Assembly (NCBI GenBank): GCA_021792405.1
Contig: JAJYUU010000032.1
Location: 1 to 38,557 of the forward strand
Length of the DNA: 38,557 nt
Direction: 5' to 3'
Source: Actinomycetes bacterium
Lineage (GTDB): Bacteria > Actinomycetota > Actinomycetes > Streptosporangiales > Streptosporangiaceae
Shown here: positions 1 to 38,557 of the stretch, piece by piece
Layout: each line of letters starts with the position of its first letter
Position numbering within the stretch: the first letter of the stretch is position 1
The notes under the pieces: model-generated
The model's database searches: none
Seen by the model: the letters and a program-made list of their open reading frames with translations, nothing else
Told to the model about the DNA's origin: nothing
Translations under genes and position numbers: made by a program

Positions 1-1
1 G

Positions 2-892
2 GGCGGCGGTGGCGCGGCGGGCGGCGGGCCTGCGGCGGCGGCCGCACGGCGGCGGCCGGCCTACAGCTACCCCGAAAGCGCGGCCCGCGCGCTGAGTCAT
101 GCCGTCAGCTACCGGGAGTGGCGTGATTCTCAGCGTGGTCAGGTGCCCGCGCTCGCTGATGTGGACCCGGCCGGTGCGCGTGCCCTCGTCTCAGCCTTCC
201 TGATGGACAAGCCGGACGGCGGATGGCTGGCAACCCCGGATGCGGTGTCGCTGCTCGATTGCTACCGGATCCCGATGGTGGAGACCCGGTCGGCGACCGA
301 CCAGGACTCGGCGGTCGCGGTCGCCGCCGAGCTCGGCGGACATGTCGTGCTCAAAGCGGATGTGGCTGGCCTGCTGCACAAATCTGACGCTGGTGCCGTG
401 AAGCTGGACCTGCGCACGAGCGACGAAGTGGCCGGCGCTTATGCCGAACTGGCTGCGGCGTTCGGCGGCAGGCTGCGCCGCGTGCTGGTTCAGCCGATGC
501 TGACTGGCGGCGTGGAGACGCTGATCGGCGTCGTTCAGGAGCCGGTATTCGGCCCGCTCGTGGTGTTCGGCCTCGGCGGCGTCGCCACCGACGTCCTCGG
601 CGATCACGCTGCGCGGCTTGCCCCTCTCACCGATGTCGACGCTGCGCAGATGATCAGTGGCGTGCGTGCGGCCCCGCTGCTCTTCGGCCACCGCGGCGCG
701 CCAGCCGTCGACGTCACCGCCCTGTCGGAGCTGCTGCTACGCGTCTCCCAGCTGGCAGATGACCTGCCGGAGGTGGCTGAACTCGATCTCAACCCGGTGA
801 TCGCCAGGCCCGATGGCGCGCACGCGGTGGACACCAGGATCAGGCTCGCACCCGCTACCCCGCGAGATCCGTTCCTTCGCCAGCTCCGGTGA
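2..892 (+). CDS. Acyl-CoA synthetase (NDP-forming), C-terminal ATP-grasp part; 5' end outside window
   Basis: The reading frame is open from the first bases of the window, so this is the 3' part of a longer gene, and the internal GTG at 143 is not the real start. After a Gly/Ala/Arg-rich linker comes a Y-P-E-S-A-A-R-A-L segment, typical of the junction before the ATP-grasp domain in acetyl/acyl-CoA synthetases (ADP- or NDP-forming). The rest is that ATP-grasp domain (K-A-D-V-A-G-L-L-H-K-S-D-A-G then V-Q-P-M, G-P-L-V-V-F-G-L-G-G and E-L-D-L-N-P). Such enzymes interconvert acyl-CoA and acid with ADP/ATP. Many actinobacterial homologues are fusions with a GNAT domain, but the N-terminal part cannot be seen here. 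It lies just upstream of a CBS gene with its own candidate DosR box, in a stress/dormancy neighbourhood. The family call is firm; the substrate is unknown. Confidence 0.85.
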   Translation, partial: GGGGAAGGGPAAAAARRRPAYSYPESAARALSHAVSYREWRDSQRGQVPALADVDPAGARALVSAFLMDKPDGGWLATPDAVSLLDCYRIPMVETRSATDQDSAVAVAAELGGHVVLKADVAGLLHKSDAGAVKLDLRTSDEVAGAYAELAAAFGGRLRRVLVQPMLTGGVETLIGVVQEPVFGPLVVFGLGGVATDVLGDHAARLAPLTDVDAAQMISGVRAAPLLFGHRGAPAVDVTALSELLLRVSQLADDLPEVAELDLNPVIARPDGAHAVDTRIRLAPATPRDPFLRQLR

Positions 893-911
893 GCTGCCGG
901 CGCTCGCGTCC

Positions 912-925
912 GGGACTAACGTCCC
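912..925 (+). promoter_or_regulatory. Candidate DosR/DevR-type box upstream of the CBS-BON gene
   Basis: GGGACTAACGTCCC matches 13 of 14 positions of the mycobacterial DosR core GGGACTWWAGTCCC (consensus from memory). It ends 106 bp before the CBS-BON start. It is one of seven such sites in the first 13 kb. Confidence 0.7.
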
Positions 926-1031
926 CCGTTCCCTGGGTATGAGGCCACTGCCCGCAGGCGGTCGCACATGCGATGCTGCCCGCAGGACCGCGGCGAGAGA
1001 GGGAACGACGATTCCGGGGGAGGTAAGTCCG

Positions 1032-1799
1032 ATGAGCGCCACCGTCAAGGACGTTATGACTACCAGCGTTGTCGCAGTGAAGAGGGACGCTGACTTCAAG
1101 CAGATCGTGTCGGTGTTGCGCCGGTACCGGGTCAGCGCTTGCCCGGTCATCAACGACGCTGGCCGGGTCGTCGGCGTGGTATCCGAGGCTGACCTGCTCT
1201 ACAAGGAAGCGAACGGCCGGATGCCAGCGGGCCTGATCAGGTTGCGATGGAAGCTGGGCGAGGAGTCGAAGGTCAACGCCGTGACGGCCGGGCGGCTCAT
1301 GACCTCGCCTGCGGTCACCATCCACCCGGACACGTCCGTCACCGCCGCCGCCCGGGTGATGCATGACCGGTGGATCAAGCGGTTGCCGGTGGTCAGCGAC
1401 GATGGGCTGCTGATCGGCATCGTCACCCGGTCCGATGTGCTGAGCGTTTACGAGCGCCCGGATGAGGACATCCTGCACGAAATACTGACAGAGGTTATCT
1501 TCGGTGAATTCGGCCTGGATGTCGGCGCCTTCGATGTCGAAGTGGCTTCTGGCATCGTGACGATTGACGGCCCGATCACGCAGCCGGGCATGGCATTGCA
1601 GCTAGTGGCGCGGATTCGGCACGTTGAGGGCGTCGTGGCGGTTCGTGACCGGCTGAGAATCGGGCAGCCAGGCAATTCGCCTCAGCCGGACGGCCAGGCC
1701 CGCGCACAGCGGGCTGTGCTCGACGGCGGGGCTGACCTCGCGGCTGGCCGGTTGGCTGAGCCCTCGCCCGGCACCGGAACGGCCGCTTCGCCGCGTTAG
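1032..1799 (+). CDS. CBS-CBS-BON domain protein
   Basis: The 255-residue protein has two CBS motifs (about 5-60 and 85-140, with V-K-D-V-M-T-T-S-V and R-L-M-T-S-P-A-V starts) and a C-terminal BON domain (about 155-205, D-V-E-V-A-S-G-I-V-T-I-D-G). CBS pairs bind adenosyl nucleotides; BON domains are thought to bind phospholipid or other hydrophobic surfaces. I chose ATG 1032, not the in-frame codon at 813, because a GGGGGAGGT ribosome site sits just upstream and the extra 73 residues are unrelated to the family. A near-perfect DosR-type box lies 107 bp upstream. CBS proteins of this layout are common in actinobacterial dormancy regulons. Its stop overlaps the stop of the convergent PNPOx gene (1796-1799). 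A paralogue is at 5723-6679. Confidence 0.9.
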   Translation: MSATVKDVMTTSVVAVKRDADFKQIVSVLRRYRVSACPVINDAGRVVGVVSEADLLYKEANGRMPAGLIRLRWKLGEESKVNAVTAGRLMTSPAVTIHPDTSVTAAARVMHDRWIKRLPVVSDDGLLIGIVTRSDVLSVYERPDEDILHEILTEVIFGEFGLDVGAFDVEVASGIVTIDGPITQPGMALQLVARIRHVEGVVAVRDRLRIGQPGNSPQPDGQARAQRAVLDGGADLAAGRLAEPSPGTGTAASPR

Positions 1800-2458
1800 C
1801 GGGCCCTGATCCGGCGGCCGGTGATCTGGCTGGGCGTTAGCCGGACATACGAAGCCCGGTCGCCGCCTGCCCAGGGCTCTATGTTCAGTGCCTGCGCACG
1901 CGCCAGGTCTGCCGGGTCAGTGATGATTCGCGCGGTGCCGGTGACCAGCACGCTCCAGCCCTCGCCGAGGGCCTCATCGATGTGATCAACGTCGAAGGAG
2001 ACGCGTCCTTCACGGACACCAGCGGCTATGCCGCCGCTGCCGCTGGTGCGGAACAGGACGTCGGCTCCGTCCATCCGGAAGTTCACCGGGATGGCGACGG
2101 GGCCGCGGCCGGGCTCGACGAAAAGGAAGCGGCCGACGCCGCCGTCGGCTAGGTGCTGTCGGCACTCCTCGATCGTCATGCTGTCCAGCAGTGCATCTTT
2201 CGCCGCCGAGCGCTGGCCCGGCGGCTGGTTGAGTCCGGCGCCAGACAGCGAGCCCGGGGTCGTGCCGAGCGCTATGGCCAGCCGGATCAGGGCTGCCTGA
2301 CTGGGATTCGGCGCCGAGCTCGACTCCAGGTAAGCCAGGTACTCCGGTGACATCCCGGCCCGCTCAGCCGCCTCCGCGACGGTCAGCCCCGCACGGCTGC
2401 GGTGCTCGGCGATGCGCCTGCCGACGTCGGTTCCGGCTGAATCGGCATCATTGCCCAT
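1796..2458 (-). CDS. XRE-type HTH fused to pyridoxamine 5'-phosphate oxidase-like domain
   Basis: The 220-residue protein begins with an XRE/Cro helix-turn-helix (about 12-68: R-R-I-A-E-H-R-S-R-A-G-L-T-V-A-E-A-A-E-R-A-G-M-S), followed after a linker by a PNPOx-like split barrel (about 93-215: G-R-F-L-F-V-E, P-V-A-I-P-V-N-F, S-V-L-V-T-G-T-A-R). The barrel usually binds FMN or F420; the HTH suggests a flavin-sensing regulator, which is inference. Start 2458 is supported by GGAGGGAAG directly upstream; the ORF extends to 2536 but that extension is Pro/Arg-rich. M. tuberculosis has a PNPOx-like gene (Rv0080) in its DosR regulon, which fits the neighbours. It diverges from the nitroreductase gene and may share the box at 2595-2608. 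Confidence 0.85.
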   Translation of the reverse strand: MGNDADSAGTDVGRRIAEHRSRAGLTVAEAAERAGMSPEYLAYLESSSAPNPSQAALIRLAIALGTTPGSLSGAGLNQPPGQRSAAKDALLDSMTIEECRQHLADGGVGRFLFVEPGRGPVAIPVNFRMDGADVLFRTSGSGGIAAGVREGRVSFDVDHIDEALGEGWSVLVTGTARIITDPADLARAQALNIEPWAGGDRASYVRLTPSQITGRRIRAR

Positions 2459-2594
2459 CTTCCCTCCCGAAAGCCTAGGCCGGCCTGGCGGCGCCACAGG
2501 CCGGCCCGGCGCTGCACAGGACAGCCGGCTCGGCACCGGCAGTGCCCGGCCGGCATCCCGTCGTCAACTCTACGGACATCGGTCTCGCCGGGAA

Positions 2595-2608
2595 GGGCCG
2601 TTAGGCCC
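2595..2608 (+). promoter_or_regulatory. Candidate DosR-type box between the PNPOx and nitroreductase genes
   Basis: GGGCCGTTAGGCCC is an inverted repeat with an AT centre and matches 11 of 14 positions of the DosR core. It sits in the divergent intergenic region, 137 bp from the PNPOx start and 292 bp from the preferred nitroreductase start (64 bp from an upstream in-frame ATG at 2673). Confidence 0.55.
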
Positions 2609-2900
2609 TGTCGGCCGTGGCGTTCTCAGCTCATCCTGCAAAAGGGTGATGTGACATGACCGGTGACGCCCGATGACCTCGGCGACGCAATCGGAAACCG
2701 CTAGCGCGAGGCCGGCCCGGACGCTGCCGGCCGGTCCCGCCGAGTTGTACCGCCGGGGCGGCACGGTTCGTTCTGGCGGGTCGTCGCGCTGGAGCGAGGC
2801 CGTCGCTGACCGGGGCGGCTTGCTGCTACCCGTCGGCGCGCGGCCAGCGGGCCGGCGTACGGCCAGCAGGCCCGCACCCGGCCGGGAGCCGCGGTCCCGG

Positions 2901-3923
2901 ATGCCCATGCTGACACCGGCCGAGACGGCAACCGTCATCGCGATGGCGGCACGGGCCCCCTCGCTGCATAACACCCAGCCGTGGCAGTTCCGGGTCAGCG
3001 GGGATGTCATCGAATTGCGCGCCGACCCTGGCCGGATGCTTCGCCACCTGGATACGCACGGCCGTGAGCTGATGATCAGCTGCGGCGCCGCACTGTTCGG
3101 GTTGCGGCTGGGCTATCGCAGCCTCGGCCTGCTGCCGGTGACCGAATTGCTGCCAGACCCGGCGCAGCCGTGGCTCGCCGGCCGGGTATGGCCGGGCGGC
3201 CATGCCGCGATGAATAAGGCCGAGGCCGAGCTGGTGGCTGCGGTGCCGCACCGGCACACGCATCGCGGGCCGTTCGCGCCCGGAGAAGTCGCCACTCGGC
3301 TGCTGGCCGCGCTGGCTGACGACGCGGCGGCTGAGGGCGCCGAGTTCTTGCTTGTCGACCAGGCCGATGCGGAAGCCGGGACCGCCCAAGCTACGTTGGC
3401 TGATCAGCTGGTGAGGCTGGTTGACGCGGCCGCGGCGCAGCAGCGGGCCGATCCGGACATCGTTGCCGAGGTGCGCCGCTGGGTGCGCCCGCCAGGCAGC
3501 AGGGCCAGGGACGGCGTTCCGGCCTGGGCTATCGGTCAGCAGCCGGACGAGCCAGTGCCCGCTTCGGCCGGCCGGCCGCTCTGGCTGCCGCAACGCGATT
3601 TCGGCCAGCAGGGCGGCGATGCGCCTGGCGGCGTGGCGCCATCGGCAACCGCAGTGCTCAGCACGGCCCAGGATGCTCCTGCCGACTGGCTGCGGGCCGG
3701 CCAGGCACTGCACCGGCTGTTGCTCCGGGCGGCAACCCGCTGGGTATTCGCGAGACTGCAGTCGCAGCCGACGGAGTCGCCGCGGCACCGCCAGGATGTC
3801 CGCGACCTGCTCGGCCTTTCCGGGCATCTGCAGCTGCTGCTGCAGTTCGGCCGCTCTAACACCGCTCCGGCCACGCCGCGGCGGCCACAGCTCGAGCTGA
3901 TGACTGGAGAATGGCTGGCTTAG
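2901..3923 (+). CDS. Acg-family nitroreductase-fold protein
   Basis: The 340-residue protein resembles Rv2032 (Acg) and relatives: A-A-R-A-P-S-L-H-N-T-Q-P-W-Q-F near residue 15 (FMN phosphate region), an R-E-L-M-I-S-C-G-A-A-L-F-G segment, and a P-H-R-H-T-H-R-G-P-F motif around 115. Acg proteins are FMN-sequestering nitroreductase homologues with a lid that may block catalysis; several are DosR-induced in mycobacteria. I chose ATG 2901 because the length then matches Acg (331 residues). The frame stays open to an ATG at 2673, but that 76-residue N-terminal part is Pro/Arg/Ala-rich and unlike the family. Neither start has a strong ribosome site, so the N terminus is uncertain. Confidence 0.82.
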   Translation: MPMLTPAETATVIAMAARAPSLHNTQPWQFRVSGDVIELRADPGRMLRHLDTHGRELMISCGAALFGLRLGYRSLGLLPVTELLPDPAQPWLAGRVWPGGHAAMNKAEAELVAAVPHRHTHRGPFAPGEVATRLLAALADDAAAEGAEFLLVDQADAEAGTAQATLADQLVRLVDAAAAQQRADPDIVAEVRRWVRPPGSRARDGVPAWAIGQQPDEPVPASAGRPLWLPQRDFGQQGGDAPGGVAPSATAVLSTAQDAPADWLRAGQALHRLLLRAATRWVFARLQSQPTESPRHRQDVRDLLGLSGHLQLLLQFGRSNTAPATPRRPQLELMTGEWLA

Positions 3924-3944
3924 GCCCTAAGTCTGCGCTCACGC

Positions 3945-3958
3945 GGGCTCATCGGCCC
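3945..3958 (+). promoter_or_regulatory. Weak candidate DosR-type box upstream of the Rv1733c-like gene
   Basis: GGGCTCATCGGCCC keeps the GGGC....GCCC arms and AT centre but matches only 9 of 14 core positions. It ends 61 bp before the start at 4020. Support comes mainly from position and from the regulon membership of the downstream family. Confidence 0.35.
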
Positions 3959-4019
3959 TGCCGCGACCGCCAGGCGGCGCGCACAGTGGACGGAACAGCC
4001 GGGATGGAGGTGGCCTTCG

Positions 4020-4610
4020 ATGCGGCGCCAGCGGTGGCAGCGATTTGCCCGCACGATCACGGGCATCGGCAACCCCCTGCAGCGCCGTGTCGACCGGGTC
4101 CAGTGGGCGATCATGGCTGGCCTGGTTGTCGCGTTCCTGATTGCAGCGCCGCTGTCGTCAATCGGTGCGGTGCAGGCAACCGGTGCGGCGGCCGCGCAGC
4201 AACGGCGGTCTGAGGCCAGCTGGCATCGGGTCACTGCGGTCCTGGTGCAGAGCGCCGCTGCCGGGCAGATCGTGCAGGACGGGACAGCCGAGGCATCCTG
4301 GGTGACCGCGCACTGGACCGCTCCCGATGGCGTGCGCCGGACCGGGCTCGTCGCGGTCAGCCTGCGCGCCCGGCGCGGTCAGCGGATTGCCGTCTGGGTG
4401 ACGCCCTCTGGCCAGCTCATGCACCCGCCGCTGACCAGAGCCCAGATCCTTCAATGGGAGGTCATGGGCGGCGTCACGGCTCCGATCGGCCTGGCAGTGC
4501 TGCTCATGGTTGCCGGCGGCGTGGTCCGGGTACTGGCTAACCGCCGCCGGATGGCGGGCTGGGCGCGGGACTGGGCGGTGACCGGTCCACGCTGGTCGTC
4601 GCTGCGGTAG
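4020..4610 (+). CDS. Rv1733c-family two-pass membrane protein
   Basis: The 196-residue protein has a basic N terminus, one membrane helix at about 40-62 (W-A-I-M-A-G-L-V-V-A-F-L-I-A-A-P-L), a soluble loop of about 80 residues containing V-R-R-T-G-L-V and G-Q-R-I-A-V-W-V-T-P-S-G-Q-L, and a second helix at about 150-172, ending in a basic tail (R-R-M-A-G-W-A-R-D-W). This layout, including the R-G-D-R/W-V-D-x-x-G-Q-L-like loop, matches Rv1733c, a DosR-regulon membrane protein of unknown function. GGATGGAGG lies 8-16 bases before the ATG. It sits between the nitroreductase and adh genes on the same strand. Confidence 0.82.
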   Translation: MRRQRWQRFARTITGIGNPLQRRVDRVQWAIMAGLVVAFLIAAPLSSIGAVQATGAAAAQQRRSEASWHRVTAVLVQSAAAGQIVQDGTAEASWVTAHWTAPDGVRRTGLVAVSLRARRGQRIAVWVTPSGQLMHPPLTRAQILQWEVMGGVTAPIGLAVLLMVAGGVVRVLANRRRMAGWARDWAVTGPRWSSLR

Positions 4611-4719
4611 CCGTCGCTTCCGGTAACCGTCGGTACCGCAGGGCACGACCACCCTGCTCGCCGCTGGCTACGATGCCATCGTCGGCGGTTCGGGAGTACA
4701 GGCTTTTACGGAGGACCGG

Positions 4720-5718
4720 GTGCATTCATGGGTAGTCCAGCGACCCGCGCCGATCGACGAGCAGCCCTTGCGCCGGGTGGAGCGTGAGGAGCCAGTGCCG
4801 GGCGCCGGGCAGGTCCGGGTACGAGTGAGCTGCTGCGGTGTCTGCCGTACGGATCTGCACCTAGCCGAGGGCGACCTGCCGCCAAAGCGGCCGGAGGTGG
4901 CAGTCGGCCACGAGATCGTGGGAGTCATCGATGCTCTCGGGCCAGGCGCGACCAGGTTCGCGCTCGGTGACCGGATTGGCGTGCCATGGCTCCGCAGTAC
5001 CGACGGAAGCTGCAAGTTCTGCCGCCGCGGCGCGGAGAATCTCTGCCTGCAGCCGGTTTTCACCGGCTGGGACGTTGACGGTGGCTACGCCGACGTGTGC
5101 CTGGCCGACGAGGCCTACGCCTACCGGCTGCCTGCGCAACTCGACGACGAGCATGCCGCGCCGTTGCTGTGCGCCGGCATCATCGGCTACCGGGCGCTGA
5201 AGCGAGCCGCGGTTCCGGCGGCGGGCCGGCTGGGAATCTACGGCTTTGGCGGCAGCGCGCACATTACCGCGCAGATCGCGCTGCACCAGGGCCTGCGGGT
5301 GCACGTGCTGACTCGGGGAGAAGGCAACCGCAGCCTCGCCGCAAAGCTTGGCGCCGACTCAGTCGGCGACGCGGCCGACGCTCCGCCCGAGCCGCTGGAC
5401 GGGGCGATCTTGTTCGCTCCGGCTGGCGAGCTTGTCCCGGTCGCGCTGCGCGCGCTCGATCGCGGCGGCACGCTCGCCATTGCCGGAATATGGCTGTCTG
5501 ACATCCCGCCGCTTACCTACGCCAGCGAACTGTTCGAAGAGCGCCAGGTGCGCAGCGTTACCGCCAACACGCGTGGTGATGGCGAGGAGTTCCTCGCGCT
5601 GGCCGCGCGCCTGGACATCAAGCCCACTACCGTGCCCTATCCGATGGCCAGCGCGCCGGAGGCGCTTCGTGACCTGGCACACGGCCGGTTCAGCGGCGCA
5701 GCCGTCCTGCACAACTGA
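4720..5718 (+). CDS. Zinc-dependent alcohol dehydrogenase, AdhA type
   Basis: The 332-residue MDR protein has G-V-C-R-T-D-L-H (Cys42, catalytic zinc), G-H-E (His64/Glu65), Cys151 in L-L-C-A-G-I-I-G-Y, and the nucleotide-binding loop G-F-G-G-S-A (175-180). It should oxidise an alcohol or reduce an aldehyde with NAD(P)(H); the substrate is unknown. Oddity: the structural-zinc lobe normally has four cysteines (C-x2-C-x2-C-x7-C), but here it reads S-T-D-G-S-C-K-F-C...C (Cys98, 101, 109) with Asp95 in place of the first. GTG 4720 is preceded by GGAGGA. The gene follows the Rv1733c-like gene by 109 bp with no clear DosR box of its own. It converges with the second CBS gene, 4 bp away. Confidence 0.9.
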   Translation: MHSWVVQRPAPIDEQPLRRVEREEPVPGAGQVRVRVSCCGVCRTDLHLAEGDLPPKRPEVAVGHEIVGVIDALGPGATRFALGDRIGVPWLRSTDGSCKFCRRGAENLCLQPVFTGWDVDGGYADVCLADEAYAYRLPAQLDDEHAAPLLCAGIIGYRALKRAAVPAAGRLGIYGFGGSAHITAQIALHQGLRVHVLTRGEGNRSLAAKLGADSVGDAADAPPEPLDGAILFAPAGELVPVALRALDRGGTLAIAGIWLSDIPPLTYASELFEERQVRSVTANTRGDGEEFLALAARLDIKPTTVPYPMASAPEALRDLAHGRFSGAAVLHN

Positions 5719-5722
5719 GCAA

Positions 5723-6679
5723 TCACGGCTCGCTATGGCTGGGTGCCTGCGGTGGGGCCGGCTGCGGTAATGCCGGCTGCGGTAATGCCGGCTGCGGTAA
5801 TGCCGGCTGCGGACTCGCGACGTGATCGATGATGTCCACGACGCCGTCGATGTCCCAGGCCAGATCGATTGCCGTGGCCATCTCGCTGTGCAGCGCGGCC
5901 TCGGGCTGGCCGGACAGCGTCACGATGCCGCCGTGTACCTCCACCTCGATCCCGGTCGGCTCGCCACCCGCCATTTCCTCGATGAGCTCCCTTACCTGGC
6001 GGGCTATCTCGGCGTCGGCGACGAGGAAGACGCCGAGCAGGTCGCGCCGGCTGACCACGCCGATGGCCTTGCCGTTCGGGTCGACGACCGGCAGCAGCTT
6101 GATGTGATGGTCTCGCATCAGGCTGGCAGCGCCCGCTATGGCGGTGTCCGGATGGATCGTAATGGCCGGGGCAGTCATGAGTTGCTCCGCCGTCAGCCGG
6201 TTGTACCGGCTACGGTCGGTGCCGTATCTCGGGGATCCAGTCCAGCGTTTCCGCTGGCCCGCGTGCTTGTCCCTGGCGGCGATGAGGTCACCTTCGGTGA
6301 CGACCCCGGCGACGTGGCGGCCGAGGCTGAGTACCGGCACGCCGTTGATCTGATGCTGGACCAGCAGCCAGGCGATCTGCTTGAACGGGGTGATGCGGTC
6401 CACGGCGACGATGTCGGTGGTCATGACATCCTGTACCCGGCTATGCCACCGGCCGTGGTGCTTGGCGGGCGGGTGGCCATGCTCGCCGGCCCGGTGCGCC
6501 TCGGCCTTGCGGGGACGCGGCGGGGTCTGCCGGACCTCAGCCGTCTCGCCCAGTTCGCGGGCAACCTGATTGACGGCCCTGGTGACATCCGGCGGCGTCG
6601 CCCGGCCATGCAGCGAATCGTAGTAAGCGGCGCCAAGGTGCCGAAGCATGGCGTCCAGGTGCACATCTTTACGGCTCAT
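5723..6679 (-). CDS. CBS-CBS-BON domain protein with C-terminal PQPAL repeats
   Basis: The 318-residue protein has an N-terminal helical region (about 1-80), two CBS motifs (V-Q-D-V-M-T-T-D-I-V at about 85, Q-L-M-T-A-P-A-I at about 167), a BON domain (about 235-290: I-E-V-E-V-H-G-G-I-V-T-L-S-G) and a C-terminal tail of P-Q-P-A-L repeats encoded by a 15-bp tandem repeat. It is a paralogue of the protein at 1032-1799. It is the last gene of a leftward set with Hsp20 and a universal stress protein; the gap to the latter is only 15 bp, so co-transcription is likely. The role is probably an adenylate-responsive sensor (inference). Confidence 0.88.
   Translation of the reverse strand: MSRKDVHLDAMLRHLGAAYYDSLHGRATPPDVTRAVNQVARELGETAEVRQTPPRPRKAEAHRAGEHGHPPAKHHGRWHSRVQDVMTTDIVAVDRITPFKQIAWLLVQHQINGVPVLSLGRHVAGVVTEGDLIAARDKHAGQRKRWTGSPRYGTDRSRYNRLTAEQLMTAPAITIHPDTAIAGAASLMRDHHIKLLPVVDPNGKAIGVVSRRDLLGVFLVADAEIARQVRELIEEMAGGEPTGIEVEVHGGIVTLSGQPEAALHSEMATAIDLAWDIDGVVDIIDHVASPQPALPQPALPQPALPQPAPPQAPSHSEP
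5758..5817 (-). repeat. 15-bp tandem repeat inside the CBS gene 3' end
   Basis: The unit GCCGGCTGCGGTAAT occurs four times, the last imperfect. It is in frame and encodes the five-residue P-Q-P-A-L repeat at the protein's C terminus. Copy number is likely to vary between strains. Confidence 0.9.
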
Positions 6680-6694
6680 TTCGCCTCCGCTTCG

Positions 6695-7249
6695 CTAATC
6701 ACCCGCTCGCGGGGCCGGCACCGCTCCGGCCGCCACGAGTCTCCAGTCATCGCGCGAGTCACCGGCGGCGCCTGCCAGGTCGCCGGAATCGCTGCCGGAC
6801 AGGTCCTGGCCTTCCGGCCCGACTACCACGACAGGGCAATGGGCGCGGCTCAGGCATGTCCGCACCACCGGGCCGATCGAACGCCCGGCTAGCTGGCCCG
6901 ACGCTGCGCCAAGAACGAGCAGGGCGGCACCCGCCGAGAAGTCGACCAGTGCGCGCTCAGGGTCGCCCTCGGTCACCTCGGTCGTTACGTCCGCAGCCAG
7001 CTCCGGGCCCAGCACGGCGCGCAGTGTCGCGGCGAGCCTGTCCCTGGCATGCTGCTGGCGTGCGGCCAGGTCCTGCGGAGTCATCGACGGCGCGTAGTAA
7101 GCTCGCCGCTCGTCATGCCAGGCCAGGACGACCTTCAGCTGAGCATGACACCGCTGCGCTTCGTCGGCTGCCCATCGCAGCGCGCGTGCCGACGCAGGCG
7201 AACCGCTGACCCCGGCGACAATAACCGGACTAATGGCCGCCTTGTCCAT
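6695..7249 (-). CDS. Universal stress protein (UspA fold) with degenerate ATP-binding motif
   Basis: The 184-residue protein has the Usp alpha/beta fold: a starting beta strand (V-I-V-A-G-V-S-G-S), A-L-R-W-A-A-D-E-A, an E-G-D-P-E-R-A-L segment and a final H-C-P-V-V-V-V-G strand. The usual G-V-D-G-S is G-V-S-G-S, and the usual G-x2-G-x9-G-S nucleotide loop reads G-A-A-S-G-Q-L-A-G-R-S-I-G-P, so ATP binding is doubtful. About 40 C-terminal residues are an unconserved tail. The start has a GGGAGGG ribosome site. It lies 45 bp after hsp20 and 15 bp before the CBS gene. Confidence 0.88.
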   Translation of the reverse strand: MDKAAISPVIVAGVSGSPASARALRWAADEAQRCHAQLKVVLAWHDERRAYYAPSMTPQDLAARQQHARDRLAATLRAVLGPELAADVTTEVTEGDPERALVDFSAGAALLVLGAASGQLAGRSIGPVVRTCLSRAHCPVVVVGPEGQDLSGSDSGDLAGAAGDSRDDWRLVAAGAVPAPRAGD

Positions 7250-7294
7250 GATGGCCCTCCCGTCCCTGACCGGCTGACCCGCCTCGCTGCGATC

Positions 7295-7717
7295 TCATCG
7301 CTGGATCTCGACATCGACGGCCTCGACTGGTCCGCCCGCCAGCTGTTGTTCCGGCTTTATCCCGATGCGGACGGTGAGGATCCCGTCGCGGTAAATCGCT
7401 GACATGTCATGAACGTCAGCGCCGGACGGCAGCACGACGTGCCGTTCAAACCGGCCGTACCGGAACTCGCTCTGATGCCAGTGCGGTGCGGCGTCCGTGC
7501 GCTGAGCCTGCACGACCAGAGTACCGGCCTGCACGCAGACGGCGAGGCCGGTGGCCGGGTCGACGCCGGGAACCTCCAGTCGGATGAGGTAACTCGGCCC
7601 GTCTGAGTATTGCTCCACCGGAATCGGCAACGGCCGCGTTGCCGGCCGGTGCACCGTCGACAGCGGTGATCCGGCCCAATCGGAAATGCCGCTGTCGGTG
7701 ACCCGCCGTGCCGTCAC
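7295..7717 (-). CDS. Hsp20/alpha-crystallin family small heat-shock protein
   Basis: The 140-residue protein has an alpha-crystallin domain over about residues 30-130: Y-L-I-R-L-E-V-P-G-V-D, L-V-V-Q-A-Q-R, F-R-Y-G-R-F-E-R-H-V-V-L-P and the C-terminal strand D-G-I-L-T-V-R-I. These are ATP-independent holdases; the M. tuberculosis relative HspX (Acr) is a hallmark DosR-regulon protein. GTG 7717 is preceded by AGGAGGG. It heads the leftward set hsp20-usp-CBS, with a DosR-like site about 82 bp upstream. Confidence 0.92.
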   Translation of the reverse strand: MTARRVTDSGISDWAGSPLSTVHRPATRPLPIPVEQYSDGPSYLIRLEVPGVDPATGLAVCVQAGTLVVQAQRTDAAPHWHQSEFRYGRFERHVVLPSGADVHDMSAIYRDGILTVRIGIKPEQQLAGGPVEAVDVEIQR

Positions 7718-7798
7718 GTCTCAGCCCTCCTTGTTCCGTTATCTCCCACTGTTCTGGTGCGCTGACCGCGGAGTTAGGGTCGAAGGCAGGGACTGCCA

Positions 7799-7812
7799 GT
7801 GACCTCAGTCCC
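7799..7812 (-). promoter_or_regulatory. Candidate DosR-type box upstream of hsp20
   Basis: On the minus strand the site reads GGGACTGAGGTCAC, 11 of 14 matches to the DosR core. A second GGGACT half-site faces it on the plus strand at 7789-7794, giving a 24-bp inverted repeat (GGGACT-N12-AGTCCC, 7789-7812). It starts 82 bp upstream of hsp20, in the gap after ackA. Confidence 0.5.
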
Positions 7813-7830
7813 GGCTGGCCAGGCGGCGTG

Positions 7831-8994
7831 CTAGGCGGCTGCGAGCGCACCGCGAGCCTGCCGTGCCATCTCGACGTCTTCCCTGGCGGTGACCACGAGC
7901 GCGGCGGCGGTCGAGTCTGGGCTGCTGATGACGGCGTCCGCGGTCGCTGCCCGGTTCCGGTCAGGGTCGAGCGTGACGCCGAGGAACGCAAGACCGGCCG
8001 TGGCGGCAGCGCGGACAGCGCTGCTGTGCTCACCGACGCCGCCGGTGAAGACCAGCGCGTCGAAACCGTTCATGGCGGCAGCCATGGCAGCTATCTCGCG
8101 GCGCAGCCGGTGCAGGTACACCTCGACCGCCAGCAATGCGGCGGGCAGGCCGGCGTCCGCTGCGCGCAGCACCGCACGCATGTCGCCGGACGGTACTCCG
8201 GACAATCCCGCCAGGCCCGACTCTTTCTCCAGGCCGGCTGACAGCTCGGCGACACCCAGCTGGCCGTGCTGCAATAGCCAGACGAGCAGGCCGGGGTCGA
8301 CGCTGCCGCTCCTGGTCGCCATGACGAGTCCTTCCAGCGGCGTGAAGCCCATCGTCGTGTCCACGCTCCGGCCCCGGAACACCGCTGCGAGCGAAGCGCC
8401 GGCGCCGAGATGGCAGGTGACGATGCGCAGCTCGGCGAGCTGGCGGCCGACCAGTTGTGCCGCGCGCCGGGACGCGTAAGCATGCGACAATCCGTGAAAT
8501 CCGAACCTCCGCAGGCCGAACCGGGCGGTCCAGCCCGCGGGCAGCGCGTACCTGGCAGCGGCATCGGGCATCCGGGCGTGAAATGCGGTGTCAAAGCAGG
8601 CCACTGCGGGCAGTCCCGGCAGCAGCCGGGCGGCCGCCGCAATGCCCGCCAGCGCCCGTGGCTGGTGCAGCGGAGCAAGGTCCGTCAGGCCGCGGATGGC
8701 CTCGATCACGGTGTCGTCGATCAGCACGGCGTGGCTGAACACGCTGCCGCCGTGGACCACGCGGTGTGCCACGACGCCGGTGCTAGGTGCGGCCGCTGCC
8801 AGGAAACCGGTCAGCTCGCCATGGTCCGGACTGCCATCCCACTCCGCCAGCTCGAGTGCGGCATCCACCGTGTCGCCAGGGCCGAGCACACTGGCCTTCA
8901 GACTGCTCGAGCCGGCGTTCATGATGAGGACGCCAGCGGGCGTTCCCGTCGGCGTCGGCGTAGCCGTGGCGGAGCCGGGGTCGGCCAGTGTCAT
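7831..8994 (-). CDS. ackA: Acetate kinase
   Basis: The 387-residue protein catalyses acetyl phosphate + ADP to acetate + ATP. Visible motifs are N-A-G-S-S-S-L-K (26-33), [26 protein letters not shown], the signature [20 protein letters not shown] and F-T-G-G-V-G-E-H-S near the C terminus. Length fits the family. Its ATG overlaps the stop of the phosphoketolase gene (ATGA, 8991-8994), indicating translational coupling. The pair turns phosphoketolase-derived acetyl phosphate into ATP, useful when respiration is limited. Confidence 0.96.
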
Positions 8995-11372
8995 CGGGGC
9001 GACCAGGTCCAGTCCCGTACTTCCGGCAGGTCCTCGCCGTACTCCCTGGTCCAGGCGCGGTGCCTGGACCGGGTGTCCACCATCTGCTGCCGCAGCTGCC
9101 CAGCCCGCGAAGCAAGTCCTGGCACCCGGTCGATAACATCCATGACCAGGTGGAACCGGTCCATGTCGTTCATGACCACCATGTCGAACGGGGTCGTGGT
9201 GGTGCCCTCCTCCTTGTATCCGCGGACGTGGAAGTTGTTATGCCCGTCCCGCCGGTAAGTCAGCCGGTGGATCAGCCACGGGTAGCCGTGATAGGCGAAG
9301 ATCACCGGCCGGTCCGGCGGGAACAGCGCGTTGAACTCGGCGTCGCTCATCCCGTGCGGATGCTCGGTGTCCGGCTCCAGCCGCATCAGGTCGACCACGT
9401 TAACCACCCGGACTCGCAGGTCAGGCAGTTCGCGGCGGAGAATGCTGGTCGCTGCCAGCACCTCCAGCGTCGGCACGTCACCGGCGCAGCCGAGCACGAC
9501 GTCCGGCTCGATGCCGTCGGTGTCGTTGCTGGCCCACTCCCAGATGCCCGCGCCGCGGGCGCAGTGCAGGATCGCCGAGTCCATGTCGAGCCAGTCGGGG
9601 CTCGGCTGCTTGCCTGCCACGATCACGTTGACGTAGTCACGGCTGCGCAGGCAGTGGTCGGCGACCGACAGCAGGGTGTTCACGTCCGGCGGCAGGTAGA
9701 CCCGGATGACCTCGGCCTTCTTGTTCACGACGTGATCGATGAAGCCGGGGTCCTGGTGGCTGAAGCCGTTGTGGTCCTGGCGCCAGACGTGCGAGGTCAG
9801 CAGGATGTTCAGCGAGGCGATTGGCCGCCGCCAGGGCAGCTGCCCGGCCACTTTCAGCCACTTGGCGTGCTGGTTGAACATCGAGTCCACAATGTGGATG
9901 AAAGCCTCGTAGCAGGAGAACAAGCCGTGCCTGCCGGTCAGCAGATAGCCCTCGAGCCAGCCCTGGCAGGTGTGCTCGGACAGGATCTCCATCACCCGCC
10001 CGTCAGCTGCGAGGTTCCTGTCCACCGGCAGGTTCCGCTCTTCCCAGGTCTTGCCGGTCGCCTCGAGCACCGCGGTCAGCCGGTTGGACTCGGTCTCGTC
10101 CGGCCCGACAATGCGGAAGTTCCGCTGCCCGGCGTTGCGCCGCAGCACGTCGCGCAGCATCGCGCCGAGTACCTTGGTCGGCTCCGACTCGCGCGCGCCG
10201 GGAGTTTCGACGGGTACCCCGTAGTCGCGGAAGTCCGGCAGGGCGAGATCGCGCAGCAGGACGCCGCCGTTCGCGTGCTGACTCGAGCCGAGCCGGCGGT
10301 TTCCGGCCGGCACGTAGCCGAGCAGGTCAGCCCGCGGGCTGCCATCCGGCGCGAACAGCTCCTCCGGCCGGTAGGAGCGCATCCATTCCTCGAGCTGGCG
10401 CAGATGCGCCGGGTTAGTCCGCACCTCGGGCAGCGGCACCTGGTGCGCGCGCCAGGTGCCCTCCACCGGCAGGCCGTCTACCTCGGCGGGGCCGGTCCAG
10501 CCCTTCGGGGTTCGCATCACGATCATCGGCCACCGGATGCTGTCGCGGCGCCCGCCAGCCCTGGCGTCGCCGAGAATCGTGCGGATCCGTGCGACCACGG
10601 CATCTAGGGTGGCGGCCATCTCCTGGTGGGGAACGTGGTCGTGGCTGCCGGTCACGTATGCAGGCTCGTAGCCGTAGCCGCGAAGCAGGGCGTCGAGCTC
10701 GTCCTCGGGCAGCCGGGCTAGCACCGCCGGGTTGGCGATCTTCCAGCCGTTGAGGTGCAGGATCGGCAGGACAGCGCCGTCGCTGACCGGGTTGAGGAAC
10801 CGGTGGCTGTGCCAGCTAGTCGCCAGCGGGCCGGTCTCGGCCTCGCCGTCGCCTACCACGCACGCGACGATCAGGTCCGGGTTGTCGAATGCCGCGCCGT
10901 GTGCGTGCGATAGCGAGTAGCCGAGCTCGCCGCCCTCGTGGATGGAGCCGGGAACCTCCGGCGCGACATGACTCGGCACTCCGCCGGGGAACGAGAACTG
11001 GCGGAACAACTGCAGCATGCCGGCGGCGTCACGCCGCACGCTCGGATAAGTATCGGTATAGCTGCCTTCCAGCCAGGTGTTGGCGAGTGCAGCCGGGCCC
11101 CCGTGGCCGGGCCCGATCACGATCATCATCTCGGCATCGTGCGTCTTGATCGCGCGGTCCAGGTGCGCCCAGATGAAGTTGAGGCCGGGCGTGGTGCCCC
11201 AGTGCCCGAGCAGCCGTGGCTTGACGTGCTCAGCCTGCAGCGGCTGCGAGAGCAGGGGGTTAGCCATCAGGTAGATCTGGCCGACGGCGAGGTAGTTGGC
11301 GGCCCGCCAGTACCTGTCGAGCGTCTGGGTGTCCACCGCCGGCCCGGCAGCGACGGCTGTGACGGTTCTCAT
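8991..11372 (-). CDS. xfp: Xylulose-5-phosphate/fructose-6-phosphate phosphoketolase
   Basis: The 793-residue protein is a full-length thiamine-diphosphate phosphoketolase cleaving xylulose 5-phosphate (and often fructose 6-phosphate) with phosphate to acetyl phosphate. It shows [26 protein letters not shown], the ThDP motif [20 protein letters not shown] and [12 protein letters not shown] near the end. The ORF extends upstream, but ATG 11372 gives the family N terminus and overlaps the stop of the upstream usp gene (ATGA, 11369-11372). Order usp-xfp-ackA with two ATGA overlaps indicates one operon; a strong DosR-type box lies upstream of usp. Confidence 0.96.
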
Positions 11373-11827
11373 GCCTGGCCGCGGACAACGACGACCGGGC
11401 ATGCCGCGTTGCTCACGCAATGGATGCTGACCGAGCCGACGAGCATGCCGGTGAATGCCCCGTGCCCGCGATGGCCGACCACCAGCAGGTCTGCCTGCCG
11501 GGACTCCTCGACCAGTACCGCGGCCGGGTGGCCATAGGCGAGTTTGGCCTGCACGTTTGCTGGCGCCGGGGCGCCGAAGGCCTCGGTGAGGGTCTTGTCC
11601 AGCGCCTCCTGCAGGTTCGAGCGGACCTCGTCAGAAACTGCTTTGGGCGCAACGCCGACTGGGGCGAGGCCGACCGGTGCCGGGTAATGCCAGGACAGCA
11701 CCGCGGTGAGGGTGGCCCCGGTTGCCTTGGCATAGCCGGCTGCCCACCTCAGGGCGCTGACTGACTCAGCTGAGCCGTCGACGCCGACCACGACACGTGG
11801 TGCTGCTTGACCGCCTTCAGTGGACAT
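11369..11827 (-). CDS. Universal stress protein with intact ATP-binding motif
   Basis: The 152-residue UspA-fold protein starts with a V-V-V-G-V-D-G-S strand/loop, then A-L-R-W-A-A-G-Y-A, and has the complete nucleotide motif [17 protein letters not shown] (G-x2-G-x9-G-S), followed by A-C-P-V-V-V-V. It is therefore a likely ATP binder. ATG 11827 was preferred over 11881 because it puts the first beta strand about ten residues in and GAGG lies about ten bases upstream. First gene of the usp-xfp-ackA operon; regulated by the box at 11931-11944 if the DosR assignment holds. Confidence 0.92.
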
Positions 11828-11930
11828 CGAGACTGCCTCGCAATCTGGCCGGCCCGGGCTCTTCTCGCGGGCGCGTGACATCGTCTGGCCGGCCGATCTT
11901 CATCCAACGATCCATCGGCGAGCCGGGCCA

Positions 11931-11944
11931 GGGTCCATAGTCCC
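11931..11944 (-). promoter_or_regulatory. Candidate DosR-type box for the usp-xfp-ackA operon
   Basis: GGGTCCATAGTCCC matches 12 of 14 core positions and lies 104 bp upstream of the usp start, in the gap shared with the small rightward gene at 12113. Confidence 0.65.
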
Positions 11945-12025
11945 GGCCATAGCTCCTGATTTCCCAGATCGCAAGATCACTTATCGGGTACCGGCTCCGC
12001 GGAAGGACCCAGCGCCCCGCAGGTC

Positions 12026-12039
12026 CGGACTTTGGGCCC
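12026..12039 (+). promoter_or_regulatory. Candidate DosR-type box upstream of a small membrane-peptide gene
   Basis: CGGACTTTGGGCCC matches 11 of 14 core positions (half-site GGACT, TT centre, GGCCC arm), close in form to the boxes upstream of mycobacterial hspX. It ends 73 bp before the GTG at 12113. Confidence 0.6.
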
Positions 12040-12112
12040 TGCACGGGCCTGGCCGCCGCAGGCAGCCTGACCGGAAAGACCTTGCCAACCAGGACGAAGT
12101 GGAGGCTAGCCG

Positions 12113-12214
12113 GTGAAGCGACTGCTGCTGGTTGCGGTCATCGTCGCGATCTGCATTGCACTGCTGGCGGGCCGGGATGATATCCGCCGGCTCCGCGAGG
12201 TATACGGCATCTAG
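12113..12214 (+). CDS. Small single-pass membrane peptide (33 residues), DUF6893-like
   Basis: A GTG preceded by GGAGGC (spacing 6) opens a 33-residue frame ending in TAG. The peptide starts V-K-R-L-L-L, has a hydrophobic stretch of about 18 residues (4-20, Leu/Val/Ile/Ala) and ends in a charged tail (R-D-D-I-R-R-L-R-E-V-Y). This Lys-Arg, one-helix, Arg-rich pattern resembles the tiny actinobacterial DUF6893 proteins, recalled from memory. It has its own DosR-like box 73 bp upstream and sits between two stress operons, which argues for a real, stress-induced gene. Function unknown; too short for routine gene callers. Confidence 0.62.
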   Translation: MKRLLLVAVIVAICIALLAGRDDIRRLREVYGI

Positions 12215-12292
12215 ACAGCATCGGACCGGAACGTCGATGCCATGGCGATGCCATCCGGCCGCGAGCACGTGCGGCCCGCCGGGCTGCGGTGC

Positions 12293-12730
12293 TTATCTGG
12301 CCGCGGGCACGACCACAACCGGGCAACTGACGTGGTGCACTACCTGGTTGCTGACCGAGCCGAGGAGGAGCGAGGCGAATCCGCCAGCGCCGCGGGCGCC
12401 TACGACGAGAAGGTCGCTGTCGTTGGCTGCCTCAATGAGCGCCTCCGCGGGAAACCCCGGCACCGTCGACACGGTGACCGACTCCGGCTTAGCCGATCCG
12501 AGCTTGGCCGCGGCGGCTTGCACCGCTGCCTCCGCCGACTTGCGGGTTGCTGCCACTCGCTCGTCGTCACCGAGCACGGGGGCCGGAAGGCCGGTTCCGG
12601 CGCTCGCCGGCACCGCGACGACCGCGACCGCGGTGAGCTGCGTCTTGCGCAGGGCGGCCTCCGCCATCGCCCAGTCGAGGGCGTGGCTGGCGTTCTGTGA
12701 TCCGTCGATGCCTACGACTATGCCTGACAT
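12293..12730 (-). CDS. Universal stress protein with intact ATP-binding motif
   Basis: The UspA-fold protein (145 residues from ATG 12730) has I-V-V-G-I-D-G-S, a long helix-rich middle, and the full nucleotide motif G-A-R-G-A-G-G-F-A-S-L-L-L-G-S-V-S followed by H-V-S-C-P-V-V-V-V-P. Two ATGs compete: 12736 touches the GAGGG ribosome site, while 12730 has a normal 6-base spacing, so the latter is chosen. A near-perfect DosR-type box (12830-12843) lies 100 bp upstream. It is monocistronic, convergent with the small peptide gene. Confidence 0.92.
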   Translation of the reverse strand: MSGIVVGIDGSQNASHALDWAMAEAALRKTQLTAVAVVAVPASAGTGLPAPVLGDDERVAATRKSAEAAVQAAAAKLGSAKPESVTVSTVPGFPAEALIEAANDSDLLVVGARGAGGFASLLLGSVSNQVVHHVSCPVVVVPAAR

Positions 12731-12829
12731 CTTCATCCCTCTTCCCCGGAGCGGCCAGCACGGCAGCTCCCTGGTGTGAGCATGCCGGCCGGGACGGGAC
12801 GACGGCAGGGCTAACGGCTATCGGCCACC

Positions 12830-12843
12830 GGGTCTTAAGTCCC
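12830..12843 (-). promoter_or_regulatory. Candidate DosR-type box upstream of the third usp gene
   Basis: GGGTCTTAAGTCCC matches 13 of 14 core positions and is 100 bp upstream of the usp start. It is the right-hand limit of the run of DosR-like sites in the window. Confidence 0.7.
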
Positions 12844-12866
12844 GTGTGCCTGGCTGCGCGTCCGGC

Positions 12867-13874
12867 TCACCGCGCAGCGCGCAACGCCGCCGTGACTGCG
12901 CTCAGCGCCCCGGCGTCGGCGGCGTAGGGCGTGTAGAGCGTGATCCGGGTGGCAATGTCGCCGAACCGGGATGCCACCTCGGCGGCCACCTCGCCGGGAT
13001 CGCCGGCGACCGCGAAAGCGGCCAGCACATCGTCAGAGATCAGCCGGCCCATGGCCGCCCACTCTTGCCGCCTGGACAGCAGGTTGAGCTGCTCGTGCAG
13101 GGCGCCCCAGCCGTGCAGGTCGAGGACCGGCCGGTAGGCAGGCGTCGAGCCGTAGAAGGCGATCTGCTCACGCACGCCGTTCTCGGCCGCCGCCCTGGCT
13201 TTGCCGTCGCTGCCGGTCACGACGAACACCGGCAGGCAGACCTCGAATCCGTGCAGAGTGCCGCGGGCCGCGCGCAGCGCGGGCATCGTGCGTTCCCGCA
13301 GGTATGCCTGCGTCGTGAAGCTATGGCAGAGCAGCCCGTCGGCGACGCGGCCAGCCACGGCAGTCATCCGCTCGCCGACCGCCGCCAGCAGCACCGGCGG
13401 ATTGCCGGAAGCATTCGGGCCGGGGTTGAAGAAGTCGGTCATCAGAGTGTGCCGGTAGAAGGAGCCGCGGAAGGCGAGCCGCTCGCCGGTGGCCCAGGCG
13501 CGCCAGATCGCCCGGACGGCGGCGATGAACTCCTCCATCCGCGCGGCCGGGGCAGACCACGGCATCGAGTAGCGCCGCTCGATGTGCTGCCGCACCTGCG
13601 AGCCGAGACCGAGCTGGAACCGGCCGCCGGAGATCAGCTGGATGTCGTTGGCGAGCACGGCCACGTTCATCGGATTGCGGGCGAACGCCACGGCGATCGA
13701 GGACCGCAGGCTGATGCGCCCGGTGGCGCGGGCGGCCAGCGCGGCGCAGACGAACGGGTCGTGCCGCGTCTCCGGGACGCTGAACCCGTCAAAGCCGTCG
13801 GCCTCGGCCGCGATAGCCGCGGACTCGATGCGCTGCGGAGTGGCGGCGATTCCTGCGCCTGCGTCAATGAGCAT
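12867..13874 (-). CDS. LLM-class F420-dependent oxidoreductase (TIGR03617-like)
   Basis: The 335-residue protein has the luciferase-like TIM barrel: A-E-A-D-G-F-D-G-F-S-V-P-E-T-R-H-D-P-F near the N terminus, I-S-L-R-S-S-I-A-V-A-F-A-R-N-P, L-A-N-D-I-Q-L-I-S-G-G-R-F-Q-L-G-L-G-S-Q-V and G-N-P-P-V-L-L-A-A-V-G. These match the actinobacterial F420-dependent LLM subgroup; the substrate cannot be told. The start has GGAAAGG upstream. It is the last gene of a leftward operon after the MDR reductase (70-bp gap) and an acyl-CoA synthetase, suggesting breakdown or modification of a hydrophobic acid or ketone. Confidence 0.86.
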   Translation of the reverse strand: MLIDAGAGIAATPQRIESAAIAAEADGFDGFSVPETRHDPFVCAALAARATGRISLRSSIAVAFARNPMNVAVLANDIQLISGGRFQLGLGSQVRQHIERRYSMPWSAPAARMEEFIAAVRAIWRAWATGERLAFRGSFYRHTLMTDFFNPGPNASGNPPVLLAAVGERMTAVAGRVADGLLCHSFTTQAYLRERTMPALRAARGTLHGFEVCLPVFVVTGSDGKARAAAENGVREQIAFYGSTPAYRPVLDLHGWGALHEQLNLLSRRQEWAAMGRLISDDVLAAFAVAGDPGEVAAEVASRFGDIATRITLYTPYAADAGALSAVTAALRAAR

Positions 13875-13944
13875 GTTCGGTACGGCCTTTCCGGCTGCGT
13901 CGGCGGAGAGGAGCAGCGCGGTTGCCGGCGGTGAGCCGCCGTCG

Positions 13945-15093
13945 CTACGCCTCGTCGTGCGTCGGGACGATCAGGTACTTGGCACCGGTCGCCATCCGGG
14001 AGTACTCAGCGACCGCGCTGGGCGCGAGCGCACCCGCGAGCGGCAGTTGACCGGCGTAGCTGCTCGCGAACGTCGTCGCGAGCTCGGCCGCGACCCTGCG
14101 GCGCAGCCTGGCCACCTCGGCCGGGCCGATCTTCTGCAGGAACGGGGTGAGCAGCCAGCCGCCGACACCCCAGGCCATGCCGTAGCCGCGAGTCAGTTCG
14201 GTAGGCCCGCGATCAAGTGAGCCGTAGATGTAGACCTGCTTGTGCACGGCCGACCCGTACCGGCTGTAGGACTCTGCAGCGCTGCTGGCCGCGGCTTCCA
14301 TGCTGGTCAGGATCTGGCTGGCGAGCCTGCCGCCGCCGACGGCGTCGAAGGCCAGCGTGGCTCCGGTCGCGCGCACGGCGGCTGTCAGGTCGCTGGCAAA
14401 GTCCTCTGCCGCAGAGTTGCACACGTACCTGGCCCCGGCGGCATGCAGCAGCGCTGCCTCGGCCGGCTTGCGCACGATGGCGACGAGCGGGATCTGCTCG
14501 GCGATGCAGAGCCGGTTGAGCATCTGGCCGAGGTTGGACGCGGCCGCGGTGTGCACCAGGCCGGCGTGACCTTCCCGCCGCATGGTCTCCACCATGCCGA
14601 GCACCGTCATCGGGTTGACGAACGACGATGCGCCCTCGACGGCCGGGGTGCCGGGTGGCAGTTGCAGGCACGCCGCCGCGCTGACGGTCCGGTACTGCGC
14701 GTACATGCCGCCGCCCGCCACCGCCACCGTCGTGCCGAGCAGCGCCTGCGCCTCCGCCGACGACCCCGCTGCGATCACCGTGCCCGCGCCCTCGTTGCCG
14801 GCCGGCAGCGGCACGCCGACCCGCCCTGCCAGCGCGGGCATGGCGGCATCGGGGATCCTGGCCGTGAGCAGCGGCCGGTGCGGTGAACCGGTCAGCACCG
14901 CGCTGGTCAGGTCCGCGCCGGCGAAGAGCAGGCCAAGGTCGGACGGGTTAACCGGGGCAGCCTCGACCCGCACGATCACCTCCGCGGGGCCCGGCTCGGG
15001 CACGGTCACGGACGTCAGGCAGACCTCAAGTACCCGATCAGAGCGGACCAGCGACCGCAGTTGCAGGCCCTCGACCGGAATCTGTGCCGCCAT
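13945..15093 (-). CDS. MDR-family quinone/enoyl reductase-like dehydrogenase
   Basis: The 382-residue protein has the GroES-like MDR N-terminal domain (V-I-V-R-V-E-A-A-P-V-N-P-S-D-L, G-N-E-G-A-G-T-V-I-A-A-G) and a Rossmann domain (V-H-T-A-A-A-S-N-L-G-Q-M, Y-V-C-N-S-A-A-E-D-F, A-F-D-A-V-G-G-G). The canonical zinc-ligand cysteines are absent, as in quinone or enoyl reductases. The V-N-P-S-D-L and A-A-A-S-N-L-G-Q-M forms resemble trans-2-enoyl-CoA reductase-like actinobacterial proteins. AGGAGGG precedes the ATG. It follows the acyl-CoA synthetase gene by 12 bp. Confidence 0.85.
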   Translation of the reverse strand: MAAQIPVEGLQLRSLVRSDRVLEVCLTSVTVPEPGPAEVIVRVEAAPVNPSDLGLLFAGADLTSAVLTGSPHRPLLTARIPDAAMPALAGRVGVPLPAGNEGAGTVIAAGSSAEAQALLGTTVAVAGGGMYAQYRTVSAAACLQLPPGTPAVEGASSFVNPMTVLGMVETMRREGHAGLVHTAAASNLGQMLNRLCIAEQIPLVAIVRKPAEAALLHAAGARYVCNSAAEDFASDLTAAVRATGATLAFDAVGGGRLASQILTSMEAAASSAAESYSRYGSAVHKQVYIYGSLDRGPTELTRGYGMAWGVGGWLLTPFLQKIGPAEVARLRRRVAAELATTFASSYAGQLPLAGALAPSAVAEYSRMATGAKYLIVPTHDEA

Positions 15094-15105
15094 CGGCTAG
15101 CCCTC

Positions 15106-16662
15106 CTACACGATCGATGTCTCGTGCCCCGCCCAGTAGGCGTCCCGCAGGAACCGCTTGTACAGCTTGCCGGTGGGAGAGCGGGGGAGATCGGGCACGA
15201 AGTCGATCGTGCGCGGGCACTTGAAATGGGCCAGCCGGTCCCGGCAGTAGGTGATGAGCTCGGCCGCGAGTTCCGGGCTCGCCGCAGCCGGGTCGGCGAG
15301 TTGCACCACTGCCTTGACCTCCTCGCCGAGGTCGTCGTTCGGGACGCCTATTACGGCCACATCCAGGACCGCGGGATGCCCGGAGAGCAGGTTCTCCGTC
15401 TCTTGCGGGTAGATGTTCACCCCGCCAGAGATGATCATGTAGCTCTTGCGGTCGGTGAGGTACAGGTATCCGTCCGCGTCAACGTGGCCGACGTCGCCGA
15501 CGGTGCTGGTGCTGCCGCTGTCCCGGCGGCTGTCCGCAGTCTTGGCCGGATCCCCGAAATACTGGAACGCGGTCGCGCCGCGGAACCAGATAGTCCCGTC
15601 ATCGCCTGTCGGGCAGTCATTTCCGTCGTCATCGAGTATCAGCAGTTCGCCGAGGATGGGCCGGCCGACGGTACCCGGATGGGCAAGCCAGTCCGCGCTG
15701 TCGCAGAAGGTGAACCCGTTGGCCTCGGTCGCGCCGTAGTACTCGGTGAGGACCGGGCCGAGCCAGTCGATCATCGCCTTCTTGACGTGCACCGGGCAGG
15801 GCGCGGCAGCGTGCACGATGCATTCCAGCGAGGAGGTGTCATACCTCGCCCGGGTCTGCTCTGGCAGCCGGAGCAGCCTGCTGAACATAACCGGGACCAT
15901 CTGGCAGTGAGTTACCCGGTACCGCTCGACCAGCGCGAGCCACTGCTCGGCATCGAAGTGCTCCATGACCACGACCGTGGCACCGAGCCGGAGTGCTGCC
16001 GCCACGCTCGCCTGCGGGGCCGAGTGGTAGAGAGGTGCCGGGTTGAGGTAAGTCATGCCGTCCCGGAAGCCGAACAAGCCGCGGACGAAGTCCATCACCG
16101 GCAGCGCCTCGCCCGGTGAGACTTCCGGCAGGTCCCGGAGCACGCCCTTGGGCTGGCCGGTGGTGCCCGACGAGTAGAGCATGGCGGCGCCAAGGGACTC
16201 GCCGGCGACCGGGTCGGCCGGATAGCCGGCGACGACGGCCTCGTACGACTCGAAGGCGCCGGGAGTGCTGCCGGCCATCGTGCCCGCCAGCAGCAGGCGC
16301 TCAAGCTGCGGGCATTGCGCCGCCGCCGCGGCGGCCACTGCCTGCTTGGCCGCCGAGCTGAACAGCAACCGGGAGCTGGAGTTGGTCACGATGTAAGCAA
16401 CCTCGCCTGCGGTGAGGTAGCTGTTGATCAGCGTGTAATACAGGCCGGCCCGTTCCGCGCCCGCTTCGATCTCGAGCATGCGGATGCTGTTCTCCATGAG
16501 GACCGAGATGTGGTCCCCGCGCCGCAGGCCAGCGTCCCGGAGCAGATGTGCCGCCTGGTTGGTGCGGGCCTCGAACTCGGCGTAGCTGACCGTCTCGCCA
16601 GAGGTGGCCATGATGATGGCGGGCTTACCGGGGTGAGCCAGAGCATGCTGCCGTGCGAACAT
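15106..16662 (-). CDS. AMP-forming acyl-CoA synthetase (fatty-acid CoA ligase-like)
   Basis: The 518-residue ANL-superfamily enzyme has Y-S-S-G-T-T-G-Q-P-K-G (P-loop), T-E-Y-Y-G-A-T-E-A, the hinge L-T-D-R-K-S-Y-M-I-I-S-G-G-V-N-I-Y-P-Q-E-T-E and C-terminal P-R-S-P-T-G-K-L-Y-K-R, so it should activate a carboxylic acid to its CoA thioester. ATG 16662 is preceded by GGAGGG and gives a normal FadD-like N terminus; the 90-residue upstream ORF extension is Arg-rich and antisense-like. First gene of the three-gene operon with the MDR and LLM genes. Confidence 0.92.
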   Translation of the reverse strand: MFARQHALAHPGKPAIIMATSGETVSYAEFEARTNQAAHLLRDAGLRRGDHISVLMENSIRMLEIEAGAERAGLYYTLINSYLTAGEVAYIVTNSSSRLLFSSAAKQAVAAAAAAQCPQLERLLLAGTMAGSTPGAFESYEAVVAGYPADPVAGESLGAAMLYSSGTTGQPKGVLRDLPEVSPGEALPVMDFVRGLFGFRDGMTYLNPAPLYHSAPQASVAAALRLGATVVVMEHFDAEQWLALVERYRVTHCQMVPVMFSRLLRLPEQTRARYDTSSLECIVHAAAPCPVHVKKAMIDWLGPVLTEYYGATEANGFTFCDSADWLAHPGTVGRPILGELLILDDDGNDCPTGDDGTIWFRGATAFQYFGDPAKTADSRRDSGSTSTVGDVGHVDADGYLYLTDRKSYMIISGGVNIYPQETENLLSGHPAVLDVAVIGVPNDDLGEEVKAVVQLADPAAASPELAAELITYCRDRLAHFKCPRTIDFVPDLPRSPTGKLYKRFLRDAYWAGHETSIV

Positions 16663-16732
16663 CGGCACCCTCCAGGCGAGGTGACCACATTGCAGCCGAG
16701 AGTACCGGCGTGCACCCCGGAAGCGGCGAGAG

Positions 16733-17179
16733 TCAGCCGGCGTATTTTTGCACCAGGTCGCCCAGGCGCGGCAGCGCGGCCTCGATTTGCCTGCCAGCGC
16801 CGCCGCGCACGGTCCGGTACGCCTTGACGATGGCCGAGCGCTGCGAGGTCTCCGCCGCCGCGTCGGTAATCGACAGCAGCGCCTCTGATACCTCGTCGGA
16901 CCGCTTAGTGAGGTAGTCGCCGAATTCGGCACTGCCGGACGCGGCGAAGTCAGTCCAGAACGGCTGAAGCTTCTCGGTGAAGCCCGGCAGCAGGTTCTCG
17001 ATCGTGGCGCGGATGTAGCCGGGGGCGACGGCGGCGGCCGTCTTGTAGGCGAGCTTCACTGCCGTGCCGGCGATCCCGGACTTGTCAGATACTTCTTGCT
17101 CGATCAGGTCATAACAGTCGGCGACTACCTGCGGCTGGGTATCCGGGGCGAGCAGGATCTCCTGAAGCGTGGCTGCCAT
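16733..17179 (-). CDS. DUF6918-like small alpha-helical protein
   Basis: The 148-residue, mostly helical protein begins L-Q-E-I-L-L-A-P-D-T-Q-P-Q-V-V-A-D-C and contains V-S-D-K-S-G-I-A-G-T-A-V-K-L-A-Y-K-T, a pattern found in mycobacterial and related proteins of about 140 residues (DUF6918 as I remember it). No enzyme motif or membrane segment. Function unknown. It lies 70 bp upstream of the acyl-CoA synthetase gene on the same strand and might share its transcript. Confidence 0.75.
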   Translation of the reverse strand: MAATLQEILLAPDTQPQVVADCYDLIEQEVSDKSGIAGTAVKLAYKTAAAVAPGYIRATIENLLPGFTEKLQPFWTDFAASGSAEFGDYLTKRSDEVSEALLSITDAAAETSQRSAIVKAYRTVRGGAGRQIEAALPRLGDLVQKYAG

Positions 17180-17325
17180 GGCTGACGTCGTCTCCTAATG
17201 GCTGGGGAAAGGCATGAGATGGGGCGACGTGATACTACGCCCGGCGGCCGCTGCCAGCGGCGTCGCGGGGGGTGATACAACGGGGTGAGTCAGCCAGCCA
17301 GCCGCCCGCGAGACGGCGGGTCCGG

Positions 17326-17550
17326 TCACGGTCGGCCGTGGCCGCCGGACGGCACGAGTTCGAGGTCCAGCCTGCCCCGGTGCGGCGTGATTATCCGTCC
17401 GTCGGGCAGCAGGTCACCAGTGTCGTCGAAGTTGACGACGCCGTTGCACAGCAGGCTCCAGCCCTGTTCCGGGTGCGCGGCCACGACGTGCGCGGCCTCG
17501 CAGTCCGGTGCCTCTGCCGGGGGGCAGGGCGGCTGGTGCGGACAGTTCAT
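17326..17550 (-). CDS. DUF5999-like small protein
   Basis: The 74-residue protein starts M-N-C-P-H-Q-P-P-C-P-P and contains H-P-E-Q-G-W-S-L-L-C-N-G-V-V-N-F-D-D-T-G, then L-L-P-D-G-R-I-I-T-P-H. This Cys/His-rich start and the W-S-L-L-C-N-G core are characteristic of the actinobacterial DUF5999 family. The three cysteines plus His could bind a metal (inference). ATG 17550 is chosen over 17595 because GGAG lies eight bases upstream and the family begins there. Function unknown. Confidence 0.82.
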   Translation of the reverse strand: MNCPHQPPCPPAEAPDCEAAHVVAAHPEQGWSLLCNGVVNFDDTGDLLPDGRIITPHRGRLDLELVPSGGHGRP

Positions 17551-17569
17551 GATCGCTCCCCTGGGTGAC

Positions 17570-17604
17570 CCTGGGCGCGCACCTACTAGGTGCACGTGCC
17601 CAGG
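17570..17604 (-). terminator. Possible hairpin after sufE
   Basis: An imperfect inverted repeat: CCTGGGC (17570-17576) pairs with GCCCAGG (17598-17604), and an inner GCACCTA/TAGGTGC extends the stem. It follows the sufE stop by about 50 bp and precedes the DUF5999 gene. No T-run, so a factor-independent terminator is only possible. Confidence 0.35.
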
Positions 17605-17656
17605 TCGTCATACCCAGCCACGCTGACTCATGCGGCAGCGGCAGGCAAAGCCCGGG

Positions 17657-18100
17657 TTAGGGCCGCCGCTGGTCGCGAACCTGCCGCTTGATCCTGGCCA
17701 GCATTGCCGCCATGCCGCGCAGCCGCAGCGGGCTCACCAGGTCCTGCAGGCCGAGCTGGGCAGAGAACTCGCCGGGTGTCTGCAGGATCTGCTCGGCATC
17801 CAGCCCGTCCAGCCCGGCGTGCAGGATGCCGGCGAATCCGCGCGTCGTCGGCGCCTCCGGCGGCGCGTCGAAGAACAGGTGGACGGTGCCGTCGTCGTCG
17901 GTCTCGACCGCCAGGAACAGCGGCGACTGGCACTCGGGCACGGCTTCAAGCAGGTCCGGGTGATCGGCGTACCGGGCAGGCAGCGGCGGCAGATCGCCCG
18001 CGAACTCCAGCAGCAACTGCAGTCGCTCAGGGCCGGTAAGCGCGGTGAAATCCTCGGCGATCTCCTGCAGCCGGGGATTGAGCGTGCCAGCCGGGGTCAC
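17657..18100 (-). CDS. SufE-family sulfur acceptor protein
   Basis: The 147-residue protein has the SufE fold: an N-terminal L-Q-E-I-A-E-D-F helix, the active-site loop V-P-E-C-Q-S-P with Cys57, and a C-terminal segment [17 protein letters not shown]. SufE accepts persulfide sulfur from a cysteine desulfurase or similar donor. Start GTG 18100 overlaps the stop of the sulfurtransferase gene (GTGA), with GGGAGA upstream; the longer ORF to 18145 is not needed. The coupling suggests that the sulfurtransferase and SufE share a sulfur-relay role. Confidence 0.9.
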
Positions 18101-18984
18101 GGATTCTCCCCGCGCCGGATTGGCGCCTTCACCGAGTTGCCCCACTCCGTCCAGGAACCGTCGTAGTTGCGGACATGCGGGTAGCCCATCAGGTGGTGCA
18201 GCACGAACCAGGTGTGGCTGGACCGCTCACCGATCCGGCAGTACACCACCACTTCGTCCGTCGGCCGGAGTCCCGCCTCACCCGCGTAGATCGCCTCAAG
18301 CTCCTGGCGCGGGCGGAACGTGGCATCGTCGGCAGCCGCCCGCGACCAGGGCACGCTCCTGGCGCCCGGGATGTGGCCGCCGCGGAGCGCGCCTTCTTGC
18401 GGATAGTCCGGCATGTGCAGAAGCTCGCCGGTGTACTCGCCGGGCGAGCGGACGTCGATCAGCGGCTGGCCGAGGTGCGCGAGCACGTCATCGCGGAAGG
18501 CACGGAACTGGCTGTCGTCGCGGTCGATGACCGGGTAGTCCGAGCGCGGCCGCTGCGTCACCGCGGTGGTGATGTCGCGGCCCTCGGCTATCCATTTCGC
18601 CCGGCCCCCGTCCAGCAGCCGGACGTCGGGGTGACCGAACAGCGTGCAGACCCACAGCGCGTACGCGGCCCACCAGTTGTTCCGGTCACCGTACAGGACC
18701 AGCGTGCTGTCCCGGCTGATGCCCTTGGCCGACATCAGCCGGGCGAACCCTGGCCCGTCGACGTAGTCGCGGGTGACCGGGTCGTTCAGCTCGGTGTGCC
18801 AGTCCAGCTTCACCGAGCCGGGGATGTGGCCGGTCTCGTACAGCAGCACATCCTCGTCGGACTCGGCCACCACCAGGCCCGGATCCTGCAGGTGCTCGGC
18901 CAGCCATTCGGTGCTGACGAGCATCTCCGGACGGGCGTACTCCTGGAACTTCGCCGCGGAATCAAAGGACAGTGCCACGGTCAC
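18097..18984 (-). CDS. Thiosulfate/3-mercaptopyruvate sulfurtransferase (tandem rhodanese)
   Basis: The protein (295 residues from GTG 18984) has two rhodanese domains: an inactive N-terminal one ([29 protein letters not shown]) and a catalytic C-terminal one with [12 protein letters not shown] and the active-site loop [13 protein letters not shown] (Cys249). It transfers sulfane sulfur to an acceptor. A GTG at 18990 is also in frame, but the G-rich ribosome site abuts it; 18984 has normal spacing. Its stop overlaps the SufE start, so the two are probably translated together. Confidence 0.92.
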
Positions 18985-19053
18985 CCTCACCCCCCGTCAC
19001 TAGCCTTACCGTCGTGATCACGAAGAGGATTCTATCTCCGGCGGCCGCATTGC

Positions 19054-20073
19054 TTACGTGATCATGGTCTCGGCCAGGTACATCCGGATGACCGAATCGA
19101 CGTCGGGGTCGGGGCGCAGGCCCAGGCGCTCTGCCCGGTCGGTGCGGAAGCGGGCGGGCCAGCCTGTCACGATCGCCGCAACCGCCGGGTCCGGAAGCCA
19201 GTCGATCAGGGCGCTGGCCTGCGGCCCGGCAACCCGCTCCAGCGCTGCGACCAGGCCGGCCACGGTGGCCGTGAGGGCCGGCAGGTTGACCGGGGTCGGG
19301 TCGCCCCAGGCCGCGTCGGATGCGGCGGCCGCGCAGAGCAGCCCGTCGATCGCCCTGGCGGGCGAGCTGAGCGCGACCTCGGTCCGCGGGCCGACCGGGC
19401 ACCTCGCCCGCCGGCCGGCCAGCGGCTCCCGGATGATGGCGGACAGGAAGCCGGATGCTGCCGCATTGGGCCGCCCAGGCCGCACGCTGACCGTCATCAG
19501 CCGCACGGCCCGCCCGCGCAGGAATCCCTTGCGGGTGTAGCCGGCCAGCAACTGCTCGCAGATCAGCTTCTGCATGCCGTAGCTGGACTGCGGATTCGCC
19601 ATCGTGTGATCGTCGACGACGCGGGGGAGCGGGTGCTCGGCCGAGGCGCCGAAGACTGCCAGCGAGCTCGCGAACACCACGACCGGGCGTGACGCCGCGC
19701 CGCGGCAGCGCTCGAGCAGCGCCTGCGTGCCGCCGAGGTTCACCCGCATGCCAAGATCGAAGTCGGTTTCGCACTCCGCGCTCACCGCCGCGGCCAGGTG
19801 AAAGATCACGTCAGCGCCCGCCAGCGCGGCCGTGCCAGCGAGCGAGGAGCCCGCCCGGCCCGGCTCGAGCAGCTCGGTGAGGTCGCCGACGATCGCGGTG
19901 ACCCGGTGATCGGCGGTGAGGTCCGCGGGCGGCGGCACCCGGTCCACCAGGGTCAGCCGGGTCACCGGCTGCGCCGGAGCGCCGCCCGCCGCCAGCGCGC
20001 CGGTCGCCAGCAACTGCCGGGCAAGGCGCGCGCCGAGGACGCCGGCGCCGCCGGTGACCAGCACGTTCGTCAC
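19054..20073 (-). CDS. denD: D-erythronate dehydrogenase-like NAD-dependent epimerase/dehydratase
   Basis: The 339-residue extended SDR has the NAD motif T-G-G-A-G-V-L-G (7-14), Ser136/137, and Y165-x3-K169 (S-S-Y-G-M-Q-K-L). The V-R-P-G-R-P-N-A-A-A-S-G-F-L-S segment and A-S-S-L-A-V-F-G fit DenD/PdxI-like dehydrogenases, which oxidise C4 sugar acids such as D-erythronate at C2. Start GTG 20073 has GGAGGC seven bases upstream; the longer ORF to 20394 overlaps denK and is rejected. Adjacency to a divergent DUF1537 kinase supports the assignment. The isomerase and aldolase steps of known pathways are not in this window. Confidence 0.82.
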   Translation of the reverse strand: MTNVLVTGGAGVLGARLARQLLATGALAAGGAPAQPVTRLTLVDRVPPPADLTADHRVTAIVGDLTELLEPGRAGSSLAGTAALAGADVIFHLAAAVSAECETDFDLGMRVNLGGTQALLERCRGAASRPVVVFASSLAVFGASAEHPLPRVVDDHTMANPQSSYGMQKLICEQLLAGYTRKGFLRGRAVRLMTVSVRPGRPNAAASGFLSAIIREPLAGRRARCPVGPRTEVALSSPARAIDGLLCAAAASDAAWGDPTPVNLPALTATVAGLVAALERVAGPQASALIDWLPDPAVAAIVTGWPARFRTDRAERLGLRPDPDVDSVIRMYLAETMIT

Positions 20074-20162
20074 GTTGCCTCCAGCCTGCAGGCGATCGGC
20101 GGCGCCGAATACAGTGATGTTATGCCCTGTCGCTTCTTTCTGATTTAGCCGGGAACGCGCGG

Positions 20163-21656
20163 TTGCCTGCCGATCGCTTGCCCACCGCTTCGGATGTCTT
20201 CGGCTCCCTGCCGAGGGCCCGCAGCGACGGCGCGCGACTGCGGGAGCGGATCCGCGCGATGCGCGCCGCGGACGGCGTGCTCCTCGGTGTCCTCGACGAT
20301 GATCCGACCGGCTCGCAGGCCGTGCATGGCGTCCAGGTCGTGACGGCCGGTGACCATGAGGCGTACGCGGCCGCACTGGCCGGGCCGGCCGCAACCTGTT
20401 TTGTCCTGACGAACACGCGCAGCCTGGCCGAGCCGGCTGCGGCGGAGCTAACGGCGCAGGTCGCTCGCGGCCTGGTCGGTGTGACCGGCCGGAGGGGACG
20501 GATTCAGCTCGTCAGCCGCAGTGACTCGACGCTGCGAGGTCACCTGCTTGCGGAAGTCGCTGCGTTGCAGGAGGTTCGCCGCGAGGTGGCCGGAACGGGC
20601 TTCGATGCAGTGCTCCTGGTCCCGGCTTTCATCGAGGCGGGACGGCTGACAGCGGCCGGGATCCACTGGGCTCGCACCGCGGCCGGCTTGGTGCCGGTCG
20701 GCGAGACCGAGTTCGCCCGTGACACCGCCTTCAGCTACAGCGCATCCGACCTGGCGGCGTTCATCAGCGAAAAGTCCGGCGGGGCCATCTCGCCCGGCGA
20801 GGTGCACGGGATCAGCCTGGCCGACATCAGGCGCGGCGGGCCAGACCGGGTAGCCGGCCTGCTGGCGAGCGTGACAGGCGGGGCGTGGGTCGTCGCCAAC
20901 GCCACCGAATACTCTGACCTGGAGACGGTCGCCTGCGGGGTGATGGCGGCCGAGGCAGCGGGCAAGGCGTTCGGCTTCCGGAGCGGACCGTCCTTCGTGC
21001 GGGCCCTGACCGGACTTGAGCCGAGGCCGCCGCTTGGCGCCGCGGAACTGCGGGCGTGGCGTCCCGGCGAGGCCGGGCACGGCCTGATCGTGGCCGGGTC
21101 CCATGTCGCGCAGACCAGCCGTCAGCTCGCCGTACTCCGCGCGCGTTGCCCCGTGATCGACGTCGAACTCAGCGTTCCCGCCATTCTCGGCGGGACGGGC
21201 GGCGGCTCGCCGCGCGCAGCTGAGGTAGTAACTGTCTCGGCACGCCGGGTGGCGGACGCGCTGAGCCGATCAGACGTCCTGCTGTCCACCAGCCGCACCG
21301 TCGCGGCCGCTGGCGGCGCTGAGGACAACCTCGCCGCCGGGCGCGCAATCTCGCTGGCGCTGGCGAGCGTTGTCCGGCAGGCCGTGAGCCCGCCGGACGC
21401 GGGCGGCCATGGCGCGAGGCCTGCCTGGATAGTGGCCAAGGGCGGCGTCACCGCGCACGACGTCGCACTGCACGGCTTGGGCATCCGCCGCGCCGAGGTG
21501 GCCGGCCAGTTGTTTCCCGGCATGATCTCGGTGTTCCGGCCACTCGATGCCCCGGCGGGCGTGATCGGCATGCCCTATGTCGTTTTTCCCGGCAACGTCG
21601 GCGACGACGGAACGCTGGCGCAAGTCGCGGCGATCTTGAACCAGGCCGACCGGTAG
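20163..21656 (+). CDS. denK: Four-carbon acid sugar kinase family (DUF1537), D-erythronate kinase-like
   Basis: The 497-residue protein has both DUF1537 halves: N-terminal L-D-D-D-P-T-G-S-Q-A (about 44-53) with S-R-S-D-S-T-L-R-G-H, and C-terminal G-S-H-V-A-Q-T-S-R-Q and V-A-K-G-G-V-T-A-H-D-V-A, F-P-G-N-V-G-D-D-G-T-L. Such kinases phosphorylate C4 aldonates or their 3-keto forms. The only upstream start candidate is TTG 20163, since TGA and TAG stops close nearby frames; ATG at residue 33 is an alternative just before the first motif. Divergent from denD across 89 bp, implying a shared regulatory region. Confidence 0.85.
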   Translation: MPADRLPTASDVFGSLPRARSDGARLRERIRAMRAADGVLLGVLDDDPTGSQAVHGVQVVTAGDHEAYAAALAGPAATCFVLTNTRSLAEPAAAELTAQVARGLVGVTGRRGRIQLVSRSDSTLRGHLLAEVAALQEVRREVAGTGFDAVLLVPAFIEAGRLTAAGIHWARTAAGLVPVGETEFARDTAFSYSASDLAAFISEKSGGAISPGEVHGISLADIRRGGPDRVAGLLASVTGGAWVVANATEYSDLETVACGVMAAEAAGKAFGFRSGPSFVRALTGLEPRPPLGAAELRAWRPGEAGHGLIVAGSHVAQTSRQLAVLRARCPVIDVELSVPAILGGTGGGSPRAAEVVTVSARRVADALSRSDVLLSTSRTVAAAGGAEDNLAAGRAISLALASVVRQAVSPPDAGGHGARPAWIVAKGGVTAHDVALHGLGIRRAEVAGQLFPGMISVFRPLDAPAGVIGMPYVVFPGNVGDDGTLAQVAAILNQADR

Positions 21657-21686
21657 CGTTCTGATAGCAGATCCTGATTTATCAGA

Positions 21687-21730
21687 TTTGTCTACTAGTT
21701 TTGTCAACGATCCGGCCTTGCAGGTATCGT
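21687..21730 (+). promoter_or_regulatory. Possible promoter and 13-bp direct repeat upstream of the GH76 gene
   Basis: TTTGTCTAC (21687-21695) and TTTGTCAAC (21700-21708) form a direct repeat with a 13-bp period. TTGTCA (21701-21706) and TATCGT (21725-21730), 18 bp apart, look like a weak sigma-70-type promoter. An upstream CTGATTTATCAG near-palindrome could be the denK terminator or an operator. Confidence 0.35.
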
Positions 21731-21805
21731 GCATCGTTCTCGGCTATGCGAACAACGCACCGGGAACACCTGAACTGCCAGGAACGCCGGGAAGCAGGTG
21801 AGGAT

Positions 21806-22912
21806 GTGCGGAAGATGCTCGGCCGCGTCGGTCTATGCGCTCGCCGGCCGGGTTTACTCATCCTGGCGATCGTTATCGTGACCGTGGCGCCGATGGCCCC
21901 GGCCACCTCGGTGAACCGGCCCGTGGCTGGCGCGCGCGGCACGGCCATGACCCCGCAGAAAGCGGGCATTGCCGAGCTGATGAGGTCGTATAACCCCGCG
22001 ACCGGGCTGATCGGCAAATCCTGGTGGCAGGCCGCGGTCGCGCTCTCCACCGTGGAGACCTACCAGCAGGCTACCGGCGACACCCGCTATCGCCGCGTCA
22101 TCTCGGCCGCCTTCGCTGACCACAAGGCCGGCCACTTCGAAGACGCCTATAACGACGACACCGGCTGGTGGGGACTTGCCTGGCTGCAGGCGTACACGAT
22201 GACCGGGGACAAGGCCTACCTTGCGATGGCGGAAACCGACGCCGGCTACATCCACCGGTCGTGGACTGGCGCCTGCGGGGGCGGGGTGTGGTGGTCAACC
22301 GCGCGGACGTACAAGAATGCCATCACCAACGAGCTCTTTCTAGAGCTGACTGCCTGGCTGCACAACAGCATCCGCGGCGACACCAAGTACCTGGGCTGGG
22401 CGACCGCCGAGTGGGACTGGTTCAGGCACAGCGGGATGATCAACCCCGCTGGCGTGATCAACGACGGGCTGACCGCGCACTGCGCGAACAATCACGAACC
22501 GACCTGGAGCTATAACCAGGGCGTCCTGCTGGCCGGCCTGGCCCAGCTGTACAAGGCGACGAAGAAGCGTGAGCTGCTGCGCACCGCGGAAGCCATCGGG
22601 ACGGCCGCGATCCGCCGGCTTACCGTGCGTGGCGTGCTGCACGAGCCCTGCACCGGAGCGGAATGCGGCAGTAATGCCGGTGGTGACGGCCAGTCGTTCA
22701 AGGGGATTTTCGTACAGGACCTCAAGGTCCTTGCGATCACTGCGCGGACGAGCGAGTTCGCCGGCTTTTTCCGCAGGCAAGCCCGGTCGATCGAGGCCTA
22801 CGACATGGATTGCCAGCATCAGCTCGGCATGGTCTGGTCCGGCCCGCTGACAGGCCGGACCTCCTACAGTCAGGCAAGCGCCGAGGATGCCCTGATCGCC
22901 GCTCTCAGCTGA
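21806..22912 (+). CDS. Secreted glycoside hydrolase family 76 (alpha-1,6-mannanase-like)
   Basis: The 368-residue protein begins with a signal peptide: basic residues, then L-L-I-L-A-I-V-I-V-T-V-A and an A-P-A-type cleavage region near 33. The mature part is an (alpha/alpha)6 barrel with the GH76 hallmark A-Y-N-D-D-T-G-W-W-G-L-A-W (Asp117/Asp118 as likely catalytic pair), W-W-S-T-A-R-T-Y-K-N-A-I-T-N-E-L and W-S-Y-N-Q-G-V-L-L-A-G-L. GH76 enzymes cleave alpha-1,6-mannans in fungal or yeast cell walls. Start GTG 21806 has AGGTG five bases upstream; ATG 21815 is an alternative. The 3' end overlaps the convergent PIG-L-like gene by 43 bp. Confidence 0.85.
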   Translation: MRKMLGRVGLCARRPGLLILAIVIVTVAPMAPATSVNRPVAGARGTAMTPQKAGIAELMRSYNPATGLIGKSWWQAAVALSTVETYQQATGDTRYRRVISAAFADHKAGHFEDAYNDDTGWWGLAWLQAYTMTGDKAYLAMAETDAGYIHRSWTGACGGGVWWSTARTYKNAITNELFLELTAWLHNSIRGDTKYLGWATAEWDWFRHSGMINPAGVINDGLTAHCANNHEPTWSYNQGVLLAGLAQLYKATKKRELLRTAEAIGTAAIRRLTVRGVLHEPCTGAECGSNAGGDGQSFKGIFVQDLKVLAITARTSEFAGFFRRQARSIEAYDMDCQHQLGMVWSGPLTGRTSYSQASAEDALIAALS

Positions 22913-23604
22913 GGCCCCTCTGCGCCCCCCACGGGCGCCCCCCACGGGTGCGGCACACTGGCTGCCGCAGGCAGCAGCCAGCGAAGGTGCTCGTGAGAGC
23001 TGAGGTCATCCAGAGCCCGGAGCACCTCGGGCAGCGCCTCGGACTGGCTGGCATGCGCCGTTGCGGCGCACCGCTGGACCGTCCTGGCGGCTTGGGCCCC
23101 CGATCCGAGCTCGACTGGCCAGCTGCCGCGGGCGCCGGGCGTGGTGCGGGCAGCGACAGTTACTCCGGCCCGTCCGGCCGCCAGGCACACCGCGCGGGCA
23201 GCCCTGGCGTCATCGGCGTCGCCCGCTGCCGGGTCCGCCACCAGGATCAGGTCCGGGCCATACTCGGCAATCGCCCGCTGTACCCGCTGGGCGAGGGCCG
23301 GCAGGGGGCAGTGGCTGAGGCCGCCGTCGGGGTAGTCGGCAACCGCGACCGAGCGGACGCCCAGCAGCCCGGCAGCCAGTTGCAGCTCCCACGGGCGGAC
23401 GGCCTCGAGTGGCCGGAACGTCGAGTTGAGGGGTGAGGCCTCGCCCCTGGTCAGGCAGAGCAGCGCGAGATCGGCGCCCGCCTCCCGGAACGCGTAGAGC
23501 AGCCTGCCGAGGCTCGCCGATTCCGCACCCGGCCTGGCCGTGACGGCCAGGACCGTGCGGGCGTCAAGGTCGCACAGCGACGTCGTGGCGATCGCTGATG
23601 GCAT
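22870..23604 (-). CDS. PIG-L (LmbE)-fold protein lacking the zinc-site residues
   Basis: The 244-residue protein follows the PIG-L deacetylase fold: V-L-A-V-T-A-R-P..., A-D-L-A-L-L-C-L-T-R-G-E-A-S, E-A-V-R-P-W-E-L-Q-L-A-A, V-A-D-Y-P-D-G-G-L and D-L-I-L-V-A-D-P. The metal-binding A-H-P-D-D-E is A-R-P-G-A-E, and the later H-P-D-H is D-A-D-D, so all zinc ligands are missing while the scaffold is intact. A catalytic deacetylase role is therefore unlikely; a binding role is possible. GGAGAGG precedes the ATG. It is the last gene of the leftward biosynthetic set, 47 bp after the small membrane protein. Confidence 0.78.
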   Translation of the reverse strand: MPSAIATTSLCDLDARTVLAVTARPGAESASLGRLLYAFREAGADLALLCLTRGEASPLNSTFRPLEAVRPWELQLAAGLLGVRSVAVADYPDGGLSHCPLPALAQRVQRAIAEYGPDLILVADPAAGDADDARAARAVCLAAGRAGVTVAARTTPGARGSWPVELGSGAQAARTVQRCAATAHASQSEALPEVLRALDDLSSHEHLRWLLPAAASVPHPWGAPVGGAEGPQLRAAIRASSALA

Positions 23605-23651
23605 CGTGTGATCCTCTCCTCATCGTCCCGTGTGGATGCTGCCAGCGGCGA

Positions 23652-23864
23652 TTACGGCTCGCCGCCCCCGTGCTGATCAGTCGGGGCCCGATCCGCGAGA
23701 GGCGCGGCGCCGGAATCGCCGCGACCCGGGGCGGGCTGATTCGCCTGGCGATCACGCGCTCGGCGACGCGGGCCGCGCGATCTGCGCATCCGCACGAAGA
23801 TCGCGGCCAGCGACAAGCCGAAGAACAGCCACGGGATCCCTACGATCAGGTCACTGCCGTTCAT
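23652..23864 (-). CDS. Small single-pass membrane protein
   Basis: The 70-residue protein has one hydrophobic helix at about 5-23 (L-I-V-G-I-P-W-L-F-F-G-L-S-L-A-A-I-F-V) followed by a strongly basic stretch (R-M-R-R-S-R-G-P-R-R-R-A-R) and a Pro/Gly/Asp-rich tail, suggesting N-out, C-in topology. ATG 23864 has GAGGAAGGG upstream; the ORF extends to 23903 without a better start. No family recognised. It lies between the acyltransferase and the PIG-L-like gene on the same strand. Confidence 0.6.
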   Translation of the reverse strand: MNGSDLIVGIPWLFFGLSLAAIFVRMRRSRGPRRRARDRQANQPAPGRGDSGAAPLADRAPTDQHGGGEP

Positions 23865-23972
23865 CGAGCCCTTCCTCGCTGCCATTGGCTCCCGACAGTT
23901 CACCAGGCTGTGTTGCGGTGCCGGTGTAGCTGCCGTGGCGGTGGCGTGGAGGCAGCGGACGATGCCGGAGCC

Positions 23973-24980
23973 TCAGCTGGCCACGGCAACGGACCTGGCC
24001 GCCGCCGCTGATCTGTCCCGCGGTGGCGGGACAAGGCCGAGGGTGACGAGATCCGCCGTACTCGCCCAGTAGCGCCAATGTGCCGGACTCCTGGTGATAA
24101 CAGCGCTCAGTTCGGCCGCGCAGCGCGCGAAGGCCGCCGCGGTGTCTCCTCCGGTCGGCAACGGGGCCGAGATTTCCAGCACCTGGTGCCGGTAGTCCGC
24201 GCAGCGGTGCAGAAATGTCATCAGCACCGGTGCTCCCGTTACCCGGGCGAGGGTCACGATCCCTGGCAGCAGACTGGCCTGGCCGCCGAGGAAGGGGACC
24301 GCGACGGCGCGTGCCTGGTCGCTGTCGAGCGGCGGCGCGTCGATGCAGATGGTCACAACTTCATTGGCGCGCAGCACCGCGGCTGCCCGCGCCGCTACGT
24401 CGACACGGCCCGGCCATGGCTCGATGTTCGGCCGTTGCCGGAGGCGTTGCAGCGGCCTGGCGTAGACCAGGGCCCAGAACCGCCGCTCCACGGCGGATAG
24501 GCCGGTCGCGTACTTGTGCTGCCAGCGCCCGATGGTGGTGACCGGATAGCCGCTGGGGTTCAGCAGGGAGAAAGCGCTGTCGAAGGACCCGAAGTGCGCT
24601 GAGCAGAGGATGGCTCCCTTGCCTCCGGCGAGCGCGGTCTCCAGGTGCTCCCGGCCGCGAATCTCGACCAGCCGCCGCAGCGGTAGCGCGCTATGCCGTA
24701 GCCGCTTCACGTCGACAGCCTGGCAGGACGCGAGCCGGAACCACTCTCGGGTTACGTCCTGCGCCGCCGCCGGGCTGAGCTGACTTCCGAGCACCTGCCG
24801 TAGGTTGGCTGCCAGTTCGGTCCGCTCGGCGGCGTGCCGCCGGAACAGCCAGTCGCCCCGCCAGCAGGCGAGGCGATAGCCGACGGCAGCCGGCAGCCGT
24901 GCCAGGGCGGGTGCGCCAGCAGCCCAGTAGGCCACGCCGCCTATCTTGCGGAGCACCCGCCCTTCCCGGCTGTCACCCAT
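23973..24980 (-). CDS. LpxL/HtrB-like lysophospholipid acyltransferase
   Basis: The 335-residue protein has the HtrB/LpxL-type arrangement: an N-terminal amphipathic region (W-A-A-G-A-P-A-L-A-R-L-P), H-F-G-S-F-D (His129-x4-Asp134, the acyltransferase catalytic motif), a middle V-V-T-I-C-I-D-A-P-P segment, P-F-L-G-G-Q-A-S-L-L-P-G-I-V-T-L-A-R and H-W-R-Y-W near the end. These enzymes move an acyl group from ACP or CoA to a hydroxyl or amine. Its first eight bases overlap the carrier-protein gene (24973-24980), which suggests that the carrier's cargo is its acyl donor (inference). It is not PatA-type mannoside-island context: no glycosyltransferases are nearby. Confidence 0.82.
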   Translation of the reverse strand: MGDSREGRVLRKIGGVAYWAAGAPALARLPAAVGYRLACWRGDWLFRRHAAERTELAANLRQVLGSQLSPAAAQDVTREWFRLASCQAVDVKRLRHSALPLRRLVEIRGREHLETALAGGKGAILCSAHFGSFDSAFSLLNPSGYPVTTIGRWQHKYATGLSAVERRFWALVYARPLQRLRQRPNIEPWPGRVDVAARAAAVLRANEVVTICIDAPPLDSDQARAVAVPFLGGQASLLPGIVTLARVTGAPVLMTFLHRCADYRHQVLEISAPLPTGGDTAAAFARCAAELSAVITRSPAHWRYWASTADLVTLGLVPPPRDRSAAAARSVAVAS

Positions 24981-25233
24981 GTGCCGCCTGCTTCTCGGGC
25001 TCTCTGGCGCGGAGGTACGCGCAGATGGTGTTCACGCTGGCGAAATTCTCCGGGAGCAGATCCGCGTCACCCACCGTGATCGCGAAGCGCTCCTCCAGGA
25101 AGACCACCAATTGCAGCAGGCTCAGCGAGTCGAGGATGCCACTGTCCAGCAGTGATGCCTCGTCGGCCAGGGGCAGCAACTCGGGGTCGCGGACCAGTTC
25201 CTGGCTGATGTAGTCCTTGATGATCGTCTCCAC
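24973..25233 (-). CDS. Stand-alone acyl/peptidyl carrier protein
   Basis: The 86-residue carrier protein has the phosphopantetheine site G-I-L-D-S-L-S-L-L-Q-L-V with Ser36, in a four-helix layout of usual length. Start is GTG 25233, with AAAGG eight bases upstream. It is followed by the acyltransferase with an 8-bp overlap and preceded by the adenylation gene, whose likely product would be loaded on Ser36. In the PltL/RedO family such a protein carries prolyl then pyrrolyl groups. Confidence 0.92.
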   Translation of the reverse strand: METIIKDYISQELVRDPELLPLADEASLLDSGILDSLSLLQLVVFLEERFAITVGDADLLPENFASVNTICAYLRAREPEKQAAHG

Positions 25234-25299
25234 GTGGACGCCTTTCTTCCTTGGGTTAGTAGTGATGAGCGTCAGTTCCGGTGAGCCCGCGCCGACGGG

Positions 25300-26946
25300 C
25301 TACTCGCTGGCGAGGCCGGCGCGGTCGACCTTGCCGGTCGACGTTCTCGGCAGCGCCTGCCGGATCTCGACGAGGTCGGGGACCATGTAGCTCGGCAGCC
25401 ATTGCCGGCAGTGATCCAGCACGCTCTGTCGACCCAGGCTGCCCGGCTCGTCGGCGGTGACGACCGCCCGCAGGCGGTTGCCGAGTAGTTCGTCTGGTAC
25501 CGGCACCACTGCCGCCTCCCTGATGGCCGGATGCCGGTACAGCGCGGCTTCCACCTCGCCCAGTTCGACGCGGTAGCCGCGAATCTTCACCATGGCGTCC
25601 CGGCGGCCGAGGTAGCGGTAGTTTCCGGCCTGGTCCAGGGTGACCAGGTCGCCTGTCCGGTACACGGGCTCCTCGTATTCGGCCCGGAACGGGCTGGCGA
25701 CCAGCACCTCCCTTGTCGTGGCCGGCTGGCCCCAGTACCCGCGCATCAGCGAGGGCCCGCGCACGTACAACTCGCCGACCTCGCCGGGCAGCGACACCCG
25801 GCGGCCTTCGCCAGTGACCCCGAACACCTCGGTGTTGGCGCAGGCCTTGCCGATGGGGACGGGCCCGGCGCCGGCACTGCCTGGCGGCACCTCGAACGCC
25901 GTGCACACGTTGGTCTCGGTGGGCCCGTACCAGTTCAGGTAGCGAGGGTGCGGGAGGCCGGTCATCAGCCGGGCCAGGTACCTGGGCGGGAACACCTCTC
26001 CGGCGAAGATCACCGTCCGCAGGCGGGCAAGGTCAAACTGCTGCAGGCCGCCATAGCAGGCGAGCAGCGTGAGCACCGATGGCACCGAGTACCAGACCGA
26101 GATGCGCTCGGATTCGAGCCATCGCGCGATCGACACCGGGAAGGTTGCCGCCCCCTCGGGCAGCACGCACAGGCAGGCGGCGGCCCGACAGGTGGCGAAC
26201 AGGTCGAAGACTGACAGGTCGAAGTGGAGCGGGGCTGGACTGCAGACGCGGTCCTGGTCGCTGAGCCCGGCAGCGGCAGCTGACCATTCGACGAATGAGA
26301 GCGAGTTGCGGTGGGAGATCATCACGCCCTTCGGCATCCCGGTCGACCCCGAGGTGTACAGGATGTAGGCGAGGTCGGTCTCGATCGCCTGGTCCGGCAA
26401 CGGCGCGGCTGACTCTGCGGCCACCGCGCTCCACGGCAGAATGGCCGCGCCCTGATCCGTGGACGGCCCGGCCTGCACGCCGTCCTGGCTGCCGGGAACG
26501 CCGGCCACCAGGACGCCGCGCGCCTGGAGAACGCGGCTTGCCTCCGGAACGCGGCTTGCCTCCGGAACGCGGCTTGCCTCCGGAACGCGGCTTGCCAGGG
26601 CCGCGGCGTGCGGCGCCCGCGCCTCGTCCGCGATGATGACGGTCATGCCGCTGTCCGCCGCGACATGGCTGAGCCGCTGGTCGGGTGCCTTCGGGTCGAG
26701 CGGCACATAGCAAGCGCCAGCCTTCAGGGCGCCGTATATCCCGATGACCGACGCTGCCGACTTGGGGGCGAGCACTCCCACCCGGTCGCCGGGTGACACG
26801 CCCAGCCGGAGCAGCGCGCGGGCCACCTTGTTGCTCAGCTGGTCCAGCTCCTGGTAGGTGAGCACGCAGCCACTGGCCGCTATCGCCGGCCGTCGCGGCT
26901 GCCGGGCCGCTGCCTCAGTCAGCAAACGGTGAAGCAGATATGCCAT
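25300..26946 (-). CDS. Stand-alone amino-acid adenylation enzyme (PltF/RedM-like)
   Basis: The 548-residue ANL enzyme has all adenylation core motifs: Y-T-S-G-S-T-G-M-P-K-G (198-207), F-D-L-S-V-F-D (242-248), N-W-Y-G-P-T-E-T-N (338-346), Y-R-T-G-D-L-V (429-435), K-I-R-G-Y-R-V-E-L-G-E (454-464) and S-T-G-K-V-D-R (536-542). Residues aligning with the GrsA pocket read D-L-F-Y-I-A-W-V-C-K, close to the D-L-L-Y-L-A-L-V-C-K I remember for prolyl ligases of pyrrole pathways (PltF, RedM, CloN4), with three hydrophobic changes. The motif V-W-Y-S-V-P-S is also typical of these. An insertion at 118-141 comes from an 18-bp tandem repeat. No condensation or carrier domain is fused. Confidence 0.88.
   Translation of the reverse strand: MAYLLHRLLTEAAARQPRRPAIAASGCVLTYQELDQLSNKVARALLRLGVSPGDRVGVLAPKSAASVIGIYGALKAGACYVPLDPKAPDQRLSHVAADSGMTVIIADEARAPHAAALASRVPEASRVPEASRVPEASRVLQARGVLVAGVPGSQDGVQAGPSTDQGAAILPWSAVAAESAAPLPDQAIETDLAYILYTSGSTGMPKGVMISHRNSLSFVEWSAAAAGLSDQDRVCSPAPLHFDLSVFDLFATCRAAACLCVLPEGAATFPVSIARWLESERISVWYSVPSVLTLLACYGGLQQFDLARLRTVIFAGEVFPPRYLARLMTGLPHPRYLNWYGPTETNVCTAFEVPPGSAGAGPVPIGKACANTEVFGVTGEGRRVSLPGEVGELYVRGPSLMRGYWGQPATTREVLVASPFRAEYEEPVYRTGDLVTLDQAGNYRYLGRRDAMVKIRGYRVELGEVEAALYRHPAIREAAVVPVPDELLGNRLRAVVTADEPGSLGRQSVLDHCRQWLPSYMVPDLVEIRQALPRTSTGKVDRAGLASE
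26530..26597 (-). repeat. 18-bp tandem repeat inside the adenylation gene
   Basis: The unit AACGCGGCTTGCCTCCGG is repeated about 3.8 times in frame, encoding a six-residue A-S-R-V-P-E repeat on a surface loop between the N-terminal segments and core motif A3. Confidence 0.9.
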
Positions 26947-27006
26947 CGCTATTCCTTTTCGAATGCGCCGAAATCGCCGTGACGCTGCGCCGGCTGTCCT
27001 GACGGC

Positions 27007-28152
27007 TCATAGGCCGAGCATCCGGGCGAGTATCACCCGCTGGATCTCCGAGGTTCCCGAGTAGATGGTGCTGGCGATCGCGTCCCGGAGATCGCGCTCA
27101 ATCCCCGCTTCCTTCAGGTAGCCCCATGCGCCGTGGGCTTGGATCGCATCGCGGCTGGAGGCCACCCATGCTTCGCTGGTGAAGAGCTTGGCGGCAGCCG
27201 CCTCGGCCGGAGCGGACTTGCCCTGCTGCTTGAGCCAGGCGACCCGGTAGATCAGCAGCTTCGCCGCCTCCAGGCGCACGTACATGTCGGCCAGCTTCCC
27301 GGCCACAGCCTGAAACTTTCCGATGGGCTGGCCGAACTGCTGCCGGGAGTTCGCGTACTCCACGCACGCGTCGAGTTGCCGGCGCATGGCGCCGACGGCG
27401 CTGGCGAACAGGCAGCTTCGCTCCCATTCCATGGAGGAGTTGAAGATGGCCATGCCTGCGCCTTCAGGTCCCAGCCGGTTCTCGGCAGGAACGAGGCAGT
27501 CGGTCAGCGCTATCTCGCCCATCGGCGAGGTCCGCAGGCCCATCTTGTCCCAGCCGCCGGTTATCTCGACGCCGGGTGCCCGGGCGTCGACCAGGAACGC
27601 GGATAGCCCGGTCAATCCGGGACGGTCCGCCACCTGGGCGTAGAACAGCAGCACATCGGCGACCGGAGCGTTCGTGATGTACTGCTTGGCCCCGGTCAGC
27701 AGGTAGTGATCGCCGTGGCGCTCGGCCCGTGATCGCAGGTGCAGGGCATCGGAACCGGTGCCGGGCTCCGTCATCGCGTGCCCACCGATGATGTCCCCGG
27801 ACACCAGGCCGGGCAGGTAGGCCTGCTGCTGGGCGGCGGTGCCGAAGATGACCAGCGGCAGTTCGACGCTCCACATCTGCGCGTTGAGCGAGAAGAGGAG
27901 CCCGTTGTCCTGGCAGCCGTAGCCGAGGGCTTCCATGACGAGGGCAGTGGTGAGGACGTCGCAGCCGGCGCCGCCCAGTTCGGCGGGTACGGGCAGGCCC
28001 TGGACACCGAACTTGGCACAGGCCCGCCAGGCGTCCCGCGGGAACTCTCCGGCCTCGTCTCGCTTGGCCAGATCCTGGTTGAGCTCCTTCCGGGCGAATG
28101 CGGTCGCCGCCTCCGTCAGTTCGCGCTGCTGCGCGCTCAGCGAGAAGTCCAC
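27007..28152 (-). CDS. Acyl-CoA dehydrogenase-like flavoprotein (PltE/RedW-type candidate)
   Basis: The 381-residue flavoprotein has G-G-H-A-M-T-E-P-G-T-G-S-D (FAD/substrate loop, about 123-135), K-M-G-L-R-T-S-P and C-terminal R-D-A-I-A-S-T-I-Y-S-G-T-S-E-I-Q-R. The Glu of the usual I-Y-E-G-T motif (base of medium-chain enzymes) is Ser365. Instead S-M-E-W-E-R-S places Glu244 where isovaleryl-CoA dehydrogenase and the prolyl-carrier oxidases have their base. Hence a dehydrogenase acting on a carrier-bound prolyl or branched acyl group is plausible. GTG 28152 follows AAGGTGA with 5-base spacing; the ORF to 28392 is an extension. It overlaps the amidotransferase gene by 16 bp. Confidence 0.87.
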   Translation of the reverse strand: MDFSLSAQQRELTEAATAFARKELNQDLAKRDEAGEFPRDAWRACAKFGVQGLPVPAELGGAGCDVLTTALVMEALGYGCQDNGLLFSLNAQMWSVELPLVIFGTAAQQQAYLPGLVSGDIIGGHAMTEPGTGSDALHLRSRAERHGDHYLLTGAKQYITNAPVADVLLFYAQVADRPGLTGLSAFLVDARAPGVEITGGWDKMGLRTSPMGEIALTDCLVPAENRLGPEGAGMAIFNSSMEWERSCLFASAVGAMRRQLDACVEYANSRQQFGQPIGKFQAVAGKLADMYVRLEAAKLLIYRVAWLKQQGKSAPAEAAAAKLFTSEAWVASSRDAIQAHGAWGYLKEAGIERDLRDAIASTIYSGTSEIQRVILARMLGL

Positions 28153-29012
28153 CCTGTCACCTTGTCTGTAGTCCTGGCGTTTCCGGCCGGCCGCGTCGCT
28201 GGCATCCGCGCTGGCGGCCCGATCCGGGATACGGCGGCCGCGGCTGCCCGCCACCGCCCGGCCGGCCGCCGGGCAAGCCGGAGCGCGGCCCCATGCGCCT
28301 GCACCTCCGCCCGGTCGGTGAGCGGGGCAAGCGGGCTGACGTCCTGATAGTGATGCGCCAGCGCCCTGGACAGCAGGTGATCGGCCAGCCACGGGTTCTT
28401 CGGCAGCACCGGACCGTGCAGGTAGGTGGCATACACCTCGCGGTAGCGGGCGCCCTCGGTGCCGTCCTCGCCGTTGTTGCCGGCTCCGGCGAGCACCCTC
28501 CCCAGCGGCCTGACGTTGCCGCCGAGGTAGGTGCGCCCGCTGTGATTCTCGAACCCGGCCAGCCGGTGCTGGCTGCCGGGACCCAGGTCGCAGTGCACCG
28601 CCACATGGCCGATGAATCGCTTCGGGCCGCCCTCGGTCACGACGTCCAGCACTCCGATGCCGTGGATGGGCGGTCCTTCCGGCGGGGCGTAGTACCGGCC
28701 CAGGAGCTGGTAGCCGGCGCAGACGGCCAGGACGACGGCGTCGGACTCGATCGCCTCTCGAAGCGCGCCGGACTTCGCTGCGAGGTCCTGCGCGGCCGCC
28801 GTCATCTCGCGATCCTGGCCGCCGTGCAACAGGATCAGATCGGTCTCCGCGAAGTCAGGGACGACCCCGACATCGGCCTCGGTCACGCTGTAGCGGATCC
28901 CTCGCCATGCGCAGCGCTGCATGAGAGCGAACAGGTTGCCCCTGTCACCCGCGACGCTCAGCAGCCTCGGGTACAGGTAGCAGATGCGGACCGTCATCGG
29001 CGCCGCCGTCAT
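28137..29012 (-). CDS. GatD-like type-1 glutamine amidotransferase (CobB/CobQ-like)
   Basis: The 291-residue protein has the class-I glutaminase elbow A-V-C-A-G-Y-Q-L-L-G (Cys98) and catalytic His199 in Y-L-H-G-P-V-L-P-K-N-P-W-L-A-D, plus L-Y-P-R-L-L-S-V-A-G-D-R-G-N and L-H-G-G-Q-D-R-E of the GatD family. GatD gives ammonia to MurT for amidating glutamate on lipid II. The ATG at 29012 (GGAGGAGTGAGG upstream) is 4 bp after the MurT-like stop. About 45 C-terminal residues, Arg/Ala-rich, exceed the family norm and overlap the flavoprotein start. The Cys and His residues are intact, so it should be active. Confidence 0.87.
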   Translation of the reverse strand: MTAAPMTVRICYLYPRLLSVAGDRGNLFALMQRCAWRGIRYSVTEADVGVVPDFAETDLILLHGGQDREMTAAAQDLAAKSGALREAIESDAVVLAVCAGYQLLGRYYAPPEGPPIHGIGVLDVVTEGGPKRFIGHVAVHCDLGPGSQHRLAGFENHSGRTYLGGNVRPLGRVLAGAGNNGEDGTEGARYREVYATYLHGPVLPKNPWLADHLLSRALAHHYQDVSPLAPLTDRAEVQAHGAALRLARRPAGRWRAAAAAVSRIGPPARMPATRPAGNARTTDKVTGWTSR

Positions 29013-29016
29013 GGCC

Positions 29017-30603
29017 TCACTCCTCCCAGAACGGCGACACCCACGCGTGCCGCTGCATGATGCTCCGCAGCTCTCGCATCGGGGTGTAGCCAGCGAAGAT
29101 GTACAGCGACTCGCCTGGCGGCGTCCGGGTGAGCGCGGCGCGCAGGGCAGCCGCGCGATCATGGATGACCAGTGTGCTGCCGGGTTCAGCACCCGCGTAC
29201 TTGAACCGCAGCATGACCTCCTCCGCCCTGGTCCCGCTGACGGTAAGGCTCGCTAGCCGCGGTACGAGCTGCTCGAGGTCCACGTCCCACAGCCAGGCGA
29301 AGTCTTCCCCGTCGACCACGGTGTTGCTGTGCGCGGCCAGGACGTGCTTTCGGCCGGGCCGCTGCAGCACCTCCCGCATGGTGGCGTTGTAGGACGTCGG
29401 GTTCTTGACGAACGCGAGTACCACCTGCCGGTCGCCTGCCTGGATCTCCTCCAGGCGGCCGAACGCCGGGCGCAGCCGTGCTAGGGCAGCGCGCGCGCCG
29501 GCCGGCTCCAGCGGCCGCGGCAGGACCAGTGCGATCGCGCAGCTGAGCGCCGCCGCCGCGTTGTACACGTTGTGCAGGCCGGCCAGCGGCACGTCGAGCG
29601 GGAATGCTCCCTGCGGTGTCTGCACCGTGATCTTTGACCCGGCTTCGGGCGACGACCGCACTTCGGTCACCGCGACATCCAGCGCCGGGCGGGCGCTGTG
29701 GCACTCCGGGCACCAGTAATCGCCCAGGTGGGAAAGGTGCACCGCGCGGTAGCTCAGCGGGTGCTGGCAGCGGACGCAGCGGATGGTGTCTGCGGCGTGC
29801 TCTGGCTCGGGCAGGCCGGCGCTGTCAGCCTGGATTCCGAAGTAAAGCCGGCGCGCGCGTGCCGCCGGGGCGAGGCTGGCTACCAGCGGGTCATCGCCGT
29901 TGAGCACCACGGTTGCTGACGCCGGAAGCGCCTCGATGACCTCCTCGAGGCCCTTCGCCATCGAGTACAGCTCTCCGAAGCGGTCTAGCTGATCACGGAA
30001 GATGTTCGTGACCAGGAACGTGTGGGGCCGCACCTGCGGATTCACCTGCCGTACGGTCGCCTCGTCGACCTCCAGCAGCAGAAGCTGAGCGTCCAGCCGG
30101 CCGCGCAGGTCCGCCCCGCGCACGGCGGCTGAGATCACCCCTTGCAGCAGGTTGGAGCCAGACCGGTTCTGGGTGACCGTGAGGCCGCTGGCCTGCGCGA
30201 GGGCAGCGAGCATGCGACAGGTCGTTGTCTTGCCGTTGCTGCCGGTGACGACCACCTTGCCGGCGTCGCTCGCGGCCGCGATCTTCCGCAGGATGTGCGG
30301 GTCGATCCGGTGGGCGACGGTTCCGGGGAAGCTAGTCCCGCCGCCGGCCCGCAGCGCCTTGGAGGCGGCCTCCGCCGCCTTGCCAGCCGCGAGCGCGAGC
30401 GCGAGGCGCGCTTGCGCTGACGGCGGCAGGGGTGCGCTGCCGCCACCGGAGGTGACGGCGGGCGGGCTGGTCACGACGCGCACCTGACGTGTTCCCTGCA
30501 CCTGACGTGTTCCCTGCATCTGATGTTCGCCCTGCATCTGATGTTCGCTCTGCACCTGACGCTCTCCCCGGACCGGTGCGTGCCGTGGCGTCCGGGCTGT
30601 CAT
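29017..30603 (-). CDS. MurT-like Mur ligase (DUF1727) with N-terminal repeat region
   Basis: The 528-residue ligase has the Mur P-loop T-G-S-N-G-K-T-T-T (120-128), L-L-E-V-D-E, T-N-I-F-R-D-Q-L-D-R-F-G-E, V-L-N-G-D-D-P, a four-cysteine zinc knuckle (C276-x2-C279...C298-x2-C301) and a C-terminal DUF1727 domain with W-L-W-D-V-D-L-E and I-F-A-G-Y-T-P-M-R-E. This is MurT, which with GatD turns a glutamate carboxylate into an amide using ATP. Residues 12-41 are five copies of an 18-bp repeat; the conserved part starts at about 60. ATG 30603 overlaps the decarboxylase stop (ATGA). Either a housekeeping lipid II amidase or a recruited tailoring pair; the operon context favours the latter. Confidence 0.86.
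   Translation of the reverse strand: MTARTPRHAPVRGERQVQSEHQMQGEHQMQGTRQVQGTRQVRVVTSPPAVTSGGGSAPLPPSAQARLALALAAGKAAEAASKALRAGGGTSFPGTVAHRIDPHILRKIAAASDAGKVVVTGSNGKTTTCRMLAALAQASGLTVTQNRSGSNLLQGVISAAVRGADLRGRLDAQLLLLEVDEATVRQVNPQVRPHTFLVTNIFRDQLDRFGELYSMAKGLEEVIEALPASATVVLNGDDPLVASLAPAARARRLYFGIQADSAGLPEPEHAADTIRCVRCQHPLSYRAVHLSHLGDYWCPECHSARPALDVAVTEVRSSPEAGSKITVQTPQGAFPLDVPLAGLHNVYNAAAALSCAIALVLPRPLEPAGARAALARLRPAFGRLEEIQAGDRQVVLAFVKNPTSYNATMREVLQRPGRKHVLAAHSNTVVDGEDFAWLWDVDLEQLVPRLASLTVSGTRAEEVMLRFKYAGAEPGSTLVIHDRAAALRAALTRTPPGESLYIFAGYTPMRELRSIMQRHAWVSPFWEE
30481..30570 (-). repeat. 18-bp tandem repeat at the 5' end of the MurT-like gene
   Basis: Five 18-bp units, two of CACCTGACGTGTTCCCTG, two near-copies and one degenerate copy. 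In frame they encode a six-residue Gln-rich repeat (forms such as E-H-Q-M-Q-G and T-R-Q-V-Q-G). Confidence 0.9.
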
Positions 30604-32195
30604 CGCAGCCCCGGCAGGCCGCCGGCCGCTTCGGCCAGGACGCGGCGCCGCCCGGCGTCTGTGACGGCGTTGACGATGGTGTGCACGTGGCCCTCGTCAA
30701 GGGCGTAGTGCAGGGCGCAGGACCGCAGCGCGAAGCGGCCGCGGATGTCCGTGCCGGCCAGGAACGCCTGCCCGCCGACTTGAAGATCGGCCATGATCGC
30801 CTGGTTCAGCAGGTCCAGGCTCACCTCGTCGCCGCGGACGGCCGGCACGTACCGGAAGCACACCGCGGTCAGCGGCCCGGTTGCCAGCAGTTCCAGGTCA
30901 GGGCTGGCCTCGATGACCTTCTCCAGGTAACGCGCCAGGTCGACGTGCCGCTGGACGTGATGGACCAGGCCGCTCTTCCCGGCCTGCTGGATGTTCCAGA
31001 AGGTCTTGAGCGCCCGGCCGGAGTCCCTGGTTTGCTCGGCGCTGCGATGCGAGTACCAGGTATCGCCGGCGAATCCCAGTCCAGGCGGCAGGCTGAGGTA
31101 GGAGGGGACGAGCTTGTAGGTGTCCTGTAGCAGTGCGCCCTGCCGCACTATCGCGCAACTGCAGCCGACGGCCACGGCCAGCCACTTGTGCGGATCGAGG
31201 GCGACTGAGTCGGCCCGCTCGAGCCCGGAGTACCAGTGCGCGAGCCGAGGGTCGAGAACCCCGAAGCCGCCGTAGGCGCCGTCGACGTGCAGCCAGAGGT
31301 CCTCCTTGCGGCAGAAGTCAGCGAGATCATCGAGCGGGTCGATGGCGCCTGTCTTCACGCTTCCCGCGTTCGCGGCTACCAGGACGGGCAGGCAGCCAGC
31401 CTCGCGGTCAGCCGCGACCACAGCCCGCAGGCGGGCCAGGTCCATCCGGAAGTCCGCCCCGACGGCCACCTTCCGCGGGGCACCGAGACCGAGGGTGAAT
31501 GCAGCCTTTTCCAGGCAGGAATGCCCCTCGGCCGACATGTACATGGTGAGCTTCGGGTGTCCGGACAGGCCTTCCTCGCGGACGTCCCAGCCGCCCGCCC
31601 GCGCGCCGGCGTACCGCGCGACTTCCAGGCAGTGCCGGTTCGCGTCCGAGCCGCCGCCGAGGAGGACCCCGTCGCTGGAGCCCGGCGGGAAGCCGACGAG
31701 TTCGGCAAGCCATCGGACAACCGCGCGCTCCACGTATATAGCAGCGTAATTACCACCAGCTCCGCTCGTATTGGTGACCGCCGCAGCAAATGCCGCCAGC
31801 ATGCTCAGCTTTGACGCGGCCGGGTCAACAAACGCGGCGAAACACGGATGATTCTGGCCCCTGCCGTAAGGCAGCACCAGCCGGAGAAAGCCGTCGATGA
31901 TCTTCTCCGGAGATTCTCCCTCGGCGGGTAGCTCCATTCCCTCTAGTTCTTGCCTTACTTCGGCCGGCAATGGGCGGTAAACGGGCTCCTGCGGAAGCTT
32001 GTCTAGATAGGCGGCAAGCGTCTCTACTAGCCGGTTACCGAGAAGCCGGAAGTCATTTCCGTCCATTGCGAAGGGCGAGGGTGCCCTGCTGTAGTCTGCG
32101 CTGGCGGCAGCAGCCTGCTCCTCGGCATTCGACCGCTGAGCGCATGCGAGCCCGCCCTGGTCCGCGCCGTCGACGACGGGAATTGTGAGCCCCAT
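30600..32195 (-). CDS. PLP-dependent (group II) amino-acid decarboxylase
   Basis: The 531-residue fold-type I enzyme has H-P-C-F-A-A-F-V (substrate loop), S-A-E-G-H-S (His225, ring stacking), W-L-H-V-D-G-A-Y-G-G (Asp305) and D-P-H-K-W (Lys337, Schiff base). It belongs with aromatic-L-amino-acid, glutamate and diaminobutyrate decarboxylases; I cannot fix the substrate. It would supply an amine to the pathway. ATG 32195 is chosen because AGGAG lies about 11 bases upstream, in the leader of the operon. It is the first gene, followed by the MurT-like gene with an ATGA overlap. Confidence 0.9.
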   Translation of the reverse strand: MGLTIPVVDGADQGGLACAQRSNAEEQAAAASADYSRAPSPFAMDGNDFRLLGNRLVETLAAYLDKLPQEPVYRPLPAEVRQELEGMELPAEGESPEKIIDGFLRLVLPYGRGQNHPCFAAFVDPAASKLSMLAAFAAAVTNTSGAGGNYAAIYVERAVVRWLAELVGFPPGSSDGVLLGGGSDANRHCLEVARYAGARAGGWDVREEGLSGHPKLTMYMSAEGHSCLEKAAFTLGLGAPRKVAVGADFRMDLARLRAVVAADREAGCLPVLVAANAGSVKTGAIDPLDDLADFCRKEDLWLHVDGAYGGFGVLDPRLAHWYSGLERADSVALDPHKWLAVAVGCSCAIVRQGALLQDTYKLVPSYLSLPPGLGFAGDTWYSHRSAEQTRDSGRALKTFWNIQQAGKSGLVHHVQRHVDLARYLEKVIEASPDLELLATGPLTAVCFRYVPAVRGDEVSLDLLNQAIMADLQVGGQAFLAGTDIRGRFALRSCALHYALDEGHVHTIVNAVTDAGRRRVLAEAAGGLPGLR

Positions 32196-32582
32196 GGACT
32201 CCGAACTCCTCTCGGGGGAATGCAAATCTCAGCAACAATGTTTCGGCGCAGGGGCCATTCCCGTGGCCGGCCGGGGTAAACAGCGTGACAATTAATGAGT
32301 TAAGAAAATGCGCGTAACGAACAAGCCAACCCAGCGCCCGGCGGCATGGCGATGTGGTTTCATGCTGTTGAGGGTGTGAGTTTGTTATCGGGGTGAGTTT
32401 GTTGTCGGGGTCAGTTTGCGTGGATGCGTGCGGGGTTGCCGCGCGCTCGCAGGTCGTCCGCTTGCCCGTCATCGGCAGCGGACGACTCGCTGCGACGCGG
32501 CGGGCCGGCAGGAACCCTTCGCCTGCCCGGGCCGCCGGAGCTGATCGGGCCGCTGCCATCCTCAGCTGAGAGGACTGTTCTG
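32196..32582. promoter_or_regulatory. Divergent promoter region of the biosynthetic cluster
   Basis: This 387-bp gap separates the leftward decarboxylase operon from the rightward ferredoxin-P450 pair. It holds an AT-richer stretch (about 32280-32330) unlike the surrounding DNA and three 17-bp direct repeats (32376-32418). The -10/-35 boxes cannot be fixed with confidence. No regulator gene is encoded in the cluster, so control probably comes from elsewhere. Confidence 0.55.
32376..32418 (+). repeat. Three 17-bp direct repeats in the divergent promoter
   Basis: GTGAGTTTGTTATCGGG, GTGAGTTTGTTGTCGGG and a third partial copy beginning GTCAGTTTG follow each other head to tail at 32376, 32393 and 32410. 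They are non-coding, and a phased tandem array between divergent operons suggests an operator. Confidence 0.75.
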
Positions 32583-32783
32583 GTGAAACTGCAGATCGAA
32601 GCCGGCCTGTGCCAGGGGCACGGACGCTGCTACGACCTCGCGCCCGGCCTGTTCGGTGATGACGAGGAGGGCTACGGGACGGTGCTGGGCGACGGTGTCG
32701 TGCCGCCAGAGCAGCAGGACGACGCCCGGCGTGCGGCGCTCAACTGCCCGGAGCACGCGATCGCGCTTGTCGAAGGGACGTGA
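32583..32783 (+). CDS. 3Fe-4S ferredoxin
   Basis: The 66-residue protein has Cys10, Cys16 (C-Q-G-H-G-R-C) and Cys55 (N-C-P-E-H-A-I), the three-cysteine pattern of actinobacterial [3Fe-4S] ferredoxins that feed electrons to P450s. Start GTG 32583 has GAGAGGA upstream; the longer ORF to 32424 is not family-like. Its stop is 1 bp before the P450 GTG, so it is almost certainly the redox partner of that enzyme. Confidence 0.92.
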   Translation: MKLQIEAGLCQGHGRCYDLAPGLFGDDEEGYGTVLGDGVVPPEQQDDARRAALNCPEHAIALVEGT

Positions 32784-32784
32784 C

Positions 32785-34053
32785 GTGACTGTCGACAACC
32801 GCTTCGCCGGGCACCTGTGGGAGAGGCGCGACGGTGAGTCCCCCGGCATCCGCAGTGAGATAGTCACCGGCCCGGTCGCCGACTGGGCGACAGACTTCTC
32901 GCACACCGAGCCCGAGTGGGCGCAAGACCCGTTTTCGATCCAGGACGATCTGCGGCAGCGCTGCCCGATCGCGCACACCGGCAGGTTCGGCGGCGCCTGG
33001 CTGGCGACCCGCTACGAGGACGTGGCAGCGATCGCCTACGACACCGAGCACTTCTCCTCCCGGTCGGTCATCATGGGAAACTTCCGGCCGCCGCGTGAAC
33101 TGGCGCCGATCGGCGGCTCCCCGCCGATCACCTCCGACCCGCCGTTTCACCGCGCGGCACGCAAGCTGCTGCTCCCGGCGTTCACCAAGGCGGCAGTCAG
33201 CAAGCAGGAGCCGGCGGCCAGGGCGCTGTGCCACTCGCTGATCGATGCGTTCGACGGACGCGATGTCGTGGATGCCGCCGCCGAGTACGCGCAATACATC
33301 CCGATCCGGGTCATCGCCGACATGCTCGGCTTCCCGGCGGGGGACGGGGCACAGTTTCGTGAGTTCGCCAAGAACACCCTCGAAGGCATCAACCTGCCGC
33401 CGGAAGAGCGCGTCACCCGCAAGTCGGCGCTGTTTTACTACCTGTTCGCGCAGGTGCACGACCATCTGGAGAACCCGCGGGATGACCTGACCACATTCCT
33501 GATCAACGCCGACCTGAACGGCCGCAAGCTAGACGTCTCGCACGTCGTCGGCACGATGACGCTGTTGCTCATCGCCGGCATCGACACGACATGGAGCGCG
33601 ATCGGCGCCTCGCTGTGGCATCTGGCCGCCTTCCCGCGGGACCGCGAGCGGTTGGCCGCCGAGCCAGGGCTGCTGCCGGTCGCGATTGAGGAGTTCCTGC
33701 GGGCCTATGCCCCGGTCACCATGGCCCGGCTGGTGAAGCAGGACCTGCACTTCCGCGGGGCCGACATGAAGGCCGACGACTGGGTCCTGCTGTCGTTCCC
33801 GGCGGCGAACCGCGACCCGGCGCAGTTCGAACGGCCGGGTGAGGTGGTCATCGACCGCGAGGTCAACCGGCACGCGGCGTTCGGCCTTGGCATCCATCAC
33901 TGCCTCGGTGCGCGGCTGGCGCGGATGGAGTTGCAGGTAGCGCTTGAGGTGTGGCTGCAGCGAATTCCGAGCTTCAGCCTTGCTGATCCGCCGGCGGTGC
34001 AGTGGTCGGCCGGTCAGGTCCGCGGGCCGCGCGCGCTTGCCCTGCGAATCTGA
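32785..34053 (+). CDS. Cytochrome P450
   Basis: The 422-residue bacterial P450 has the I-helix A-G-I-D-T-T (264-269), an E-E-F-L-R ExxR motif, and the heme loop F-G-L-G-I-H-H-C-L-G-A with Cys373. No membrane anchor, so it is soluble. The substrate is not predictable; a late oxidation of the cluster product is inferred from the linked ferredoxin and its divergence from the biosynthetic operon. GTG 32785 is preceded by AAGGGA. The ORF extends upstream through the ferredoxin but not with a better start. Confidence 0.93.
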   Translation: MTVDNRFAGHLWERRDGESPGIRSEIVTGPVADWATDFSHTEPEWAQDPFSIQDDLRQRCPIAHTGRFGGAWLATRYEDVAAIAYDTEHFSSRSVIMGNFRPPRELAPIGGSPPITSDPPFHRAARKLLLPAFTKAAVSKQEPAARALCHSLIDAFDGRDVVDAAAEYAQYIPIRVIADMLGFPAGDGAQFREFAKNTLEGINLPPEERVTRKSALFYYLFAQVHDHLENPRDDLTTFLINADLNGRKLDVSHVVGTMTLLLIAGIDTTWSAIGASLWHLAAFPRDRERLAAEPGLLPVAIEEFLRAYAPVTMARLVKQDLHFRGADMKADDWVLLSFPAANRDPAQFERPGEVVIDREVNRHAAFGLGIHHCLGARLARMELQVALEVWLQRIPSFSLADPPAVQWSAGQVRGPRALALRI

Positions 34054-34106
34054 AGCGCGCAGCGGATCTGCCGCGGACGGCGCCGCGCCTTGGCAAATGA
34101 CGACGC

Positions 34107-35858
34107 TCAGACCGCCGCGCCGGCGCACCGGGCCGCCACCCGAGGCTGCACGATGTCCTCGATCATCTCGCGCGGGACAGTCATGTCGTCGAACCAGCGG
34201 CCGCCGAACGGACGCCGCACCGGGATGATCTGATCGCTTGAGTAGGCAAGGATCTTCCGGTTGTACGAACGGATCTCATCCCGTAGCGCGGCCGGCAGCT
34301 TGCTGTCGAGTACCAGGGCTCGTTCCATTTCCCCGAGCAGTTGCCGTGTCTCCTCGATGGTCGTCAGTATGGCCTGGCAGAACCAGGTCGGCAGTACCCC
34401 GTACTCGCCCTTGACCTCTACCAGGCGGGCAATTGCCTCGTAGGAGACGTCCTGCAGCTGGCGCCTGTCCAGCCAGCGTGTCTGGTAGTTCAGCCGCCGG
34501 TACCACAGCGGCTCGACCATCGCGCGCCGGTGTTCCTCCAGCGTGCGGTGGAAGATCCGGTAACCATGCTGGTCCGGCTCCTCGAAGAACCGGCATCCTG
34601 GATCAAGGAACGGCACCATCGGGCAGATCAGCGGTAGCGCGTCCCAGCCGCCGAACTTGCGTATCAGCCGCTCGGAGTACGCCACCGTATCCAGCACCGA
34701 CTGCCGGTCCTGGTGCGGCATGCCGATGAAGAACCAGATCATGACGCCCTTCACCCCGGCGTCCAGGGCACGCGGAATCCAGGCCTCCATCTCCGCCATC
34801 GTGTAGGTGCCGCGGCCGGCCGCGGCGCTTATCTTGGGGTCGTGGGATTCCGGGGAGAGCATGATGTAGGCGGTGGTCGACTCGCCCATCTTCTTGAGCG
34901 TATCGGGCGGAGTCAGGTTGAACTGCTCGAAGAAGACGCTGTTGTAGCCAACCTCTTTGACCGCGTCCAGATACTGGTGCATCCGCACCTTGTTTTCTGA
35001 ATAACACTGAAGCGCGTATATCGAGGTGTGCTTCGCGGCTTCGCCCATGGTCCGGAGCTCTTTCACGATGAGCTCGTTGTCCTTCTGGATCAGGGTCTTG
35101 CGGACGCCCATGATGTTGCGGTAGGAGAAGCGCGATCCGCCGCACCAGCCGCAGTCATGCGCGCACCCGGTATTGGGCAGGGTCATGATCAGCTTGGACG
35201 CCGACGGTCCGGCGCCGAGCGTATCGCGGTAGAACGACCAGTCGTTACGCGCGTCGTTGTACCGGGTGGCCGGCTTATGGGTGAAACCGGTCGACTGGAC
35301 CTCTCCGCCGGTCTTGTAGAGCAGATTCGGGATGGAGCTCAGATCCCGGCGGCCTTGCCGGACCCGCCTGACTAGTTCGGCCACCGGTTCCAGGGTGTCG
35401 TAGCCCTGCACCACGACGTCGACGCTCGGGTAGCGGATAAGCTGACTGGCGTAATACGTCGCCGAGATGCCGCCGAAAATGGTCAGCGCATCCGGGTGCG
35501 CTTCTTTCAGGACCGCCGCCAGCTCAATGGCGCCATGACATTGCGTCATCCAGTGCAGGTCGAACCCGAAGATCGGCGCCTCCAGGCGCTCCAGCAGCTT
35601 TCTGACATCCAGGTCGGGATGCATGAGCATCAGCGAGGCGACGTTCACGATCTTCGTGTCGAAACCGTGGTCAGCCAGGTGCTGCTTGATCGAGAACCAG
35701 CCGATCGGGTACATCTCGTATATCGAGGTGACATTGACGCTGTCGCTGTCGCTCAGGTACGCGAACAGCATGTCGTCGCGCTCGCGGAAGTCATAGACGC
35801 TGGGCGCGTGCAGCAGGAAAAGGTCGGCCTCGAGCCGGGACGTTATCTCCTGATTCAT
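34107..35858 (-). CDS. B12-binding-domain radical SAM protein (TIGR04190-like)
   Basis: The 583-residue protein has an N-terminal cobalamin-binding-like Rossmann domain (P-S-V-Y-D-F-R-E and E-M-Y-P-I-G-W at 20-54, I-F-G-F-D-L-H-W, T-I-F-G-G-I-S-A-T) and a radical SAM core with C232-x3-C236-x2-C239 (G-C-A-H-D-C-G-W-C). The opening resembles the Ta0216 family (TIGR04190) as I remember it. Class B enzymes of this type often methylate unactivated carbons, but this subfamily has no firm function. ATG 35858 is preferred (AAGGGG ten bases upstream) over 35888. It converges on the P450 gene, 53 bp away. The 280 bp upstream contain no recognisable cobalamin riboswitch. Confidence 0.88.
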   Translation of the reverse strand: MNQEITSRLEADLFLLHAPSVYDFRERDDMLFAYLSDSDSVNVTSIYEMYPIGWFSIKQHLADHGFDTKIVNVASLMLMHPDLDVRKLLERLEAPIFGFDLHWMTQCHGAIELAAVLKEAHPDALTIFGGISATYYASQLIRYPSVDVVVQGYDTLEPVAELVRRVRQGRRDLSSIPNLLYKTGGEVQSTGFTHKPATRYNDARNDWSFYRDTLGAGPSASKLIMTLPNTGCAHDCGWCGGSRFSYRNIMGVRKTLIQKDNELIVKELRTMGEAAKHTSIYALQCYSENKVRMHQYLDAVKEVGYNSVFFEQFNLTPPDTLKKMGESTTAYIMLSPESHDPKISAAAGRGTYTMAEMEAWIPRALDAGVKGVMIWFFIGMPHQDRQSVLDTVAYSERLIRKFGGWDALPLICPMVPFLDPGCRFFEEPDQHGYRIFHRTLEEHRRAMVEPLWYRRLNYQTRWLDRRQLQDVSYEAIARLVEVKGEYGVLPTWFCQAILTTIEETRQLLGEMERALVLDSKLPAALRDEIRSYNRKILAYSSDQIIPVRRPFGGRWFDDMTVPREMIEDIVQPRVAARCAGAAV

Positions 35859-36115
35859 CAAGCAGAAACCCCTTCTACCATAAATCAAACAATCGCTGGC
35901 GAAACGTCCGCCGCCCGATCCTGCCCGTCGATGGGAGCGTACCTCAGGTCAGGAAAACAGCTGGCAATGACATTGTTTAGGCATGGCACTTCTTGCCCGC
36001 TATGCGGTGCCGGTCAACCGGCCGCAGATTAGGCACGGGAACGAGTGCCAGTAATGAGCGCGACTCGTCCTGAGGACGCTATATTCTGTTCGGCGATGTC
36101 GCTTCCGGCAATTAA

Positions 36116-36148
36116 CGGCTGCTAGCGATCTTCGATCGCTAGCAGCCG
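36116..36148. terminator. Perfect 15-bp hairpin at the tannase-remnant 3' end
   Basis: CGGCTGCTAGCGATC (36116-36130), a TTC loop and its exact complement (36134-36148) form a 15-bp stem with no mismatch. The remnant's TAG lies in the stem. No strong T-run follows, but the stem is symmetrical enough to work on both strands. Confidence 0.6.
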
Positions 36149-36678
36149 CGAGGCTCGCCGTAGCGGCATAGTGGCTGTGCCGGGGTCGCGGCGCCGGTCA
36201 CGGGATCGGTCAGGGCGCCTGGAATGATATCGGGGGCTTTGCCCTTCTCGACCCAGTTGACCTGCGCCGCTGGCGCAGTGCTGAGCGCCCGGCGCGAGGA
36301 ACAGCCTGGCAAAGGAGTCGGTCTGGCTCGGGCCGCCCATCGTGTGCTGCACCTGCCGGTAGTACCTCACCGTGCCCTGCGGGAAGATGAGAGATCTTCG
36401 TCATCACCGCGGCGTCCTGCCGCCTGATGACACCGCAGGGTGTCACGTCGCCCACCAGGGCGTCCGGGTTCCAGTGACACGCCGAGGGATTGATGATGGA
36501 TGGCAGGCGCCATCTCGCAGTAGTACGGCCCGCAGGAGTAGATCGCCCCGCCGGTTCCCTGGAATCGCCCGTTCCACGAGGCAGGGAGCCAGACGTCGGT
36601 GTGGATCGGATTCCCGGCCGGGTCGGTCTGGGTGATGGTGACGTCGCAGAAGGCTGGCAGCCGGAACGCGTAAATTCT
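36139..36678 (-). pseudogene. Tannase/feruloyl esterase family pseudogene
   Basis: Reading leftward, three frames give successive pieces of a tannase/feruloyl esterase: F-C-D-V-T-I-T-Q-T and W-L-P-A-S-W-N-G-R-F-Q-G-T-G-G from the N-terminal region; then, shifted, N-P-D-A-L-V-G-D-V-T-P-C-G-V-I with D-A-A-V-M-T-K-I; then D-S-F-A-R-L-F-L-A-P-G-A-Q-H-C; then, shifted again, V-N-W-V-E-K-G-K-A-P-D and P-L-C-R-Y before TAG. About 180 codons remain of some 500, so the central part with the nucleophilic Ser is deleted. Upstream of 36678 is an in-frame stop. It cannot make an active esterase. Confidence 0.75.
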
Positions 36679-36724
36679 TTAGCCCGAAACGGTGCAATTT
36701 CCTTCGAGATCATGGCCTAGCACA

Positions 36725-36914
36725 GTGCAAGAGCCGGTCACACTCGTTGATCCCTGCGTGCTCCGCGATGTCATCACCGGCGACGAGGAGTGGGGCCGAC
36801 TGGCCGGCCGGACACGTCGCGGCCGCGAACCGCCTGCTAACCCGCGACGCTGGCCGGTATCGGAGTTACTTCCCGACCGTCAGCAGCATCGCGCCCGTTA
36901 CTGGCGAAGCCTGA
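36725..36914 (+). pseudogene. VapC-like PIN-domain pseudogene
   Basis: From GTG 36725 the frame reads V-T-L-V-D-P-C-V-L-R-D-V-I-T-G-D-E-E-W-G, the start of a PIN-domain ribonuclease (V-D-T-N-V-L-x-D type). After a frame change near 36800, H-V-A-A-N-R-L-L-T-R-D-A-G-R-Y-R-S-Y-F-P ends at the TGA 36912-36914, which is the usual C terminus. The middle 60-70 residues with the other acidic residues are missing, so toxin activity is not expected. No clear VapB antitoxin was found upstream. Its stop abuts the stop of the convergent isomerase gene. Confidence 0.62.
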
Positions 36915-37919
36915 CTAGCGGTCGCTGCTGAAGGCCGAGTCGAAGGATGCTTGCGGCGGCTCGAAGTCGAACTGGCGCAGGTAGGTAATCGCCTCGGCGG
37001 CGCCGCGCAGCCGGTCCATGCCGGCGTCCTCCCACTCGACGGAGATCGGGCCGTCGTAGCCGATCGAGTTCAGCATCCGGAAGACGTCTTCCCAGCGGAT
37101 ATCGCCTCGCCCGGCGGAGACGAAGTCCCAGCCTCGCCGCGGGTCGCCCCAGGGCAGGTGCGACCCCAGCCGCCCGTTGCGGCCATCGAGGCGCTTGCGG
37201 GCCTCCTTGCAGTCCGCGTGGTAAATGCGATCGGGGTAGGCGCCCAGGAAAGCGACCGGGTCGAGATCCTGCCAGACGAAATGGCTCGGGTCGAAGTTCA
37301 GGCCGAAGGCCGGTCGGCGGTTCACCGCATCGAGCGCCCGCTGCGTCGTCCAGAAGTCGTAGGCGATCTCGCCGGGGTGCACCTCGTGCGCGAAGCGGAC
37401 GCCTTCGGCGTCGAAGACGTCCAGGATCGGGTTCCACCGGGCGGCGAAGTCGGCATAGCCGGCCTCGATCATGGCCTGCGGCGCTGGCGGGAACATCGCG
37501 ACCGTGTGCCAGATCGACGAGCCGGTGAACCCGACCACGGTGGTCACCCCGAACGCGGCCGCGGCGCGCGCAGTGTCGCACATCCGCGCGGCCGCCCGGC
37601 ACCGTACCCCCTCCGGCTCGCCGTCACCCCAGATGCGGGCGGGCAGGATGCCCCGGTGCCGTTCGTCGATCGGGTGGTCGCAGACCGCCTGTCCGACCAG
37701 GTGATTGGAGATCGCCCAGCAGCGCAAGCCGTATCTGTCCAGCAGCTCGTGCCGCCCGGCCAGGTAGCCAGGCTCGGCCAGCGCGCGGTCGACCTCGAAG
37801 TGGTCGCCCCAGCAGGCAAGCTCAAGGCCGTCGTAGCCCCAGCCGCTGGCCAGTTCGCAGACCTGCGTCAGCGGCAGGTCGGCCCACTGGCCGGTGAACA
37901 GGGTAAAAGGTCGGGACAT
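36915..37919 (-). CDS. Sugar phosphate isomerase/epimerase (TIM barrel, AP endonuclease 2 fold)
   Basis: The 334-residue protein starts with [12 protein letters not shown] and has [35 protein letters not shown] and G-P-I-S-V-E-W-E-D, the metal-binding Glu/His/Asp pattern of the Xylose isomerase-like TIM-barrel family. It probably acts in sugar or inositol catabolism with the neighbouring oxidoreductase. ATG 37919 with GGGAGCC upstream; 18 bp separate it from the upstream gene, so they form an operon. Confidence 0.88.
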
Positions 37920-37937
37920 GTCGGCTCCCACGAAGGT

Positions 37938-38557
37938 TCAGTTGCCTGCTGGCGGAACGGTGATCCACCTGCTATCGCTGGCCGCGCTTTCCTGCACGGC
38001 CGCCAGCACGCGCTGCACCTGCAGGCCGTCGGCGAACGACGGCAGCGGGTCGGCGCTCTCGGCGATCGCGGTGACGAAGTCGGCGGCCTGGTGGCTGAAG
38101 GTGACATCCCAGCCCAGCACGTGGCCGGGCGGCCACCATCCGGACAGGTACGGATGCCCGGGCTCGGTCACCAGGATCCGGGTGAACCCTGCGGTCAGCG
38201 GGTCGCCGGAGTCATCGTGGAATTCCAGCTCGTTGAGCCGCTCGAGGTCGAAGGCGACGCTGCCCAGCGAGCCGTTGACCTCGATCCGCAGCGCGTTCTT
38301 GCGGCCCGCCGCGAACCGTGTCACCTCGAACGAGCCGACAGCGCGGCCCGCACCGAGCCGCGCGGTGAAGACTGCCGCGTCATCTACCGTCACCGGCCCG
38401 GTCTCCGGCTCACCAGCCGCCCGGCCAGGAACCGGGCGCTGTCCGACGAACGTCGTCGTGCTGCCCGAAACGGCGGCAATCAGCTCACCGGTGAGGTACT
38501 GCGCGAGATCGATGAGGTGCGCGCCGAGGTCACCGAGCGCGCCCGAGCCGGCCCGGT
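37938..38557 (-). CDS. Gfo/Idh/MocA family oxidoreductase, C-terminal part; 5' end outside window
   Basis: The frame is open to the right edge of the window, so the start codon is missing. The visible 205 residues include G-S-G-A-L-G-D-L-G-A-H-L-I-D-L-A-Q-Y-L-T-G, the substrate-domain motif of Gfo/Idh/MocA dehydrogenases, followed by the usual beta-sheet domain (S-F-E-V-T-R-F-A-A-G-R-K-N, G-S-L-G-S-V-A-F-D-L). These oxidise sugars or inositols with NAD(P). The internal GTG at 38393 is not the start. It precedes the isomerase gene by 18 bp in the same operon. Confidence 0.88.
   Translation of the reverse strand, partial: RAGSGALGDLGAHLIDLAQYLTGELIAAVSGSTTTFVGQRPVPGRAAGEPETGPVTVDDAAVFTARLGAGRAVGSFEVTRFAAGRKNALRIEVNGSLGSVAFDLERLNELEFHDDSGDPLTAGFTRILVTEPGHPYLSGWWPPGHVLGWDVTFSHQAADFVTAIAESADPLPSFADGLQVQRVLAAVQESAASDSRWITVPPAGN

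Follow-up and report, generated by a model that had tools for sequence, protein, structure and literature searches.

The ten-gene block described here, which lies within a window of 38,557 nucleotides (the whole stretch of DNA analysed, contig JAJYUU010000032.1), recurs in a number of actinobacteria represented by metagenome assemblies and looks like a pathway in which proline becomes a pyrrole-like acid bound to a carrier and is then coupled to a second molecule, with the help of a cell-wall amidating pair that appears to be re-purposed. The block comprises the genes of a B12 radical SAM enzyme, a divergent ferredoxin-P450 pair, a PLP decarboxylase, MurT, GatD, a prolyl-ACP dehydrogenase, an adenylation enzyme, a carrier protein and an LpxL-like acyltransferase (Table 1). 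We lean, with modest confidence, towards a specialised-metabolite cluster in which a proline-derived carrier-bound acid would undergo LpxL-type offloading and MurT/GatD would form a carboxamide. The broader proposal, that MurT/GatD left peptidoglycan synthesis and now serves a specialised pathway as a dedicated carboxamide synthase that uses glutamine and ATP, coupled to LpxL-type unloading of the proline-derived acyl group, and that two envelope families were thus recruited together without any NRPS or PKS, is tentative and falls a little short of what we would call probable.

According to the proposed scheme, L-proline would be activated by the adenylation enzyme and loaded on the carrier protein, and oxidation of the prolyl-ACP would then give a pyrroline- or, as we favour, a pyrrole-2-carbonyl thioester. 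The LpxL-like enzyme would act as a stand-alone offloading transferase that passes the acyl group to an acceptor, made by the remaining half of the cluster, at one of its amines or hydroxyls. The PLP decarboxylase would supply or trim an amine; MurT would make an acyl phosphate at the expense of ATP and GatD would give ammonia from glutamine, so that the carboxylate of a non-muropeptide intermediate would become a primary carboxamide; the P450 and its ferredoxin would oxidise, and the B12 radical SAM enzyme would probably C-methylate. The substrates and products named for the LpxL-like enzyme, the decarboxylase, the P450, the radical SAM enzyme and MurT/GatD are proposals.

Gene layout and distribution among relatives

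Profile searches recovered every protein named in the earlier note at its expected place, and the open reading frame table and translations bear out the compact leftward operon, whose minus-strand neighbours overlap or lie less than 70 bp apart. The decarboxylase and MurT genes overlap by 4 bp, MurT and GatD (ATG at 29012) are separated by 4 bp, GatD and the dehydrogenase (GTG at 28152) overlap by 16 bp, gaps of 60 and 66 bp lie on either side of the adenylation gene, the carrier and LpxL-like genes overlap by 8 bp, and 69 bp separate the latter from a small open reading frame. As had been claimed, the eleven open reading frames scanned between 23652 and 35858 include no PKS or NRPS module and no regulator.

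Table 1. Features of the locus, with window coordinates and the evidence for each
Feature	Position	Strand	Evidence
Small membrane-type ORF, not conserved, probably outside the system	23652..23903	-	tblastn, dN/dS
LpxL/PatA-superfamily acyltransferase, HX4D present in the window copy	23973..24980	-	profiles, alignment
Carrier protein, GILDS serine	24973..25233	-	PP-binding profile, alignment
Stand-alone adenylation enzyme of proline type, with pocket code DLFYIAWVCK	25300..26946	-	profiles, solved relatives
Prolyl-ACP dehydrogenase-like flavoenzyme, GTG start	27007..28152	-	profiles, solved relatives
GatD-like glutamine amidotransferase with catalytic Cys and His retained	28137..29012	-	profile, alignment
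MurT-like Mur ligase with P-loop, Cys4 ribbon and Asp intact but an altered DNAAD-region motif	29017..30603	-	profiles, alignment
Group II PLP decarboxylase, ATG start (TTG at 32225 possible), DPHKW lysine conserved	30600..32195	-	profile, solved relatives
Intergenic region between the divergent transcripts, presumably with the promoters of both	32196..32582	.	sequence read
Single 4Fe-4S ferredoxin, P450 partner; GTG start presumed from the sequence	32583..32783	+	profile
Cytochrome P450, exact start unsure	32776..34053	+	profile
B12-binding radical SAM enzyme, TIGR04190-related, CX3CX2C present	34107..35858	-	profiles

The cluster genes are genuine; they are conserved and evolve under purifying selection. 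Their grouping is more than chance, since dN/dS against the nearest relative is 0.00-0.29 for the ten core genes and the gene order recurs in other genera. The order from decarboxylase to LpxL was found in seven genomes of four genera, the window's own included, which is the synteny across genera that the earlier note had proposed looking for; in G043 it is split over two contigs, whose adjacency is presumed from both ending inside the adenylation gene. Relatives were located by a contig scan with two short peptide patterns, restricted to close relatives, which gave seven loci from 31 stretches, and duplicates were counted once (L042/L052, L044/L056, L045/L058, L046/L054, L043/L053, L081/L055). 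Among 16 related genomes, chosen for a shared genus or shared cluster genes and with the own genome counted from the window, seven carry both the decarboxylase and a cluster-type MurT, and neither was found in the other nine. All seven have the dehydrogenase gene after GatD on the same contig, and the decarboxylase-MurT half was never found without the proline half in these 16 genomes. Neither of the two outcomes that the earlier note had named as refuting came about, and the genes do co-occur across genera, although the proline half also occurs alone: G060 has the dehydrogenase, adenylation, carrier and LpxL-like genes, up to a contig end inside the last, without the other half. The cluster is patchy in its presence among relatives and shows decay. 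In a phylum sample of 396 genomes no second member-like decarboxylase was found (own 1090 bits, next 310).

The small membrane protein, which had been listed as part of the cluster, is not conserved and probably does not belong with it: this 83-residue frame has a dN/dS of 0.74 over 59 codons against the nearest relative, matches no family in profile searches, and has no tblastn match above 40 bits outside that relative. It is absent from G008, G601 and G043 despite sequence beyond LpxL; its presence can be read only where the contig extends past that gene, and the remaining contigs end too soon. The PIG-L deacetylase gene (22870-23604) was set aside together with it, being weakly constrained and likewise matched above 40 bits in no other genome than that of the nearest relative.

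The probable proline-derived acyl group and the putative tailoring enzymes

Sequence comparison gives good support to the activation of proline and its oxidation, because the adenylation pocket equals that of 7thn and the flavoenzyme is nearest to a prolyl-ACP dehydrogenase. The adenylation enzyme (AMP-binding, 291 bits) has as best single-domain solved relatives the L-proline:carrier ligases 6o6e and 7thn, which we take to be PltF and PigI, and its nine pocket residues, at positions that we assume from GrsA numbering, are identical to those of 7thn. The pocket is unchanged in seven of the eight clade relatives in which it can be read (L107 has AC instead of VC), and the remote relative L106 has DLFYLALVCK. 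The carrier protein (PP-binding, 32 bits) retains the LDS serine for phosphopantetheine in all nine aligned copies. The flavoenzyme contains acyl-CoA dehydrogenase domains, its top solved match is the prolyl-ACP dehydrogenase 4irn (417 bits), presumably the anatoxin enzyme AnaB, and it scores 423 and 416 bits with the PigA and RedW profiles, both under the equivalog cut-offs. Its WER glutamate, which we take to be the catalytic residue, is common to 4irn and invariant in the five aligned sequences. The product of AnaB is a pyrroline, not a pyrrole. For the group on the carrier, derivation from proline is very probable (7thn pocket, 4irn match), and the pyrrole-2-carbonyl suggested in the earlier note is a fair guess; sequence does not separate pyrrole from pyrroline here. 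A glutamate of the prolyl-carrier dehydrogenase is mentioned, with its residue number absent, in the available part of PMC10849742.

Transfer of this group by the LpxL-like enzyme is plausible, given that the dehydrogenase, adenylation, carrier and LpxL-like genes remain together without the rest in G060. The enzyme matches Lip_A_acyltrans (PF03279) with 68.9 bits (cut-off 22.3), and its best curated relatives, all under cut-off, are acyltransferases of the phosphatidylinositol mannoside and lipid A types; LpxL relatives usually acylate hydroxyls, and the amine from the decarboxylase, named as acceptor in the earlier note, is no more than a candidate. The HX4D histidine is present in 10 of 10 readable rows and the aspartate in six (L057 is left out, the region being unreadable), with Asn in G043 and Gly or Ile in three relatives that lack a cluster-type MurT. 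AlphaFold predictions for the radical SAM enzyme and the LpxL-like acyltransferase, built from four-sequence alignments, had mean pLDDT values of 38.6 and 49.6 and were set aside.

The decarboxylase matches Pyridoxal_deC with 205 bits; solved relatives could not assign its substrate, the matches being spread over aromatic, glutamate, cysteine-sulfinate and diaminobutyrate decarboxylases. The ferredoxin (Fer4_15, 54 bits) and the P450 (p450, 87 bits) form a pair with a common paralog, the genome encoding a further P450 that is 74-78% identical to that of the cluster, and G043 has only a paralog-like, unlinked pair, so the role of the P450 in the pathway is uncertain. The radical SAM enzyme (B12-binding, 58 bits; Radical_SAM, 36 bits) is best described by TIGR04190, where it reaches 385 of the 500 bits required. 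An intact copy is present in six of the seven genomes with decarboxylase and cluster-type MurT and in none of the nine that have neither. The gene is unlinked to the cluster in G043, and it was not found in the assembly of G048, whose cluster contig ends inside the P450.

The MurT/GatD pair

MurT (MurT_C, 79 bits; Mur_ligase_M, 70 bits) and GatD (GATase_3, 124 bits) keep their catalytic residues: the Cys and His of GatD and both Asp of the MurT DGxD motif are present in the seven cluster copies. One of these Asp is the triad Asp according to the available text of PMC6113224, and the third triad residue is disputed, a GatD Asp being proposed instead in the accessible part of PMC6085368. What has changed is the DNAAD-type motif, replaced by NT[VS]VD in all seven cluster MurTs, which read S-N-T-[VS]-V-D, whereas Asn occupies the first of these positions in 28 of the 30 other MurT rows; housekeeping-type rows of the class also vary at this site (NAQMPD, NSQTAD and others) and mainly the preceding Asn is kept. 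The muropeptide-binding role of the motif is itself a proposal in the portion available of PMC6113224. Since the catalytic residues are intact but the muropeptide-linked motif is changed, the sequences suggest a glutamine-dependent amidation of a carboxylate other than a muropeptide, and amidation by this pair within the pathway is plausible.

The cluster MurTs form a single clade (support 100/100) on a long separate branch, which joins stand-alone paralogs at a support of only 92/90 in a tree with a long-branch warning; the partial sequences L050 and L051 were omitted from the tree and kept in the motif count. The concern that these might be the only copies in the genome is dispelled by a separate housekeeping-type pair elsewhere, to whose MurT the cluster MurT is about 32-35% identical. 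NCBIfam equivalog cut-offs proved uninformative as a test of identity, because the housekeeping pair also falls short (157 of 800 and 117 of 400 bits, against 222 of 800 and 173 of 400 for the cluster MurT and GatD). Other paralogs were considered as further biosynthetic copies and rejected, the six stretches in question (L017, L047-L051) having no other window-type cluster genes; L047 and L050 show weak adenylation-domain similarity beside the pair.

Alternative explanations and known systems

Envelope modification is the alternative that deserves most attention, and we regard it as unlikely. It holds that the LpxL/PatA-type enzyme places the proline-derived acyl group on a membrane glycolipid or wall precursor and that MurT/GatD amidate the same molecule, with no diffusible product. 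The curated LpxL relatives fit it, as do lipid II, the known MurT/GatD substrate (PMC6113224, in part), and the lysophospholipid acyltransferase of aryl polyene clusters, proposed to provide the lipid anchor of the product (PMC8253772, in part); against this, the muropeptide-linked motif is changed in every cluster MurT, no role in the envelope is evident for the decarboxylase, P450 or B12 radical SAM enzyme, and the cluster is patchy in its presence and shows decay.

Two independent neighbours with separate products, a proline-acyl module (dehydrogenase to LpxL) and an unrelated module of decarboxylase, MurT, GatD and radical SAM enzyme, seem very unlikely. The isolated proline genes of G060, the dehydrogenase and adenylation genes that stand without the other half in G002 (where the contig ends) and the unlinked radical SAM gene of G043 speak for them; however, the dehydrogenase gene follows GatD in all seven genomes with the second half, that half never occurs alone in the 16 genomes checked, and the overlap of the two genes in the window suggests one transcript. 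Self-resistance is the least probable of the alternatives: the extra pair would be a product-insensitive peptidoglycan amidase, with the housekeeping pair inhibited by the product, and would build no part of it. Clusters that carry a duplicate of an essential enzyme commonly signal resistance in this way, and a separate pair does exist; yet the cluster MurT is only about 32-35% identical to the housekeeping one, sits on its own long branch with a changed motif, and lies mid-operon directly after the decarboxylase, its companion in all seven genomes. The preferred reading remains a biosynthetic cluster in which MurT/GatD would amidate an intermediate.

Thiotemplated pyrrole-2-carboxyl pathways contain sets such as RedM/RedW, PigI/PigA, PltF/PltE, CloN4/CloN5/CloN3 and ChmJ/ChmI/ChmH. 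The trio of proline adenylation enzyme, separate carrier and ACAD-type dehydrogenase, described in the available part of PMC10849742, is shared with the window at the level of sequence, but here no PKS, NRPS or second carrier was found adjoining, and an LpxL-like enzyme stands beside the carrier, together with the decarboxylase and MurT/GatD. Another comparison is clorobiocin, in which the pyrrole trio is likewise accompanied by acyltransferase and methyltransferase functions, CloN6 belonging to the B12 radical SAM enzymes. Roles of CloN1, CloN2, CloN6 and CloN7 in pyrrole transfer and methylation are given in the accessible text of PMC11218499. In contrast, the acyltransferase here is of LpxL type, the carrier is single, the radical SAM enzyme is nearest TIGR04190 (below cut-off), and neither a second carrier nor a CloN2/CloN7-type transferase occurs among the eleven frames scanned. 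Aryl polyene clusters (ApeD) also pair a carrier-bound acid with a lysophospholipid-type acyltransferase, but their acyl chain is polyunsaturated, their hosts are Gram-negative, and the gene list in the part of PMC8253772 available has no MurT/GatD or proline enzymes. With lipid II isoglutaminyl synthase the window pair shares both subunits, the P-loop, the zinc ribbon and the catalytic Cys, His and Asp, but it is an extra copy in a biosynthetic operon, altered in the DNAAD region and in a separate clade.

Neither MurT/GatD in a small-molecule cluster nor a pathway with this gene set appeared among the literature matches listed (open-licence papers), in agreement with the earlier note, whose author knew of none. 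If correct, our reading would mean that an enzyme pair of peptidoglycan synthesis has found a new use in forming amides on a small molecule, and that acyl groups can be released from a carrier protein by a new route; all named records examined for this lineage are MAGs. The co-occurrence pattern indicates which cluster genes to express together, and the PLP decarboxylase, MurT, GatD and prolyl-ACP dehydrogenase form a compact search signature.

Gene content and conservation of the cluster

A profile search of the eleven ORFs in 23652-35858 gave a family to ten of them: a PLP decarboxylase (PLPdc), a MurT ligase, a GatD amidotransferase, an acyl-CoA-dehydrogenase-type flavoenzyme (ACAD), an AMP-binding enzyme (Aden), a carrier protein (ACP), a Lip_A_acyltrans enzyme (LpxL), a ferredoxin (Fd), a P450 and a B12 radical SAM enzyme (rSAM). 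The eleventh, of 83 aa, matched no family in this search. According to the ORF table and translations, the seven genes from PLPdc to LpxL overlap or lie at most 66 bp apart; Fd and P450 run in the opposite direction from a divergent gap of 387 bp, and P450 and the rSAM gene are convergent.

With the window's proteins as tblastn queries, the order PLPdc-MurT-GatD-ACAD-Aden-ACP-LpxL was found in seven genomes of four genera (g1, g36, g41, g55), namely that of the window, its nearest relative G004, and G007, G008, G601, G048 and G043. G048 and G043 are counted although a contig end cuts LpxL in the one and the run of the other consists of two contigs, each ending inside Aden. G007 carries the rSAM-P450-Fd part on a separate contig, which stops within Fd; in G048 the contig end falls within P450, and in G043 rSAM is located away from the run and the sole P450-Fd pair detected by tblastn is unlinked and paralog-like. 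A contig scan with two short peptide patterns, which reaches close relatives, gave seven loci whose records are titled as MAGs: four of Streptosporangiaceae, one of Nocardiopsaceae and two of Actinobacteria bacterium. Flanks vary, with a catalase-like gene (judged by eye) and an SDR gene at locus L055 and a histidine-kinase-like gene at L056. The small ORF and a PIG-L gene were detected among the relatives only in G004, against which dN/dS is 0.00-0.29 for the ten core genes, 0.74 for the small ORF and 0.46 for PIG-L. This is a conserved, uncharacterised biosynthetic cluster.

A P450-Fd paralog occurs outside the cluster in eight of the nine genus genomes searched. Upstream of it, stretches L135 and L136 have a gene judged by eye to be TetR-like.

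The proline half

The closest single-domain solved relatives of Aden, 6o6e and 7thn, are L-proline:carrier ligases that we take to be PltF and PigI. At what are presumably the GrsA positions, the printed alignments give Aden the pocket of 7thn, DLFYIAWVC, and 6o6e DLLYLALVC; the Aden pocket is identical in seven of the eight clade relatives in which it is readable, the exception (L107) having A for V. The top solved relative of the flavoenzyme is the prolyl-ACP dehydrogenase 4irn, and the chalkophomycin paper covers the same enzyme trio and the four-electron oxidation to pyrrole (PMC10849742). The proline half is of an already known kind. By analogy, oxidation could also end at pyrroline, because the dehydrogenase of anatoxin reportedly halts earlier than pyrrole.

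A remote relative in another family (L106, genome G125) groups an adenylation enzyme (DLFYLALVCK), ACAD and ACP, and tblastn detected no cluster LpxL or MurT beside them.

MurT/GatD, LpxL and the remaining enzymes

For the coupling of the proline half to MurT/GatD and an LpxL-type transferase, no description was found in the literature searched. The window's own genome holds a second MurT/GatD pair (contig C311), whose MurT is placed in the tree among the 22 housekeeping-type rows, the cluster MurT forming a distinct 100/100 clade. The cluster pair retains the P-loop, the four cysteines, and the Cys, His and Asp; in the S. aureus study, Cys and Asp are demonstrated to matter, and stem-peptide binding is suggested for a DNAAD stretch (PMC6113224). 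This stretch reads NT[VS]VD in 7/7 cluster MurTs, where Ser precedes it; the preceding residue is Asn in 28 of 30 other rows. These residues suggest that the cluster pair is a working amidase acting on a different substrate.

Stand-alone MurT/GatD paralog pairs of the same family (L017 in G002, L048 and L050 in G043, L049 in G008, L051 in G007) are seemingly inactive as amidases, to judge from their GatD, in which the nucleophile Cys is Gly (5/5) and the catalytic His is Arg in four and Cys in one. MurT of L050 is split into two stretches.

In LpxL, the His of HX4D is present in 10/10 rows and the Asp in just 6/10, which weakens a simple mechanism; ACAD to LpxL nonetheless remain grouped. The lysine of PLPdc is conserved. 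The rSAM enzyme scores below the cut-off of its nearest family, TIGR04190, and may, as B12 radical SAM enzymes generally suggest, carry out a methylation.

Co-occurrence of the two halves

Within the family, window-type LpxL was found in 10 of 297 genomes (E 1e-25) and window-type ACAD in 9 of 297 (at least 776 bits; next best 471 bits), own genome included. G060 carries ACAD-Aden-ACP-LpxL with a GH11 gene upstream, and cluster-type PLPdc, MurT and rSAM, looked for in this genome, were not found; in G002, ACAD-Aden runs off the contig. Cluster remnants are present in G039, G613 and locus L057, in the form of a partial Aden or ACAD gene or of an rSAM gene with an internal deletion.

At cut-offs of >1000 bits for cluster-type PLPdc and >700 bits for cluster-type MurT, both are present in 7/16 genomes and neither in 9/16 (the own genome counted from the window); the nine include genomes with lower-scoring homologs of the decarboxylase and of MurT. 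Intact rSAM is found in six of the seven and in none of the nine. Because the 16 genomes are mutually related and were picked for genus membership or presence of cluster genes, this pattern is support and not a statistic.

Coordinates of the small ORF and of features outside the cluster
Location	Feature	Remarks
window 23652-23903	small ORF
window 813-1799; 5723-6679	CBS-BON proteins
window 7831-11420	acetate kinase and phosphoketolase (XFP)	adjacent genes; phosphoketolase-route pair
window 36210-36713	tannase/feruloyl esterase gene	seemingly remains
L042:2501-4189 (nearest relative)	tannase/feruloyl esterase counterpart	single 562-aa open frame
L057:9079-11593; L083:8219-10205	decaying cluster copies	rSAM gene shortened internally, beside PLPdc or LpxL; order unlike the window's
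L134:6738-8211 (G000:C228, own genome)	Fd-P450 paralog	preceded by ergothioneine synthesis-like genes (Methyltransf_33, FGE-sulfatase/DinB)
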